This document shows positions 1 to 64,000 of a DNA stretch of 64,000 bases, piece after piece; the stretch's first letter is position 1, and every line of letters begins with the position of its first letter. The translations under genes were made by a program, and so were the position numbers. The notes below the pieces were generated by a model that saw only the letters and a program-made list of their open reading frames with translations, was not told where the DNA came from and made no database searches. The stretch covers positions 1 to 64,000 of the IMG/VR virus record IMGVR_UViG_3300002835_000047; one strand, written 5' to 3'. This DNA is from a virus.

Positions 1-337
1 TGGGTTCCACCCAAAACAAGCCTTTCAAAGGCTCGCCGGTTTCCTGATCAGTAATAGCCTTATTACTGAGGCGGAAGCCGGGAATGGGCATTCCAACTTT
101 AAGCTTGCTTTGCAATTGCTTAATAGTTGGATGACTGGCTTTCATAGTTTCGCCGGTCTGTGGATCGGTCAAACTAAGAATGCCAAATTGCAGGTTATCA
201 GTTTGGGCTCTTGCCCCAACTTGGAATCCTGCAATTTCAGCCTTGACGCTTGTCAATGGCTGATCAGAAACAATGATGACAGCACTTTGTGTGTCAGCAT
301 TGATTCTGAATTTACGGAAAAAAACTGTCTCTGACAT
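1..337 (-). CDS. Conserved small phage protein, partial (left edge)
   Basis: Read on the minus strand from ATG at 337-335, this frame stays open to the window edge, giving 112 codons without a stop. The protein begins MSETVFFRKFRINADTQSA and is soluble, with no membrane segment; its later part is rich in beta-branched residues and turns (for example KVGMPIPGF). A run of A lies just upstream of the start, as for other genes here. It is the only leftward gene in the window, so it probably starts the opposite transcription block, which in crAss-like phages usually carries replication genes. I do not recognise the family. A ssDNA-binding or other early protein would be a guess. The + strand frame over the same bases (110-334) looks like its shadow. 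Confidence 0.75.
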   Translation of the reverse strand, partial: MSETVFFRKFRINADTQSAVIIVSDQPLTSVKAEIAGFQVGARAQTDNLQFGILSLTDPQTGETMKASHPTIKQLQSKLKVGMPIPGFRLSNKAITDQETGEPLKGLFWVEP

Positions 338-364
338 GGTTTTTTTTTAAATGGTTTTACATAT

Positions 365-380
365 CCGGGGACACCCCCGG
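365..380. repeat. Perfect hairpin CCGGGG-acac-CCCCGG
   Basis: A 6-bp all-GC stem with a 4-base loop. If the leftward transcript starts near 375, as the TATATTTTG element suggests, the hairpin would sit at or near its 5' end, where it could protect the RNA or control translation. It could equally be a protein-binding site. Confidence 0.6.
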
Positions 381-411
381 TCAAAATATAGCCGGGGAGC
401 GGTTCAATGGG

Positions 412-443
412 ACCCCCACACAATGCAATAAATAGGTGGGGGT
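412..443. repeat. Inverted repeat ACCCCCAC / GTGGGGGT
   Basis: Perfect 8-bp arms (412-419 and 436-443) separated by 16 bases. The spacing suits a dimeric regulator binding site or a hairpin. There is no T-run next to it, so a simple terminator is unlikely. Confidence 0.55.
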
Positions 444-491
444 GGTTTACGGGGGTATATATTTTCCCTATATGGATGGGGGGTAGTTAAA

Positions 492-522
492 TTTGGGACT
501 GAAAAAAAAAATTGGTATATTG
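492..522 (+). promoter_or_regulatory. Bacteroidetes-like promoter, TTTG-N20-TATATTG
   Basis: TTTG at 492-495 and TATATTG at 516-522 resemble the Bacteroidetes primary promoter (TTTG, 19-21 bases, TAnnTTTG). The expected start site would fall almost on the ATG at 527, so the transcript would be leaderless or nearly so. This makes the assignment tentative. Confidence 0.4.
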
Positions 523-526
523 TAGT

Positions 527-787
527 ATGGATAAAGTTATTGAATTTGAAACAAAACTCAAGCAAGCTTATTATAGCACTTATAGGATCATTACTAATAA
601 GGTTAGCTTCACGGATCTATTAGATGAGGATGTCAGTAAGGGAGCTGTGACACTTTTGGTTCATGACCCGGATAAGGAAATAAGTGAGAGTACTATAAAG
701 GATGTGATTAAATACTATGAGGAATCCGAAGAATATGAGAGATGTGCTGAGTTATTGGATGTATTAAATAAAAAAATAAATATATAA
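527..787 (+). CDS. Small acidic hypothetical protein
   Basis: An 86-aa protein starting MDKVIEFETKL. ATG 527 is chosen because the upstream in-frame extension uses TTG inside the promoter-like element. It is charged and mostly helical in appearance: an N-terminal amphipathic helix, then a C-terminal helix rich in E, Y and K (about residues 58-84, with KYYEESEEYERCAELL). No domain is recognised. As the first rightward gene it could be a small early regulator, but nothing in the sequence shows this. Confidence 0.7.
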   Translation: MDKVIEFETKLKQAYYSTYRIITNKVSFTDLLDEDVSKGAVTLLVHDPDKEISESTIKDVIKYYEESEEYERCAELLDVLNKKINI

Positions 788-812
788 ACCTTTTTTATTT
801 AACTTTATTTGG

Positions 813-820
813 TATATTTG
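813..820 (+). promoter_or_regulatory. TATATTTG promoter -7 box
   Basis: Exact match to the Bacteroidetes -7 consensus TAnnTTTG, 22 bases before the ATG at 843. There is no clean TTTG at -33, only a T-rich run. An A-rich leader with no Shine-Dalgarno follows. Confidence 0.5.
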
Positions 821-842
821 CAATAGTTAAACCAAATAAAAA

Positions 843-1133
843 ATGCAAAACAATTCAGAACAAGAAGCTGGACCACAGCTTTCAAAGGAGGAAATTGCCC
901 AAAAGAGGGAAGAGATTACAGAATTTTACAGGTCCAATATTGGGCATTTGGAGGTTCAGGTAAAATACGAAAATTTGCTTGCTGAAATTGAGGAGGCTAG
1001 AGCAAGAAGGGCCAGAGCTCAAATGTTTATGGCTCAGCTTTTTGCTGAATCTAATCCGGAGACTGACTCCCCAAATGACACAGATGAAGAAATGCTTGAA
1101 GAAGCACCTCGTAGATCTTTAAAGAGAAACTAG
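843..1133 (+). CDS. Small coiled-coil protein next to endolysin
   Basis: A 96-aa, highly charged protein. Residues about 14-65 look like one or two long helices rich in E, K, R and A (for example EEIEEARARRARAQMF would be amphipathic), followed by an acidic, proline-containing tail and a basic end RRSLKRN. There is no signal peptide or membrane segment, so it is not an obvious holin. It sits one base upstream of the endolysin gene and is probably translated with it. Function not recognised. Confidence 0.75.
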   Translation: MQNNSEQEAGPQLSKEEIAQKREEITEFYRSNIGHLEVQVKYENLLAEIEEARARRARAQMFMAQLFAESNPETDSPNDTDEEMLEEAPRRSLKRN

Positions 1134-1134
1134 T

Positions 1135-2052
1135 ATGAGGATGCTAAAAAAGGGGGATACTGGTCAAGATGTAGTAAAGCTGCAGCAACTTTTGAATTTG
1201 AAGGCTGATGGGATTTTTGGTGAAAAGACTAGAGCTGCGGTAGTAAACTATCAGTTGTACCATGAGCTTTTTCCGGATGGTGTTGTTGGAAATGCAACCT
1301 GGACGCTTCTTTTGTCAAAGACCGGGTTTGCTGAGGCTATTGATAAGGACACAGATTTATCTGTTAGTTACAAGTCAAACAACTATGATCAGCTGATACA
1401 TCAGTATTATATGCCTAAGAATGAGTATGTTAGTGAAAATGTACCTAAGGAGTATGTTGTTCTTCACCATACAGCCGGTGATGACAATCCTTATAGTACT
1501 ATTGATATATGGGCTAAAGACACCCGTGGGCGTATAGGTACTGAGTTTGTGTTGGGTGGTCAAGATCATACTACAAGTGCAAGCAAATATGATGGCACAA
1601 TGGTTCAAGCTTTTCCGACTGGTAATAATGCTTGGCACATAGGTAACTCAGGATCAGGCTATATGAATCGGAGGGCTGTAGGTCTAGAAATTTGCTCAAT
1701 GGGGTATCTTGACGCTAAATTTAAAACCTACAGGAAGAGTACTGCTGCTCCTGAGCAGGTTATTACGTTAGACTCACCCTTTAGGGGATTTGTAAATTGG
1801 CACCGGTATTCAGATAACCAAATTGATGCTATATCTAAATGGTTAAGATTTATTGGTGAAAGAGACGGTGTTGATTTAAAAGTTGGTTTGTACCAGTGGA
1901 TTAAGAAAGACGGTCCCAAGAAAGCTTTTGAATTTCAGGAGGATGCTTATTATGGAAAAGTAAAAGGTTTATTATCTCACACTAATATTAGGCGTGATAA
2001 GATGGATGTTTATCCGGATCCAAGGCTGATAGATGTTATTATGAGTTTATAG
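1135..2052 (+). CDS. Endolysin: N-acetylmuramoyl-L-alanine amidase with peptidoglycan-binding domain
   Basis: A 305-aa enzyme predicted to cut the amide bond between N-acetylmuramic acid and L-alanine during host lysis. Residues about 3-62 form a PG_binding_1 domain (KGDTGQDVVKLQQLL, then ADGIFGEKTRAAV). An Amidase_2 (PGRP/T7-lysozyme type) domain follows from about residue 100. Visible site residues are H111/H112 in VVLHHTAG, H168 in AWHIG, E of GLEIC, and the C-terminal H282 with K289 and D291 (SHTNIRRDKMD), matching the family's zinc and catalytic positions. There is no signal peptide, so release would need a holin or another route; no holin is obvious nearby. Start is ATG 1135, with ATG 1141 a close alternative. 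Confidence 0.92.
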   Translation: MRMLKKGDTGQDVVKLQQLLNLKADGIFGEKTRAAVVNYQLYHELFPDGVVGNATWTLLLSKTGFAEAIDKDTDLSVSYKSNNYDQLIHQYYMPKNEYVSENVPKEYVVLHHTAGDDNPYSTIDIWAKDTRGRIGTEFVLGGQDHTTSASKYDGTMVQAFPTGNNAWHIGNSGSGYMNRRAVGLEICSMGYLDAKFKTYRKSTAAPEQVITLDSPFRGFVNWHRYSDNQIDAISKWLRFIGERDGVDLKVGLYQWIKKDGPKKAFEFQEDAYYGKVKGLLSHTNIRRDKMDVYPDPRLIDVIMSL

Positions 2053-2080
2053 TAAACCAGTAAGTGTAAACTAATATAAA

Positions 2081-2443
2081 ATGCCATTAGTAAATAAAGT
2101 AGATAAGAGAATTAGAACAACGAGTGAAAATGCTGTGAAATATCAGATTTTCACTCATTGCTTCTTTAATTCAATTCATATTACAGATTCTGAGTTAGAT
2201 TGTTTAACGCAACTTGCTTTAAATAAAGACATTGAGCTTACCAAGTTCTGCAGTATTGTGTTCAATATGAAAATCTTTAAGAGTGAACAATCTGTGCGTA
2301 ATGCTTTGGCTAAAGCGTACTCTAGGAATCTTATAGTTAAATCCGGTAAAAACAAAAAAATTATCAGACTTAATGATGATATACAAGTTCCTGAACCAGG
2401 AAACATACTTTTAGATTTTAAAATATTTGGTAGTGAATCCTAA
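2081..2443 (+). CDS. Hypothetical protein with possible winged-helix fold
   Basis: A 120-aa basic protein. Residues about 75-105 (EQSVRNALAKAYSRNLIVK, then a short basic hairpin KKIIRLNDD) look like the recognition helix and wing of a winged helix-turn-helix, which suggests DNA binding. The central part has helices with Cys residues. It overlaps the next gene's start by 17 bases, so the two are probably translationally coupled. No named family is recognised; the DNA-binding idea is inference from residue pattern alone. Confidence 0.75.
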   Translation: MPLVNKVDKRIRTTSENAVKYQIFTHCFFNSIHITDSELDCLTQLALNKDIELTKFCSIVFNMKIFKSEQSVRNALAKAYSRNLIVKSGKNKKIIRLNDDIQVPEPGNILLDFKIFGSES

Positions 2444-2807
2444 AAAGTACAAAGATTTTGAAGATGGCATTGCCGAAGAAGTTGGTGTACATCCTAAGGT
2501 TGTCTCTGATTTTATAGATTTTTTCTACACTGAAGTTAGAAAAAATTTAAGTAATTTAAATAGTACCAGGGTTTACATTGAGAGTCTTGGTACGTTTGTG
2601 ATTAGGAAAAAGAAATTGGAAAAGACTATTAAGAGAAATAAAGATATTTTAGGGAATCTTGCTAAGAACACGTACAATGGTTATGAAAAAAGCGTTGCTG
2701 TAAAAGAAAAGCTTGAAATGCTTGAAAAGATAAATGCTGAGTATGATGAGATTTTAAAAGACAAACAAAAGTTTAAGATTGATAAGTATTCAAAAACAAA
2801 AAGTTAA
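2427..2807 (+). CDS. IHF/HU-like DNA-binding protein
   Basis: About 126 aa. The start is non-ATG: TTG 2427 or, perhaps better, GTG 2433. The N-terminal 60 residues follow the HU/IHF plan: helix EDGIAEEVGVHPKVVSDFI, second helix (FFYTEVRKNLSNL), then the beta segment YIESLGTFVIRKKK, equivalent to the family's 'V.l.gfGtF.v..r' strand pair. The usual DNA-bending arm and C-terminal helix are replaced by a Lys-rich tail with a coiled-coil character (about residues 65-126). IHF-like proteins in the structural half are a known feature of crAss-like phages. Likely role is DNA bending in packaging, virion DNA organisation or transcription. Confidence 0.8.
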   Translation: MVVNPKKYKDFEDGIAEEVGVHPKVVSDFIDFFYTEVRKNLSNLNSTRVYIESLGTFVIRKKKLEKTIKRNKDILGNLAKNTYNGYEKSVAVKEKLEMLEKINAEYDEILKDKQKFKIDKYSKTKS

Positions 2808-2809
2808 AA

Positions 2810-3130
2810 ATGGATTTAAAGAAATTTTTAGGCGCTTTTGGAAATAGTTCTCAGATATTTGAGGGTATTAAGAACAATATCTTTAAAAAGGAACATATAG
2901 AAGCAGAGGCTGCATTACGGTGGTCTATATGTAAAAAATGCGACAGCCTGGATACAATTGGTGAAAAGTGTATTGCTTATGGTACGCAACCATGTTGTAA
3001 AGAGTGCGGTTGCAGTTTACAATTTAAAACTCGTGCTTTGTCATCTAGTTGCCCAAAGAACAAGTGGAAAGCAATTATGGATGAAGAAACAGAACAAAAA
3101 CTTAAAACAAATATTAATTATGAAGATTGA
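2810..3130 (+). CDS. Small Cys-rich zinc-ribbon-like protein
   Basis: A 106-aa protein with Cys pairs in its middle: CKKC (about 41-44), a single C of EKC, then CCKECGC (about 62-68) and a later C (SSSCPKNKW). The spacing fits a zinc ribbon or double knuckle. The first 35 residues look helical. Genes on both sides are packed tightly: it follows the IHF-like gene by two bases and overlaps the next start. Could be a small nucleic-acid-binding or protein-docking factor; exact family not recognised. Confidence 0.75.
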   Translation: MDLKKFLGAFGNSSQIFEGIKNNIFKKEHIEAEAALRWSICKKCDSLDTIGEKCIAYGTQPCCKECGCSLQFKTRALSSSCPKNKWKAIMDEETEQKLKTNINYED

Positions 3131-3419
3131 ACTTTTTGAATCTGAGATTAACGCTATTGATAGTAATGAAGAATTGGGGGAGTATGTTAGATCTAAAATG
3201 CTATTTGTTAAGTCTATTGATAATGAAGAAGCATTTGAAATATTGCTTAGTGATTTAAATGATATTGATAATTCTGATGGTGAAGCTGGTTTGAATGATT
3301 CCGTTATACCGGAAGGTGAATATATCAATATGTTAGAAAATGTTTCTATTTCAGCATATCCACCTAATGAGTGGGTTTCTACTAATACTTCTATTTATAA
3401 TTTGGATATTAAGTTTTAA
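3120..3419 (+). CDS. Small acidic hypothetical protein
   Basis: A 99-aa protein starting MKIELFESEINA. ATG 3120 is chosen because the frame upstream of it runs inside the Cys-rich gene and looks like a shadow; this start overlaps that gene by 11 bases. The protein is very acidic (many D/E, almost no R), with a proline- and aromatic-rich end ISAYPPNEWVS. There is no recognised domain. It lies directly before the nuclease gene. Confidence 0.75.
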   Translation: MKIELFESEINAIDSNEELGEYVRSKMLFVKSIDNEEAFEILLSDLNDIDNSDGEAGLNDSVIPEGEYINMLENVSISAYPPNEWVSTNTSIYNLDIKF

Positions 3420-3421
3420 CT

Positions 3422-4231
3422 ATGGGTGTTTTATTTAATGAGGCCGGGCATGAATACAAAAGTATTAAAGATGACGGTATAGACTGGGTTAGTGTAACAT
3501 CTTTTATTGGTAAGTTTAAGCGTAAGTTTGATGCTAGAGCTACAGCAAAGAAGGTAGTGCAAAATAAAAAATCAAAATGGTATGGGATGAAGGAGTCCGA
3601 TGTTATTGCCATTTGGGATAATGAAACAGAACGAGCTATTACTTTAGGTAATTGGTATCACCGGCAAAGGGAATCTGATTTTTTTGAATTTGAAACTATA
3701 AGCAAAGATGGTGTTGAGCTTCCAATTGTAAAACCAATTATTGAAAATGGAGTTAAGATTTCATCAGATCAAAGATTATGTGAAGGGATTTATCCTGAGC
3801 ATTTAGTTTATTTGAAGTCTGCCGGAATTTGTGGCCAAGCAGATTTAATTGAGGTTATTGGCAATACGTTTAATATCACAGACTATAAAACAAATAAGGA
3901 GATTAAAGAGAAAAGTTTTACAAATTGGGAGGGTGTATCTGAAAAGATGGAAGCACCACTTTCACATTTAGATGACTGCAATCTTAATCATTATAACTTA
4001 CAATTGAGTATTTATGCGTATATTATAAAGAAGCATAATCCGAGATTAAGTGTTGGCAAACTCACATTACAGCATGTGAAATTTTCTCAAATTGGAAATG
4101 ACAAAAATGGTTATCCCATAATTGAGTATTCCAACGGGGAACCGGTTATTGAAGATATCGTATTTTATGAGCTTCCATATTTAAAGGATGAAGTTAGTAG
4201 TTTAATGCACTGGTTAAAAGATAGAAAATGA
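3422..4231 (+). CDS. PD-(D/E)XK superfamily nuclease (RecB/Cas4-like)
   Basis: A 269-aa protein with the ordered motifs of RecB-family nucleases: GNWYH (about 76-80), GQADLIEV with D141, ITDYKTNK with D154 and K156, and the helical motif QLSIYAYIIKK typical of motif QxxxY. The D...DxK arrangement fits the metal-binding, catalytic core. N-terminal text (HEYKSI...VTSFIGKF) also fits the family's first helix region. PD-(D/E)XK nucleases occur in the structural half of crAss-like genomes. A role in DNA processing linked to packaging or recombination is likely. It overlaps the next gene by ATGA. Confidence 0.85.
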   Translation: MGVLFNEAGHEYKSIKDDGIDWVSVTSFIGKFKRKFDARATAKKVVQNKKSKWYGMKESDVIAIWDNETERAITLGNWYHRQRESDFFEFETISKDGVELPIVKPIIENGVKISSDQRLCEGIYPEHLVYLKSAGICGQADLIEVIGNTFNITDYKTNKEIKEKSFTNWEGVSEKMEAPLSHLDDCNLNHYNLQLSIYAYIIKKHNPRLSVGKLTLQHVKFSQIGNDKNGYPIIEYSNGEPVIEDIVFYELPYLKDEVSSLMHWLKDRK

Positions 4232-4746
4232 TAATAAGATTATTTGATGTTCAAAATGGTAAAGCAATTCCAACTGAACATTGCTATATACTGGATTCCT
4301 TAAAAGCCGTTATGGAAAGTTATCCGGAAACGTATATGTCTGTTTATCAGTATATATTTTATATGACCTGCCCTAATCCAGATATGAATCCTTTTTTTAA
4401 TGTGCCTGAAAGCGAAAAAGAAGAATTAATTATTGAAGCTGTATTATTGGAAGAATCTCCCGAAGATGAAGTAATTTTAAGGGCTATTGCAACATGTAAT
4501 AAACTTTATGAAACACCTACATACAGAGCTTATAGAGGTATTAAGTCTATGTTAGATAGATTGGCTAAATATATGGAAACAACAGCTATTGAACATGGTC
4601 GAGATGGCAATATTAATTCACTTATAAACGCTGCAGCAAAGTTTGAACAAATTAGAGCATCGTATAAAGGAACTCTAAATGATATGAAACAAGAACAAGA
4701 AAGTCATGTTCGTGGTGGTCAAGGTTTAGCTTATGATCAAATTTAA
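4228..4746 (+). CDS. Conserved helical protein upstream of terminase
   Basis: A 172-aa, apparently all-helical acidic protein, coupled to the nuclease by an ATGA overlap. Visible features are a central acidic stretch (EEESPEDE-like, about 70-82), a long helical C-terminal half (YRAYRGIKSMLDRLAKYMET), and an ending with HVRGGQGLAYDQI. It lies in the packaging cluster a short distance before TerL, where a small terminase subunit might be expected. No HTH typical of TerS is obvious, so this is only a candidate. Confidence 0.7.
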   Translation: MIIRLFDVQNGKAIPTEHCYILDSLKAVMESYPETYMSVYQYIFYMTCPNPDMNPFFNVPESEKEELIIEAVLLEESPEDEVILRAIATCNKLYETPTYRAYRGIKSMLDRLAKYMETTAIEHGRDGNINSLINAAAKFEQIRASYKGTLNDMKQEQESHVRGGQGLAYDQI

Positions 4747-4749
4747 TTT

Positions 4750-5385
4750 ATGGCGTATTTAAATCATAATCTTCCATTGACACCTTGCTTTATCCGCAAT
4801 GAGTTTTTGTTTAACCATGAGCGTGGTTATGGTGAATATACTGTGGCAAACATACATACTGTTGCATCAATAGAAGGAATGGTACCTTTGTTTGAGGCGT
4901 TTTTAGAAAATGGAGTTAATTGGACTCGCCGGCCTATTCATGCTTTTTGCTGGAAAAAAGATGCAGAAGTTTTACCGCTCAGTGAACATGTTTACTGGGA
5001 TAGTTTTAGTCCGTACATTGATGTGCAAGTAAGAGCACGTTTGTATCCATTAAGTGCTGAATTGCGATCTATTAGTGGGGTTAAAAGATTGGGTGTCTAT
5101 ATGTTTACACTCGATTGGTCTCACGAAAACAAAACAATGTTGGACACAAATTTTTCTGAAACATATGAGCATAAATGTGGGCATGTGTTTAAAATGGATA
5201 ATGGCAACTATTTTATTTATCCCAATAACAGGATTGTTTGGATTGATAAAGCTTACACATTTAACAGAATTAATAATAACCCAGGTTATAAAATTGACAC
5301 GAATTTGTACACTGTTGATTCTAGTCGCGGTTATTCTACAGATAGTAGTTATATTACAGATTTTAATACAGAAACAAAACTATGA
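4750..5385 (+). CDS. Conserved hypothetical protein (211 aa)
   Basis: A 211-aa protein rich in aromatics (W, Y, F) and with a mostly beta-strand pattern; no signal peptide or membrane segment. It holds an HKCGHVF segment (about 138-144) whose H/C residues might bind metal, and a Thr/Ser/Asp-rich end. Its stop overlaps the start of the SET-domain gene by ATGA, so the two are probably made together. I do not recognise the family. Its position in a conserved packaging block suggests a head-assembly or DNA-modification partner, but nothing in the sequence proves it. Confidence 0.7.
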   Translation: MAYLNHNLPLTPCFIRNEFLFNHERGYGEYTVANIHTVASIEGMVPLFEAFLENGVNWTRRPIHAFCWKKDAEVLPLSEHVYWDSFSPYIDVQVRARLYPLSAELRSISGVKRLGVYMFTLDWSHENKTMLDTNFSETYEHKCGHVFKMDNGNYFIYPNNRIVWIDKAYTFNRINNNPGYKIDTNLYTVDSSRGYSTDSSYITDFNTETKL

Positions 5386-5744
5386 TTTTATTTAAAACTT
5401 CAATTAGAGAATCAAAAGGTAAAGGCTTAGGTTTGTTTACTGATGAGTTTATTCCAAAAGACTCATTGGTATATAAAGATAGTACTAGCAAAATTCATAA
5501 AAATGATATCCAAAAGCTAAGTGCCTTTTCAACTTTATATATTGAAACTTACACTTGGAATGTGGGTGATTATGTATATTATACTGTGGATGATACTATG
5601 TATATTAATCATGCCGACAATCCATCTGTTGACGGTGCCACTGGAAAGGCTCTACGAGATATTAATGTTGGAGAAGAAATTACAGAGCATTATTCTACAT
5701 TTGATCCTACTTATGATACATATAAACATTTATTAAAGCCTTAA
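5382..5744 (+). CDS. SET-domain protein (putative protein-lysine methyltransferase)
   Basis: A 120-aa protein matching a minimal SET domain end to end. The N-terminal SKGKGLGLFTDEFIPK corresponds to the S-adenosylmethionine-binding 'GxGlfA...i..G' motif. YINHADNPSVDG (about 74-85) corresponds to the 'xxNHSCxPN' pseudoknot strand. ALRDINVGEEITEHY (about 90-104) corresponds to 'A.rdI..GeElt.dY' with the catalytic-type Tyr104. No pre-SET or post-SET zinc cysteines are present. Known SET enzymes methylate lysine in proteins; the target here is unknown. The gene sits in a tightly overlapping block before TerL, beside a GroES-like gene. Confidence 0.82.
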   Translation: MILFKTSIRESKGKGLGLFTDEFIPKDSLVYKDSTSKIHKNDIQKLSAFSTLYIETYTWNVGDYVYYTVDDTMYINHADNPSVDGATGKALRDINVGEEITEHYSTFDPTYDTYKHLLKP

Positions 5745-5746
5745 TT

Positions 5747-5899
5747 ATGAGTAAACATCCTAAATTAATTTTTTGTTATTGGGACGATTGCCATTTTATA
5801 AATGAAGGAAATAAGAAAAAATATAAAATAGTAAAAGATGAAAAACCAAAAGATAACCCCGATAGGGAAAAAGATCCTGATACTGGAAAAAAAACCTGA
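5747..5899 (+). CDS. Small ORF, 50 aa, overlapping co-chaperonin start
   Basis: ATG 5747 starts two bases after the SET gene stop and the frame ends at TGA 5897-5899, inside the GroES-like gene in another frame. The protein begins MSKHPKLIFCYWDDCHF, with a C-x4-C pair, and continues into a very Lys/Asp-rich tail (about residues 23-50) that is probably disordered. The 62-base overlap with the next gene is long for a real pair, so either this is genuine and coupled, or only the spacing happens to be open. Function unknown. Confidence 0.45.
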   Translation: MSKHPKLIFCYWDDCHFINEGNKKKYKIVKDEKPKDNPDREKDPDTGKKT

Positions 5900-6125
5900 G
5901 CAATTTTTTCCAGGCACTAAGATTATTATTCCGGATAATGTCCGTGAAAAAACCTATCAAGGCCACGTAGTTGGCATTGGTAAAGAAATTTCTGACATTA
6001 ATGTTGGAGATTTAGTTCAGTATGTTGATTATGCTAATGCACAGGAAATGTACCATGATGGTGTAAAACATCTACTAATTTCTCACGCTGATATTCTAGC
6101 TGTAATTACAGATTTTAGTGATTAG
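5838..6125 (+). CDS. GroES-like co-chaperonin (Cpn10 family)
   Basis: A 95-aa protein with the GroES layout. ITPIGKKILILEKKPE corresponds to the first strand 'i.Pl.drvlv...e'. A mobile-loop region (FFPGTKIIIPDNVREK) corresponds to 'GGI.iPd.a.ek'. Then come GHVVGIGKEISDINVGDLVQY ('G.VvavG......v..GD.V.y') and a C-terminal LLISHADILAVI ('l....dilavi'). The hydrophobic tripeptide that docks on GroEL is III rather than the usual IVL/IML, which is plausible. It likely caps the host GroEL for folding of phage proteins, as T4 gp31 does for its capsid protein. It lies directly before TerL and overlaps it by 8 bases. Confidence 0.88.
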   Translation: MKNQKITPIGKKILILEKKPEQFFPGTKIIIPDNVREKTYQGHVVGIGKEISDINVGDLVQYVDYANAQEMYHDGVKHLLISHADILAVITDFSD

Positions 6126-8304
6126 AGTTATACCCACATACGAGAATAACACATGGACCGTCACAAAATTTGATACGGATCAGGAGTTTATTGATTTTAT
6201 ACTTTCTATATTTAAAGTTCCTGGTGAATATGCCTTTGATGAAACATCTTGGGCATTTAATGAACAATCTAAAAATTTTGAGAGTCAGGGTTTTTACTGT
6301 GCTGCTCCATTTAGATCTAAAGATTTTAATTATTACTGGGATGATCAAAAGGAAAAGTGTAGAAAAGGAGTAATTTTTAAAAACAATGGTAATTTTTGGT
6401 ACCTTACTAGGGATTATTATATGTGGCTTAACTTTCTTCCTATTTATGATAAGGAAGAAAAAAAGTATGGGTTTGCTAAAGTAAGGGACGCTCAATATCA
6501 TATGGCTTTGTATGAGCTATTAGCGGAACTAAATTACAAGCATGTAGCAATATTAAAAAAACGTCAGATTGCATCTTCTTACTTTCACATGGGTAAGATT
6601 ATAAACACATATTGGTTTGAAGAGGGTAGCGTTTGTAAGATTGGTGCAAGTTTGAAAGATTATATAAACGATAAAGGTTCATGGAAATTCTTAGACGAAT
6701 ACAAAGACTTTCTTAATGAACACACTGCTTGGTACAGACCAAGCAATCCCGAAAAGGTTTTATTATGGCAGCAGCAAATTGAAGTAAGGGTTGGTAATAG
6801 AAAAACAACAAAGGGTTTAAAATCTAAAATACAAGGCACTTCATTTGAGAAAAGTCCAACCACCGGTGTTGGTGGACCAACGACATATTTCTTTCATGAA
6901 GAAGCGGGTATTGCGCCAAAGATGATGGAAACCTATGAGTATTTAAGACCGGCAATGTCATCTGGCCAACTTACAACTGGTATGTTTATTGGTGCTGGTT
7001 CTGTGGGTGATTTGGAACAATGCAAGCCACTCAAAGACATGATATTAAATCCCACTAATAATGATATATATGCTGTTGAAACAGATTTAATTGATGGGGA
7101 TAATACTATTGGTTTAGCCGGTTTATTTATACCTGAACAATGGTCAATGCCTCCGTATATTGACGAATATGGTAATTCTTTAGTATCAGAGGCGCTAGAA
7201 AGTATTTATAATCAAAGGGCTAAATGGAAGCTAGAATTAAACCCAGAGCAATATCAACTTAGGATATCTCAGTCCCCAACTAATATTGCTGAAGCTTTTG
7301 CTTACAGAAAAGAATCTATATTTCCCCAAGGTATTATTACAAAGCATCTTAAGAAGATAGAAGAAAAAAATTATCCTTATGAGTGCATTGAATTAGAAAT
7401 GACTAGCAGTGGGCTTGAAGCAAAAAGAAGCAACAAGCTTCCTATATCACAGTTTCCTATAGATAAGCAATCTACGGATAAGTCTGGAGTATTGGTTGTT
7501 TGGGAAAGACCTGCTAAAAATTCCGGGTTTTTAAATTACTACGCATCTGTTGACCCTGTTTCAGAAGGTAAAACAACCACATCTGATTCTTTGTGTAGCA
7601 TTTATATTTATAAAACGGCTACAGAAGTTAGGCGTGAAACCCCGGATGGCTATGAATCTTTTATAGAAAAGGATAAAATTGTTGCTGCCTGGTGTGGCCG
7701 ATATGATGATATTAATAAAACACACGAGCAATTAGAAAAAATTATTGAATGGTATAATGCTTGGACTGTAGTGGAAAACAACATATCCCTTTTTATTCAG
7801 CACATGATATCGAAGAAAAAGCAAAAGTATCTTGTGCCAAAGCATCAAATTTTATTCCTAAAAGATTTGGCATCAAATACCACTGTTTATCAAGAGTATG
7901 GTTGGAAGAACACAGGTACTTTGTTTAAAAGTCACCTTATTTCTTACGCCATTGAGTTTTTAAGGGAAGAAATTGATAGCGAGCTTGATTCTGAGGGGAA
8001 CATTATTAGTACTACGTTTGGTATTGAAAGAATTCCGGATCCAATGCTATTAAAGGAGATGCTAGCTTATCAACCAGGTGTAAACGTTGACCGGCTAGTT
8101 TCTTTTTCAGCTTTAGTTGCTTTTGCTAAAATACAGCAGTCAAATAGGGGATTTACCAAAAGAAATGAAGAAGATAATACAAAGAACTTGGAAAATCAGA
8201 AAAATTTGTATAAATTAAAGTATAGTCCGTTTAAAAATTTGGAAAAGAGGGGATCCACAATTTCCAGTAAAGTTTCTAAATCGGCTTTTAAAAATTTTAA
8301 ATAA
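6118..8304 (+). CDS. terL: Terminase large subunit (TerL)
   Basis: A 728-aa packaging motor. The start is GTG 6118, inside the end of the GroES-like gene. The ATPase part shows a deviant Walker A KKRQIASS (147-154), as in other crAss-like terminases, and a Walker B with catalytic acid in YFFHEEAG (E261/E262). The C-terminal RNase H-like nuclease shows D479 in ASVDPV, E553 in VVENN, and D658 in NVDRLVSFSAL. It pumps DNA into the prohead through the portal encoded next, whose ATG overlaps its stop by one base (TAATG). The length is normal for the group. Confidence 0.93.
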   Translation: MIRVIPTYENNTWTVTKFDTDQEFIDFILSIFKVPGEYAFDETSWAFNEQSKNFESQGFYCAAPFRSKDFNYYWDDQKEKCRKGVIFKNNGNFWYLTRDYYMWLNFLPIYDKEEKKYGFAKVRDAQYHMALYELLAELNYKHVAILKKRQIASSYFHMGKIINTYWFEEGSVCKIGASLKDYINDKGSWKFLDEYKDFLNEHTAWYRPSNPEKVLLWQQQIEVRVGNRKTTKGLKSKIQGTSFEKSPTTGVGGPTTYFFHEEAGIAPKMMETYEYLRPAMSSGQLTTGMFIGAGSVGDLEQCKPLKDMILNPTNNDIYAVETDLIDGDNTIGLAGLFIPEQWSMPPYIDEYGNSLVSEALESIYNQRAKWKLELNPEQYQLRISQSPTNIAEAFAYRKESIFPQGIITKHLKKIEEKNYPYECIELEMTSSGLEAKRSNKLPISQFPIDKQSTDKSGVLVVWERPAKNSGFLNYYASVDPVSEGKTTTSDSLCSIYIYKTATEVRRETPDGYESFIEKDKIVAAWCGRYDDINKTHEQLEKIIEWYNAWTVVENNISLFIQHMISKKKQKYLVPKHQILFLKDLASNTTVYQEYGWKNTGTLFKSHLISYAIEFLREEIDSELDSEGNIISTTFGIERIPDPMLLKEMLAYQPGVNVDRLVSFSALVAFAKIQQSNRGFTKRNEEDNTKNLENQKNLYKLKYSPFKNLEKRGSTISSKVSKSAFKNFK

Positions 8305-11048
8305 TGAAATTATATAACGCACTGGATTTAAAAAAAGGGGCTAAGGCAGAAGACTATCAAGCTACATCGAGTCTTACACAACCAGTTCAGTTTTTACCTC
8401 AAAATGAAAAAAATGATGATTGGGCTGCTTGGAACATAGACTGGCTTGAAATACAGGGTGTTGAGTTTTTGAGAATGAATTCAAGAAAACTACTTAAAAA
8501 CTATAAACTTGCTAGAGGAATTATAGATAAAACAGATTACATTGTTTCAGATGATAATGATTACAGTGATGTGCTTGATGTTTTGACAAAAGAAACTGAA
8601 TCTGCTTTGGAGCTTAAATTTTATCCTATTATTCCAAATGTGATTAATGTATTGTCCGGTGAATTTTCAAAAAGGTACAATGGCATTCAGTTTAGGGCTG
8701 TTGATGATACGTCTTATAATGAGATGTTAGAGCAAAAAAGAATGCTTATTGAGCAAAATTTATTGGCTGATGCACAGTCTAAGCTTATTGCTAATATGAT
8801 TGAAATGGGGATGGATCCTGAGAGCGAAGAGGCTAAACAAGCAATGTCCCCTGAAAATATTAAGTCTTTGCCTGAGATTGAAGATTTTTTTAAGAAGGAT
8901 TATAGGTCTTTAGTTGAAGAATGGGCATCTCACCAGTATAAAGTTGACGAAGAGAGATTTAAAATGCAAGAGCTAGAGGAAAGAGCCTTTAGGGATATGC
9001 TTATAGTAGATAGAGAGTTTTGGCATTTTAAAATGCTTGAAGATGATTATGATATTGAGTTGTGGAATCCGGTTTTAACTTTTTACCACAAATCTCCTGA
9101 TAATCGTTACATATCAGAGGGAAACTTTGTTGGTAAGATTGATTTAATAACTGCAGCTGATGTTGTTGATAAGTATGGTTATTTAATGACTGAGCAACAA
9201 TTAGTTTCTCTCCAAAATATTTATCCTGCAAAATCAGCTTTATATCAAGTTAATGGCTATCAAAATGATGGTAGTTATTATGATGCCACTAAATCTCATG
9301 AATGGAACACAAATTCACCGGGCCTTGACTATAGACGTTTTGTGAGTAATTGGACTAATGACCCAGCTGCCGGTGGAGATATTTTGAGCGCTATTTTAAA
9401 AGAGGGTGACGATATTTCAAATTGGGGTGAAAGATATTTGATGAGAGTGTGCACAGTTTATTGGAAGACACAACGAAAATTAGGTCATTTAACTAAAATA
9501 ACTGCGGAAGGAGAGGTTATTCAGGAAATTATAGATGAGAACTTTAAAGTCACTGAAAAGCCTATATATGACACGTCATTGTTTAAAAATAAAACAAAAG
9601 AGAATCTATTAGAGGGTGAGCATATTGACTGGATTTGGATTAATGAGGTTTGGGGTGGAGTTAAGATTGGGCCAAACCTACCTTCTTTTTGGAGATCTAA
9701 TATATCTAATAATGTTAGTCCTATTTACTTAGGTATAAATAGAAAAAAACCTGGTAGAATTCCTTTTCAGTTTAAAGGTAGTCATACTTTGTATGGGTGC
9801 AAGCTTCCTGTTGAAGGTCGTGTATTTTCGGATAGGAATACAAAATCAACATCTCTGGTTGATTTGATGAAAGCCTATCAAATTGGTTACAATATGGTAA
9901 ATAACCAAATTGCGGATATATTGGTTGATGAACTTGGTACTGTTATTATGTTTGACCAGAATGCTATTCCTAGGCATTCTATGGGAGAGGATTGGGGTAA
10001 GCATAACTATGCCAAAGCTTATGTGGCAATGAAAAATTTTCAGATGCTTCCTTTGGATACATCCATTACCAACACTGAAAACCCATTGGCATTTCAACAT
10101 TATCAAACTCTAGATCTTGAACAAACAAAAAGATTGATGTCAAGAATTCAACTTGCTAATTACTTTAAGCAGCAAGCTTTTGAGTCAATTGGTGTTAATG
10201 CTCAGAGACTTGGGGGTGCTATTGCCCAAGAAACAGCTACCGGTGTGACTCAAGCTTTGAATCAGTCATACGCGCAAACTGAAATTTACTTTAATCAACA
10301 CTCTGATTATCTGATGCCTAGAGTTCATCAAATGAGAACTGATTTGGCTCAGTTTTACCAGAGCTCAAATCCTAGCATTAGACTTAGTTATATTACAAGT
10401 GAAGCTGAAAAAGTTAATTTTAGTATTAATGGTACAACATTGTTACTTAGAGATTTTAATGTTTTTGCTACGACAAAGACTAACCATAGGTCAGTTTTGG
10501 ATCAACTAAAACAACTTGCAATTCAGAATAATACAGCCGGCGCTTCAATTTATGATCTTGGTAATATCATTAAATCTGAATCTATAGCTGAGATTACAAC
10601 CGCTCTTAAAACTTCTGAGGCAAAGCAAAATGAACTTAGAAATAAAGAGCTTGAGAATCAAAGGCAAATGCAAGAACAGCAGTTGCAAGCACGTGCAATG
10701 GAGAATCAAGAGAAAATAAATTTTGAAGCTTCTGAGAATGAAAAGAACAGGCAGAAAGATATTATAGTTGCTGAAATTCGTTCTGCAGCTTTTGGATCTG
10801 GTCAAGATGTTAACCAAAATATGGTTTCTGATTACAAAGATGCAATGGGTGAAATTCGTAAAACCACTGAATATCAGGAACAAATGAATTTTAAACGTGA
10901 GGAAAATGCCACTAAAACCGGTATTGAAAGGGAGAAGTTAAACGTTGAAAAAGAAAGATTAACTACCCAACGTGATGTTGCCCAAACTCAGCTTGAAATA
11001 GCTAGAGAAAATAAAAATAAGTATGATACAAAGCCAAATAAAAAATAA
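8304..11048 (+). CDS. Portal protein
   Basis: A 914-aa protein directly after TerL, in the place and size range of crAss-like portals, which form the 12-fold ring for DNA entry and tail attachment. The N-terminal half has a clip/wing-like region with a long charged helix (about 138-260). The middle is mixed, with many aromatics. Residues about 580-680 include NTENPLAFQHYQTLDLEQ and the Gly/Ala/Thr-rich GGAIAQETATGVTQALNQ, which fits the crown/stem region. The last 180 residues form a Gln/Glu/Lys-rich coiled coil (for example QRQMQEQQLQARAMENQEK) that probably makes the internal barrel. The match to specific portal residues is by family order, not by a single motif. Confidence 0.85.
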   Translation: MKLYNALDLKKGAKAEDYQATSSLTQPVQFLPQNEKNDDWAAWNIDWLEIQGVEFLRMNSRKLLKNYKLARGIIDKTDYIVSDDNDYSDVLDVLTKETESALELKFYPIIPNVINVLSGEFSKRYNGIQFRAVDDTSYNEMLEQKRMLIEQNLLADAQSKLIANMIEMGMDPESEEAKQAMSPENIKSLPEIEDFFKKDYRSLVEEWASHQYKVDEERFKMQELEERAFRDMLIVDREFWHFKMLEDDYDIELWNPVLTFYHKSPDNRYISEGNFVGKIDLITAADVVDKYGYLMTEQQLVSLQNIYPAKSALYQVNGYQNDGSYYDATKSHEWNTNSPGLDYRRFVSNWTNDPAAGGDILSAILKEGDDISNWGERYLMRVCTVYWKTQRKLGHLTKITAEGEVIQEIIDENFKVTEKPIYDTSLFKNKTKENLLEGEHIDWIWINEVWGGVKIGPNLPSFWRSNISNNVSPIYLGINRKKPGRIPFQFKGSHTLYGCKLPVEGRVFSDRNTKSTSLVDLMKAYQIGYNMVNNQIADILVDELGTVIMFDQNAIPRHSMGEDWGKHNYAKAYVAMKNFQMLPLDTSITNTENPLAFQHYQTLDLEQTKRLMSRIQLANYFKQQAFESIGVNAQRLGGAIAQETATGVTQALNQSYAQTEIYFNQHSDYLMPRVHQMRTDLAQFYQSSNPSIRLSYITSEAEKVNFSINGTTLLLRDFNVFATTKTNHRSVLDQLKQLAIQNNTAGASIYDLGNIIKSESIAEITTALKTSEAKQNELRNKELENQRQMQEQQLQARAMENQEKINFEASENEKNRQKDIIVAEIRSAAFGSGQDVNQNMVSDYKDAMGEIRKTTEYQEQMNFKREENATKTGIEREKLNVEKERLTTQRDVAQTQLEIARENKNKYDTKPNKK

Positions 11049-11145
11049 TTAATGTTTAATGAAAAAAATATTTTTGTTATAGCTATATGATGTAAAATAT
11101 TTTTTTTGTAAAAAATTTTATAGGTTTAATTTGGAAATACTTTTT

Positions 11146-11154
11146 TATATTATA
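11146..11154 (+). promoter_or_regulatory. TATATTATA promoter-like element
   Basis: Lies 27 bases before the ATG of the scaffold-like gene, within a 132-base AT-rich gap after the portal gene that holds nothing else clear. The same TATATTA core recurs before several other units here. No TTTG at the right distance. Confidence 0.4.
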
Positions 11155-11180
11155 TACATAACCAACAAACCAAAAAATAT

Positions 11181-12443
11181 ATGAGTGCACAAGAAATACA
11201 AACTAAAGTTGAAGTTTTAGATCTAGACATAGATCAGCTTTTCGGTGGAACTGCTTCTGCTGAAAGCATTACTGTTCCTGATTCCGGAACCGGTTCAGAT
11301 AAAAAGTCTGTTAATATTTTTTCTAAAGCAAAACCCGCAGACTTTTCATTTACTGAACCAATTGATGATGGTAATAAAGAGATTACAGATGATAAATCTA
11401 ATGCTGCATCAAATACCGAATTAAATGATAAGTTAGATAAAAATGAAACTACTAACGTAGATGAGTTTGATTCTTTTACTAAAGATGATGATAAGACTGA
11501 GAATAGAGGTAGAAAGAAAATTGAAGGCATTGCAGATGTGTTTAGCAAACTAATTAAGGATGAAAAAATTGTTCCTTTTGATGATGATAAACCATTTTCT
11601 GAATACACGCTTAAAGATTGGGAAGAATTGATTGAAGCTAACTTAGAAGAAAAAGCTAATCAAACAAGACAAGAAACCCCAAAACAGTTTTTTGAGTCCT
11701 TGCCTGAGGAGTTGCAAATTGCAGCACGTTATGTAGCTAATGGCGGTACAGATCTTAAAAGTTTGTTTCAAACATTAGCCCATGTTGAAGAAACTAGGGA
11801 TCTTGATGTAAAAAATGAGAAGGACCAGGAAAAGATTATTAGAGATTATCTTCATTTCACAGGTTATGGTAGTGAGTCAGATATTGAAGAAGAAATTGAA
11901 GTTTGGAAAGATTTAGGAAAACTTGAAGCCCAAGCTAATAAGTTTAAGCCAAAGTTGGATAAGATGCGCGAAGAAGTTGTGGCTAAAAAGCTTGAAGAAC
12001 AGGAACTTAGGAGAAAACAACAAGAAACTGCATCACGCAGATATGCGCATAATGTTTATGAAACATTGAAGAATGGAGAGTTGGGTGAAATTAAACTAGA
12101 CAAAAAAACACAAAACATGCTTTTTTCTGGTTTAGTTGAACCAAATTATCCATCGGTTAGTGGAAGAAACACAAATTTATTGGGTCATCTTTTGGAAAAA
12201 TACCAATTTGTTGAGCCAAATTATTCTTTGATTTCAGAGGCGCTTTGGTTGCTATCTGACCCAGATGGGTACAAGTCTAAAATTATGGAAAAGGGATCGC
12301 AGAAGGCTGTTGAAGCAACTGTTAGAAAACTTAAAATAGAACAGGCCGCTAATAGCTCAAGTTCTACAGGAGTATATGATAATGAAGAATCAAATAACAA
12401 GAGAAAAATACAGAGACCGAATAACTTTTTTAAACGCTTTTAA
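11181..12443 (+). CDS. Putative scaffolding protein
   Basis: A 420-aa acidic protein between portal and major capsid protein, the usual place for a phage scaffold. The first 120 residues are disordered-looking and rich in D, E, S, T, N and K (for example SDKKSVNIFSKAKPADF). A helical middle follows (about 170-290), with long Glu/Lys/Gln coiled-coil stretches (KLEEQELRRKQQETASRRY). The end is basic (NKRKIQRPNNFFKRF), as in scaffolds that touch the capsid through a basic C-terminal tail. No protease motif is seen. The role is inferred from position and composition. Confidence 0.65.
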   Translation: MSAQEIQTKVEVLDLDIDQLFGGTASAESITVPDSGTGSDKKSVNIFSKAKPADFSFTEPIDDGNKEITDDKSNAASNTELNDKLDKNETTNVDEFDSFTKDDDKTENRGRKKIEGIADVFSKLIKDEKIVPFDDDKPFSEYTLKDWEELIEANLEEKANQTRQETPKQFFESLPEELQIAARYVANGGTDLKSLFQTLAHVEETRDLDVKNEKDQEKIIRDYLHFTGYGSESDIEEEIEVWKDLGKLEAQANKFKPKLDKMREEVVAKKLEEQELRRKQQETASRRYAHNVYETLKNGELGEIKLDKKTQNMLFSGLVEPNYPSVSGRNTNLLGHLLEKYQFVEPNYSLISEALWLLSDPDGYKSKIMEKGSQKAVEATVRKLKIEQAANSSSSTGVYDNEESNNKRKIQRPNNFFKRF

Positions 12444-12470
12444 CCTTTAACAATTAAACAAAAATAAATT

Positions 12471-14090
12471 ATGGCAACACCAGTTTTAAACAATGGAATC
12501 TTCCTGAGGGATACTAACTACAAGGCTAGTTCTCACGTTGATTCATATCACCTAACTCAAATGTTGGGTAGCGCAGAACCTATGGACATGGGTCCTGTTG
12601 ATTTGTGGGCAATGACTCAAAAAGTTGAAATGCCTTTGTACCAAATGGCTTCTTTCGGCGGTAAGAACACTATTCTAGTGGACAACGCTCGTGGAGAATA
12701 CAAATGGCAAACGCCTATTGCACAAGACCTTCCTTTTGTTGTTTTGGATCTTGATCCATCTAACACTACCAAAGGTATTGATGGCACCACTTTCACTATT
12801 AAACTTTCCAAAAGATCTTTTGGTCATGGTGATATTATCACTTATGATAAGTATAATGGTGTTGAATTGTACGTGACTGCTGCAGATATTATTTCTGCCG
12901 GTGACGGTTTTATTTACACTGTTCAATTGGTAAATAACAACAATTCTGCTGTTCTTGCAAATAAGTATCTTGCGCCTGGCACCAAGTTTTTCCGCAAAGG
13001 TTCTGCCCGCGGAGAATATGGAGAGCGTTTCTCTGATATGGAGACTGGTTCCGGATTCCGTGAGTTTTATAACTTTGTAGGAGGAGCTGAAGCTCACGTA
13101 CACTATTCAATTTCAAGCCGTGCAGATTTGATGATCAAAGGTGGTTTGAATGCAGATGGAACTGTACCAGTAACCGAAATCTGGAGAAATTTTAACCAAG
13201 ATCAAAACAATCCTTCCGTTTCTTCAATTGAAGAACTTGTTGCTGCTATGGGTAAATCCGGTGCAAGACAAGCTTTTGAAAGCGGTCAGTTGTCTAGGAC
13301 TTTTATCACTAATCTTGAAGCCGCCCACCTTAGCAAAATTGCTAATGACATTGAAACTTATTTGATGTGGGGTAAAGGTGGTAGGGTTAAGCAAGATGGT
13401 CCAGATGATCTTCGTCTTTCTGTTGGTTTGTGGAGTCAGCTTGACAATTCATTTAAGAGAGTTTACAACAAATCTTCTTTCTCTTTGGATATGTTCAAGT
13501 CTGAGCTTTATAATTTCTACCAAGGAAAAGTTGAGTTCAAAGGTCCAGATCCTCAGCGCAAGCTTGTTGTTCAAACCGGTATTGGTGGTATGCAAATGAT
13601 TAACAAAGCAATTGCCGATGAAGTATATGGTTCTGGTTTGGTTCAAAATGCATCTGATATCGGAGCTGTTAATGGCAAAGGTATGGATCTTGATTTTGGA
13701 TTTGCCTACACCAGCTTTACAATTCCATTTTTGGCAAATGTTAAGTTTGTTCTTAATCCAGCTTTTGATAATCTGCATACAAACGATGTAGAAAACCCAT
13801 TGATTGATGGTCGTCCTTTGAGTTCTTATAGTTTCATTATTTTTGATGTCACCGAAAATGGTAATGATAACATCTATCTTTTGAAACTTAGCTGGGACAA
13901 CCAATTGAAGTGGTTCTATCAAAACGGTACTATGGACTATATGGGTCGTACTCAAGGTTTTGCTTCTTCCGGAAACTTTAATGGTTACCGTGTGTACATG
14001 AGCCAGACCATGCCTGCTATTTGGGTTAAAGACCCAACCAAAGTTCTGAAAATTGTGATGCGGAATCCTGTTACGGGAGGTTCATTCTAA
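12471..14090 (+). CDS. Major capsid protein
   Basis: A 539-aa protein following the scaffold-like gene and ending in a strong terminator. It should be an HK97-fold coat protein as in other crAss-like phages. The N-terminal arm is SHVDSYHLTQMLGSAEPMD. It is rich in small residues and aromatics, with many G-rich loops. The codon pattern is noticeably smoother (GGT, GTT, CTT, GAA) than in neighbours, as expected for the most abundant protein. No prohead-cleavage motif was identified. The leader CAAAAATAAATT-ATG is A-rich with no Shine-Dalgarno. Confidence 0.88.
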   Translation: MATPVLNNGIFLRDTNYKASSHVDSYHLTQMLGSAEPMDMGPVDLWAMTQKVEMPLYQMASFGGKNTILVDNARGEYKWQTPIAQDLPFVVLDLDPSNTTKGIDGTTFTIKLSKRSFGHGDIITYDKYNGVELYVTAADIISAGDGFIYTVQLVNNNNSAVLANKYLAPGTKFFRKGSARGEYGERFSDMETGSGFREFYNFVGGAEAHVHYSISSRADLMIKGGLNADGTVPVTEIWRNFNQDQNNPSVSSIEELVAAMGKSGARQAFESGQLSRTFITNLEAAHLSKIANDIETYLMWGKGGRVKQDGPDDLRLSVGLWSQLDNSFKRVYNKSSFSLDMFKSELYNFYQGKVEFKGPDPQRKLVVQTGIGGMQMINKAIADEVYGSGLVQNASDIGAVNGKGMDLDFGFAYTSFTIPFLANVKFVLNPAFDNLHTNDVENPLIDGRPLSSYSFIIFDVTENGNDNIYLLKLSWDNQLKWFYQNGTMDYMGRTQGFASSGNFNGYRVYMSQTMPAIWVKDPTKVLKIVMRNPVTGGSF

Positions 14091-14109
14091 GATTTGTGAA
14101 TCAAAAAAA

Positions 14110-14143
14110 TGGGGAGGTCATAGAGCCTCCCCACTTTTTTTTT
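14110..14143 (+). terminator. Rho-independent terminator after capsid gene
   Basis: Stem GGGGAGG (14111-14117) with CCTCCCC (14126-14132), loop of eight bases, extended by a T-A pair and followed by a nine-T run. It closes the capsid transcript. Confidence 0.9.
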
Positions 14144-14167
14144 ACTTAACAATTTAATTTAAATACT

Positions 14168-14425
14168 ATGTCAATTTATAAAAAAGGACCTTTTAAATAC
14201 ATTTGGGAATTCACAAATGTAACCGTAAATAAATTTAATGAAGCTGCTATTGCGGCTGGACTGTTCAAGCAACCTGAATTTGCTACGGAGGCTTTTGCTG
14301 ATGTACAAACTACTTTGGTTGCCAGATCTTACGCTGATAATGCTGCTGCAGTAACAGCAGGTTTGGCAGTTGGCCAACTTTATCTTAACACTACTACAAA
14401 AGCAATTACTGTAGTAACAGCATAA
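14168..14425 (+). CDS. Small modular structural protein (decoration or fibre-type)
   Basis: An 85-aa protein between two hairpins, so it forms its own short unit right after the capsid gene. The N-terminal half (MSIYKKGPFKYIWEF) looks like a binding peptide. The C-terminal half (ARSYADNAAAVTAGLAVGQL, then a short strand pair ending TKAITVVTA) matches a common small phage module '...DnaaAvaAGlavGqlY.t...l.vv' found on tail-fibre and virion-surface proteins. A head decoration or fibre-anchoring role is plausible. Confidence 0.7.
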   Translation: MSIYKKGPFKYIWEFTNVTVNKFNEAAIAAGLFKQPEFATEAFADVQTTLVARSYADNAAAVTAGLAVGQLYLNTTTKAITVVTA

Positions 14426-14440
14426 AACTCAAAAAACTTT

Positions 14441-14456
14441 TGCCGGGAAACCGGCA
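14441..14456 (+). terminator. GNRA-loop hairpin TGCCGG-GAAA-CCGGCA
   Basis: A 6-bp perfect stem closed by a GAAA tetraloop, 15 bases after the stop of the 85-aa gene. There is no proper T-run, so it may stabilise the RNA end or act as an attenuator rather than a full terminator. Confidence 0.6.
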
Positions 14457-14484
14457 TTAGGAATAAAAATTGTAAATAATTATT

Positions 14485-14492
14485 TACTTTTG
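14485..14492 (+). promoter_or_regulatory. TACTTTTG promoter -7 box
   Basis: Exact TAnnTTTG match, 31 bases before ATG 14524 and just after a hairpin, with no clear TTTG at -33. Confidence 0.45.
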
Positions 14493-14523
14493 AGTTCTAA
14501 TTTAAAACCTAAACCAAATTAAT

Positions 14524-15540
14524 ATGAATGATTACACGATTGTAGAAAAGTACCAACAAAACAAAAACAAAACAATTGCAATTCGTCCTTATTTTGATTC
14601 AAGTAAGCAAAATATGGGCCTTGAAAATTATGGCATGGCTCTTTATGATGGTGTTTGGCACCAGGAATCATTGGCTTGCTTAGAACTTAACGGCGTAAAA
14701 AGATATGTGACAGGCTTAAATGAGTTTGCTCCAGAGATTAAAAGATTGCCGGCAGCTGAGAGAGAGGTTAAGATTAAAGAAATAAGAAAGACAGTTGCTC
14801 AATTGGAAGCTGAGCTTGCGGCAAATGTTATTGATCCGGAAGATAAAGATTTTTGGAACAAGGTCACTTTGCTTAAACCTGACAATGATAAATTTTGGTC
14901 TAAGATTTCATTGCGTTGTGGCAATGACCCCGTTTATTTAGATCCAGAAACAGATCCTTATGATCTCATTAAACTGTATGCTATAAATGCAGGTGGTTTT
15001 AGTATTGTTGCAAAATCACTGAAAGAAGCAAAAACTTCTTCAGATTCTCCTAAGTTTTACTTGGATCAGTTGCAAGAAACTGTAAATACAAGAACTGAAT
15101 TGAGCAAGATTAGGAATCGTGCAATTGCAGAGCTTCAAAAGCTTTATGATACCAATACAAATAAATTAATGTATGTAGCTAAGGTTGTTGATATTAATAG
15201 TACACAATACACGAAGTCTACACCGAATGATATTTTGTATGAAAATATGGATTTATTTATCAATGGTGAGGGTTCTGAATCAAATAAAATTAGAGCTGCT
15301 AAATTGTTTTTGGAAGCTTCTGATTCTTCAATGGAAACTCTAAAAATTAGAGCTTTAGTTAAGGATTCAATATTCTACAGATTTATTGTTCCAAAAGCAA
15401 ACGGTTGGATTGAAACTTTGGATGGTAATCAAAAGCTAGGTAAAAATCCAAGTGAAGTAGTTGAGTTTTTAAAAGATCCAATTAATGAAGAGATCCTTTC
15501 ATCTTTGTTGAACAAAATTGAAACATATTGGGTAATTTAA
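14524..15540 (+). CDS. Conserved structural-module protein (338 aa)
   Basis: A 338-aa protein of the head module. The start MNDYTIVEKYQQNKNKT leads into a beta-rich part with the phrase MGLENYGMALYDG (about 38-50), then a charged helical middle (VKIKEIRKTVAQLEAEL) and a long helical C-terminal half. No enzymatic motif is visible. Its place between capsid and ring/connector genes suggests a head-completion or head-auxiliary protein. Exact family not recognised. Confidence 0.75.
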   Translation: MNDYTIVEKYQQNKNKTIAIRPYFDSSKQNMGLENYGMALYDGVWHQESLACLELNGVKRYVTGLNEFAPEIKRLPAAEREVKIKEIRKTVAQLEAELAANVIDPEDKDFWNKVTLLKPDNDKFWSKISLRCGNDPVYLDPETDPYDLIKLYAINAGGFSIVAKSLKEAKTSSDSPKFYLDQLQETVNTRTELSKIRNRAIAELQKLYDTNTNKLMYVAKVVDINSTQYTKSTPNDILYENMDLFINGEGSESNKIRAAKLFLEASDSSMETLKIRALVKDSIFYRFIVPKANGWIETLDGNQKLGKNPSEVVEFLKDPINEEILSSLLNKIETYWVI

Positions 15541-15544
15541 TTAT

Positions 15545-16249
15545 ATGAATAATCAAATTCTACGGTTAAAGTTAAAACAAAGACTTAATAAACTTTCCAG
15601 TAATGACTATGATAATATAGAAAACTGGCAGATTATTGAAGCTTTTAATAAAGCTCAAGTAGAATGGGTTAGGCGGATGCTTCATGGAAATAATCTATAC
15701 AAAGAGGGGGATGAGTTTTCTAAAAGAAGAATTGATGATTTGCAAATTTTGCTGACCGAGTTTAAATTGGTTGGAACATCTAATGGCAAATACTTTGAAA
15801 CAAGTAACTTTCCTCCGGCTGATTATTTAGAATATAAGAGATTGAGCACTAATGCTTATAGTGAGTGCTGTCAAGATCCTAGGTCAATGACTGTGTATCT
15901 TGTTGAAGAAGCAAATATTAGTTTGTATTTAAGAGATCCATTGAAAAGACCTGATTTTGATTGGAGTGAGACTATTGCCACTTTGATTAATAATAAGGTT
16001 AGAATTTATGTGAGAGATTTTAATCTTTCAGATCCTGTTTTAACTTACTATAGGGAACCTGTAAAAATTCAGTTTAATGGTGTTTTAAATCCTTACACCG
16101 GTTTGATATCTTCTGCAGATGTTACATGTGAATTTAAAGATGATATTACAGAAGTTATTCTTGATGATACTGCAGCAATTATAGCAGGTGATATTGAGAA
16201 TTTTAGTCAAATGCAAAGAGAACAGCAATCAGCAGAAAGAAATAACTAA
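15545..16249 (+). CDS. Putative ring/head-tail connector protein
   Basis: A 234-aa protein. The helical N-terminal region (residues about 5-75) contains NWQIIEAFNKAQVEWVRR, the pattern of P22 gp4/gp6-like head-completion adaptors, in which helices sit around an inserted beta region (here about 80-200). The C-terminal part is helical again: DDITEVILDDTAAIIAGDIE resembles the end of such adaptors. Crass-like virions have stacked ring proteins below the portal, so this is a candidate for the first ring. Assigned by pattern and position. Confidence 0.62.
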   Translation: MNNQILRLKLKQRLNKLSSNDYDNIENWQIIEAFNKAQVEWVRRMLHGNNLYKEGDEFSKRRIDDLQILLTEFKLVGTSNGKYFETSNFPPADYLEYKRLSTNAYSECCQDPRSMTVYLVEEANISLYLRDPLKRPDFDWSETIATLINNKVRIYVRDFNLSDPVLTYYREPVKIQFNGVLNPYTGLISSADVTCEFKDDITEVILDDTAAIIAGDIENFSQMQREQQSAERNN

Positions 16250-16251
16250 AA

Positions 16252-16737
16252 ATGGAATATAAAAGACCACTAAAATCAAAGTTAAAGTCTAGTTCAGAAG
16301 AGACTAATCAAACTGCTTTGAAAAGAACAAAACCAGCAAGATCTGCTGAAATGCAAAAGGTTGATACTATGACCGGTGCTTTAGTTTTGGAACTTATGAA
16401 TGCTGCAACTAGTTTTCATAAACTGCATTTGAAAGTTACAGGGCCGGGTTCTTATGCGGCTCACAAAGCATTAAATGAAATTTATGATGCTTTGCCTGGG
16501 TTAGCGGATTCTATTGCTGAAGGATATCAAGGTGCATGCGAAATAATTTTGGATTGCAAAGCTGAACCATTAGTTTATCTTGAAAATGTGGATGATGCAA
16601 TTGAATACTTGAGACAACTTAAAACGCAGATTTCTGATTTACAAGCTGTGATGCATCATAGTGAAATTACAAATTTATTGGATACTGTTAAAGATGCTCT
16701 TAATAGCGCAAAATACAAATTAATTTTTTTAGCTTAA
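16252..16737 (+). CDS. Ferritin/Dps-like four-helix protein (DUF5856-like)
   Basis: A 161-aa protein. After a basic N-terminal tail (about 1-35, KRPLKSKLKSSSEETN) it has the pattern of a phage ferritin-like family: a first helix ending FHKLHLKVTGPGSYAAHKAL, then NEIYDALPGLADSIAEGYQG, then two further helices. The family motif 'H...Sya.HkaL..fYd...dl.D.l.E.yQG' is well conserved here. In true Dps/ferritins these His/Asp/Glu bind iron; that function has not been shown for the phage family as far as I know. It lies within the structural module, so it may be a virion or assembly protein. Confidence 0.7.
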   Translation: MEYKRPLKSKLKSSSEETNQTALKRTKPARSAEMQKVDTMTGALVLELMNAATSFHKLHLKVTGPGSYAAHKALNEIYDALPGLADSIAEGYQGACEIILDCKAEPLVYLENVDDAIEYLRQLKTQISDLQAVMHHSEITNLLDTVKDALNSAKYKLIFLA

Positions 16738-16740
16738 ATG

Positions 16741-16770
16741 TTTGAAAATTAAAAAAAATAGTTTATATTA
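16741..16770 (+). promoter_or_regulatory. Bacteroidetes-type promoter TTTG-N19-TATATTA
   Basis: TTTG at 16741-16744, exactly 19 bases, then TATATTA at 16764-16770. This is the known spacing of the Bacteroidetes primary sigma-factor promoter. It stands 54 bases before the 414-aa structural gene and just before a palindrome. Confidence 0.7.
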
Positions 16771-16774
16771 TATA

Positions 16775-16789
16775 TGTGCACGGTGCACA
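16775..16789. promoter_or_regulatory. 15-bp palindrome TGTGCACGGTGCACA (operator candidate)
   Basis: Seven-base arms around a single central G, perfectly symmetric. With a one-base centre it cannot form a normal RNA hairpin of full length, so a dimeric DNA-binding protein site is the better reading. It sits at the expected transcription start of the preceding promoter. Confidence 0.55.
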
Positions 16790-16823
16790 AAATATTTGTT
16801 TGTAAAATTTAAATTAAAAAAAA

Positions 16824-18068
16824 ATGTCGTACTTTAATCACTCTTTTTCCAAAGCATTTGTTGTAAATAGCTTTGCGGCTTCCGGTGTAAAAACATCAGC
16901 TTTTACTCCTGGACAGTTTGAACTTGTAAATGGAAATACTTGGGCATCTATTGCAGCTGCTGCAGCTGGAACTATTCCCACTGGTATTTTGTTTTATCTT
17001 GTTCAAGGTAGTTTTCATACTGACGATAACATCGGTAATAACCCTGGTCATGGCGGGTACAAAGAATCCGTTAAGTCTAAGGGTATTAATCCAAGATATG
17101 TCAGCAGATTGTGGTCTTCTGAGTGTGTAACAGCTACTGCAGCAACCACAAAAATTGAAGTTGGACCAACTTGTGCCCCATGTGGAACAAATTTGTTTTT
17201 GCGTTTGGATGTCAAAGGCGCTCCAGCATTGAGATTTTTGAATCATAATGCTTATGCAATTGGTGATAGTTCCGGAAGTTCTGCTGTAAATGTTGTACCT
17301 GGTAATTGCTGTGCAATTGACCAAGAGTATCTTGATCCAGCTGTTGCTTTGGCAAAAGCTGCTGCAATGTTGCTTGAAGATCCTATTATCAAGCCTTTTG
17401 TAATTGAAAAGACCGGCGGTGGAATGACTGTGAAAGTTGGTAACGCAGCTGCTGTTACTTACACTATTCAACAAGTTTTGGGTTTGGCTTCTTCTGGAAA
17501 CTACACTCCATCTACTAATCCAGTTACTGATAACATCGTTGCTTCTGTTACTTTTCAAGGTGCTTATGTTGACACTAAGTTTGGTAATTGTTCTTTTGAC
17601 ACTCGCGACTATTATGGTAAAGAGCCTGTTCAGTTGATTGGTTCAATCTTGAATGAAACCGGTGATCCATGTAATACTTGTGGTGTTGTGACAACTGTTC
17701 CTGGAACAATGCAACAAACTTCTGGTGAAACTGTTTTGAGGGATGTATTGCTAACCGAGGCTTACATGCAATCTCCTTATAATCAAGGCAATCCTGATTC
17801 TGCACGTATCCGTCAGATTGAAGGTTCTGATGATATTGTTACTGCAATTGATCGTGATGCTTTGTACAAAGTGTATTATATTCAGCATAGCATTCCAAGG
17901 TTGAACAATCCTTCTAGCACTTTTGATAATGATCAATATGTGTACAAGATTTATGTGAAGTGTAGTGCAAGTGCAACAATTACTGCAATGGATACATTGA
18001 TGGGTAAAATTGCAACTGTTTGTACTTCGTCTGGTAATCCAATTACCTTTGAGACAAACATAGATTAA
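16824..18068 (+). CDS. Abundant structural protein (414 aa), family not recognised
   Basis: A 414-aa protein with its own strong promoter, palindrome and strong terminator, an arrangement typical of a highly expressed virion protein. It is beta-rich, with Ala/Gly/Thr-rich loops, and holds several Cys pairs (ECV, GPTCAPCGT, GNCCAID, DPCNTCG), unusual for a cytoplasmically assembled virion protein. A helical segment lies near 175-200 (VALAKAAAMLLEDPI). Could be a head decoration, tail-tube or sheath-like protein; a sheath is unlikely in a short-tailed phage. Confidence 0.75.
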   Translation: MSYFNHSFSKAFVVNSFAASGVKTSAFTPGQFELVNGNTWASIAAAAAGTIPTGILFYLVQGSFHTDDNIGNNPGHGGYKESVKSKGINPRYVSRLWSSECVTATAATTKIEVGPTCAPCGTNLFLRLDVKGAPALRFLNHNAYAIGDSSGSSAVNVVPGNCCAIDQEYLDPAVALAKAAAMLLEDPIIKPFVIEKTGGGMTVKVGNAAAVTYTIQQVLGLASSGNYTPSTNPVTDNIVASVTFQGAYVDTKFGNCSFDTRDYYGKEPVQLIGSILNETGDPCNTCGVVTTVPGTMQQTSGETVLRDVLLTEAYMQSPYNQGNPDSARIRQIEGSDDIVTAIDRDALYKVYYIQHSIPRLNNPSSTFDNDQYVYKIYVKCSASATITAMDTLMGKIATVCTSSGNPITFETNID

Positions 18069-18084
18069 TAAATTGCAAAATTGA

Positions 18085-18118
18085 AAAAAAGGTGAGTTAA
18101 TTCTCACCTTTTTTTTTG
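18085..18118 (+). terminator. Rho-independent terminator, GGTGAG/CTCACC
   Basis: Core stem GGTGAG (18091-18096) and CTCACC (18103-18108) around TTAATT, extended by A-T pairs and flanked by A-run and T-run, so it may work in both directions. Confidence 0.88.
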
Positions 18119-18146
18119 ATTTATGTTTTTTTTTAGTTATATTATA
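18115..18146 (+). promoter_or_regulatory. Bacteroidetes-type promoter TTTG-N19-TATATTATA
   Basis: TTTG at 18115-18118, 19 bases, then TATATTATA at 18138-18146. Same spacing and core as the element at 16741. The TTTG is part of the T-run of the preceding terminator. The ATG at 18165 follows after 18 bases. Confidence 0.65.
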
Positions 18147-18164
18147 AGTATAACAAACTGTTAA

Positions 18165-18719
18165 ATGTCTAGTAAACACATATTAAGCTTAGAAGTTCCT
18201 ACAGTGGCAAACTGTGAGATTTTATCTATAAGGGATACTAGTCAATATTCTACTTTATTGCCTATAGATTGTCCGGAGCTTTTAATCACTGTTCCTGGGT
18301 TTAATTCTTCAATTATAGTTCAGACTACTCCAAAGTTTTTTGTAAACTTAAATGCTTGTGATTTAGCTTTACAAACCTCAGGGTGTAATGAACAAAGAGC
18401 CCCATTGTCAGATGGTGTTTATATTATAAGATATAGTCTTTCTCCAAAGGACAAAGTTTCTGTTGAGTACAATCATTTGAGAGTTACAAGCATTTTAAAT
18501 GCATACTACAAGACTCTTTGTTGCCTTGATCTAAATAATTGTGAACCATTTTCGGAAAAAGCTGATTTGATTAAGGAATTGCAATACATTAAAACTATAA
18601 TAGATGGTGCGGTTGCTAATGTTGAATACTGCAGTAGTCCATCAAAGGGCATGGATATGTATAATTATGCTCTTAACCGATTAGATAAAATTATTTGTAA
18701 AAGTTGTGGATGTAATTAA
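18165..18719 (+). CDS. Cys-rich structural-module protein (184 aa)
   Basis: A 184-aa protein with beta-rich N-terminal half (about 1-110; for example SSIIVQTTPKFFVNL) and a helical C-terminal half (about 115-180) ending CKSCGCN. About ten Cys residues are spread over both halves. The first half looks like a small beta-sandwich; the second like a docking helix pair. It opens a cluster of four genes that leads into the first long fibre, so it may be a fibre base or adaptor. Exact family not recognised. Confidence 0.7.
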   Translation: MSSKHILSLEVPTVANCEILSIRDTSQYSTLLPIDCPELLITVPGFNSSIIVQTTPKFFVNLNACDLALQTSGCNEQRAPLSDGVYIIRYSLSPKDKVSVEYNHLRVTSILNAYYKTLCCLDLNNCEPFSEKADLIKELQYIKTIIDGAVANVEYCSSPSKGMDMYNYALNRLDKIICKSCGCN

Positions 18720-18721
18720 TT

Positions 18722-18841
18722 ATGAATTGTAAACATTGCGATAAAGGTTTTAGTTGCGGTTGTCAAAAGACAACGGCTCAAGATGGGAGTCTTGTTCACA
18801 AGACTTGTTTGTCTGATTATGAAAAAAGCAAAAAGAAGTAA
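18722..18841 (+). CDS. Tiny Cys-rich (zinc-knuckle-like) protein, 39 aa
   Basis: ATG 18722 lies two bases after the previous stop and the frame ends at TAA 18839-18841. The protein starts MNCKHCDKGFSCGCQK: CxxC, then CxC, with a further Cys (HKTCLSDYEKS) at about residue 29, enough for one zinc site. The end is Lys-rich. It is tightly placed between two structural genes, seven bases before the next ATG. Confidence 0.65.
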   Translation: MNCKHCDKGFSCGCQKTTAQDGSLVHKTCLSDYEKSKKK

Positions 18842-18848
18842 AATTTAA

Positions 18849-19388
18849 ATGACTATAAATACAATACAAACAGAGAAAAATTTTGGAGAAGCTGTTTACA
18901 GGAGCTTCAAAGAGAAGAAGTATGGAATTGCTTCATGCTGTTATATTGATTTAGAAAAATTAAAAATTAAAAAAGAACTTTGTGATTGGCAGAATATTTC
19001 GCCTTGTGAATCAAGTTGTGGTGCTGGAGTTTCCACGGTTGTAAATGTGGGCCTTGTTGGAACAAGTGTTATCAATAGTTCTTGTGATTCAGACCAAAGC
19101 TGCCCTCAAGTTACAGCATGTCCCGATAATAATGTTTTAACTAGTATTTTAAATCAATTAAACGTTATACAAGATGAAATACAAAATATAAAGCCTGATT
19201 CCTATGTTTTTGTGCAACCTACACCGGCATCTATTTGGATAATAGAACATGATTTGAATAAATATCCAAACGTGTCAATTGAAGATTCAACTGGAGATGA
19301 CGTTATGGGTCAAATATCTTATATAAATTTAAACAAAGTTCAACTAACATTTATAGTTCCTATTTCGGGAACTGCTTATCTGTCTTAA
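18849..19388 (+). CDS. Fibre-type protein with C-terminal receptor-like module
   Basis: A 179-aa protein. The N-terminal part (1-75) is helical, then Cys-rich (CDWQNISPCESSCG; CDSDQSCPQVTACP). A short helix follows (VLTSILNQLNVIQDEIQNIK, which may trimerise). The last 55 residues (SIWIIEHDLNKYPNVSIED to SGTAYLS) match a small beta module common on phage fibres: 'W.i.H.L...p.V...d..G..v.g.i.y.d.n.v.l.F...isG.ayl'. Likely a short fibre or fibre adaptor on the virion surface. It precedes the long fibre gene by 19 bases. Confidence 0.72.
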   Translation: MTINTIQTEKNFGEAVYRSFKEKKYGIASCCYIDLEKLKIKKELCDWQNISPCESSCGAGVSTVVNVGLVGTSVINSSCDSDQSCPQVTACPDNNVLTSILNQLNVIQDEIQNIKPDSYVFVQPTPASIWIIEHDLNKYPNVSIEDSTGDDVMGQISYINLNKVQLTFIVPISGTAYLS

Positions 19389-19407
19389 TTTTTTAAATTA
19401 AAAAACT

Positions 19408-21702
19408 ATGTCACTAAAAATTTTATCGCATATTACATCATTTAATATTGATATGCAAAAGAATCAACTGCAAAATGCAGTTGTTCATCCTTTAGCTTCC
19501 GCTCCATCGAGTCCAGTTGCTGGTCAAATTTACTATAATAATAGCTCTAACGATCTGTTTTTTTGGAATGGTACCGCATGGGTTAGTTCTGCGGGTGTTA
19601 CAAGTGTTACAGCAGGTAATGGTATTACTGTAACTGGAACCAACACGGTTACAGTTACTAATGCTACTGTAGGATTTACATCAACAACAAAAAGCGGTAC
19701 TGCAGTAACTCTTACCAGCGCGTCAACAACTACACAACGGTTTACTGGTACTGGTAATCAAACCATTGTTTTACCAGATAATACTACGTTATATATAGGT
19801 TGGTCTGTTCTCCTTATGCATGCAGCTACCTCAGGGACATTAGCAATACAGTATAATGGCGGTACTGGTTATGCTAATTTAAGTGCCAATCAGATTGCTC
19901 GTTTTATTTGCACTTCTACTACGGCTGCACAAACTGAGTCCTGGCAGATCTTTTATGAAGGTAGTGATAATGCTACGGGCATTGGATCTCTTGTTTATTC
20001 CGATGGTCCTACATTTGTAGGTCCGATCCTTGGTACACCTGCTTCTGCTACTTTAACAAATGCTACAGGTTTACCTATTGTTGCTGGAACAACTGGTACT
20101 TTAACTGTAGCTCGTGGTGGTACGGGTGTAACTACTTTTACATCAAATGGTATTTTATTTGGCAACGCTGGCAATAATTTGCAAGTAACTGCAGCTGGCA
20201 CACAACATCAGGTTTTGTTAGCAGGTTCTGGTGGAACACCTGCGTTTGGCGCACTTAACCTTTCTCAAGGGGCCGCAGTAACAGGCACTTTACCCATAGG
20301 CAACGGTGGTACTGGAAGTACTACAGGTTCTATTACGGGTAGTGGCGCTCTTACATTTACAGCTGGTGGAGCTGATAATAACGTTACCCTTGTTCCAACC
20401 GGAACTGGTAGCGTTAATGTTTCCAGCAAGAAAATTACAAATCTTGCGGAACCTACAGCAGCTTCAGATGCTGCTACTAAAGGGTATGTTGATGGTATGG
20501 CCCAAGGTCTTGATCTTAAGGCTTCTGTTTTTTGTGCTTCTACAGCTAATATAGCGGGTGTTTATAACAATGGTACGTCTGGAGTTGGCGCTACGCTTAC
20601 TCCCGCATTGCAGGCGGCACTTAGTCTTGATGGTGTTAATGCTAACACAGTTGGTGTACGCGTATTAATTAAAGATCAAACTACACAAGCCCAGAATGGT
20701 ATTTACGTAGTTACTCAAGTTGGTGGTGTAGGGCAGTCTCCAATTCTTACACGCGCTGATGACTTTAACCAACCTGCTGAAATACCAGGTGCTTTTACTT
20801 TTGTTGAACAGGGTACTACACAAGCTGATAGAGGGTATGTTTGTACAACAGATATCGGTGGTTTAGTTATAGGAACTACAAACATTACATTTACTCAGTT
20901 TAGTTCGGCTGGTTCATACACAGCATCTACTGGTATTACACTTAATGGTAATGATTTTCAGCTTGCCACCGGCAATGTTTTGTCTTTGTTTAATATTAGT
21001 ACTGATGGTTTTATTGCCCGCAATGGATCGGGTACTGTAGTTGCACGTACTCTTACAGGAACAGCCAATCAGATTAGTATTTCCAATACTACTGGCGGTG
21101 GTAATCCTGTGTTTAGTTTGCCGCAGGATATACATAGTGGAGCTTCGCCAACATTTGCGGGTCTTACTATTAATGGTACCGTGACTATACGTGCTGCTGC
21201 TACTGCTACTGCGGCTACTCAGATTCCAATTTTTACAGCTGATCCTTCTTCCACTGCTAGAACATTAGTAACAAGAACTCCGGCTGAACTTAGGAGTGAT
21301 ATAGGCGCAATGCCTGAACCAGCCGGTAATGGTATTGTTGTTAGAACTGGGTCTCAGACATCAGTGAATAGAACTATTACGGGCACTGGTGGCGCTATTA
21401 CCAGTAGTCCTGCCGGAGCTGGTGGCGGTATTATTGTAACTAATGGTGATGGTGTAAGTAATAATCCAACTATTAGTCTTAAATCTTATTCTGTTGCTGG
21501 TCCAAGCTCTGCGACTAATAGTTGGACCATTGATCATCAATTAAATAGTGAGGCTCTTATTGTCACGCTTAGAGAAGTTGGTGCTAACGGGGAGATGGTG
21601 TTAGCAGACACTATTTTTCTTGATAGTAATAGGATTACATTTAGTTTTGTGAATAGTCAAACTGCTAATACACTTAGAGTTAGTGTTCTCAGGGTTGATT
21701 AA
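19408..21702 (+). CDS. Long modular fibre protein (764 aa)
   Basis: A 764-aa Thr/Gly/Ser/Ala-rich fibre. N-terminal residues about 1-70 (MSLKILSHITSFNIDMQKNQ, then SPVAGQIYYNNSSNDLFFWN) form a common fibre attachment module. The shaft has repeated 'GNGGTGSTT / RGGTGVTTF' beta-helix turns, then the frequent fibre module NLAEPTAASDAATKGYVDG (about 345-363). The C-terminal 70 residues (SWTIDHQLNSEALIVTLRE onward) are a 'W.i.H.L' tip module also seen in the preceding gene. Presumably a trimeric fibre; whether it is on the head or the tail cannot be told from sequence. The gene ends at a strong hairpin. Confidence 0.85.
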   Translation: MSLKILSHITSFNIDMQKNQLQNAVVHPLASAPSSPVAGQIYYNNSSNDLFFWNGTAWVSSAGVTSVTAGNGITVTGTNTVTVTNATVGFTSTTKSGTAVTLTSASTTTQRFTGTGNQTIVLPDNTTLYIGWSVLLMHAATSGTLAIQYNGGTGYANLSANQIARFICTSTTAAQTESWQIFYEGSDNATGIGSLVYSDGPTFVGPILGTPASATLTNATGLPIVAGTTGTLTVARGGTGVTTFTSNGILFGNAGNNLQVTAAGTQHQVLLAGSGGTPAFGALNLSQGAAVTGTLPIGNGGTGSTTGSITGSGALTFTAGGADNNVTLVPTGTGSVNVSSKKITNLAEPTAASDAATKGYVDGMAQGLDLKASVFCASTANIAGVYNNGTSGVGATLTPALQAALSLDGVNANTVGVRVLIKDQTTQAQNGIYVVTQVGGVGQSPILTRADDFNQPAEIPGAFTFVEQGTTQADRGYVCTTDIGGLVIGTTNITFTQFSSAGSYTASTGITLNGNDFQLATGNVLSLFNISTDGFIARNGSGTVVARTLTGTANQISISNTTGGGNPVFSLPQDIHSGASPTFAGLTINGTVTIRAAATATAATQIPIFTADPSSTARTLVTRTPAELRSDIGAMPEPAGNGIVVRTGSQTSVNRTITGTGGAITSSPAGAGGGIIVTNGDGVSNNPTISLKSYSVAGPSSATNSWTIDHQLNSEALIVTLREVGANGEMVLADTIFLDSNRITFSFVNSQTANTLRVSVLRVD

Positions 21703-21723
21703 ACTTTTAATAGCAATTTATAG

Positions 21724-21753
21724 AACAGGTGCTTTTTTTAAGGCACCTGTTTT
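21724..21753 (+). terminator. Rho-independent terminator AACAGGTGC/GCACCTGTT
   Basis: A 9-bp perfect stem (21724-21732 with 21743-21751), loop including a T-run, followed by TTTTA. The end of the hairpin touches the next promoter box. Confidence 0.88.
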
Positions 21754-21760
21754 ATATTTG
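21753..21760 (+). promoter_or_regulatory. TATATTTG promoter -7 box
   Basis: Exact TAnnTTTG match, directly after the terminator and 14 bases before the ATG of the second fibre. No clear TTTG at -33; the region is occupied by the hairpin. Confidence 0.5.
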
Positions 21761-21774
21761 TAATAAATACTAGT

Positions 21775-24700
21775 ATGCCACTTAGAATACTTTCGTCTGT
21801 CCAAACTAGCGGGATATTAATTGCTCCGGAATCTACAACAAGTAATGCGGCTATTAGGATACCCCATGGTGTTGCTCCAACTTCACCTACGAATGGTGAT
21901 ATTTGGACAACTAGTGCTGGATTGCATGTAAGGATTTCTGGAGCTACTATTAATTTAGGTAGTGGTACAGTAACATCGGTTGCGCTTTCACTTCCCGCAA
22001 TGTTTACCGTAACTAATTCACCGGTAACAACTTCTGGTACACTTACAGCAACACTTGCTTCTCAGACAGCCAACACGTTTTTGGCAGCTCCCAGCGGTTC
22101 TAGCGGTGTGCCAAGTTTTAGAACAATCGTTGGTGCTGATATTCCTATTACTTACACAGCATCTCTCAGAGCAAATGTTAACATTTCTGGTGGTGGTACA
22201 ATTACAGTAAACGCAACAGGTTCTGTTTTGTGGAGTCAGCGTTTTATTATTATTTCTAATGGTAATGGATCAAATTTTGGAACTTCTGGTTTTTTTGACA
22301 TTACTTGTCCAACAACAGGAACAATTATAGGTGTTGGTGGCGCAGCAAATACAACCGCAACTGCGGCAGGTATTCCTCTAGGGAACTATGAAGCAATTTA
22401 TTACATACTGCCAATTGGTGCTGCTTCTGCAAGTGTTCCTGCTAATTTTAGAGTTGTAAGTTATACTTCTGCTATTGACATTCCCCATGATTGGGTGTTA
22501 GTATGTTTACGTAATGGTGATAATGGAACATTTTATTTTACAGCAGGTTACACACTTCCTTTAAGTGGATCAATTATAACAAGTAGTCATAATGCTCTCC
22601 GTGCTAGCTTTGCAGATCAACTTTTTACTGCACGCACTATTGGCGGTGTAAGTTTTGATGGTAGCGCAAATATTAACCTGCCAGGTGTAAACACTGCAGG
22701 TACTCAAAACACGACAGGTTCTGCCGCAACACTTACAACTGCAAGAACACTTACTATTGGAAGCACTGGTAAAACTTTTAATGGTTCTGCAAACGTAGCA
22801 TGGACTACTACAGAAATAGGTGCTGAATTTCAAGCTCCTGCCGGTATCCCAAGAAGTAATCTTGGTCAGCCTACTGTCAGAGAAATGGCATTATTTGATT
22901 CTGAATATGATAACAAAACAGATCGTTTTAACGTAAATAACATATGGGTAGAAACATCTACAGATAATATTACTTGGACAGATACTGTAGCTACAGATCA
23001 AAACAAACGTAGACTTGTTGGTGGTGACCAAACAGATTCAAGTATTGTAATACCTTACGGCACACCTTACTTTAGAATACGTTTAAGAGCAGTTAACTAT
23101 GTATTTCTTAATGCCTTGTATATGTACTGGTCTAGTCAGGGGCATAATTCGCAAGTACAGATTTTTAGGAAGCATGATAGCGGTTCTTGGCAATCTTTTA
23201 CTAATTCTACTGTATTAGTTAATTCTTGGCCAGGTCATCTTTTTTTACCATTTCCTGGTGATGGAATAGCTTGGCATCCAGCAGGAACATTAGGAACTCA
23301 CTATAATGAAGTTTATGTTTTGTTTATTCCTACATGGAATGTTGCTTATCCAAGCAACAACATTGCGCTTCTTAGAATGCAGTGGTGGGGTGGTTATCCA
23401 GCTGGAAGAAGAAACCTTTATACTACAACAGAGTTTGGTGCGGCATTGTTTCCTAATACTGTTTCAGCAACTACTTTAACATCAACTGTTGCTACAGGTA
23501 CAGCACCATTGACTATAACTTCCACTACTGAAGTAGCTAATCTAAATGCTGCATTGCTCAATGGAGTTGCTTCAGCAACTACTAATACAAATAACACCAT
23601 TGTAAGACGTGATGGTTCTGGTAATTTTAGTGCTGGTACAATTACTGCAACTAATTATGCAGATGCTACAGGTGCATATAATGTAAACTTAGGTTCTGGA
23701 GGTAGTGAAGGCCGTGGTTTAGTAGCCGGATATTCAGGTGGTAGTTATAGCGGTATAGGATATAATGTAAGGCACACTGTAACTGGTGCTACATATATAG
23801 CACCTAATGCAGATACGTCATCTTATTTACTTTTTAACGCAAGTGGGTTTACATTCTTTGGTGCTACATCGGGTCTTGCAGGACGAACTCTTAGTTACAA
23901 ATCACTTGCAACTCTTAATTTTTCTGGTGAATTTGCCCCTGTAGGAACCATTATTGCTCCTACAGCTGCAAACAGTTTAGCCTCGATCAGACTTCCTCAT
24001 GGAACCGCACCAACTTCACCTACAAACGGTGATATGTGGACTACTACTGCAGGACTGTTTGTAAGAATTAATGGCGCTACTGTTGGACCACTGGGTAGCG
24101 GAGGTGGTGGGGGTGGAACTGTTACTAGCATTACAGCAGGTACAGGACTTACCGGAGGTACAATCACAACTTCCGGTACAATTGCTATTGACCAAGGAGC
24201 ACAGATTATTTCTACTAAGGCAAATAACGCAATCACAGGAGGTGGTCAGATTTATCTTAATGGTGCTACTGGTAATAGAATAGACTTTAACACTAACGGT
24301 GTTGCTGCTCCTGCGTTTACTACAAGAAGTGTCGGTACCAAAATTGTATTATATCCTTCGCTAACTGGTTCAGCAATGGACTATGCGTTGGGTATAAATA
24401 CATCAACATTTTGGTTAAGTGTTCCGGGTAATGTTTCAAGTGACATATTTAGTTTTTATGGTGGAACTACAGAAGTATTAAGATTAACTGGTGACGGAAG
24501 ACTTAGAACACTTGCAGGAACAGCGTTGTTACCTGCTATTTCACCAGGTCTTAGTGGCTTTGACCTAGACACGGGTATTTTTTTTCCAGCAGCAGATACC
24601 ATTGCATTTTCAGAAGGTGGTGTAGAGGTAATGAGAATTGACAGCAGTGCTAGGGTAGGTATAGGTACAACATCTCCATCGGCTCGTCTGCAAGTAAAAG

Positions 24701-25191
24701 GTAGTGGAGCAACATCCGGAACAACAGCCCTGAGAGTAGAAAACTCTTCAGGTACTGGGGCGCTTGAAATTATGGATGATGGTCAACTCAGAGTAGGTGC
24801 TGGTACAGCTTCTTTACCTTCTATTTCTGCAGGTTTAAATAGCAGTGATACTAACACAGGTATTTACTTTCCTGCCACAGATGCTATTGCACTTGCAACC
24901 GGCGGTACAAGAAGAATGCGCGCAGATACTAACGGAGTAGGTTTTCATGTTGATCCTGCACACTGGATACATTTATCAACAGATCCAGGAAGTAGTAAAT
25001 ATCTTAATATTGATTCTACACAAAGTAGTAACTCACCACTTGAATACACTTCAAGTGGGGGTAATACTATAAATAAAGTAATTGGAATTACTCAAGATAG
25101 TAATGTATTAGGTACACCTGATTATTGGATGGAAATTAAACTTGATGGAGTTATTGTTTTAGTTCCTTGCTATACACCGTATGTTCCGTAA
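21775..25191 (+). CDS. Long modular fibre / receptor-binding protein (1138 aa)
   Basis: The longest fibre here. It begins with an attachment-like module (IRIPHGVAPTSPTNGDIWTT, about 27-46) that recurs inside the protein at about 740-780 (IRLPHGTAPTSPTNGDMWTT). Between them lies a large insert with Trp- and Tyr-rich text (about 360-560) resembling a carbohydrate-binding beta-sandwich, then a Thr/Ala shaft (TVATGTAPLTITSTTEVANL). After the second module come two tandem 'DTGIFFPAADTIAFSEGG / NTGIYFPATDAIALATGG' repeats and a short tip ending CYTPYVP. There is no chaperone/peptidase S74 domain at the end. Probable host-binding protein. Confidence 0.83.
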   Translation: MPLRILSSVQTSGILIAPESTTSNAAIRIPHGVAPTSPTNGDIWTTSAGLHVRISGATINLGSGTVTSVALSLPAMFTVTNSPVTTSGTLTATLASQTANTFLAAPSGSSGVPSFRTIVGADIPITYTASLRANVNISGGGTITVNATGSVLWSQRFIIISNGNGSNFGTSGFFDITCPTTGTIIGVGGAANTTATAAGIPLGNYEAIYYILPIGAASASVPANFRVVSYTSAIDIPHDWVLVCLRNGDNGTFYFTAGYTLPLSGSIITSSHNALRASFADQLFTARTIGGVSFDGSANINLPGVNTAGTQNTTGSAATLTTARTLTIGSTGKTFNGSANVAWTTTEIGAEFQAPAGIPRSNLGQPTVREMALFDSEYDNKTDRFNVNNIWVETSTDNITWTDTVATDQNKRRLVGGDQTDSSIVIPYGTPYFRIRLRAVNYVFLNALYMYWSSQGHNSQVQIFRKHDSGSWQSFTNSTVLVNSWPGHLFLPFPGDGIAWHPAGTLGTHYNEVYVLFIPTWNVAYPSNNIALLRMQWWGGYPAGRRNLYTTTEFGAALFPNTVSATTLTSTVATGTAPLTITSTTEVANLNAALLNGVASATTNTNNTIVRRDGSGNFSAGTITATNYADATGAYNVNLGSGGSEGRGLVAGYSGGSYSGIGYNVRHTVTGATYIAPNADTSSYLLFNASGFTFFGATSGLAGRTLSYKSLATLNFSGEFAPVGTIIAPTAANSLASIRLPHGTAPTSPTNGDMWTTTAGLFVRINGATVGPLGSGGGGGGTVTSITAGTGLTGGTITTSGTIAIDQGAQIISTKANNAITGGGQIYLNGATGNRIDFNTNGVAAPAFTTRSVGTKIVLYPSLTGSAMDYALGINTSTFWLSVPGNVSSDIFSFYGGTTEVLRLTGDGRLRTLAGTALLPAISPGLSGFDLDTGIFFPAADTIAFSEGGVEVMRIDSSARVGIGTTSPSARLQVKGSGATSGTTALRVENSSGTGALEIMDDGQLRVGAGTASLPSISAGLNSSDTNTGIYFPATDAIALATGGTRRMRADTNGVGFHVDPAHWIHLSTDPGSSKYLNIDSTQSSNSPLEYTSSGGNTINKVIGITQDSNVLGTPDYWMEIKLDGVIVLVPCYTPYVP
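21819..21980 (+). repeat. Fibre module, copy 1 (copy 2 at about 23950-24110)
   Basis: The region codes for the PHGxAPTSPTNGDxWTTxAGL module and the following GSGTVTSV linker. The second copy, 2.1 kb downstream in the same gene, is the same module with diverged codons, so this is an old internal duplication or domain shuffling. Confidence 0.75.
24491..24950 (+). repeat. Tandem fibre repeats, two units of about 80-90 codons
   Basis: Unit 1 starts at GDGRLRTLAGTALLPAIS, unit 2 (from about 24778) at DDGQLRVGAGTASLPSIS. Each continues into a TGIxFPAxDxIAxxxGG strand. They are clear at the protein level and diverged at the DNA level. Confidence 0.75.
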
Positions 25192-25292
25192 CTTTAGTGG
25201 GTGATCGTTGAATTGTCTTTACCAAATTAATATTTTTATTGTAATTAAATCTTTTGAAATACTTAAAACTTATAAATCTTAAATTTAAAATT

Positions 25293-25652
25293 ATGGCCAT
25301 TCAAGCAACATCACCTATTGTTTACAACTATGGGACTTATCAAAATCCTTATTTTCGTTTGGTACCACGTCTTGCAGCAGACGGAATTACAATTCCTGTA
25401 GACTGTTTTATGTACCCTTCTAAAGAAGCGTACTTAGAAGGTACATATCATCTTGCCTGCATTCCAGTTTATATTTCTGTTTCAGACGAAACAACCAATA
25501 CTGCTGAAGGTATAGTTAATAAATATCTTTTGTATGTTTCAGAACAGGTTGTGATTAAACTTCAAGAACTATATCCGGAATCTAGTTTTGAGATTGTTGA
25601 AATTCCAGAGGAAAAACTTGCAACCAAAAAATCTAAAAGTCAAAGTAAATAG
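25293..25652 (+). CDS. Small structural-module protein (119 aa)
   Basis: ATG 25293 (MAIQATSPIVYNYGTYQN) is preferred over an in-frame ATG at 25254 because its A/T-rich leader AAATTTAAAATT-ATGGC resembles the leaders of neighbouring genes (such as the capsid gene), while the upstream extension is basic and Leu/Ile-rich with no sign of being a domain. The protein is beta-rich in its first 90 residues, then helical and Lys-rich at its end (EEKLATKKSKSQSK). It follows the receptor-binding fibre and may assist its attachment. No family recognised. Confidence 0.68.
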   Translation: MAIQATSPIVYNYGTYQNPYFRLVPRLAADGITIPVDCFMYPSKEAYLEGTYHLACIPVYISVSDETTNTAEGIVNKYLLYVSEQVVIKLQELYPESSFEIVEIPEEKLATKKSKSQSK

Positions 25653-25675
25653 TTGTATAAAGTGCAGATGATAAC

Positions 25676-25683
25676 TATCTTTG
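25676..25683 (+). promoter_or_regulatory. TATCTTTG promoter -7 box
   Basis: Exact TAnnTTTG match, with TTG about 20 bases upstream (25653-25655), 22 bases before ATG 25706. Confidence 0.55.
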
Positions 25684-25705
25684 TGTAGTTTAAACATACA
25701 TATTT

Positions 25706-26152
25706 ATGATTAGCACAAAAAAAACCAAACTTAATGTTTTACAGTTACGAGATCTGCATTTAGAACTTAATGGTGATACCGCCTTAGCTACTAAGGGACT
25801 GCTTCAAGAAAAGATTCCTTTTGTACTTAAGTTTCATATGTCATCTGTGGCAAAAATTGCTTTGGAAGTTTATAGCACAACAGAAGATATGCGGGTTGAA
25901 CTTATTAAGCAATATGGTGTAGTAAGTGATACCGGATATGTTAATATAGAACAAACGCTTATTGAAATAGATGAAACCACTGGGCTTGAAAAACAAGTTG
26001 AAAATCCCAATTATATTAAATTTATTAAAGAGTGGAGTGATATAGTACAGGTTGAAAAAGAAATTGAGCATTACCCATTTAGCATTGAAGAATTTAAAGA
26101 TCTTGAAACAGATTTTAACTATAGAACAGTATTTTTAATTATTTCACCTTAA
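25706..26152 (+). CDS. Hypothetical protein, possibly DUF1617-like
   Basis: A 148-aa protein. Its order of elements, a first helix (LNVLQLRDLHLEL), a long central helix (LKFHMSSVAKIALEVYSTTE), a 'vYG'-type phrase (LIKQYGVV) and a final acidic helix before FSIEEFKDLETDFNY, resembles the small phage family DUF1617 that sits near tail-fibre genes. This likeness is from pattern only. It forms a short unit with the following gene (11-base gap). Confidence 0.6.
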   Translation: MISTKKTKLNVLQLRDLHLELNGDTALATKGLLQEKIPFVLKFHMSSVAKIALEVYSTTEDMRVELIKQYGVVSDTGYVNIEQTLIEIDETTGLEKQVENPNYIKFIKEWSDIVQVEKEIEHYPFSIEEFKDLETDFNYRTVFLIISP

Positions 26153-26163
26153 ACCACAAAACC

Positions 26164-26460
26164 ATGGCTAAAAAACCAAACCTAAAATCAGCTGAAACTG
26201 TTTATTTTGAAGATGTTGAAGCTAAAAAGCTTACTCCAGAAGAACTAGAGGAACTTAAAAGTACCAGCACTGTTTATCAGAATCACCTTGTTACTTTTGC
26301 TACTATTGAGTTAAGCAAGCAAGAAGCAATTTCTAGATTGACTGAAGTAAAAAGTCTTTATGAAATTTTAGTTGCCAGACTCCAAGAAAAATATGGAGAA
26401 GTAAATGTTTCTTTGGAGGATGGAACAATTACTGCAAAAAATCCTGCAACTAACATTTAG
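26164..26460 (+). CDS. Small coiled-coil phage protein
   Basis: A 98-aa protein with an N-terminal acidic stretch and a long helix (about 25-75) with heptad-like spacing. The end is KYGEVNVSLEDGTITAKNP, the typical ending 'YG.g.inletGe.t' of a widespread small phage coiled-coil protein of unknown role. It ends the short unit; a large inverted repeat follows. Confidence 0.7.
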   Translation: MAKKPNLKSAETVYFEDVEAKKLTPEELEELKSTSTVYQNHLVTFATIELSKQEAISRLTEVKSLYEILVARLQEKYGEVNVSLEDGTITAKNPATNI

Positions 26461-26488
26461 TTTTAAAACAATCATTTTTTAATTTTAT

Positions 26489-26521
26489 TTTACCGCCCAA
26501 AATACTTGTTTGGGCGGTAAA
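26489..26521. terminator. 13-bp perfect inverted repeat TTTACCGCCCAAA / TTTGGGCGGTAAA
   Basis: The arms (26489-26501 and 26509-26521) enclose a 7-base loop. It is the longest perfect hairpin in the window. It has A/T ends but only a weak T-run after it. It lies between convergent needs: the end of one unit and, eight bases later, the promoter-like TATATTATA of the next. It may be a bidirectional terminator or an operator. Confidence 0.75.
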
Positions 26522-26528
26522 CATTTTG

Positions 26529-26537
26529 TATATTATA
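26529..26537 (+). promoter_or_regulatory. TATATTATA promoter-like element
   Basis: Same core as the elements at 11146 and 18138, 35 bases before ATG 26572. A partial TTG (26506-26508) lies 20 bases upstream within the hairpin. Confidence 0.5.
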
Positions 26538-26571
26538 GTATATACAACCTGTTCAATAAAATTAAGAATTT

Positions 26572-28098
26572 ATGATACCTGTAAATCAGAGTCAAGGGCC
26601 CTGCACTCCAATTTCATCAAATTGTGTAATTTGGCAGGGCCCGGACATTCCGTGCATTAACTTATGCACCGGAGATACTGTAAGTGACGTTATTGCTAAA
26701 TTAGCCACAGAGCTTTGTGAAATTATTGATGCGTCTTGTCAGTGTAATCCCGATCTATCTGGTTTAACTTTAGATTGTTTACCTTCAAATACACCACTCA
26801 CTTTAAATGGTGTTTTGCAAGCAATTATCACTTATCTATGTGACATTACACCTCCCACACCAATAGCGTGTATAACAGTTCCAACTTGTTTACAAAATCC
26901 TCAACCTAACCCATCATGCATTCCTATTAGGGATTTTGCTGTTCTATTAGGTACAAAAGTTTGTGATATACTTACAAGTATAGCCACAATACAAACAGCT
27001 CTTACAGCTCTTACAGCTCGAGTTGCTATTTTAGAAGCATGTGTGCTTCCTTGTGGAGAATCTGTTACCCCAGAGCAATCTGTAATGTCAAATTGCTTGT
27101 TTCCTTCAACTTTAGTTCCTGTATCAGAACTACTCTTAGCGCTTGAATATGATTTTTGTAATTTCAAAAATTCTGTAGGGACTATTTCTTTAATAAATTC
27201 TGCTATATCCGCACAATGTATATTTGGAAATACAAGTCGTTTGAGTGGACTTGGAACATATTCTTCAGTTCCAGGATGGGTATCTTCTCCTTCAAGTTTG
27301 GCAGAATCAAACATTAATCAATGGCTTGTTCTTTGTGATTTATATGCTGCTTTGTTAAGTGTGAAAGAAAATTGCTGCGGTACTGGATGTTCAAATGTTA
27401 ATTTTGAAGTATCGTACCAACCTACTGGGGCAAATCCTGGGCCAACAAATTTAGTTCTTAACTTTAGTGCTTCTACTATTCCAGTTGGTTACACTGATTG
27501 TAATGGCCATACTGTAGTTACACTTACTGACTATTATGGTACATCAATAACTCAAAACATTAATATTTCTAGTTTGGTTGCTACTTCAAATACAGCAAAT
27601 ATTTCTTTAGCTGGATTGAACACTAATCAATCTATTACACTTTCTATTCCATTTTGTATGTCAGATGGATCTAGCACATGTTCTGAAACAAGAAATATAA
27701 TTATACCTATTAATTTGACATGCCCAACTAAAACTGTTACATCGGCAAATAATTTAATTAACATTCAGATTACCAACACTTTGGGTACATCCGCTATTTA
27801 TACGCTTGTAGCTATTGACACAACTACTGGATTACCTATCGGAAGTGTTACTTTGACTAATCAATCTTCATCAATTACTTACGCATTTAGTGGTGGTATA
27901 GTGGGTAGAACCTACAATGTAATTACTACACTTACGTATGGCCCATCAACTATAACTTGTCCTATAAATTCAGTTATTTTAAGTGGCACTACATCTTACA
28001 ATTGTGTTAGTGGGAATTGTGTTTTAGTTCAAGGATCTGGAGGTCAATATACAACTTTAAGTGCCTGTCAAGCTGCTTGTCAAGAGCTTCAACCTTAA
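26572..28098 (+). CDS. Very Cys-rich virion surface protein (508 aa)
   Basis: A 508-aa protein with 31 Cys by my count. The N-terminal half (1-270) starts with the phrase NCVIWQGPDIPCINLCTGDT and is helical, with Cys pairs and a short coiled coil (LTSIATIQTALTALTARVAI). The C-terminal half has two Ig/fibronectin-like beta domains (about 275-455). The last 40 residues are a small Cys module (YNCVSGNCVLVQGSGGQYTT, then LSACQAACQ). The N-terminal phrase is one I associate with fibre proteins of Bacteroidetes phages. Probable fibre or adhesin; disulphides or metal could stabilise it after release. Confidence 0.75.
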   Translation: MIPVNQSQGPCTPISSNCVIWQGPDIPCINLCTGDTVSDVIAKLATELCEIIDASCQCNPDLSGLTLDCLPSNTPLTLNGVLQAIITYLCDITPPTPIACITVPTCLQNPQPNPSCIPIRDFAVLLGTKVCDILTSIATIQTALTALTARVAILEACVLPCGESVTPEQSVMSNCLFPSTLVPVSELLLALEYDFCNFKNSVGTISLINSAISAQCIFGNTSRLSGLGTYSSVPGWVSSPSSLAESNINQWLVLCDLYAALLSVKENCCGTGCSNVNFEVSYQPTGANPGPTNLVLNFSASTIPVGYTDCNGHTVVTLTDYYGTSITQNINISSLVATSNTANISLAGLNTNQSITLSIPFCMSDGSSTCSETRNIIIPINLTCPTKTVTSANNLINIQITNTLGTSAIYTLVAIDTTTGLPIGSVTLTNQSSSITYAFSGGIVGRTYNVITTLTYGPSTITCPINSVILSGTTSYNCVSGNCVLVQGSGGQYTTLSACQAACQELQP

Positions 28099-28109
28099 AC
28101 TAAAAATAT

Positions 28110-28673
28110 ATGGCTTGTAATTGTAGTAAATGTAATCCTTCCGGATCTTGTGGATGCAGCGATACAGCTTTGCACACACCCTGCTTTTATACTGAGTGCA
28201 CTGTTGGTAATGAAAGATGCAGTGAAATTAGTTGTGCTGAATGTGTAAGTTATTGTGGTACCGGATTTAGAATTGTAAGTGGAAATAATATTTTTCAGGT
28301 TAACCCTGGGGATAGATATGACATGATTCTTCAGAAACTATCTTTAATGATAGTTAATGGTTTTGGTGCTTGTAATGCTGATAATTTGCATCATGCACCT
28401 TACAATTTGTATGCTAAAAATATAACAAATACAGCTGCAGCTATTTTGTGGAATAATGAATCCTCACTTTCAACCGGTATTAGCATTTATTATAATACTT
28501 TGACAGGTACTGGTCCATGGATTTTGGCAAATAGTATTCCAGTTGCCCCTGCGGTTTTAAAATATGAGTTGAAGAATCTTACACCAAATACAAATTACAA
28601 GATTAAACTCGTATCTCTTTACCAGAATAGTCCTTGTGATAGTGTTGAAATTTTAATTAAAACTTTAGTTTAA
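28110..28673 (+). CDS. Cys-rich protein with C-terminal fibronectin type III domain
   Basis: A 187-aa protein. The first 55 residues are packed with Cys (CNCSKCNPSGSCGC, then CFYTECTVGNERC and CAECVSYCG). The middle (about 55-95) is a short helical link shared in style with the preceding protein (VNPGDRYDMILQKLSLMI). The last 85 residues (about 100-187) show the FnIII pattern: 'A.i.W' (AAILWNNE), 'Y....L.p.t.Y...v' (YELKNLTPNTNYKIKLVS). It follows the 508-aa protein by 11 bases and is probably its partner on the virion surface. Confidence 0.75.
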   Translation: MACNCSKCNPSGSCGCSDTALHTPCFYTECTVGNERCSEISCAECVSYCGTGFRIVSGNNIFQVNPGDRYDMILQKLSLMIVNGFGACNADNLHHAPYNLYAKNITNTAAAILWNNESSLSTGISIYYNTLTGTGPWILANSIPVAPAVLKYELKNLTPNTNYKIKLVSLYQNSPCDSVEILIKTLV

Positions 28674-28721
28674 GATATACAACGTTTGATAGTTTGTTGG
28701 TTTTCTATCTATATGTTGGGG

Positions 28722-28754
28722 GAGGTCCTGTTTAAACACAGGGCCTCTTTTTTT
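28722..28754 (+). terminator. Rho-independent terminator GAGGTCCTG/CAGGGCCTC
   Basis: A 9-bp stem with one G-U pair (28722-28730 and 28739-28747), 8-base loop TTTAAACA, followed by a seven-T run. It closes the Cys-rich gene pair. Confidence 0.9.
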
Positions 28755-28765
28755 AAAAACTATTT

Positions 28766-28773
28766 TATATTTA
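28766..28773 (+). promoter_or_regulatory. TATATTTA promoter-like element
   Basis: One mismatch to TAnnTTTG, 22 bases before ATG 28796, just after the terminator. Confidence 0.4.
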
Positions 28774-28795
28774 CATTTAACTTTAAACCGAATTT

Positions 28796-29974
28796 ATGAA
28801 CAATTTAGAAAAAAGAGTGGCACGATCCTTTAAATGGAAGAAAAATCCAGCTTATTGTGCTAATCAATTGGGGATTTCGGAAGATGAATACATAAAGATT
28901 GCCAAAAGAATAAAACAAGTTGGTGATAGTAAGGACCTTTTAAATCATTATAATTTAGACAAAGGTGAGGCAAAAATAGAAGCTATTGTTAATTATGAAC
29001 CAAAGTCTGCAGATGAAATTATAAAGATTTTAAAAATTGATACCAATGAATGGAAGCTTTCGTCTTATTGGAATAAACAAATGGAGAAGGGCTGGCGTGT
29101 ATCGGCATTAATTACAAAAGTCAAAGAAAAAGATGAGCATAAACTTTTTAAAAATCTATTAGATAACTGGCAACCTAAAAAGAATTATATCAGTCCAATT
29201 AAAAGATCACCTACAACAAAACCTGTTGTTTGTGGTATTTTATCCTTACAAGATATACATTTTGGTAAAGCCGGGAATAACACAATTGATATAGATTTTG
29301 AATCAGCAATCCAGGATCTTATAGAAAGAGCCTCTATGTCTCACCACATAGAGGTTTTGTATTTTGTAATAGGTGGTGATTTAATTAATATGGACACATT
29401 TGGAGGATCAACAACATCGGGTACTCCATTGGATAATTCTATGACAGCTACAGATGCTTATGTTCAAGCTTTTGACTGTATGCATTGGGCCGTTGTTAAT
29501 TTATCTAACTACTGTGATAAACTCCAAGTGGTTTATTTGCCTGGTAATCACGATAGGCTTTCATCATTTCATTTGGCACATGCTTTGTCCAAATCAATAC
29601 ATAGTGAGAATATTGAGTGGGATGTTGAATACGCTGAAAGAAAAGCCTATGCATGGGGTGAAAATTTCAATGCTTTTGAGCATGGTGATGTTAGATCAAA
29701 AAGTACACCTCTAGTGTATGCTACAGAATTTCCTTATTTGTGGGGCCACACTAAATTTAGAACTTTGTTTACCGGTCATTATCATCAAAACAGAAAAGTT
29801 GAGTATTTAACTTCATCTGAAGAAGTGGGGTTTGTTCATAAGACGCTGCCCAGTTTATGCAAAATTGATTACTTTCATTATCATAATAAGTTTATTGGAA
29901 ATAGACGATCTGCTGTTCTTGAACTGCAATCTTTTTCAAAAGGGACTATTTGTGAACTAGTTTATTCTATATAA
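28796..29974 (+). CDS. Calcineurin-like metallophosphoesterase with N-terminal HTH-like region
   Basis: A 392-aa protein. From residue about 145 it has all five metal-site motifs: DIH (D153, H155), GGDL (D195), GNHD (N251, H252, D253), HGD (H296) and GHYH (H328, H330). This is a complete two-metal centre, so it should be an active phosphodiesterase or phosphatase. The first 130 residues have two possible helix-turn-helix units (AYCANQLGISEDEYIKIAKR; SADEIIKILKIDTNEW), suggesting DNA binding. It stands between surface-protein and ring-protein genes. The substrate is unknown: DNA ends, cyclic nucleotides or phosphoproteins are all possible. Confidence 0.88.
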   Translation: MNNLEKRVARSFKWKKNPAYCANQLGISEDEYIKIAKRIKQVGDSKDLLNHYNLDKGEAKIEAIVNYEPKSADEIIKILKIDTNEWKLSSYWNKQMEKGWRVSALITKVKEKDEHKLFKNLLDNWQPKKNYISPIKRSPTTKPVVCGILSLQDIHFGKAGNNTIDIDFESAIQDLIERASMSHHIEVLYFVIGGDLINMDTFGGSTTSGTPLDNSMTATDAYVQAFDCMHWAVVNLSNYCDKLQVVYLPGNHDRLSSFHLAHALSKSIHSENIEWDVEYAERKAYAWGENFNAFEHGDVRSKSTPLVYATEFPYLWGHTKFRTLFTGHYHQNRKVEYLTSSEEVGFVHKTLPSLCKIDYFHYHNKFIGNRRSAVLELQSFSKGTICELVYSI

Positions 29975-30024
29975 ATATTTTTTTAAATCACTTATTTTTT
30001 GTAAATTATAAATGATACTGTACT

Positions 30025-30564
30025 ATGACTGAGTTTAAAGCCCCCGACTTAAATGCCCCTAGATATAGAGATAAAAAGCTTGGAATTCTAAATGCAAAAA
30101 CAATAAACGAATTTAAGCTTAAGCATCCTATGTACAAAAATATAGAGAATAGTAAACTGAAGAGTATAATTAAGATATTTAACAGAAAAATGTGGGAGGG
30201 CGTTATTAAGTACAGAGATGGGGTTGAGTTACCTGAATCATTGGGTTTTTTATTTATAGGTACATGTAGTCCAAGCAAATCTGTAAACACTAACTATGCT
30301 TTGTCAAAGCAATATGGCAAAGTAATTCAAAACAAAAATTGGGATACAGATGGCAATTTAGGTAAAATCTTTTATACGAATTGGTCAACCAAATATAAAT
30401 TTAAAAATAGAGAATTATGGAAATTTGAAGCAGTTAGGGATTTTAAAAGAGCTTTTTCAAAAGAATATCCAATCAATTGGACTAAGTATATTTTTATGAA
30501 AAACAAGTATAGGGTGGCTCATTTGTACTCTCCTAAAATGTTAAAGTCTTTTGGTGGAGTTTAA
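30025..30564 (+). CDS. Conserved unknown protein in tail module (179 aa)
   Basis: A 179-aa basic protein. It has a helical N-terminal third, then a central mixed region with GVELPESLGFLFIGTCSPS (about 73-91), then an aromatic, Lys/Arg-rich C-terminal half (GKIFYTNWSTKYKFKNREL; KFEAVRDFKRAFSKEYPINW). The surface would be strongly positive, so nucleic-acid contact is possible. It is the only non-structural-looking gene besides the phosphoesterase in this block and precedes the first tail ring gene by 12 bases. Family name not recognised. Confidence 0.7.
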   Translation: MTEFKAPDLNAPRYRDKKLGILNAKTINEFKLKHPMYKNIENSKLKSIIKIFNRKMWEGVIKYRDGVELPESLGFLFIGTCSPSKSVNTNYALSKQYGKVIQNKNWDTDGNLGKIFYTNWSTKYKFKNRELWKFEAVRDFKRAFSKEYPINWTKYIFMKNKYRVAHLYSPKMLKSFGGV

Positions 30565-30576
30565 AATTAATAAATT

Positions 30577-31245
30577 ATGGCAATTATAGCAGAAGTAATA
30601 TCTAGAATTAGAGGACAGGCAAAAGCATATAACCAAGATGCGTTTGTTACAGATAGATATATATATAGTCTTGTTCAAAAGTTTTCTCAAGTTTTAATGC
30701 GCCGGCAAGATAGCGCAAACAAACTAATGAAATTTAATTCAATATGGAAGTCTCTTCCGTATGTTGAACTAATAGAGGTTGATCGGATTGAGGCCCAATG
30801 TTCAGGTCTTAAAAGTGACTGTACATTTATGAGGACAAAGGAAGAACTTCCTACTATGATTGAGGGTTTTTGGGGACCACTTATTAGGAGTGTTTCTTCA
30901 ATTGATGGTTCACAAGTGTTGCAACCAATTCAACCTAGTATATACTTATCAATGGAAGGTACAACGTCATTTAGGTATAATAAGACAAAGTATTTTTGGT
31001 TTATTGATCACCATTTATATTTTCCAAATTTAGAATGGAATGCTGTAAAAATTGAAGCTGTTTTTGATTCTGATATATCTAATTGGCAGTGTGATAATAA
31101 GTGCGTTCCTCATTATGATCAAGACATTAATATTCCAGAATTTTTATTGGCTGAGGTTGAAGCTCAAGTTTTGAATATTATGACAAATACAATAAAGATT
31201 CCTTCTGATAATGCTGATAATAAAATTAATATACACAGATCATGA
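30577..31245 (+). CDS. Putative tail ring protein
   Basis: A 222-aa protein. The N-terminal helical part (MAIIAEVISRIRGQAKAYNQ to residue about 60) is followed by a beta-rich middle (about 65-180) and a helical end (IPEFLLAEVEAQVLNIMTNT). This helix-beta-helix plan and its place before the muzzle-like gene fit the stacked ring proteins of crAss-like tails. It has several Cys (ECSG-type and CDNKC). It overlaps the next gene by ATGA. Confidence 0.65.
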   Translation: MAIIAEVISRIRGQAKAYNQDAFVTDRYIYSLVQKFSQVLMRRQDSANKLMKFNSIWKSLPYVELIEVDRIEAQCSGLKSDCTFMRTKEELPTMIEGFWGPLIRSVSSIDGSQVLQPIQPSIYLSMEGTTSFRYNKTKYFWFIDHHLYFPNLEWNAVKIEAVFDSDISNWQCDNKCVPHYDQDINIPEFLLAEVEAQVLNIMTNTIKIPSDNADNKINIHRS

Positions 31246-32129
31246 GTATTTCACATAAATATAAAACATTTGATCAGTTATACAATGATGTAATTGTAGA
31301 CTTTGCAACTTACAATATTGAAGGTTTTATTGATCCGGCGCAATTAATTAAAGTTGCAGCAAGAGTAAACTATGATCTTGGCCTTAGGATTAATAGAACT
31401 AAAGAAGTTGTTTTAGATATAGAACATGGTAAATCAAGATTGCCTTATGATTTTGCTTATTTGAACTATACGTTCAGATGTGGTACTTATACTATAGCTG
31501 ATAGGCTTCCATCTGGCACACATGTTCAAACATTTAATGATGTTCCGTATGTTCCTTCACCTGGTACATCTGGACCTTGTAATGATCCAACTTGCACTGA
31601 TGTTTGCGTCATTAAAACTTGTCAAGATAAAAATGAATATCAGTTAGTTCAGAAACTTAAAGCTCCTGACAGTTATAGAGTATTTACAAGTTTTACGCCA
31701 CTTAGAATAAAAACTGTAAATAAATACACATGTGATTGCCCTAATGTTAATGAACAAGCACATGATATTGCTGAAATAAAAGACGGTTTTATTTTAACTA
31801 CTTTTGAAACAGGAAAAGTTTATTTAAATTATCAAAGTAGTATGGAAGATTACGATGGTAATCTTTTAGTTTTAGATCATCCATATTGCAATGAATATTA
31901 TGAATATGCTTTAAAGCAAAGAATAGTTGAAAATATGATTTTTGCAGGTGAGAATGTAACTAATCAACTTACACTCATTGACCAGAGACTTAGGGCTTCT
32001 AGAAATAATGCACTTAGTTTTGTTAACACACCTAATTTTAAAGAACTACAAGAAGTTTGGATGTTGAATAGAAAAGCTCAATATCACAAATATTATAATA
32101 TGTTTAGGAGTTATCCTGTAAGAAACTAA
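31242..32129 (+). CDS. Putative tail ring / tubular protein
   Basis: A 295-aa protein. The N-terminal FDQLYNDVIVDFATYNIEGF and IDPAQLIKVAARVNYDLGL are helical and adaptor-like; then a beta domain with Cys-rich insert (GPCNDPTCTDVCVIKTCQ, about 107-124); then a helical C-terminal third (YEYALKQRIVENMIFAGE; RLRASRNNALSFV). This resembles tail-tube/ring proteins that sit between portal rings and muzzle. Assigned by position, size and plan, not by a catalytic motif. Confidence 0.68.
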   Translation: MSISHKYKTFDQLYNDVIVDFATYNIEGFIDPAQLIKVAARVNYDLGLRINRTKEVVLDIEHGKSRLPYDFAYLNYTFRCGTYTIADRLPSGTHVQTFNDVPYVPSPGTSGPCNDPTCTDVCVIKTCQDKNEYQLVQKLKAPDSYRVFTSFTPLRIKTVNKYTCDCPNVNEQAHDIAEIKDGFILTTFETGKVYLNYQSSMEDYDGNLLVLDHPYCNEYYEYALKQRIVENMIFAGENVTNQLTLIDQRLRASRNNALSFVNTPNFKELQEVWMLNRKAQYHKYYNMFRSYPVRN

Positions 32130-32132
32130 GAA

Positions 32133-35100
32133 ATGGCAAAACAACAGTCTACAAATTCATCCGGTGCTTATACTAACGCCTTTACAAAAGGCATGCTTAA
32201 GGATATAAGCGGATCTTTTGAACCAAATAGTAATTGGTCGCATGCTAGAAATGTAATTTTAAATTCTATTGATGGCGACTTTGGAACTATAGGTAATGAA
32301 CCTGCAACTTTAGCTTGTGGTGTAGTTCCCTATACTATTATTGGTTTTATTCACAAAAGAGCTGACCAGTGGTATGTTTTTTCAACTGATGACATTTCTT
32401 CAGAAATTGGTTTTTATGATGAGAGTACTTGTGCTTATACTACTATTGTAAATGCACCGTGTTTAAACTTTAACCGGAAGTATTTAATAACAGGAGCTGC
32501 AAAAGAAAATTTTGATTGCACTTGGCAAATTTATTTTGATGATTCCAATAATCCATCTAGAACACTAAATGTTGATAATATTCCTTGGGTTAAAAGAGAT
32601 GTTTCAATACCCGGGGATACTTGTAAGATTTATGAAGATACTACAGTTTTAGATTGTGAAAAATTAAGACTGGCTCCTTTACTAAACACTCCATGTTTAA
32701 CGCTAACTAAAGCAACTGATGGAGGACTACTTAGAAATGGTATGTACCAAGCGTTTATTGCGTACATGGATAATGATGTTGTTGTTACAGATTATATTGG
32801 AATTTCAAACATTCAGAGTTTATTTGATCATAATTCAAATTCTGGTTCTTTAAGTATTGAGTTAAAAAATTTAGATCAAAATTTTGATAATTACCAACTT
32901 GTAATTTTGTCAAACAATCAGCAACAGTTTGTAGCAAAAAAAGTTGGGAAATACAGTACTCAGCAATCTAAGGTTACAATTGACTTTATTGACCCAGCTT
33001 TAGAGTCTGTTCCTTTATCTTCACTTTTTATTAGAAAGCCTGCATATGAAAAGTCAGATGCAATGTATGTTGTAAATGACTATTTAATACGGAAAGGTCC
33101 TACAGAACAATTTGATTTTAATTATCAACCTTTAGCAAATAAAATTAAAGCTAACTGGGTTGTTGCTGAATATCCTGCTGATTATTATTACAATAGCGGT
33201 AATAAAACTTCATTTATGCGTGATGAAGTATATTCATTTTTTATAAGATGGATTTACAATACCGGTGAAAAAAGTAAGTCTTATCATATTCCAGGTAGGT
33301 ATCCAAAAGTAAATGGTACAAATCAGTATAATGAAGTTATTAATGAAACAGCTCAGGTTAGTTCTATAAATTCTATTAAGGGACCAAACTATAACTTTGA
33401 AATTTACGACACATCTACAGTTCTAACAGTTGCTGCAACTAACTTACCTGATGGTGGAAGAATTATTGGTTCTGGTGAAATGGGCTATTGGCAATCAACT
33501 GAAAGATACCCATCCACAAATCCTGAGATCTGGAATTCCACATATGTTAGTTCATCAGGTGTAAACATTGGTGGTACAACAAATACACAATTTGATTTGT
33601 GCGGTAAACCAATTAGGCATCACAAAATGCCCACGGAAGAAAGAAGTCCGGTTTTAAGATTATATGATGACACCACTGATTCAATAAGAATTTTGGGAGT
33701 TAAGTTTTCAGATATTGAACGTCCTAAATTTAATGATGGTACATATATTCCTAATATTATAGGTTATGAAATTTTAAGAGGTTCTAGAGAAGGGGCTAAA
33801 TCTATTTTAGCAAAGGGTGTATTTAGAAACATGCGCAAGTACACTATTCCTAATAGTACCGGTAATCTACAAGGTCTTTATCCAAACTATCCATATAATG
33901 ATTTAAGATCTGATATTTACTTTCATGATGGAACTAATGGGCAAGCTCCTGCGAAAAGAACAGACGGTTGTGATTCTTTAACTGATTCAATTAATAATTA
34001 CCAACCATTAAAGGGTTTTACAAAAAATGTTTTTACATTTCATTCTCCGGAATTAATGTTTAAAGATCTTTACTTAAATGCAAGTGAAGCTCGTTTATAT
34101 GGTGATCTAAGTGGTATAGCGCAAGGTACTTTTGTTAAGTCTGAAAAACACCCTCAGTTTAAATTGTTGAGGAACGTTGCTGCAGTTCTTGCTGGAATTT
34201 TAGGTATTGGTTATGCAGTTAATGCAATTAATGGATTTAGAAAGACAAAAATAAATTATGGGTATGCTGATAGTAGTGCTGAAGGTTTTACTTTTTCTGG
34301 TCCTGCTGGTAGCACTCCTGGTGTAAATTATTTACCCAATAAAGGAGCTCAAGCTGCAGCAATAGCCACTCAAGCAAACACTTATTTGTTAGGGTTAGTC
34401 GCAGATGATGGCCCGGCTCTTACTATTGCTCTCCCGTTGCTTGGCGGGAACAATGGTAGAAGTCTGCTTAATGCAACTCAGGCTGGTATTCAAGCTCAAA
34501 TAGGAACTATTCCAATGATGGTTGGTGGCAGCATGGATAAAGAATTTGAGATAAAGGATGAAGCTGGTGGCATACCTAATTCACTTCAACTTGCCCTTGG
34601 TTGGATAACAAGTAGACAAAAAATTGCAGAGGGTGCTCAGAAAATAATTGATGTTCTTTACAATTTTGTTAAGCCATCTGACTTTGCCTATAAATATAAT
34701 TCACATGCTGATATTTTTAAGTTTCAACCAACTAGTAATGGTGAGAGATATCGGGATGAAATTCTTGATCAAAATTATATAGGTTCTTCATTTCAACTTT
34801 TTGATGGTATGTATAAGATTAATAACTTGTATAGGCCAAAAACGGTTGCTATATCTATCAAAAATGAATTCAATACTCCCCTTATTACAGACAGATCCAG
34901 GTTTGTTATAGGTGGTGAAGAAAACAACGGTAGGGTTACAGAAACTGATTTTTATTTAAAAGCGCCTGAAGTAAATAGAGTATCTGATGTTTCAATGAGA
35001 TACGGCGCTTTAAAATTTAATTTCCAAAATCAATATGGTCAATTAGAAGGAATTAAACAATCCGTTATGCGTGGTTGTATTTATTTGACTAATACATCAT

Positions 35101-37577
35101 CAGATAAATTTTCAACTGACGAAATATTTGCCGGTGACACTTATGTTGGACGCTACACTGAAAAAGTTATCATGCCTATTTTTTCAGATTTCTTATTTGG
35201 TCAACCTGATGAATATACATATGATTATCTAAAACGTGTTAACATACCTTATCCTAGATTTTGGATAAATTCTCAAAAGTTTGACACCATGAACTTAGCA
35301 AATGAAATTGCTACGTTAGGTCTTGCTAATTCACAGAATGTTACTTTACCGAATGATCTTTTTTATTTAGATAGAGGTAGTAATAGTTGTGGCGGATTAA
35401 TAAACTTTTTTTTGAACGGAGATCCTAATCCGGCTTTTGCAATGAGGTATGCATATATGTACACTCATTGTAATGGAATTTTAGATTTTTTTGTTGAATC
35501 TGAAATTAATCTAGCTCAAAGAGATTGGGAAGAAATACCTTCTGGTAGGCATTATGATTCATATAGTTATAATGATGTTGATGATTTATTTGATGCATCT
35601 ATTATAAAAAAGGATAATGTTTTCAAGTATGATTATTCTTTAAGTGCTAGCAGATTCATAACTAATTTAACATCTTTTGGAGAAATACAATCTAGAGATT
35701 ATAATCCTGAAGTTGCTGAAAAGTGTTTTAGTTATTATCCTAGCCGTTTGATATATTCATTGCAAGCTCAAAATGAAATTAAGAAGGATTTTTGGCGAGT
35801 TTTTTTACCAAATAATTATAAAGACTTTAGCCAAATAACTACAATAAAACCAATTAATCAAACCGGCGCTATTATATTCTTTCCGTATAAGTCACCCCAG
35901 TTGTTTCAAGGTGTTGATGCATTACAAACAGATTTAGGTGTAAAACTTGTAATTGGTGATGGAGGTTTATTTTCACAACCTTTGCAAAATATAACCAATT
36001 CGGATTTGTCAAATGAATACGGTTCTTGTGAAAATGCAAGATCTGTTGTTAATACACCTTATGGTTTATTTTACATTTCACAGGAACAAGGTAAGATATT
36101 CATGTATCAAAATTCTTTAGTTGACATTTCAAACTATGGAATGATTACTTGGCTTTCTAAATACTTACCTTCAATTCTTAAGAGTCAATTCCCTGAAATT
36201 GAAGACACAGTATTATATGATAATCCAGTAATTGGGATTGGTTGTCAGTCTGTATATGATATCAATTATGATATTGTTTATTTCTCTAAGAAAGACTATA
36301 GTGTAAAACCTGAGTTTAGAGAAAATATGACGTTTAATCCATTGACTAATTTATTTAGTTACACATATGAATCTGGTATATCATTGAGTGTTTCAGTGGG
36401 TGATCCTCAGTTTTTTGATGATGTTTCTTGGACTATTTCTTTTAGTCCTAAATCTAAAGCCTGGGTTTCTTTTCATGATTGGTTTCCTGAGTTATCAATT
36501 CCAAGTACTAATCATTTTTTAACCACAAAAACAACTACATTAAAACAACCATATTGCCCACCAGGTTACACATATAATATTTCTACAAACAGTTGTGAAA
36601 AGATTATTAATCAATCTTCTCCAGCTATAGTTTCTGTTCAAGAATTACCAGCAACTATAGTTGGAAATAATTGCAGTTGCCCAACTGGTTACACGATAGT
36701 TTATCCTAATACAAGTTCAACTCCTATTAGATATACTATGCCAAATGGTTTATGTTCATCTTTAGAAGGTAAAAAACCAATTTGCAGAAAAGTCACTTGC
36801 AATTGTCCACCATCTCCTGTTTCTTGGGCAACAACTACTACTACCGGTGAGTGTGATAATCTATATTTAACTGGCCCTAATGGAGATCCAAATTATGTAA
36901 ATAGTAATCCTTTAATATGTAATTACTTTACTTTAGATAGTGTTGTTCCAAGTTTAACAGGTGGTACTATTTGGAGGCATAATTATCGTTGTGATCTTTA
37001 TTCTAATTACTATAATGTAAACTATCCTTGGGAAATTGAGTTTACAGAAACTACAGGGCAAACGGTTACAACATTAAGAAATGTTGAATATCAATTAGAA
37101 TCCTATGTATATAAAGGTGACTTGCACAATGGATGCGGTGATGACAGGTGGCATGATTTAGATTTTAATTTTGATGAAGCAATTATTTATAATACAGAGC
37201 AAGTTTCTGGTTTGTTAAAACTAGAACTTAATGCTAAAGAAAATCCTTATTTAAATTTAAACTATCCTTTAATTGGACCAAATGATATAAAAATACTTTA
37301 CACTAAAGAAGAGCAGAAGTATAGATTTAATCAATTTTGGGACATAACTAAGGATCGTGGTGAATTTACAAATGCTGAGGAGCCAATCTTTATTACAAAA
37401 TTAAATGGTTATATTAAAGAATTAAATGCCGTTAATTTAGATTATCAAAAGTCTGCAGATCAAAGAAAGAAATTTAGACATTACTACAATAAAATATTTT
37501 TAAGAAAAAATGTTTCGGGTAATAGAAAAATGCTATTGAAGGTATTTAATACTAAATTTTTAAATTCGCCTAGGTAA
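32133..37577 (+). CDS. Tail muzzle / stabilisation-type protein (1814 aa)
   Basis: An 1814-aa protein, mostly beta, the second longest complete gene here. The N-terminal phrase FTKGMLKDISGSFEPNSNWS followed by RNVILNSIDGDFGTIGNEPA is the usual opening of the large 'tail stabilisation' or muzzle proteins of crAss-like phages, which plug the tail end. A short hydrophobic segment is at about 685-700 (LAGILGIGYAVNAI). The last 340 residues contain EGF-like Cys clusters (YCPPGYTYNISTNSCEK; NCSCPTGYTIVYP; CRKVTCNCPPSP) before a basic end. It follows the two ring proteins by three bases and overlaps the next gene by one base (TAATG). Confidence 0.78.
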   Translation: MAKQQSTNSSGAYTNAFTKGMLKDISGSFEPNSNWSHARNVILNSIDGDFGTIGNEPATLACGVVPYTIIGFIHKRADQWYVFSTDDISSEIGFYDESTCAYTTIVNAPCLNFNRKYLITGAAKENFDCTWQIYFDDSNNPSRTLNVDNIPWVKRDVSIPGDTCKIYEDTTVLDCEKLRLAPLLNTPCLTLTKATDGGLLRNGMYQAFIAYMDNDVVVTDYIGISNIQSLFDHNSNSGSLSIELKNLDQNFDNYQLVILSNNQQQFVAKKVGKYSTQQSKVTIDFIDPALESVPLSSLFIRKPAYEKSDAMYVVNDYLIRKGPTEQFDFNYQPLANKIKANWVVAEYPADYYYNSGNKTSFMRDEVYSFFIRWIYNTGEKSKSYHIPGRYPKVNGTNQYNEVINETAQVSSINSIKGPNYNFEIYDTSTVLTVAATNLPDGGRIIGSGEMGYWQSTERYPSTNPEIWNSTYVSSSGVNIGGTTNTQFDLCGKPIRHHKMPTEERSPVLRLYDDTTDSIRILGVKFSDIERPKFNDGTYIPNIIGYEILRGSREGAKSILAKGVFRNMRKYTIPNSTGNLQGLYPNYPYNDLRSDIYFHDGTNGQAPAKRTDGCDSLTDSINNYQPLKGFTKNVFTFHSPELMFKDLYLNASEARLYGDLSGIAQGTFVKSEKHPQFKLLRNVAAVLAGILGIGYAVNAINGFRKTKINYGYADSSAEGFTFSGPAGSTPGVNYLPNKGAQAAAIATQANTYLLGLVADDGPALTIALPLLGGNNGRSLLNATQAGIQAQIGTIPMMVGGSMDKEFEIKDEAGGIPNSLQLALGWITSRQKIAEGAQKIIDVLYNFVKPSDFAYKYNSHADIFKFQPTSNGERYRDEILDQNYIGSSFQLFDGMYKINNLYRPKTVAISIKNEFNTPLITDRSRFVIGGEENNGRVTETDFYLKAPEVNRVSDVSMRYGALKFNFQNQYGQLEGIKQSVMRGCIYLTNTSSDKFSTDEIFAGDTYVGRYTEKVIMPIFSDFLFGQPDEYTYDYLKRVNIPYPRFWINSQKFDTMNLANEIATLGLANSQNVTLPNDLFYLDRGSNSCGGLINFFLNGDPNPAFAMRYAYMYTHCNGILDFFVESEINLAQRDWEEIPSGRHYDSYSYNDVDDLFDASIIKKDNVFKYDYSLSASRFITNLTSFGEIQSRDYNPEVAEKCFSYYPSRLIYSLQAQNEIKKDFWRVFLPNNYKDFSQITTIKPINQTGAIIFFPYKSPQLFQGVDALQTDLGVKLVIGDGGLFSQPLQNITNSDLSNEYGSCENARSVVNTPYGLFYISQEQGKIFMYQNSLVDISNYGMITWLSKYLPSILKSQFPEIEDTVLYDNPVIGIGCQSVYDINYDIVYFSKKDYSVKPEFRENMTFNPLTNLFSYTYESGISLSVSVGDPQFFDDVSWTISFSPKSKAWVSFHDWFPELSIPSTNHFLTTKTTTLKQPYCPPGYTYNISTNSCEKIINQSSPAIVSVQELPATIVGNNCSCPTGYTIVYPNTSSTPIRYTMPNGLCSSLEGKKPICRKVTCNCPPSPVSWATTTTTGECDNLYLTGPNGDPNYVNSNPLICNYFTLDSVVPSLTGGTIWRHNYRCDLYSNYYNVNYPWEIEFTETTGQTVTTLRNVEYQLESYVYKGDLHNGCGDDRWHDLDFNFDEAIIYNTEQVSGLLKLELNAKENPYLNLNYPLIGPNDIKILYTKEEQKYRFNQFWDITKDRGEFTNAEEPIFITKLNGYIKELNAVNLDYQKSADQRKKFRHYYNKIFLRKNVSGNRKMLLKVFNTKFLNSPR

Positions 37578-39856
37578 TGAAAAAAAATTCACTTTTAAAT
37601 TTTTTATCTGATACTGGGTATAAACGTAATAGCCCGGATGTTAACCGGCCATTAAATGTTATCCCTTCTGGTAGAATTACAATGCAAGATGTTGACTTTC
37701 CTGTGAGGGGTGTTGATAACTTGGGTAATGAAATGTTTATGATGCCTGGGGGAGAGTATTTCTTTCCAGGCGATTATGTTGTAGAAACACCTATGATGCA
37801 ACGTGGAGGATTAACATTTCAACAGTATTACACACCTGCTGCTGAATCTACAGGTGCAAACTATACACCAACAATGACTGTGCAAGCTGCTGAAAGACTT
37901 AAAGCAATACGTGATGCTCAGGAGTTGGCTAGAAGAAAACAGGCAATACAAGCTAGTCAAGCAGCAGCTTCAAGATCTTTTAGAGAACGTTTGACACCAG
38001 AAAACTTAGCTCAAGAAACTGGTGCTACCGGTGATAAACTCAGATTCTTTCCAAATGACCCTGATAGTTTTATTGATGACTATCTAAACCCCTTAAAAAT
38101 GGTGGGAGATATGGCATCTGGTTTAGGGAGAATCCCGCTTAATGTAAAGCAAGGTAACTATGGTGCCGCAGCACTAGATGTTGCAATCCCTTTAACAATA
38201 GGAGCATTAGCAGGACTTGGCACAAAGAGTGCTGGACAGTTTGTAAACAACCTGGCAAATCCTCTGGCAGGTACTGGTCAGTTTTTGACAACAAAAACTC
38301 CTTTAAGAAATGTTTACAACTTAATTCCTGAAGGAACTTTTCCTGGATACTCAAAGTTGAGAAATGCTGATAAATCATACAGAGTTGCGGGCATGGATGC
38401 TTACGATGACTTTGTTGAAAGTGGAATACTTAGGTCTAATACACCTGATATGCCTGTAGGTGCCAGTTTAGAAGAAAGAATGATGGGGGCTCGTCCTACA
38501 GGGTTTCCTTCTTTTCAAAAAGGGTTTGCAGATTTAAGATATTTGCCAGATAATGGAGGTGTTGTTTTTGAAACAGGCTTGCCCACCTTTAAAAGAGGTG
38601 AAATAAACCCCGTTACCGGACAACGTATAAGAGGCAGACACTACGCACACAGGGTCATTGACCCAAACACAGGTGCTACTATGTCAAATATACCTGGAGA
38701 AAACATTTCTGTATATGAAAGTTTCCCACATTGGTTAAGAGGTTATAAAGAAATTCCTAAACCTGCATCTAGTGAAAGTGTTGGAAATATATTTTTTAAA
38801 AAAAAACCGCTTCCTGATTGGGTCATTAAACAAATGAGATATTTAAGTTTACCTGAATTAAACAATCCACAAGCTTCTGAAGTTTTAGAAAATTTTAGAA
38901 TAAGAATTGGTACACCAGAAGGAAAAAAAAGATTAAAAGAATTGGGGATTACAGATACTAAAGTTTTTGATAATTTAAAAATAATTGCAAATAAAGAAAC
39001 ATTAGGCGAATATTGGCTTAATAGAATTGCATTACATCCAGAATTACCTGAAGTTAGAAATGTTACTAGACATGAGATAGAACATGGTGTACAGGATGCT
39101 GTGCAGCAAGCAAGAATGAATAAGTTTAATCGTGATCATTATGATTATTTTAAATATTTGTTTAGTCCCAAAAAAGCAGCTGCAGCACACGCTAAAGCTT
39201 TAAAACCTACTTCAGATATAGACGATATATTAAGTGGTTTAGAGTTAAGAAAAACACCCCAAAAAGTTGATTGGAATACAGTTAAATCAGTAAGAGAAAC
39301 ACCAGAACCACATAGATTATTTGAATATATGTCTGACAAAAAAGGTGCAACAAACTATTTTGATTCAGGATCACAAGGAAAAGAAAAATCCGCTTTTCTT
39401 GCGGAAGTTCAACAATATATGATGGATCAAGGAACTATTCCAAAAACTTCATACATAGATATTACTCCAGAAATGGTTAGGAATACTTTTATAGATTCTA
39501 GGTTTGACACAGAAGGTGTGGGTAAAATTTTAAGACTGTTTAATATAATGAAACCCACACAAAATAATTATAAATTAATTTCTAAAGGATTAAATAAAAT
39601 GTTGAGTATAGCACCATATGCTGTACCAGCGGCAATGAGCGTAAAAGCATTACAAGAAACACCTCAATATCAAAAAGGTGGTCAGCAGGTTGGAACAGAT
39701 ATATTGGATAAATATAAAAGCTATATTATGGGTGATTATAAACCAGAAGAAGAAAAAGATTTGAAAAATACTTATGATAAATTAAATAGACACTATTATA
39801 AAAAGGCAAAAGAAACCGGTAAATCTGTGCCAAATTATATTATGTCTTTATTGTAG
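37577..39856 (+). CDS. Virion-associated protein with zincin-type metallopeptidase motif (759 aa)
   Basis: A 759-aa protein directly coupled to the muzzle gene. A short N-terminal beta part ends in PMMQRGGLTFQQYYTP (MQRGG at 74-78). Then come a charged helical stretch, a small-residue region (about 195-225, AALDVAIPLTIGALAGLG) that could touch a membrane, and a long mixed part. TRHEIEHGVQDA holds the HExxH zinc motif (H499, E500, H503), and the later EKSAFLAEVQQYM gives a candidate third ligand (Glu). A second motif YQKGG is at 698-702, near the C-terminus. Likely a packaged or tail-internal protein; peptidase activity is inferred. Confidence 0.7.
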   Translation: MKKNSLLNFLSDTGYKRNSPDVNRPLNVIPSGRITMQDVDFPVRGVDNLGNEMFMMPGGEYFFPGDYVVETPMMQRGGLTFQQYYTPAAESTGANYTPTMTVQAAERLKAIRDAQELARRKQAIQASQAAASRSFRERLTPENLAQETGATGDKLRFFPNDPDSFIDDYLNPLKMVGDMASGLGRIPLNVKQGNYGAAALDVAIPLTIGALAGLGTKSAGQFVNNLANPLAGTGQFLTTKTPLRNVYNLIPEGTFPGYSKLRNADKSYRVAGMDAYDDFVESGILRSNTPDMPVGASLEERMMGARPTGFPSFQKGFADLRYLPDNGGVVFETGLPTFKRGEINPVTGQRIRGRHYAHRVIDPNTGATMSNIPGENISVYESFPHWLRGYKEIPKPASSESVGNIFFKKKPLPDWVIKQMRYLSLPELNNPQASEVLENFRIRIGTPEGKKRLKELGITDTKVFDNLKIIANKETLGEYWLNRIALHPELPEVRNVTRHEIEHGVQDAVQQARMNKFNRDHYDYFKYLFSPKKAAAAHAKALKPTSDIDDILSGLELRKTPQKVDWNTVKSVRETPEPHRLFEYMSDKKGATNYFDSGSQGKEKSAFLAEVQQYMMDQGTIPKTSYIDITPEMVRNTFIDSRFDTEGVGKILRLFNIMKPTQNNYKLISKGLNKMLSIAPYAVPAAMSVKALQETPQYQKGGQQVGTDILDKYKSYIMGDYKPEEEKDLKNTYDKLNRHYYKKAKETGKSVPNYIMSLL

Positions 39857-39907
39857 ATAATGCTGACTCAAACCTTATTAATATTATAAATTACACGTAT
39901 TTGTTTG

Positions 39908-39914
39908 TATATTA
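39908..39914 (+). promoter_or_regulatory. TATATTA promoter-like element
   Basis: In the 90-base gap before the first cargo gene, preceded by TTGTTTG and 33 bases before ATG 39947. The gap holds nothing else clear. Confidence 0.42.
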
Positions 39915-39946
39915 GTATTAACCGCTCTTTTAAATAAAGTATAAAT

Positions 39947-42379
39947 ATGATTGTTGATCCTTTTAGTTATTATAATAATTTGTATTCTCAGAGTGGTACT
40001 TTGAAAAAAAAATACCAGGAAGGTGGTTCTAATGGGTATGAATCTGAAGATTCTTTAAAAAGTCAGGTGTCAGAAATGATTGAATCTGGTGAATCACCAA
40101 AAACTGTTGCTGCATATCTTTCTCAAATTGGTTTAAGCGAATCAGAGATTAAGGATATGTTTTCTGAATACGGCTATTCAGATAGTGACTTAGAAGAGCT
40201 TTTTAATTCAGAGGAAGAAACTGATGATTTAGAAGAAAGTGATGAGTCAGAAGAAACTAAAGAAGATGAATCAGATTCTGATTATTCAGAAGATTCTTCC
40301 GGTTCTGATGTTTCGTTTGGTTTATTTGGTAATGATCTTCCTGAAGCTCAGTATGGTAATGGAGCAAATCCATTGACCATAGATCAATTTATGAATTTTG
40401 TTAATGGTCAAGATGGGTATGTGCAAAATCCAATTGCGGATTATTTACCAATGGATTTAGCATCAAAAAGTAATATTGCAGGTGCGGCGTTTGCTTTAGC
40501 TAATAGTGCTGCAGGTTTATTTAGCGGAAAAACAGATCCAGCAACCGGTTTAAAGCAAGGTTTTTTTAGAGATTTAAAAGTCAAAAGAGAAAGACAAAAG
40601 GAAATTGCACCTTATTATTATGATTATAAAGTGAATATAAACGCGGGTGATACAAATCAATATGCCGCAGATATTAATGATTTATATAGTGCTGCTAAAA
40701 ACAAAGGTCCGCTTAGAACCAAAGATGAATATATTGCAGATGAATTGCAATATTCAAGAATAGCCCCTGGTGCTAAGCCAGATACATATAATTTTATGTA
40801 TCGTAATAGACCAATAAATGAGAATCTATACAATGATGCACAAAGAAAAAAACTAAACCAATTTATAGAAAATAGCATTCCAGCATCAGAACCACTTATT
40901 AATGTACCTGAATACAGTTTACCTAAAGCTCAAATTGGAGGTTTGGGCGCACCACTAGGACTTAATTGGTCACCTAGGTTTGTAAGATCTAGTGAATCAA
41001 ATTCAAATGATGAGTTTGAAGATTCTGTAGAAAAAAGAATTTATATAGAGGACCCTAGAAAAATAAATGCTACAACTGGTAAAAAAATAAATCCCAATAA
41101 AGATTTGTTTAGTGGTGAATATGATCTAACTGTTATTAATGATCTTTTAAAGAGATCAAAGTTAGACGGTCTTAGTAGAGAAGATGCTTATAATTTATTA
41201 GCAATGGGATTGCAAGAAACAAATCTTGGTAAAACAGATTCTAACATTGGACATGTACGTCAAGGTACTAAAGAAGAAACTGATTATATTGCTGGTTTTG
41301 CAAAAGCTTACCGGGATAAAATGCAATATGCGGATAGATTGAAGATTAAAGATCCAGCGCTTAGGCTACAGGTTTATAATGGTTTAGGTATGGTTTATCC
41401 GGATACAGAAAAGAAATACCATACTTTTGAAATGAAAAATGTGTATGGTGTACCTGTACCTAAATCTGGTATAAACATGCGTAAAAATCCTTTATATGGA
41501 AAAAGAATTATTGATCTAAGGGATAATGTTTTGATGAAGAACAAAGAATTAAAAAGTATTGTAGATCAATATTACAGTCCTAAAATGCAAACAGGTGGTC
41601 AACCTGTTACATTTGATGAATGGGTTAATAGTGCCCCAAATGCCATGGAGCGCATGTTTAGAAAAAACGATCAAGTGGGTTATAATAATTATGTAAATGA
41701 TTTAACTAAAACTTTGAATACACCTGAAGTTGATACAAATCAAACCAGCTTTGTGCAAAACTTAGGACCTTTTCCTGAGGAGCTTATGGTTGATACAGCG
41801 CCTAATGCTAAAATGCTTACGCCTATAGATGTAAAGGATAAAGCTATTAATCCTAGTTTTATGCCTAGTCTTCCGTTTAAACCAGTTCCAAAACCTGAAC
41901 AAGAAATGCTTCCGATGCCTTCTTCAAAGCCTGTAGGAGAGTTTAAACCAAGCCCACTTTTACCCGTGGATAGCCCTAAAGTAAAAATAACAAATAAAGC
42001 TGAGGGTGATTTTAATAGATTTATGGATAGTCGTTTTATGCAGGGTTATGGCAATTTAAGTAATTTTGCTGTTAATGCCGCTGACTTTGCAAATGAAATC
42101 TTTAAAGATAAAAAAAGAAAGAATGCGGAAGGACGGTTATATGATATGACAATGGCAGATAACTATTACAGTTACAATGCTAATCCCATGAATAAAAAAG
42201 GAACTTGGGATGTTAATACAGGTTTACAGGAGCAAAATAATTATACAAACTATCAAATGTTTCAAGAGGGTGGAATGTATAAAGGAAGTAATACTAATCA
42301 ATATGCTGAGATTTTAGATTTAGATTCTGACTCAATAGCTGAATTGATTTCATTGGGGGCTAACATTGAAATACTATAA
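39947..42379 (+). CDS. Virion cargo protein with lysozyme/transglycosylase-like domain (810 aa)
   Basis: An 810-aa protein. Residues about 85-130 are a hyperacidic low-complexity run (D/E/S), bounded by the motifs YQEGG (23-27) and AQYGN (134-138). Further motifs are AQIGG (328-332), MQTGG (547-551) and FQEGG (772-776). Residues about 385-540 look like a lytic transglycosylase: AYNLLAMGLQETNLGK would carry the catalytic Glu, followed by LRLQVYNGLGM, like the family's 'y..N.G.g' element. The end is Asn/Gln-rich. Probably packaged and injected to open the cell wall. Enzyme assignment is by motif likeness. Confidence 0.65.
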   Translation: MIVDPFSYYNNLYSQSGTLKKKYQEGGSNGYESEDSLKSQVSEMIESGESPKTVAAYLSQIGLSESEIKDMFSEYGYSDSDLEELFNSEEETDDLEESDESEETKEDESDSDYSEDSSGSDVSFGLFGNDLPEAQYGNGANPLTIDQFMNFVNGQDGYVQNPIADYLPMDLASKSNIAGAAFALANSAAGLFSGKTDPATGLKQGFFRDLKVKRERQKEIAPYYYDYKVNINAGDTNQYAADINDLYSAAKNKGPLRTKDEYIADELQYSRIAPGAKPDTYNFMYRNRPINENLYNDAQRKKLNQFIENSIPASEPLINVPEYSLPKAQIGGLGAPLGLNWSPRFVRSSESNSNDEFEDSVEKRIYIEDPRKINATTGKKINPNKDLFSGEYDLTVINDLLKRSKLDGLSREDAYNLLAMGLQETNLGKTDSNIGHVRQGTKEETDYIAGFAKAYRDKMQYADRLKIKDPALRLQVYNGLGMVYPDTEKKYHTFEMKNVYGVPVPKSGINMRKNPLYGKRIIDLRDNVLMKNKELKSIVDQYYSPKMQTGGQPVTFDEWVNSAPNAMERMFRKNDQVGYNNYVNDLTKTLNTPEVDTNQTSFVQNLGPFPEELMVDTAPNAKMLTPIDVKDKAINPSFMPSLPFKPVPKPEQEMLPMPSSKPVGEFKPSPLLPVDSPKVKITNKAEGDFNRFMDSRFMQGYGNLSNFAVNAADFANEIFKDKKRKNAEGRLYDMTMADNYYSYNANPMNKKGTWDVNTGLQEQNNYTNYQMFQEGGMYKGSNTNQYAEILDLDSDSIAELISLGANIEIL

Positions 42380-42381
42380 AC

Positions 42382-44697
42382 ATGGCAAAAGTAAAAATTT
42401 TAAATTTACCTGAGGGGATTACAATTAAAAATGGTAAAGTTCTGAAAATGCGTGATGGCGGTAATATAACCGGCGATCAATCTAATTATGGTTTAGTTAC
42501 ATACCCTAAATTTCCAGGAAGTATTAATAATGAAGCGTTTAATATCAGGCATAGCTTAAACGCAGTACCTAGAAATCAAGCAAATTTGGAAGCTGAAGGT
42601 GGTGAAACTGTTCTGACAGATTTGGATAATGACGGCTTGTTTGGTCTTTATGATATTAAAGGACCAAGACATTCATCTGGTGGTGTTCCTTTAAATCTTC
42701 CAGAACAATCATTTATATTTTCAGATACCCAAAGTATGAAACTAGGCGGTAGTGATTTAAAACAATTTGATATCAATAGTAGAAAAAAGATTACACCAGC
42801 TCAGGTTTCCAAACGTTATGATCTAAATAAATACTATGGAAAAATTAAAGATGAGTTTGCAGATGAAATACAAGTTAGAAGTGCCGAACTAATGATGGAT
42901 AAAAATAAAAAAACTTTATCTAAATTGGCTTTTGTTCAAGAGGCAAAAAAGAATTTTTCAGATGGTGTTCCTGTTATTTCTCATCCATACCTTATATCAC
43001 AAGGTATTGATCCAATTGAATTTACAGCAAGAGTAGAGGAAATATCTAATGCTAAAGCTTTAGGTAAAGCTGTTAGTGGTATGTCTGAACAGCAGTTGGT
43101 TAATCTAATGATGTTGCAAAACATGATTGCTGAGTCTAATAATCAAAGTACTTTTCAGGAACCGGCTCAAGTTGGCTTTGATGAAAGTTTTGTTCAACAG
43201 CCAATGGCAAGATATGGATTTGAATTTACTCCTGGTTTAGATTTATATCAAAAGAAAGGTGAAGTTAAAAATAAAGCATTTGATCAAAATGCATTAGACT
43301 ATCTTAAAAGTTTAGGTATAAATTTTGATCTTGCAGGCACAAACTTAGAATTTGAAAATATACAGTCTGAATCTAAAAATAAAAAAGGTAGGTTTGGTTC
43401 TGCTTCTGAAAATGAGGAAAAATTTAAAAGTGCTTGGGCAGGTATTTATCCTGATCTAGATGCACTTATTAAATCTTTAGATACTTACACACCTGGTAAG
43501 AATGAATCATATAAAAACCCTGAAGTTGTGAAATTTCAAAAATGGTTTGATGAAGTTTATGTTCCTAAGGAGGTTGATAGAATTAACACGTCTGTAAAAA
43601 ATTCTGGGAGACCTGAGCTTACTGATGAAGAAAAAAATAAACTTAGAACTGATTTGTCATCTAGAATAGGATTCAATCCTAATGCAAAAGGTAAAGATTA
43701 TGATGGTAAGTTTGGAACGTTTAGTTCTGCAGTTAGACCTTTTAATTATAAAATAGAGCCTTTAACTCAAAGAGAAGCAGTTACTCAATCTACAAATACT
43801 CCTCAAAAGGTAAAAACAATTACACCTGCAAATCCAGCTTTGCCTGGAAATAGGCCAAGTCCTCAATGGTGGTTGCAAGATTTACTTCAGATGAATAGTA
43901 TTGCCGGAAGAAACAGAGATATGTTTTTCCCGTTTCAACCTAATGTCCCAGATGTTGATTTGGGATATGTTTTAGAAGATCCTACAAGAGCCATTGCTGC
44001 TATCAATGAGAATGTTGGTCAGATTGGTGAGGCTTATGGCGCTTTTGCTGGTCCTCAATCTTTATCAGCAAGAATGTCCCAAACTCAAGGTAAAGCTGCT
44101 GAATTAATTGCAAATGAGATTGGTAGAGTTAACCAAAGAAACACGTCTGTTATTAATCAAGGTTTGGCTAGAAAAGCCCAATTTGATTTGTATGCTGGTA
44201 GAGAAAGAAGAGATAGACTTACAAAGGAGTATGATGATACACAGACTGTATTACAAAAATACATGGATGAAAAGAACTTTGACCGAGAACAGTATAATAT
44301 GGCTTTGTCAAATGCTATTACTAACAGAGCTAATACATACAACTTAAATTCCCTTCAAGATTATTTTCAAATTGATCCTACTAGCGGAGGTGTTATTGGT
44401 CAATTTAGTTCTAAAGCTTTTGAACCGGTTCCGCCTTCAGACATGAGTGATCAAATGATTCAGTCTTACGTGAATCTTGCTAAAGATTTAAAAGCTGGAG
44501 GTATTGAACCAACAGCAGATTTAGTAAATAGTATAATGGGTATTAAACAACAGACATTACCACAAGAAACTTATGCTCAAAGAGCATTTAGGAGTATGCC
44601 TCAAGGTTATGGTTTTGACTACAGACAATCTCAAACTTACCCAAGTCCGTATGCAACTCCGTTTAATCCAGGTTCAACTTTACCTGAAGGATACTAA
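42382..44697 (+). CDS. Virion cargo/structural protein (771 aa)
   Basis: A 771-aa protein two bases after the lysozyme-like gene. Its MRDGG (23-27) lies at the same residue numbers as YQEGG in the previous protein. A conserved module follows (about 60-120: GGETVLTDLDNDGLFGLYD, then HSSGGVPLNLPEQSFIFSD), known to me from large virion proteins of Bacteroidetes phages. A long helical half follows, with Gln/Asn-rich regions and coiled-coil stretches (about 560-660). The end is Pro/Gly-rich and disordered. Role inside the virion or tail is inferred from context. Confidence 0.7.
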   Translation: MAKVKILNLPEGITIKNGKVLKMRDGGNITGDQSNYGLVTYPKFPGSINNEAFNIRHSLNAVPRNQANLEAEGGETVLTDLDNDGLFGLYDIKGPRHSSGGVPLNLPEQSFIFSDTQSMKLGGSDLKQFDINSRKKITPAQVSKRYDLNKYYGKIKDEFADEIQVRSAELMMDKNKKTLSKLAFVQEAKKNFSDGVPVISHPYLISQGIDPIEFTARVEEISNAKALGKAVSGMSEQQLVNLMMLQNMIAESNNQSTFQEPAQVGFDESFVQQPMARYGFEFTPGLDLYQKKGEVKNKAFDQNALDYLKSLGINFDLAGTNLEFENIQSESKNKKGRFGSASENEEKFKSAWAGIYPDLDALIKSLDTYTPGKNESYKNPEVVKFQKWFDEVYVPKEVDRINTSVKNSGRPELTDEEKNKLRTDLSSRIGFNPNAKGKDYDGKFGTFSSAVRPFNYKIEPLTQREAVTQSTNTPQKVKTITPANPALPGNRPSPQWWLQDLLQMNSIAGRNRDMFFPFQPNVPDVDLGYVLEDPTRAIAAINENVGQIGEAYGAFAGPQSLSARMSQTQGKAAELIANEIGRVNQRNTSVINQGLARKAQFDLYAGRERRDRLTKEYDDTQTVLQKYMDEKNFDREQYNMALSNAITNRANTYNLNSLQDYFQIDPTSGGVIGQFSSKAFEPVPPSDMSDQMIQSYVNLAKDLKAGGIEPTADLVNSIMGIKQQTLPQETYAQRAFRSMPQGYGFDYRQSQTYPSPYATPFNPGSTLPEGY

Positions 44698-44706
44698 ATG
44701 TAATTG

Positions 44707-44725
44707 ATAAACTTAAAAAGTTTAT
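44707..44725 (+). terminator. AT-rich hairpin ATAAACTT-AAA-AAGTTTAT
   Basis: A perfect 8-bp AT-rich stem with a 3-base loop, followed by a T-rich stretch. Weak as a terminator; may mark a partial stop between two cargo genes. The 72-base gap also has TTTTTGTAAT before ATG 44770. Confidence 0.5.
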
Positions 44726-44769
44726 TGATTTAATTTTTAAAACTAAAAAAATTTTTGTAATTTAGAGAT

Positions 44770-47700
44770 ATGGCAACTTATACACAGGGAAACCAACCTT
44801 ATTTACCCAATTGGCAGCCTTTTACACCGGACTATAAATTTTTGTCTGATGTTTTAGATACAAAAACTAACAGGTATAATACAAATTATAAAGAGTTAAA
44901 TGATTTGTATGGTAAGGTTGTTTATTCAGAATTGAGTCGTCAAGACACTAATGAAATGAGAGATCAATTTACAAACACTTTAGGTAAACAACTAGAGCTA
45001 GTTTCAGGTATGGATCTCTCTGTTGCTCAGAACGTTGACTATGCTAAAAAGTTGTTTAAGCCTTTCTATGATGAAAAGATTATTGTAAAAGATATGCTCT
45101 ATACAAAAAAGTATAGAGATGATATGCAATATGCAAATCAGCTTCAACAATCACCAGATCAGCAAATGAGAGAACTATACTGGACAACCGGTGTAGAAGC
45201 TTTGAATTATCAAATGCAAGATTTTAAAAATGCTTCTGCAGACGAAGCTTTGGGAATGTCACTTCCTCAGTATGTTGCAGATGCCGATCTAGAACAAAAA
45301 GCATTAGATTATTTAAAAAAGCAAGGTTTTGATGTGACAATGGATAGTATATCTCCGGATGGTGCTTTTATTGTAAAAGATAGAAATGGTAATTTAATTA
45401 CGGAACAAGCATATAGGATGGCTAGTAGAGCGCTTTTAGATGATCCCATTGTACAACAAGCTTATTATACAGATGCCTATGTAAAGTCAAGAAAGTTTGC
45501 AGACTCAGGTATTCAGACCGGTAATTTTAAATCAGTGAGTGAAGGTCAAAATGCTTGGGCTAGTGAAGTCATTAATGTTTATGAAAAAAATCTAGCCATT
45601 AGATCATTAAATGAAAAAGCAGATTTGAGTAAACTTCAGGATATAAATGTCAATTGGGAAAATTACATTAAAAATTATGGTATTATTCCTGGTTCAACCG
45701 AAGAGCAAGAATTAAATGTTGTACAAGATGAATTAACGTCAAAGTTAATGGCTTACCAGCAAACGCAAAGTATTTTGCAAAATGCTGGTACTATGGATAC
45801 TAAAACTACAAAAGGACTTTTAAATAAAGCTTATAGTTTGATAATGGGTTATAATATGCAGGATGATCTTTCCGCAGGTGTTGTAGCTTTTTCAAATATT
45901 AACAAAAGTAGAGAACTTAAAGTAAACGACTATTATAAGCAAAAGCTTGATCACCAACATGATTTTGCAAAAATTCAACAGCAGCATACAAATGCTATGA
46001 CGGAAGAAGCGCAAAAGCAGAGGAATAGAATTGATTTAGAAAAATTAAAAGGTACAATTGGTGGATCTGACTTTATAAATAGTATATTAGGTGGAGGCAT
46101 GGATGCTTCAGGTGCTGTATATAATGAAATGGGTACTGAATCTTCTGCTATAGATACTGAAACAGGTTTGGCAATTGACCCTAAAAAATATGATTATGTT
46201 AATGGTCAACAAAATAAGATCCTTAATTATCATCAGGATGCACTTAATGAAAACATCCAATTTGGATTAGAAGCTTTAGAAAAGTTTTATCCATCAAAAA
46301 ATGGTAATAATCAATATTCACTTAACTTTGAAAATACAGGAATTACTACTACCAAAGTGGGATCTTTACCAGAATTAAGGCAGTATCTACAAGATCCTCG
46401 CAATAAAACTATTGCTGAAGGATTTATATATAAAATGCATGCTTTAATGAAAGATCCGGATTTGGCAGTTAAGACAAATCCAAATTTTGTTAAAGAAAAC
46501 AGTGGCGCTAATTATCAAGAATTACAAACTAGATTTGATGTCTCTATGGGTCGTTTGACTGCTGTAGATAATATACAAACCCAATTTATGGGTACAGTAA
46601 GTGATAATTTTGATAAAGCAATTCAAACAGATTTAACATCTGAAACTAAATCTGTGCGTGAAGATATAGCTGCCGGTGCACTTAAAATTATTCAGCCGTC
46701 TCAAAATGGAACATCCAGAATAATCTCAGAGCAAGAATTTATTGCTGACTTTATTCAGAAGGCAAAATCTAAAGGTCCACAAAATAATAAATATTATTAT
46801 TACGCTTCACCTGCAGCTTATACTAGAGCTTCTATAGGAACACTTCCTCCAGGGGGAGTAAGTGCGCAGGACTTAGCTATGAGTTCTAGTAGAAGACCTA
46901 AGACGGATGGTTTTATATTTAATGAAAATTTAGCTGTGGCAAATGCAGTTAAGTCTTACAAAAGACAAAAGGATATTATGAATGCTACCCTTAGTGGTGT
47001 ACTTAATACCGAAGCTGAAAAAGGTGGCAAAGGAAGGATCTTTCAAAGTTTTGACGCTGGCTCATTTATGAGAGGTGTACCAAAAGATCAAATGACTGCT
47101 GCTGATGCTCTTAAAAATCCGTCCTATCCTTCGTTCTTTGATCCAACAACAATTGGTAAAGATCCATTGTCTCAAAGGAATTTTGCTTTTTTGGTTGGAC
47201 AGGTTAAGAAAACACCGTCTCAAGATTTAACGTTCTATGCTGGTGATATTGGTAAAGATGATGTTAGAACTGAATCAAGTAACGCTAAGGCTAAGCAAGT
47301 ATTTGATCAATGGTTGTTAAGTGTTTCTTCTTTTTCAAATGCTAAAGCAAGTAAGACAAATATACCAAAAGCTAATATTACATATAATCCTGTATATGGT
47401 GCAAATGATGCGGATAATTTGGGAAAAACTAAAGCGGCATATGTGATAACTTTTGATACAGATTGGTTACAGTCTTTGCAAGGAAGCACTAATAAACCTG
47501 GTTTAATTGGCGCAATTGAACTTGAATCATTTAAAACAATAACTATATCTTTTCCTCAGGATAAAGACGTTAGTGACAGAAGTTTTAAAGATTTTAATTT
47601 TTCTAATGTGATTTATGATGTAGAGTATTCACCTGAAAAGCAATATGTAAAAAATATTGATTCCGGAGGTAGAGTAAGAGTTTATAAAAACGCAAAAGAT

Positions 47701-47913
47701 GAATTGATTTTGGAGACTCAACCCACCATATATAATATTAAAACGGGGAATATGGAGCCATTGCAAGTTCAAACATTTCCTATAGGGCAAATTGCAAGTG
47801 GAAGTCCTATTGAACAAATTGATTTTATAGTGCAACAAAAAATCAATCAGCTTAATATTATAGCTCAAAATAATAACAAAAATCAGTTGGCAAATAAAAA
47901 ATCAAAACAATAA
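44770..47913 (+). CDS. Virion cargo protein (1047 aa)
   Basis: A 1047-aa protein. Its opening MATYTQGNQPYLPNWQPFTP and the following helical region (about 25-110) look like the proteins that precede the polymerase in crAss-like genomes and are packed in the capsid or tail. It is mostly helical up to about residue 420 (heptad-like Gln/Lys/Glu), then mixed with beta-rich C-terminal part, and ends Lys/Asn/Gln-rich. No enzyme motif is visible and, unlike its two upstream neighbours, it has no clear xQxGG motif near its N-terminus. It precedes the giant gene by 11 bases. Confidence 0.7.
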   Translation: MATYTQGNQPYLPNWQPFTPDYKFLSDVLDTKTNRYNTNYKELNDLYGKVVYSELSRQDTNEMRDQFTNTLGKQLELVSGMDLSVAQNVDYAKKLFKPFYDEKIIVKDMLYTKKYRDDMQYANQLQQSPDQQMRELYWTTGVEALNYQMQDFKNASADEALGMSLPQYVADADLEQKALDYLKKQGFDVTMDSISPDGAFIVKDRNGNLITEQAYRMASRALLDDPIVQQAYYTDAYVKSRKFADSGIQTGNFKSVSEGQNAWASEVINVYEKNLAIRSLNEKADLSKLQDINVNWENYIKNYGIIPGSTEEQELNVVQDELTSKLMAYQQTQSILQNAGTMDTKTTKGLLNKAYSLIMGYNMQDDLSAGVVAFSNINKSRELKVNDYYKQKLDHQHDFAKIQQQHTNAMTEEAQKQRNRIDLEKLKGTIGGSDFINSILGGGMDASGAVYNEMGTESSAIDTETGLAIDPKKYDYVNGQQNKILNYHQDALNENIQFGLEALEKFYPSKNGNNQYSLNFENTGITTTKVGSLPELRQYLQDPRNKTIAEGFIYKMHALMKDPDLAVKTNPNFVKENSGANYQELQTRFDVSMGRLTAVDNIQTQFMGTVSDNFDKAIQTDLTSETKSVREDIAAGALKIIQPSQNGTSRIISEQEFIADFIQKAKSKGPQNNKYYYYASPAAYTRASIGTLPPGGVSAQDLAMSSSRRPKTDGFIFNENLAVANAVKSYKRQKDIMNATLSGVLNTEAEKGGKGRIFQSFDAGSFMRGVPKDQMTAADALKNPSYPSFFDPTTIGKDPLSQRNFAFLVGQVKKTPSQDLTFYAGDIGKDDVRTESSNAKAKQVFDQWLLSVSSFSNAKASKTNIPKANITYNPVYGANDADNLGKTKAAYVITFDTDWLQSLQGSTNKPGLIGAIELESFKTITISFPQDKDVSDRSFKDFNFSNVIYDVEYSPEKQYVKNIDSGGRVRVYKNAKDELILETQPTIYNIKTGNMEPLQVQTFPIGQIASGSPIEQIDFIVQQKINQLNIIAQNNNKNQLANKKSKQ

Positions 47914-47924
47914 CTTATTTAAGT

Positions 47925-50900
47925 ATGCTAAATGCTAATACAAACGAAAGACTAATGTCGGAAGGTGGTTTGCCACAAACAAATCCTCAAATTCCAGATA
48001 GTAGTAAATTTGAGTTTCAATCTGTATATGATTTTTTTTCACCACCAGATACTCCGGAATTTAATCAAATTATGGATCCTGAGTATGAAAATATGCTTAG
48101 GCAACATGCACAACAAATTAATTCCTATGCTCCTGCTGCTATTGGTAATTTAAATACACCAACACCAACATTATCTTCAGAAACGTATAACCCCACAAAG
48201 CAAAGAACCGGATACAATTTATCTACTCCGGATGGTATACATGCGTTACTAAATGATTTTTCAGGAGTAATTAAGAGTGACAAACCGGTTATAGCAAATC
48301 CAATTGCAGCTGGTATTAGAGAAAGTAATTTTGATAGATACTATAAACATCCTAAATTTTCAAAGTTAGGCTGGCATCCTTACGCTGACAATGAATCTTT
48401 TTACAATGCTAATTCTTCTTGGTGGGATGATTTTGGAAGAATGAGTACTCAGTTCGGTAATCTTGCTAGCACAGGGTTTGTTTCATCATATCGTTCTATT
48501 GGTGATTTGTTTGATTCAGATTCATATTTTTCAGGTACTGATATGGAATCAGCATCAGAATTTTCTGATGCAATGCGAATTGGGAATAGTACACGAGGTG
48601 GTGTTGCTGGTTTTGCCAATAATTTAGCACTTCAGTTTGGATATACCGCTGGTATAATTGGGTCTATTGCGGTTGAAGAACTTGCCCTTAGTGCTGGGGC
48701 AGCACTTCAAGGATATATGAATCCTTTAGCAGATGCTGCTCTTGCAGGTAGAACTGCGTTGAATATGGGTAGATTAGGTAGAAGTATAGCACAATCTTTT
48801 GATGTTACAAGGTTTGCCGGTGCTACAAGAAATATGTATAATACATTAAGGTCTGTAGACGCGGCAAAAGATTTCTATTCTTTTGCTAAAACTGGTGGTA
48901 GAATTGCAGGTCAAATTTTTGCACCAGAAACTTACAGGGCAATAAAGACCTTAAACAGTACTGCAAATGGAGCGCAAAATCTTACAAACATGGCCAAAGT
49001 TTCAAAAACTTTTGGTGGTTTTTATAGGGATTTGAGATCTTTGAACTTAGCGCTTTCTGAATCAAAGATGGAAGGTGGTATGGTTTATGCTCAGCAGTTG
49101 GCAAATAATTATGATTATTATTCTGAAAAAAACAACGGTACCCCAGTCACTGAAGAGCAAATGGGTTTGATCACAGAAAATGCATCTAGAGCTGCATACT
49201 GGACTACACTTCAAAATGCGCCAACAATATTCTTTTCAAATCAATTGCTTTTAGGAAACGCTTTTGGAGCATACAATAAATCATTAAGTAGAATACTAAA
49301 TGATAATGTTAGTGGTTTGGCCGGTAGAGTCATAAGAGCAAAGGGTATCACTGAAGCTGGTAAAGCTGTGACTCGTCCATTTATAGATGCAGGTACAGGT
49401 TTAAAGGGTCTTTATAATACAGTTAAAGCTGCTGGAGTAAGGGGTAGTGTACAAATGGGTGCGCATGCTTCACTTAGATATTTTGCTGCTAATTTATCTG
49501 AAGGTATCCAAGAATTAACCCAAGAGGCAATTGCTCATGGTACAAAAGATTACCATCTTGAAATACTTAAAGATCCTGCATCTGGTGGAAAAGATTTATT
49601 GTCTGCAACAATTGCTTCAGCGGTTGGTTCTCAATTTAATTCCCAGGGATTTGAAACTTTCATGTCCGGATTTTTAATGGGTGGTCTTGCACAAGGACCA
49701 CAAAAATTACTTTTTCAAGGATTACCTAGTTTGTATCAACGTACTTTTGAAAAAGAAAAGTTTGAGGAATACAAAAAAAATAAAGAAACTTATATTAATA
49801 ACTTAGTTAATTCTTTAAATGATGCTTACGAGATCACAGCAAATGATCCAATGAGCTCAATTTTTGATACAAACAAAGTCAATCTTGTTTCTCAAAAACA
49901 AGCAAGTGATAATATACTGCAATCAATATTTGATGATTCAGAATTTGATTTTGTAGATGCTAAAGATTTTTCAAAATTTCAGTCTATTTACACAGTTCTT
50001 TCTAGTGGTAAAGCATCTGACTTTAAAGCTCAGTTCAGAGATTATTTAAAGATGACCAATGAGGAATTGGCTCAAATTTTTCCGGCTAGCAAAAAAGATA
50101 TAAAATCAGGAAAGCTTGCATCTAGAATGCAAGATATGATCAATAAAATTGATCAGCTTGAAGATTCATTTAATGAAAATAAAAATAAATTTCAGAATCC
50201 GTTTAATTCATCTATTTACAGAAAAGGTACTAGAGAGTATAATGAGGAAAGAATAAAAGAAATGTCTTTTGAGCATGCTAGATATCTTTACATGTTTACT
50301 GAAGATGGTTTTAAAAGAGCTTTGGAAAGATCTAAACTACTTTATGATGACTTAGCATCTGATCCAATTGTTGGAAAAATGGCAGCTAGTGATATTACAG
50401 TTTTGTTAGATCAAAACTCACTGGCTAAAGAAATTAAAATGCTCCTCAGTGAAATTTCTGTTTTAGATCCAAAGGAGAACAAAGAAATTATTGAAGCAAA
50501 AACAAATAAACTTAAAGGTCTTGATGCCGTGTTTAATGTTTTATATGCTAAAGAAAACTTAAATGCTAAAGGTAATTTTGATAAACGTAAAATAAATAAG
50601 TTACGCAAAGCTTTTGAAACTTATGTTCAATTGCTAGCAAAATCAAATGGTACTTTTGCGGATCAAAATAAAATAAAAGAAGCGCTTAAAAAAATTATAG
50701 ACTATAAAGATCTTTCAGAAAGAGCAAATGCTTATAACAAATCTATTGAGTACATGAATAACCCAGATAGATTTGATGAAATCAGATTAAGGGCTTACGA
50801 ATTTTATAAAAGTATTTTTAGAAATAGAGCACAGGTTTTTAAAGAGTCACTTAAAAATTATATTTCTAAATCTGAAATAAACCAATTTTTGAATGAGCTT

Positions 50901-53900
50901 GATAAACTAAATGTAATCCCTGATCCGGAAGAAGTTAAAATCTTTATGCAAAATGGAGACATTAATGTTCTTCAAAATTTTTATTCTGAATCAGGATTGG
51001 TTGGAAAAAATACTGACCCAGATATTTACGATCAAATTCAAGGATTAATAAATATTTATAAAAGTTCAGTAGAACCTACAGTCACTGAAAAACCAGAAGA
51101 TGAAGCAACTGCAAAATCAAATGTTGAAGAAAATATAGATGCACTATTAGAAAGTGCTAAAATTGATGATGCTCCAGAAAAAGCTGAAACATCCGTATAT
51201 GGAACTGAACCAAACATAAATCCTTTCATTAAAAAATTACTAGAGGCTAAATATAGATTATATGTTGGCCGCCAAATTAGTTTGGGTAAGAGTCCTGTAT
51301 CTCAAATTAATTGGCTTAAAGGCAAAGAAGCAGAAAGTTATTTGAATGCATATAAAGCTTTAAAAAAGGTATGGTATAATGATCTTAAAAATTCAGGGCA
51401 ACAAAGCTTAATTGAAACTAATGGTAATTTTGATATAGGTTTTGAAGAATGGTTGAAGAGCAAACAGGATGATCCTATCATTGATAAAGTATTTGATATA
51501 GTTGACTTAACTATTCACGATTTTATTAAAATTCCAACTCCTAATTCAAGTTTTGTTTCTAATACTTCTGACAAAGTTGTTGATGATACATTTGATAACG
51601 TAGTGATTATTGAAAATAAAACTTTGATTGATGATCCTGATACAGGACTTTCTACACAAACTTCAATTTTTACAGTTAGAACTAAAGCGGGTCAATTAAT
51701 TGAAGATGCATATACAAAAGCAGCCGGTGTTTCATCTGGAGCAGCTTTTAGTAATATTAGTAAAGCGCGTGAGGCAGCTAAAAAACTAGATCCTTTATTG
51801 GTTGAAAATACACCTTTTAAATTTGGGGATAAAGAAGTATTTTATGGTTCTTCTGTATATGATAAAAATGGAGATGGTTATGTAGTAATTGGTACGGCTC
51901 CTGAAGTTCAAAGAGGCGGTAAATTATTTTTACTTCCTTTTGATAAAATAAAGAATGCTTCTACTAAGCAAGAGAGAAATAGGTTAGCTAAGAAAGTTAC
52001 TGAAGATGAGTTTACAAACGATTATGTTTTAGATGAATTTAATTTTTCCAGGCTTTCTGAAAATACTTCTAAACTTTTAGTTGACGAGGCAGTTGGTGTT
52101 TATAGTTTTAGAAATGCAAATGAAACTGAAGAGCAAGCAAATCTTAGATTGCAAACTATTTTAGAAAATTTAACGCCGGAGGAAAAAAAGTTTCTTTTAG
52201 TTATTAAAAGAAATCCCAAAGAAGGAGTTAGAGGTAAATATAAAATAGGAACGAAGGATGAAAATCCTTATATCAATAAAGTAGCTGAGCCATTTTCTGT
52301 AGGTCTTACTTTTGCAGATCCGAACACAAGATCAAGAATAAATAATATACTTTCACAAAATGGAATAGAATTAAGTTCAGATCCAAATGGTGTATTTGGT
52401 TTTGTAAGAACTGGGTCCGTTCAATTTGTAAATAAAAAGAATGAGGTTATAAATCCAGTAAATCTTCCTAAGGAAATTATTGATGACACGTTTAAAATTT
52501 ATGAGTCTCAGGAACCAAATGCTGTAACTAATATCAGAAATAATTTTGCAATTCAACAAGCTTTTGTTGATCAGATTGCTGATAAGATGGAAGGTGTAGA
52601 TAGTATAATTATTCCTGCCAATGAGTTACCAGAATTTAGTTTTAATATTGGTTCTTCAGTTTATGTAAAAAATAAATCTGAGCGGAGTATATACGATCTT
52701 AAATACAATACTGTAGATGGGGTCCGCGTATTAATGATTAATGATAAACTTAAAGATGGAACTATATTAAGTCGCATATTAACGGATATTGATGACATTG
52801 ATGAGAGCAATGCTTTTGTAAATAAACTTGAATCTGATTTAAAAGCCCAGCCTGGTTTATTTGAAGTTTTACAAAAAAGTCAGAGATATGTTCTTTTGAT
52901 TAAATCACCTAATGGTTTATTTACCGGTGCTCCTTTAAAAACTAATAGACTTTCTGATGATCAAATTTTTGAATTAGGTCGTGAACTTATTAAAGAAGGT
53001 ATTAGAACAATTAATGAAAACTTAGTTGGTGAAGGATCTGTAGAAACAAAGAAAATTAAAGACCCAAACTTTAATATTGAATTTAATAGAGCTTTTAATA
53101 AAAAGTTTTACATTACAACTAACATTGAAGGTTATACTGTTGAAATTAATGTTAATTCAGATGGTACATTTAGAGCGGAGCTGTACGATAAAAACGCAAA
53201 AAAAGTTATTGGTACTTCATATATAAATGAAGGCAGGCAAGGAACTCTTGATTATCAAGATGTTGAAAATCCAGATATTATTGAACGTCTTTTAGATAAC
53301 CTTCAGAAAAAGGGTATTGATAAAGCTACTCAGGATTACAAAGAAGATAAGAAGAAAGATCCATCTTTAGAAATTCCTGAATGGACTAAACTAGAAATTT
53401 CAAAATCTAATGTAAGAGATAGTTTTCAAGAAGATGCAACTGTTGATACAGTTATTAATAATACTGTAACAAATCTTGATGTTAATGTAAGAACTAATTA
53501 TAAGCTTAGACTAAATGCAGGTTCAAATACCATTCAAGAAGTTTTATTATTTGCCGCAACGCCGGCTGCTATTCAGCAAGAAAATAAAGTAGTTGTTGAG
53601 GAAACACCTGTAGCTCCTGTTTCTGAAATAGAAGCTAAGAAAGCTGATATAGAAAGAAGAAGAAAAATATCATTAACTAAAATAACAGCAGAACAAGCTA
53701 AAAATATATCAGGTATACAAGATCTTGAAGGTTATTATGAAATTAATGGTTTTTGGGAAGGAGTTTATATAACAGATAAATTTGAAGGAAGGTCCACTCC
53801 TTATAAATCTGCTATTACAGCAAATTCTGAGAAAGAACTTTTAGATAATATCAATGCTAAATATGATGCAGAACTAGTTGCTTTAGAAGGAGTTAAACCT

Positions 53901-56900
53901 GCACCAATTGCTGTAACTACTCAAGAAGTTACAGCACCTCTTAAAAGAGAGTTGCAACAGAATCAAGTAAGAATAAAAGAGATTGAAGCTGAGATTGATA
54001 ATGCTGAATCCGATATGGTTAAAGCAAGTCAATTAATGGAAGATAATGCTGAAAGGCAAAAGTTAATTGCGCGGAACAGAGAAATTCAAAGAAAGCTGCT
54101 TGCTAACAAAATTGTAAGTAAAACACTTAGTGAACAAGAAGTTGCTGACATTGATGAGTTTGTAATTTGGGCAAATAATAATTTGCCAAACTTTATTACT
54201 GTTGAAGATATTTCTAATCTTAGAGATAACCTGGTTACTAACGGTGTACGTGTTGGGGCTTTTGTTTTATCAATGAATCAAATTGCAGGTGGAATGACCG
54301 TAAAAGGTACACTCTACACCGGCGCTAAATCTCCGTATAAATACCATGAAGCATTTCACGGTGTATTTAGATCTTTACTTTCTAATACACAACAAGATAA
54401 ACTATACAAGATTGCTGAGGCAGAATTAAAAGCAAAGCTTGGTAATAAGTTTGAAGAAGAACTATCTAAGTTTAGAAACTCTGCTGATTCATATAAGGCA
54501 ATGAGTAGAAAAGCTCTTGAAAAAGAGTTTTATGAAGAATACATGGCGGATGAATTTGATAAGTTTAAAATGGATCCTAGATCTACAAAAGCTAATCCGG
54601 CAATTAAAAACTTCTTTACTAGACTTATTGAATGGATTAAATCTTTGTTTAGTTCTTATTCACCTAATGAGCTTCAAGAATTATTCAAAAATATTGATTC
54701 AGGTAAATTTAAATCAGCATCGCCAATCAATAACAGATTTACTGATAGTCTAGCTAATGGTATCACTCTTGCTAATAAAATTATCCCTGTGGAGATGATT
54801 GAAAGTGAGACAGGTGCATTTGGATATAGGACTTTAGATAATGACTTTGCAAGAAGTCTGATATCTTCTATTTCTGCAAGAGTTATTATGCTTGAGCAAG
54901 AAAATAAAAATGCTAACTTTAATCTAAAGGAGGCGGTTAATGATTCTTTCAATAGATTTAGGGCTCTCTATAGTACTAAGCGAGAAGCCTATAAAACTAT
55001 GGAACTTACACCTGAACAAAAAAGTAATCTTAGAGATATTGAAAAAGCTTTTTCTGATTTTTCTGATTTTATTAAGGAGGGTGTTTATGATCAATTAAAA
55101 TATTATGATATTAAAACAAGAAACGTTGAAGATGATTTAGAAGATTTAGAAGAACAAGTAGGAGATAGACTTAGAACTACTGATCAGTATGACAAAGATG
55201 TAACTAGTATTGGTGGATTTTCTTCTCTTTCTTCATTCTTGAGAAAATACATTGGAACAACGTCTATTTCGGAAATGGACCAGTTTGGTAATGAATATTT
55301 GATTGATCAAGAAAAAGATATAAATGGAAATGTTATAGAAGGAACCGGTGAAAAGCTTTTAATTACTGTAGATTTTGCTACAGCTTATAATGGCTTTTTG
55401 AAAGCAGTTAAGAATATAAATGATCCCATTAAGATTTTACAACGTCTTTATTTTTTTGGTATTAATAATCCTCAAACTCAAGCTGTAGTAAACAAATTAT
55501 TTCTTGATTTAGGAATTAAATGGGAAGGTCAACTTGAAAATGATCAACTTCCTCAGTATTCTAGTACTATAATTGAAAAATTTAGAAATGGCCAGGAAGT
55601 AACGCCAGAAGAATTAAAAGAAGGTATTAATAGACCTTTACTGTTTCAAGCTGTACTAAAAGGTTTTGAAAATGCACGTGTTGATTACTTGTTTATACAT
55701 AGAAGTCCAGGCGATAAAGTAACCACATATACAGCAGCAAATAGAGATGATGCCAATACCCAAGTTGATAGATGGGGGCAAGCTTATATTCAAAAGTTTA
55801 AACGTTTAAAAACAAGTAAAGACGCTAGAGATAAAATTGTTAAAGAATTACAAACACTTGGGTCTTACTTGCAGTTTGTTGGAAAAGATGAGAAAGTAAG
55901 CAAAAAGCTTAAAAGCAGGGAAGATGATATACTTTTGAAAGATGCTATTAACTTTTCAAAAGTTATTGAAGAATATTTAGGTATTAGTTTAAGTCCAAAG
56001 TTTATTGAGTTTAGTATTGCAAAAAATCTTGAAGAGTTAACACCTTATCAGAAAGCATTACTAAATGCAAATTCTAATGCAAAAGTTTTAGAACAAACTG
56101 ATGTTGTAGAAATTACGAAGGCTATCGCCAGTAATCAAAATTTATTTACTATAGACGAAGGTGTAAAGATTAGACTTAAAGTAATTGCATTATCTAATGC
56201 GGAATTTGATGAAAATGTTGGGGCTTCTGTATTCAAGAATCCAAATGGTGATTTAGTTTATGCTCACCAATTACCATCATTTCATTTAAAGAAAGTAAAC
56301 TCACTTAATGATATTACAGATAATGGAGCGAAAATTGAAAAGTTAAAAAATTCTGATGACTATCTCAAAGATAACTTTCTTTTAAATAGTGAAGCATTTA
56401 AACAGCTTTCAGCTGAAGGTAAATTAAGAGTTCTAAGAATATCCGGATCAAAGATTGGTAATATTGATTTTGATGAAGATGGTTTGATGTCAGAAACTTC
56501 AGGTAGAACTCCTTCATCTGGTACAACTTATGGTGATTCAACACCAAGAGAATTTATTCTTAATTTGATTAATTCTTATAATTATGATGTTGACTCTTCA
56601 AAAGGTAAATTAAAAAATAAAATTTCTTGGGCAGCTGAAGATAAAACAATTAACGTTGCAGCTATTGCCCCTGTTCTTTTACGTGTACTAGAATCTTCAA
56701 ACACGGGAGATATGATGGCTTTACCTGTATTTAAAGCTGTAGAAAAAAATTCAAAGGGAGAAACTGTTTTAACGGACCAAGCACTTGATGCTATATTAAA
56801 CAATATTGCTGCTGAATTTACAAGAATACAAAAAGAGTCTAATCCGGAAACTGCAACTCAAGAATTATATGTTGGATATAATGCGCTTGCAATTGAAAGT

Positions 56901-59900
56901 ACAGAAACAGGAACTGAAGAAATTATTCCTATTAATGTAAATAGCCCAAGTATTAATAAAGCTAGAGCTTTTAACTTTCATAAAACAGGTGTTCTTTTAA
57001 GTCCATTAGGCCAGAAAAAAGAAAGCCGCCAAGGGATTGTAACAATTCAAACTTCTGATATCAAATTGGAAAGAATTGAAAAAGGAAAGCAAACATCTCT
57101 TATATATGATCAAAAAGCCGCAGAACAATTTATTGGTTTTACATCTACCGGTGTTGTTAGAGATGCTATTGTAAAAACTAAAGATGGAGACAAGAATATT
57201 CAAAAGAAAATTATTGGTAGAGGTTTAATAAGAGTAACGCCTGAAAATAGAGAAAGAATATTTGAAGATTTTAAGGGCTCTATTTCACTTATTCAAAATG
57301 ATCAGTTTAAATATGAAGTACGTATTGGCAATAAAAAGTTTTACGTAGAATCAATCAATGAGCAGAAGTTCTTACAAGGTAAGAAACCTATGTATATGTA
57401 TGATTTGATGGAAGTTGGGGAAGCTGGTTTAATGGATCAAGTCACAGCTCTTATTGGTGGATTTGAAGCTGAAGGTTACTTAGATAAACTAACTGAAGCA
57501 GCGCGTTCTCAGGAGTTTGCAGGATTAACTTTTATGGAAGCTATTCAAAAGCTTGGTATAAAGGAATCAGAGTTGAAAGGATTTTTGCAAAATAGAATGA
57601 ACCAAGAATTTGCAGAGTTTAATATTACACTGGACGAACTTGTTGGTGCAGAAGGTGGATTAGGAAACTTCTTGACAAATGGCATTCAGTCAGGATCTGG
57701 TACAATAACCACAGAATCTAGAGAAGCCGGTCGTTTATTAAATATTATTCCTGAAGACAAAGCATATAATCTAAAGCAAATCTTTTTTAATGACTATATA
57801 AATACTACGGCCATTAACCAAATTTTATTAGGTGATAGTGCTTATAGTTTGAAGGACGCGGTTGATGAAATTAAAAGAGCAAAAGCACAGTCAGCATCTT
57901 ACTATAGTGCAGCAAGTACAGTAGCTGCACCTGAATATGGTATTTACAAACCATTACAAGAAATTTCTTTGTTTGAGTTAACGGAACCTATTGTCAATTC
58001 AACTCATAATATCAGTAAAATTAAAAATGCAGATGCTCAATTGTGGATGACAACTAAAGCTTTCCGTAATTTTCAATACGGTTTTGGTAAACTTACTCCA
58101 GCCCAAGCAGCTTTGTTTGATAAAATTGAAAATGGTGATGATGTTAGTGCTGATGATATTTTTGGTACAGAGGAATCTACCGGATATGCTAAGAGGCAAG
58201 AAATGCTTAATTCTCAAAAGCTTGTCTATGCGGATGGTAAAACATTCGTTAAGATGTCAGCATTCCCATTATTACCACAGTTTACTTCAATAAAAGACTC
58301 TGAAGGTAACTATACTATTCCTAAACCTAATAAAGTAGCTTTACATAATTTAAGAGTTAAGCTTGAGGCATTTGAAAAAGAAAATGATACAGTTTCGGTA
58401 GCTGCCCCAAGATCTGCATTAAAAATGATGCAAAAGAATGTGTCTAACATTCACAGTGTTACTGGAACAACAAATCCATTAAGTCAAGATCAATCTGTTA
58501 CACTTAATGCTAATTACTTAGGTTTACAGGTTATTAATCCATCTAATAAAACTGTTATAACGGATCCTACCCAGGTTAAAACGTTGGTTACTTCTGAACA
58601 GAATGATTCTACAGAAGTGATAGTCAATGGTAAGAAAATAACACTAGGTGAAGTGAGAGCTGCTTATCATAAAGCAACTAGAGATAGAGGTAACTTAAAC
58701 TATATCAACAAAAGAAATTTGATATTCTCTTTTGATCTAGAGTATGCAATAGATGAACTTCATAAGAGTATTAAAGAAAATGCTATTACTGCAGATCTTT
58801 ATACTTACTTGAGATACGCAGAAGCTAGTCTTGCATCTACAGGTTCATCAAGTCATTTGATGGAATTATTTTCACTAGATGAATCCGGAAATCAAAAGTA
58901 TAATCTTAATAACCCTCTCACTTATGATAAGTTCTTGAATTTATTCATGAGCTATTTCAGCAAAAGTGTGTTTAATGAGAAGTTACCTGGTGCAACAATA
59001 TCATTGGTTTCTGATTATGGCGTAAGAGTTTACAGAAGAGTTCTTTCTGTAGATGAAAATGGAATGCCTGATAAATATGAGATTATTACTGAAGCTCAAT
59101 ATGAGGCTATGGCTAATAAACCTGGTATTGCATTTAATATTGATGAAGGTTCTTATCCAGGTAATGATGAAAATCTTGCAGGTCTTAATGATGCAGTGAA
59201 AAAATCTAAGGGTGCCGGTGTTGTTATTATTGACCGTTTGAGACATAACATGAAAGAGTATGACTCAAACGGAAAAGAAACTGGACAAAGGTATGGCGAA
59301 ATGATATTACCACCTCACCATAAAGAAGTGATGGAACAGTTACAACTTCAAGGTAAATCTATTCCGGATGTTGTAGGTAAAATGTTTGCTGTACGTATTC
59401 CTTCACAAGATAACCATTCAACTTATAACGTTAAGTGGATAGACTTTATGCCTGCTATTTATGGTTCTTCTGGTGTGTTTGCAAGAGAACTTATTGAGAT
59501 ATCAGGAGCTGACTTTGACATTGATAAACTCTATACGCAATTTAAAGAGTTTTACTTAGAAAACAATAAGTTCAAAGAATATGGAAAAGCTACAACTGAT
59601 GATGCTAAATACATTGAGTATATAAATTATGTAAATAAAAAAGTAAAAGATTCAGATTCCATATATAGTGAAGCATTATATAAATACAATGGTCGGGGTG
59701 TAGGTAAAGCTATAAGTATTACCTATGAAGATTTACTTTCTGCAAAGAGTAGAGGCTTTACTGAAAATTCTATAAATGCTTTATTGGTATTAGGTATGCC
59801 TGTTACCTTAGCGGATTACAAAAAATATAAGGAAAAGTTCAGACATGAACCATATGCCGCAGCAATTAATAATGATATTTTAGATTATAAGTTTGCACTT

Positions 59901-62900
59901 ATGGGTAACGATTATGTTACTGAAAGAAAACCTTTGTTTTTGGATAATAATGGTAAAACTACAACTGTTAACACGGGTAAGCCTGCGTTAGATGAAAATG
60001 GTAAGCAAAAAACTTCTGTAGCAATCTCACATGAAGCAGCTGACATGGAAGTTTTAAAGGATCTTTGGAATGAACTCAAAGAAGAACTTCCGGAATGGGC
60101 CGCTTTATCTGAAGAAGAAGGTATTGATGTAGATAACTTATATGGCAAGCTTAGAATGTTTGCTAACAACAAAGAAGGTTCTAGATCAATTGGTGCGGTT
60201 GTATTGCCTAACCTATATTTAAATCTTCTTCAGGAGTATGATGTAAAAATTGAAAGTACCAAACTTAATAGTGAAGAAGTATTACCTCAAATTGAATTTG
60301 GTGGATTTACATTTAGAAACTTTAACAATACGTTTGAGTTAAATGAAGACACTAGTCAAGGTAAAAGAACTCAGTATATAATATCTGCTTTAATCACTGC
60401 AGCAACTGATAACGCTAAAGAAAGACTTTTGGCTAAGCTTGGTTTAAATATCAATGCTTTATCAATTGTAGCAAATCTTACAGCTTTGGGTGTTCCTATA
60501 AAAACTTCAGTTCTTTTGGTTAACCATCCTGTTATTAGGCAAGCTTACTTTATGGAAGCTAATGCACCGGCTGATCAAAAGATATCTGCAAGATCTATAG
60601 TGCAAGAACGAATTAGTGCACTAGAAACAACATTTCTTGAAGAGGAGGAAAAAAAACTGAGAACTTCCGTCACTCAAAACTCTTTAATGGAAGCAATTGA
60701 GACACCATTAATTAAAGCGAATGCTACTGAGGGTGATATGATTGAACTTAGAGAAAGTAATGAGGTAACAAAGATGCAAGTCATTGATGAAATTTCAATA
60801 TTAGAACAGTTTTTAAATGCTTATAAACTAGCTAATACTACGCGGTATATGGGTGATATCTTAAGTCTTACCAACGGTTTAGGTCAAGGTCTTGAGGCAA
60901 TTGATAAGAGAAATGAGGCAATAAAAAAATTAGGTCTTAATTTATCTAAGGAACAATTTTCAGCATTAGGTGTTAATAGACCAATGATTGATGCTAGACC
61001 TGTGTTCAAAGGTCTTACGTGGCAAGCCGGTTATCTTGAAAGATTCCAGGAGTTTACTAATTTGTTATTACCGAAAGTAGTTCTTTCAACAACTCCTTTA
61101 TTTAGAACAGTCACTGAAGAAATAGCATATCAAACTACGGTTAATAGTTTACCTTATGAATTAAAAGATAAAACTAAAACAAAAATTGCTAAAGATTTTC
61201 TATCTTATTTGACAATTAAAGCTTATATCCAAAATGGCTTAGTTAATAATTCACAGTCTATAGCTACTCTTACAAATGGATTAATTTATAATCAAGACGG
61301 TATTGAAAATATAACTAAAGTATTGGATAGACTTAGATCAACTGAAGAAGGTGCTAACAATTATTTTTTGAACTCTTTTATTATTACTGAAAAAGCAAAT
61401 TTAAAAGGTAATAAAACCGGTTTAAATTTAGCTGGTGCAAATACATTTTTAAGATATAATGATTCTCAAAAGTTAGACATTCAAAATGGCTTTATGGCTT
61501 TGTATGCTGATCCATTAACAAGATCAGATGCAAAAACAATTGTGCATTATATGATGGTCAAAGATGGTTTGCAATATGGTTATAAATCAATTGTTGAAGC
61601 TGTAGCTCCAATTGCCATTGATAATTACTTATCCCATATTGATACAGTACAGGCGGCAATAGAAAGACCTAATGATACTATATTTAAGTCAACATTTGGT
61701 ATGAGCATAGATGACTTAGTGATTGATTTTATGAAGGGTTATTTAACATCATCAATTAACGCCTATATAATTAAAAAAGTAAGAGCAAAAGTCTATGATC
61801 CGGAAACAAAAATTATTGGTATTGAATCTAATTTTACTAAAGAACTAGCTTCGTCTAATTCTGAAGCTATTTTTGTTTTTGGAGATAATTTTGCAAGGCA
61901 AGGCACTGTTGGTAATAGTTCTATAAGAGGTTTGGATAATGCTTTTAGCTTATTCTTTAAAAAGGATATGAATAGAATTGATTCTTCTTACTACACAGAT
62001 GATGAAGCTGGAGATTTTATTACGATCTTTGATGAGCAAATGGAACAATTAACAAATATGATTGCTGAAGAAAAGAAAGTAATTTTACCTAAAGAATTAA
62101 TTTCATCTTCAGAACTAGCTGACTTTAAAAAGAATAGTCCCGTTGTATTTGATTATGTAAAGTCAAAGCTTTTACAAGAGTTTCAGTATAACATTGAAAC
62201 TAAAGAGAAAAAATCTGATGAAGAAAAGAAAGCAGCAAGAGTTTCAAATGTTAATATCTTAAAATCTCCTGTTCATGTGGATTCATCCGGTGTAGTATCA
62301 AAATTAGTTGTTAATTTATATACCGGAATTTCAAGACTTGAAAAAACAAATGCTGTCACTTCTAAACGTGATGTTCCTTCTAGTTCAAAATTAACTAAAA
62401 AATTTGGAAATCTTTTTATTAAAAACAAAAAAGCATTATATAAAGCTGGTTTTAGGAATTTAATTGATTTCAAAAAAGGTTCTGAATTTTACACTGAGGT
62501 AGAATTCCCAATAGTTATTAGACAAAATGTTGGATCGGACTATAAAGCTATATATAAATATTATGTACTTGCAAGAACACAAAGTTTAATTCCATCAGAA
62601 AATTTAATTAACTATAATAACAAAGCTGTCGGTAGTTATGCTGAGTATGTTGAAGTAGACATAAAAGGTTCAAACGCTCAGAATCCAATTGGTTTTATGT
62701 TTGGTGATAGACCTAATACAAAAGATCTAAGAGAGTTTGTAAAAGAAGTTAATTCTGATGATGCTAATTTTAATCAGTTTGATGATGAAAAGTTTGACTC
62801 AGTAATAGACAAAGCTGATTATGGATCCGGTGTGTCACTGCCTGTAAATTCAGAAATAACAGCGAATGAAAAAGGTATTCAAGTTAATGGTCAAAATATT

Positions 62901-63263
62901 AGTAAAGTAAAAGAATCATCTGAATCTTTTGAATCTGAAAATCTTGCAGAAAGTGATATTGAAATAACGGGTGATGAAAATCTAACCGATATAGATAATA
63001 ATTCAATTAATATTTCGGCTAGCTCATTCTTTGCTAGTTTACTAGAAAATGAATATTCAGAACTTAAGAGTTGGTGGGATCAGAATATAGATGGTGTATC
63101 TGATGAAGCTTTGCAAAATAAAAATAAAATTAAAGAACTAACTAAAGATCCTAATATGAAATTTAAAGTAAATGACTATGATGATTTTTTAGATGAGTTT
63201 AAACAAAGTGGTTTTCAAAATGAAAAAGAATTTATAGAACACTTCAAAAATTGTTATCTTTAA
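47925..63263 (+). CDS. Giant virion RNA polymerase fusion protein (5112 aa)
   Basis: One unbroken frame of 5112 codons. N-terminus: MSEGG (11-15), then two hydrophobic stretches (about 229-265 and 575-595) that might enter a membrane, and charged coiled coil to about 1100. A zincin-type HEAFH is at 2141-2145, with acidic EEYMADEF near 2201 as possible third ligand. The polymerase core follows: VRIPSQDNH (R3824) and GADFDIDKLY with D3863, D3865 and D3867, equivalent to the Mg-binding DFDGD loop of cellular RNA polymerases and to DFDID of crAss-like enzymes such as phi14:2 gp66. Near 4640-4740 is a module starting AIFVFGDNFARQG, macro/nucleotide-binding-like. Likely packaged, injected and used to transcribe early phage genes. 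Other crAss-like genomes often spread these parts over two or more genes. Confidence 0.85.
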   Translation: MLNANTNERLMSEGGLPQTNPQIPDSSKFEFQSVYDFFSPPDTPEFNQIMDPEYENMLRQHAQQINSYAPAAIGNLNTPTPTLSSETYNPTKQRTGYNLSTPDGIHALLNDFSGVIKSDKPVIANPIAAGIRESNFDRYYKHPKFSKLGWHPYADNESFYNANSSWWDDFGRMSTQFGNLASTGFVSSYRSIGDLFDSDSYFSGTDMESASEFSDAMRIGNSTRGGVAGFANNLALQFGYTAGIIGSIAVEELALSAGAALQGYMNPLADAALAGRTALNMGRLGRSIAQSFDVTRFAGATRNMYNTLRSVDAAKDFYSFAKTGGRIAGQIFAPETYRAIKTLNSTANGAQNLTNMAKVSKTFGGFYRDLRSLNLALSESKMEGGMVYAQQLANNYDYYSEKNNGTPVTEEQMGLITENASRAAYWTTLQNAPTIFFSNQLLLGNAFGAYNKSLSRILNDNVSGLAGRVIRAKGITEAGKAVTRPFIDAGTGLKGLYNTVKAAGVRGSVQMGAHASLRYFAANLSEGIQELTQEAIAHGTKDYHLEILKDPASGGKDLLSATIASAVGSQFNSQGFETFMSGFLMGGLAQGPQKLLFQGLPSLYQRTFEKEKFEEYKKNKETYINNLVNSLNDAYEITANDPMSSIFDTNKVNLVSQKQASDNILQSIFDDSEFDFVDAKDFSKFQSIYTVLSSGKASDFKAQFRDYLKMTNEELAQIFPASKKDIKSGKLASRMQDMINKIDQLEDSFNENKNKFQNPFNSSIYRKGTREYNEERIKEMSFEHARYLYMFTEDGFKRALERSKLLYDDLASDPIVGKMAASDITVLLDQNSLAKEIKMLLSEISVLDPKENKEIIEAKTNKLKGLDAVFNVLYAKENLNAKGNFDKRKINKLRKAFETYVQLLAKSNGTFADQNKIKEALKKIIDYKDLSERANAYNKSIEYMNNPDRFDEIRLRAYEFYKSIFRNRAQVFKESLKNYISKSEINQFLNELDKLNVIPDPEEVKIFMQNGDINVLQNFYSESGLVGKNTDPDIYDQIQGLINIYKSSVEPTVTEKPEDEATAKSNVEENIDALLESAKIDDAPEKAETSVYGTEPNINPFIKKLLEAKYRLYVGRQISLGKSPVSQINWLKGKEAESYLNAYKALKKVWYNDLKNSGQQSLIETNGNFDIGFEEWLKSKQDDPIIDKVFDIVDLTIHDFIKIPTPNSSFVSNTSDKVVDDTFDNVVIIENKTLIDDPDTGLSTQTSIFTVRTKAGQLIEDAYTKAAGVSSGAAFSNISKAREAAKKLDPLLVENTPFKFGDKEVFYGSSVYDKNGDGYVVIGTAPEVQRGGKLFLLPFDKIKNASTKQERNRLAKKVTEDEFTNDYVLDEFNFSRLSENTSKLLVDEAVGVYSFRNANETEEQANLRLQTILENLTPEEKKFLLVIKRNPKEGVRGKYKIGTKDENPYINKVAEPFSVGLTFADPNTRSRINNILSQNGIELSSDPNGVFGFVRTGSVQFVNKKNEVINPVNLPKEIIDDTFKIYESQEPNAVTNIRNNFAIQQAFVDQIADKMEGVDSIIIPANELPEFSFNIGSSVYVKNKSERSIYDLKYNTVDGVRVLMINDKLKDGTILSRILTDIDDIDESNAFVNKLESDLKAQPGLFEVLQKSQRYVLLIKSPNGLFTGAPLKTNRLSDDQIFELGRELIKEGIRTINENLVGEGSVETKKIKDPNFNIEFNRAFNKKFYITTNIEGYTVEINVNSDGTFRAELYDKNAKKVIGTSYINEGRQGTLDYQDVENPDIIERLLDNLQKKGIDKATQDYKEDKKKDPSLEIPEWTKLEISKSNVRDSFQEDATVDTVINNTVTNLDVNVRTNYKLRLNAGSNTIQEVLLFAATPAAIQQENKVVVEETPVAPVSEIEAKKADIERRRKISLTKITAEQAKNISGIQDLEGYYEINGFWEGVYITDKFEGRSTPYKSAITANSEKELLDNINAKYDAELVALEGVKPAPIAVTTQEVTAPLKRELQQNQVRIKEIEAEIDNAESDMVKASQLMEDNAERQKLIARNREIQRKLLANKIVSKTLSEQEVADIDEFVIWANNNLPNFITVEDISNLRDNLVTNGVRVGAFVLSMNQIAGGMTVKGTLYTGAKSPYKYHEAFHGVFRSLLSNTQQDKLYKIAEAELKAKLGNKFEEELSKFRNSADSYKAMSRKALEKEFYEEYMADEFDKFKMDPRSTKANPAIKNFFTRLIEWIKSLFSSYSPNELQELFKNIDSGKFKSASPINNRFTDSLANGITLANKIIPVEMIESETGAFGYRTLDNDFARSLISSISARVIMLEQENKNANFNLKEAVNDSFNRFRALYSTKREAYKTMELTPEQKSNLRDIEKAFSDFSDFIKEGVYDQLKYYDIKTRNVEDDLEDLEEQVGDRLRTTDQYDKDVTSIGGFSSLSSFLRKYIGTTSISEMDQFGNEYLIDQEKDINGNVIEGTGEKLLITVDFATAYNGFLKAVKNINDPIKILQRLYFFGINNPQTQAVVNKLFLDLGIKWEGQLENDQLPQYSSTIIEKFRNGQEVTPEELKEGINRPLLFQAVLKGFENARVDYLFIHRSPGDKVTTYTAANRDDANTQVDRWGQAYIQKFKRLKTSKDARDKIVKELQTLGSYLQFVGKDEKVSKKLKSREDDILLKDAINFSKVIEEYLGISLSPKFIEFSIAKNLEELTPYQKALLNANSNAKVLEQTDVVEITKAIASNQNLFTIDEGVKIRLKVIALSNAEFDENVGASVFKNPNGDLVYAHQLPSFHLKKVNSLNDITDNGAKIEKLKNSDDYLKDNFLLNSEAFKQLSAEGKLRVLRISGSKIGNIDFDEDGLMSETSGRTPSSGTTYGDSTPREFILNLINSYNYDVDSSKGKLKNKISWAAEDKTINVAAIAPVLLRVLESSNTGDMMALPVFKAVEKNSKGETVLTDQALDAILNNIAAEFTRIQKESNPETATQELYVGYNALAIESTETGTEEIIPINVNSPSINKARAFNFHKTGVLLSPLGQKKESRQGIVTIQTSDIKLERIEKGKQTSLIYDQKAAEQFIGFTSTGVVRDAIVKTKDGDKNIQKKIIGRGLIRVTPENRERIFEDFKGSISLIQNDQFKYEVRIGNKKFYVESINEQKFLQGKKPMYMYDLMEVGEAGLMDQVTALIGGFEAEGYLDKLTEAARSQEFAGLTFMEAIQKLGIKESELKGFLQNRMNQEFAEFNITLDELVGAEGGLGNFLTNGIQSGSGTITTESREAGRLLNIIPEDKAYNLKQIFFNDYINTTAINQILLGDSAYSLKDAVDEIKRAKAQSASYYSAASTVAAPEYGIYKPLQEISLFELTEPIVNSTHNISKIKNADAQLWMTTKAFRNFQYGFGKLTPAQAALFDKIENGDDVSADDIFGTEESTGYAKRQEMLNSQKLVYADGKTFVKMSAFPLLPQFTSIKDSEGNYTIPKPNKVALHNLRVKLEAFEKENDTVSVAAPRSALKMMQKNVSNIHSVTGTTNPLSQDQSVTLNANYLGLQVINPSNKTVITDPTQVKTLVTSEQNDSTEVIVNGKKITLGEVRAAYHKATRDRGNLNYINKRNLIFSFDLEYAIDELHKSIKENAITADLYTYLRYAEASLASTGSSSHLMELFSLDESGNQKYNLNNPLTYDKFLNLFMSYFSKSVFNEKLPGATISLVSDYGVRVYRRVLSVDENGMPDKYEIITEAQYEAMANKPGIAFNIDEGSYPGNDENLAGLNDAVKKSKGAGVVIIDRLRHNMKEYDSNGKETGQRYGEMILPPHHKEVMEQLQLQGKSIPDVVGKMFAVRIPSQDNHSTYNVKWIDFMPAIYGSSGVFARELIEISGADFDIDKLYTQFKEFYLENNKFKEYGKATTDDAKYIEYINYVNKKVKDSDSIYSEALYKYNGRGVGKAISITYEDLLSAKSRGFTENSINALLVLGMPVTLADYKKYKEKFRHEPYAAAINNDILDYKFALMGNDYVTERKPLFLDNNGKTTTVNTGKPALDENGKQKTSVAISHEAADMEVLKDLWNELKEELPEWAALSEEEGIDVDNLYGKLRMFANNKEGSRSIGAVVLPNLYLNLLQEYDVKIESTKLNSEEVLPQIEFGGFTFRNFNNTFELNEDTSQGKRTQYIISALITAATDNAKERLLAKLGLNINALSIVANLTALGVPIKTSVLLVNHPVIRQAYFMEANAPADQKISARSIVQERISALETTFLEEEEKKLRTSVTQNSLMEAIETPLIKANATEGDMIELRESNEVTKMQVIDEISILEQFLNAYKLANTTRYMGDILSLTNGLGQGLEAIDKRNEAIKKLGLNLSKEQFSALGVNRPMIDARPVFKGLTWQAGYLERFQEFTNLLLPKVVLSTTPLFRTVTEEIAYQTTVNSLPYELKDKTKTKIAKDFLSYLTIKAYIQNGLVNNSQSIATLTNGLIYNQDGIENITKVLDRLRSTEEGANNYFLNSFIITEKANLKGNKTGLNLAGANTFLRYNDSQKLDIQNGFMALYADPLTRSDAKTIVHYMMVKDGLQYGYKSIVEAVAPIAIDNYLSHIDTVQAAIERPNDTIFKSTFGMSIDDLVIDFMKGYLTSSINAYIIKKVRAKVYDPETKIIGIESNFTKELASSNSEAIFVFGDNFARQGTVGNSSIRGLDNAFSLFFKKDMNRIDSSYYTDDEAGDFITIFDEQMEQLTNMIAEEKKVILPKELISSSELADFKKNSPVVFDYVKSKLLQEFQYNIETKEKKSDEEKKAARVSNVNILKSPVHVDSSGVVSKLVVNLYTGISRLEKTNAVTSKRDVPSSSKLTKKFGNLFIKNKKALYKAGFRNLIDFKKGSEFYTEVEFPIVIRQNVGSDYKAIYKYYVLARTQSLIPSENLINYNNKAVGSYAEYVEVDIKGSNAQNPIGFMFGDRPNTKDLREFVKEVNSDDANFNQFDDEKFDSVIDKADYGSGVSLPVNSEITANEKGIQVNGQNISKVKESSESFESENLAESDIEITGDENLTDIDNNSINISASSFFASLLENEYSELKSWWDQNIDGVSDEALQNKNKIKELTKDPNMKFKVNDYDDFLDEFKQSGFQNEKEFIEHFKNCYL

Positions 63264-63266
63264 TAT

Positions 63267-64000
63267 ATGGCATGTTTTAATAGAAATACACAGGAATATA
63301 AAGATCTATTAGGTAATTTTAATAGTAATCTTAAAGTTGACGGTATCATTACCGGTTGGCAGCTAGCAAATAACAGTGATAAATTTCCCACTGTAGCAGA
63401 AGCCAATCTGTTTTTGAAAAATAAAAAAATTGCTTTTAATCTTAAAAAAAGAGATTTTTCAGATGTCTTATTGTCAAATCTAGTTAATAAGCGCCTTGTA
63501 AGTAAATACAAAGATGCATATTGGGTTGTTAATTCAAATAGAGCTTCACGCGTTTATGATGAATCTGTATTGCAAAGCAACTTTAGTAAAATTAAAAGAT
63601 ATCTTCAAATTAATAATATTCCGGTAGAGGCTTTACAATTTACTAGAACTAGGCAATCTATTAAGATTGCAGTTGATGATTCTATATTTAGCCCTAAAGA
63701 TTTATTAGAATCTTCCAGGTCCTGGGATACTAATAAAAGTAAACATGTTATTGTTCATTTAATGAGGTTGTTTCCAAATCTTAGGATTGAAATGACTACT
63801 GTAGCTAAAGCAAAAGCATATTACGATTCATTACCTGCATGGCAAAAGGCAAATGTTAAATTTGAAAAAGTAAATTCTTATTTTGATCCGGTTGCTAGCA
63901 AGGTTTTTTTGGTTGAAGGTAGAGTTACAGATGAAACAGCTATTGAAGAAATACTTCATCCTTTTACAGATGCCTTGTATATAGAGAATAGAGGTTTGTT
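63267..64000 (+). CDS. N-terminal part of a second large virion protein (runs off window)
   Basis: ATG 63267 follows the giant gene by three bases, and the frame stays open for 244 codons to the window edge. It starts MACFNRNTQEYKDLLGNF, continues with charged helical and mixed segments, and reaches DETAIEEILHPFTDALYIEN (about 220-240). EEILHPF resembles a zincin-type helix with only one of the two usual His, so it may be an inactive relative or use other ligands. Its place directly after the polymerase suggests another large cargo or polymerase-associated protein. Confidence 0.75.
   Translation, partial: MACFNRNTQEYKDLLGNFNSNLKVDGIITGWQLANNSDKFPTVAEANLFLKNKKIAFNLKKRDFSDVLLSNLVNKRLVSKYKDAYWVVNSNRASRVYDESVLQSNFSKIKRYLQINNIPVEALQFTRTRQSIKIAVDDSIFSPKDLLESSRSWDTNKSKHVIVHLMRLFPNLRIEMTTVAKAKAYYDSLPAWQKANVKFEKVNSYFDPVASKVFLVEGRVTDETAIEEILHPFTDALYIENRGL

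Follow-up and report, generated by a model that had tools for sequence, protein, structure and literature searches.

The stretch of DNA that was analysed (the window, 64 kb) forms the first part of a virus record of 117,886 bp and holds, on the plus strand, an open reading frame that runs through 5112 residues without an internal stop. The neighbourhood is that of a crassvirus, with genes for terminase, portal and muzzle, genes in the cargo position and, adjoining the giant gene, a gene for an RNA polymerase (RNAP)-associated subunit (Table 1). Comparison by hhalign of the genes in the cargo position with crAss001 gp45 and gp46 and with Carjivirus gp46 and gp47 detected no homology. Two adjacent genes of the same genome encode cysteine-rich proteins (26572-28098, 31 Cys in 508 residues; 28110-28673, 13 Cys in 187 residues).

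A frame of 15 kb could in principle be an assembly artefact that fuses separate genes. The chance of this is negligible, because the frame is intact in relatives: it is free of stops in five related virus records at 66-87% local identity, where four complete copies encode 5132-5161 residues and the fifth copy ends with its contig. The fused architecture described below also recurs in most of 80 environmental loci, and nothing was found in favour of an artefact. The frame is open and real, as the initial annotation had assumed.

Table 1. Features of the giant gene and its surroundings (nucleotide positions in the window; residues of the encoded protein).
Feature	Residues	Position	Strand	Basis or remark
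Terminase large subunit (6118-8304) and portal (8304-11048)		6118..11048	+	
Crassvirus muzzle protein		32133..37577	+	Pfam crAss_MUZ
Four Cys-free genes upstream of the giant gene (759, 810, 771, 1047 aa)		37577..47913	+	Position of crassvirus cargo C1/C2 genes
Giant cargo protein, 5112 aa		47925..63263	+	N module (crAss001 gp47-like) fused to C module (gp50/phi14:2 gp66-like)
N-module start	62-260	48108..48704	+	Aligns with residues 2-189 of cr128_1 gp51
HEAFH zincin motif	2141-2145	54345..54359	+	Sequence motif
EEYMADE, conserved downstream Glu	2204-2210	54534..54554	+	Predicted third zinc ligand
RNAP core	3150-4349	57372..60971	+	AlphaFold model; best PDB match 6VR4
DFDID catalytic metal-binding loop	3863-3867	59511..59525	+	Motif, alignment, profile
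DUF7831 (FVFGDN module)	about 4635-4746	61827..62162	+	Pfam, E=1.1e-17
TGT codon, sole Cys of the giant	5110 (-3)	63252..63254	+	C-terminus ...FKNCYL
A subunit (gp49/gp65-like RNAP-associated protein), first part		63267..64000	+	Full gene 63267-68915, 1883 aa
TGT codon, sole Cys of the A subunit	3	63273..63275	+	Start MACF

The DFDID sequence had been read as the catalytic loop of a crAss-like virion RNAP. Its position is confirmed and the motif is not a chance occurrence, since it lies inside an invariant block in an alignment of 42 homologues. Seven aligned sequences share the signature R-I-P ... S-G-[SA]-D-F-D-[IV]-D-K, so that the G[SA]DFD[IV]D loop typical of phi14:2 gp66-type polymerases stands within a conserved R-I-P ... 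G-S ... context. In tblastn searches the region matches crAss001 gp50 and Carjivirus gp44. A single-sequence phmmer search against the PDB gave no match; with the 42-sequence profile the only significant solved structure was 6VR4, the structure of phi14:2 gp66 (E=2e-14). AlphaFold gave a pLDDT of 33 when supplied with only four close homologues, and the 42 diverse homologues were used instead, yielding a model of the core with pLDDT 83 and pTM 0.82. Foldseek placed 6VR4 first for this model (E=2.6e-24, probability 1.00, 1143 columns) and QDE-1 next. Compared as a whole, the predicted fold around residue 3863 agrees with 6VR4, which carries two double-psi barrels in one chain, and thus gives no sign of the barrel-less fold that would have contradicted the initial annotation. 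Sequence and model taken together, the DFDID module is almost certainly a Crassvirales virion RNAP. For phi14:2 and crAss001, packaging of the polymerase in the virion and its activity on early genes are results from the literature, and the enzyme of the present phage is probably packaged too. The FVFGDN sequence noticed near the C-terminus was found at residue 4650, within DUF7831. In GenBank the RNAP genes of crAss-like phages cr50_1, cr118_1, cr8_1 and cr126_1 are labelled DNA helicase, nuclear pore complex-like or DUF1768.

For the N-terminal part of the giant protein, tblastn with residues 1-2000 matched no phage record, and the module borders were deduced from homologues. Two stretches could be aligned by hhalign to crAss001 gp47 or its homologue cr128_1 gp51, namely the start of the module (E=1.9e-6 with gp51) and residues 2137-2265. 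The latter contain HEAFH, the sole HExxH of the giant, which is conserved together with a downstream EExxAD element (HEAFH ... EE[YN]MA[DE]). The fusion of a peptidase-like domain to the polymerase that the initial annotation had suggested is thus supported as a putative zincin-like metallopeptidase module, for which a Pfam search of the giant gave no match. Of the N-terminal hydrophobic segments also mentioned there, little remains: the mean Kyte-Doolittle value of one 19-residue window (242-260) is 1.38, and a clear membrane helix is not apparent. HExxH motifs recur in giant virion RNAPs of unrelated phages, for example HELVH at residue 2228 of the cysteine-free N4 gp50 (L113:9524-20026). 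A second zincin-like motif (HEIMH or HEMLH) is present in some A subunits, such as phi14:2 gp65 (L023, HEIMH at residue 245) and those of cr7_1 and cr114_1 (L120, L121); the N chain of phi14:2 has no HExxH.

Comparison with known phages shows that the transcription machine consists of three ordered modules: N, which bears the zincin, C, the two-barrel catalytic RNAP, and A, the RNAP-associated part. Of this machine the giant makes up the catalytic half, with N and C in one chain. It does not hold all parts, as had been proposed, because the next gene encodes the protein homologous to crAss001 gp49 and phi14:2 gp65 (E down to 8e-21). A single polypeptide with N, C and A was found in two complete cases only (L156 and L191). 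Three chains, N|C|A, are characteristic of Steigviridae (crAss001, phi14:2, cr106_1); N|C+A is the state of Intestiviridae (Carjivirus, cr11_1, crAss002), and N+C|A that of Suoliviridae, Fpv1 and the clade of the window. The block of transcription genes is depicted in Fig. 3 of PMC7886860, and virion RNAP genes of up to about 6000 residues have been described (PMC10136315). The giant is accordingly not exceptional among phage proteins, contrary to the initial annotation, since N+C proteins of 4,401-5,443 residues are already in GenBank: cr50_1 (4774 aa), cr118_1 (4946 aa) and the TAG-recoded cr7_1 (5443 aa) of Suoliviridae, and Flavobacterium phage Fpv1 (4401 aa). By itself it adds a member to a known protein type.

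What the initial annotation missed is a pattern of terminal cysteines, the feature that bears on the question it raised of how such a protein is threaded through a tail. The giant has one cysteine in 5112 residues against about 68 expected from the genome background of 1.34%, and the A subunit one in 1883 against about 25. These two residues lie at the end of the first chain and at the start of the second, and their codons are 21 bases apart. The four upstream genes have none in 3387 residues. Among the other open reading frames of the genome, a cysteine occurs within the last six residues in 5 of 104 and within the first six in 2 of 104. These frames served as background because a control with all open reading frames of the sampled loci was compromised by N chains that had gone unrecognised and by proteins ending in ECSSCEG, which we take for ribonucleotide reductases with a redox-active C-terminal CxxC.

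The same arrangement is found throughout the order. In nearly all of the 80 environmental loci the giant has a single cysteine, which lies at -2 to -5; the following frame nearly always has one at position 3 to 5. When these loci were combined with 80 further, more diverse ones and clustered at 80% identity, a C-terminal cysteine was present in 79 of 80 N+C chains, 41 of 45 C-only chains and 12 of 14 detected N chains, and in none of 8 C+A chains; A chains have an N-terminal cysteine in 107 of 108 cases and a C-terminal one in 0 of 105. The loci are the best-scoring relatives and not a random sample, and since many share ancestry these counts do not represent independent events. A C-terminal cysteine is likewise present in further N chains that had escaped the profile search, many of which are encoded on the opposite strand. 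Thus, across Crassvirales a terminal cysteine is present at nearly every chain end that faces another RNAP chain, and outer ends lack it. No description of this pattern was found in the searchable literature; an earlier remark may exist in the papers on phi14:2 gp66 (Nature 2021) or on the crAss transcription block (Nat Microbiol 2018).

Among others, crAss001, phi14:2 and Carjivirus conform to the pattern, with a cysteine at the end of every intact N chain, at both ends of C and at the start of A. In phi14:2, which shares with the window the three modules, the gene order and a DFDID two-barrel RNAP, they occur at -1 in gp67, at 3 and -2 in gp66 and at 3 in gp65; it differs in that N and C are separate genes and in that the HExxH is found in gp65 instead of gp67. 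The homologous N (HEAFH), C (DFDVD) and A proteins of crAss001 are gp47 (cysteine at -3), gp50 (5 and -9) and gp49 (5). They are RNAP-associated cargo detected in virions by mass spectrometry. Unlike in the window, they are three separate chains, with N encoded on the strand opposite C and A. Carjivirus (p-crAssphage) has cysteines at -2 in gp45, annotated as 'RNAP associated protein fused to zincin protease', and at 3 in the catalytic gp44; here C and A are joined in one 4070-residue chain and N is separate. The giants of cr50_1, cr118_1, cr7_1 and Fpv1 resemble that of the window in having a terminal cysteine followed by an A subunit with an N-terminal one, but the gut Suoliviridae retain several internal cysteines and cr7_1 reads TAG as sense. 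Outside the order, N4 vRNAP and P23-45 gp96 are also giant virion RNAPs with an HExxH or a metallopeptidase domain, respectively. P23-45 gp96 differs in being fused to the tape measure, and N4 vRNAP, a T7-type polymerase, lacks end cysteines, having none in 3500 residues.

The cysteines follow the joining and breaking of chains. They are lost on fusion: the complete N+C+A proteins have either no cysteine (L156, 5642 aa) or a single internal one and none terminal (L191, 5677 aa), and a third fusion with an open 5' end (L170) likewise has no end cysteine. They appear on fission. Where the A gene is broken around a GIY-YIG homing endonuclease frame (L005:14549-17629; an Rfam search there found no intron), the new ends read ...KKCS and MSCK, and where N itself is split (L181, L195) cysteines stand on either side of the break. 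A locus with three chains totalling 5397 residues (L176, N|C|A) has exactly four cysteines, one per facing end. In L181 (2552-16111) the N-terminal CPNKN...GE module typical of A subunits heads a different chain, like a movable coupling tag.

Four lineages deviate without full explanation. The giants of L090 and L162 lack the C-terminal cysteine, and in both an extra frame lies between the giant and A; in L147 and L135 the nine C-terminal residues of C contain no cysteine. The inserted frames (L090:14787-16613, L162:15825-18014) are YkuD-like and peptidoglycan-binding-like. Other apparent exceptions were resolved. The start of the crAss002 C+A gene (MN917146 gp33, L118:9866-22603) appears to be annotated 32 codons too early, the start MSCTPSN being conserved with cr107_1, and a start taken too early also explains cr11_1. 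L144 has its cysteine at position 9, the upstream chain of L194 has one at -10, L182 contains an in-frame stop, and in L029, L122 and L124 the DFDID gene is interrupted in an intron-like manner. A cause at the RNA level was rejected, as both TGT and TGC are used and positions vary, and a junction feature in DNA or RNA is excluded because N and C of crAss001, encoded on opposite strands, both keep their end cysteines.

In view of the above, we consider it probable (about 0.6) that the giant belongs to a crAss-like virion RNAP that is carried in the particle and ejected, with its chains stapled head-to-tail by disulfides. The retention of cysteines solely at the junctions between chains would be explained most simply by a disulfide, most likely formed in the mature, oxidised virion between the C-terminal cysteine of the giant and the N-terminal one of A. 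The RNAP would travel inside the virion and leave it before the DNA; its chains have lost their cysteines save at ends facing the next chain, and the linked chains could act as one continuous thread during extrusion through portal, tail and envelope, after which the reducing host cytoplasm would open the disulfide. In fused genes a peptide bond would serve in place of the disulfide, so that N-C-A forms one thread either way. For crAss001 the predicted pairs are the C-terminal CNS of gp47 with CITTNSTIEELAAK of gp50, and ICGANTLYEL of gp50 with CAIIPQVR of gp49. Disulfides do form elsewhere in crAss001 virions, for which reduced (R) and non-reduced (NR) mass spectrometry samples are described, and extrusion of its cargo in a partly unfolded state has been proposed (PMC10172136). 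The more specific proposal, that throughout Crassvirales the chains make up one covalent thread of about 0.6-0.8 MDa, that this thread leaves the particle in one piece and is released by reduction once in the cytoplasm, and that linkage by disulfide and by gene fusion have repeatedly taken each other's place during evolution, has in our estimate an even chance of being correct. Besides the four deviating lineages and the shared ancestry of many loci, two observations count against disulfide linkage: the genome yielded neither a thioredoxin nor a glutaredoxin, and gut phages keep internal cysteines in their RNAP chains, so that specific linkage there needs more than scarcity of cysteine.

Other explanations of the terminal residues can be considered. 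The giant could be an ordinary N+C fusion whose end cysteines anchor it to portal or scaffold, dock through a metal-thiolate or stabilise the refolded complex, with no bond between chains. This is rather unlikely, though the disulfide itself is inferred and the motifs at the chain ends, EEFIxxIKxC-x(1-4) and M-x(1-3)-C, might serve as docking tags. A generic anchor predicts neither the loss of the cysteines when all modules are fused nor their appearance at a new break, and it does not account for residues that flank each junction and are absent from outer ends. That terminal cysteines are merely tolerated, being purged inside the chains and harmless at the ends, where damaging disulfides do not form, is very improbable. 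Purging from ejected proteins is known, the absence of cysteine from N4-type vRNAPs being attributed to tail passage (PMC3715699, PMC3915230), and it is seen in the cysteine-free upstream genes, but tolerance predicts background frequencies at chain ends, as in the other frames of the genome, against about 99% observed at the facing ends of A and N+C chains; the complete lack of cysteine at the C-terminus of A also speaks against it.

A further alternative is that the giant is a polyprotein, cleaved into gp47-like and gp50-like proteins by the zincin (2141-2210) with which the N module ends. The zincin lies close to the border between N and C, two modules that are separate proteins in crAss001 and phi14:2, which would be consistent with this. 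However, the zincin is not needed only for such a cut, because it is conserved in crAss001 gp47 and Carjivirus gp45, which are N chains encoded apart from C. Cleavage would also create two termini lacking the cysteine that is found at natural ends of N and C. Processing of this kind is therefore improbable.

The crAss-like phages are the most abundant viruses of the human gut, and the end-cysteine code bears on how they force megadaltons of polymerase through a narrow tail. The disulfide linkage proposed here is open to testing in existing isolates, perhaps even in existing mass spectrometry samples of crAss001 (PMC10172136). The end cysteines, which follow fission and fusion almost without exception, provide a specific clue to injection; if the account is true, it would represent a new way of coupling and delivering proteins, as a reversible covalent train.
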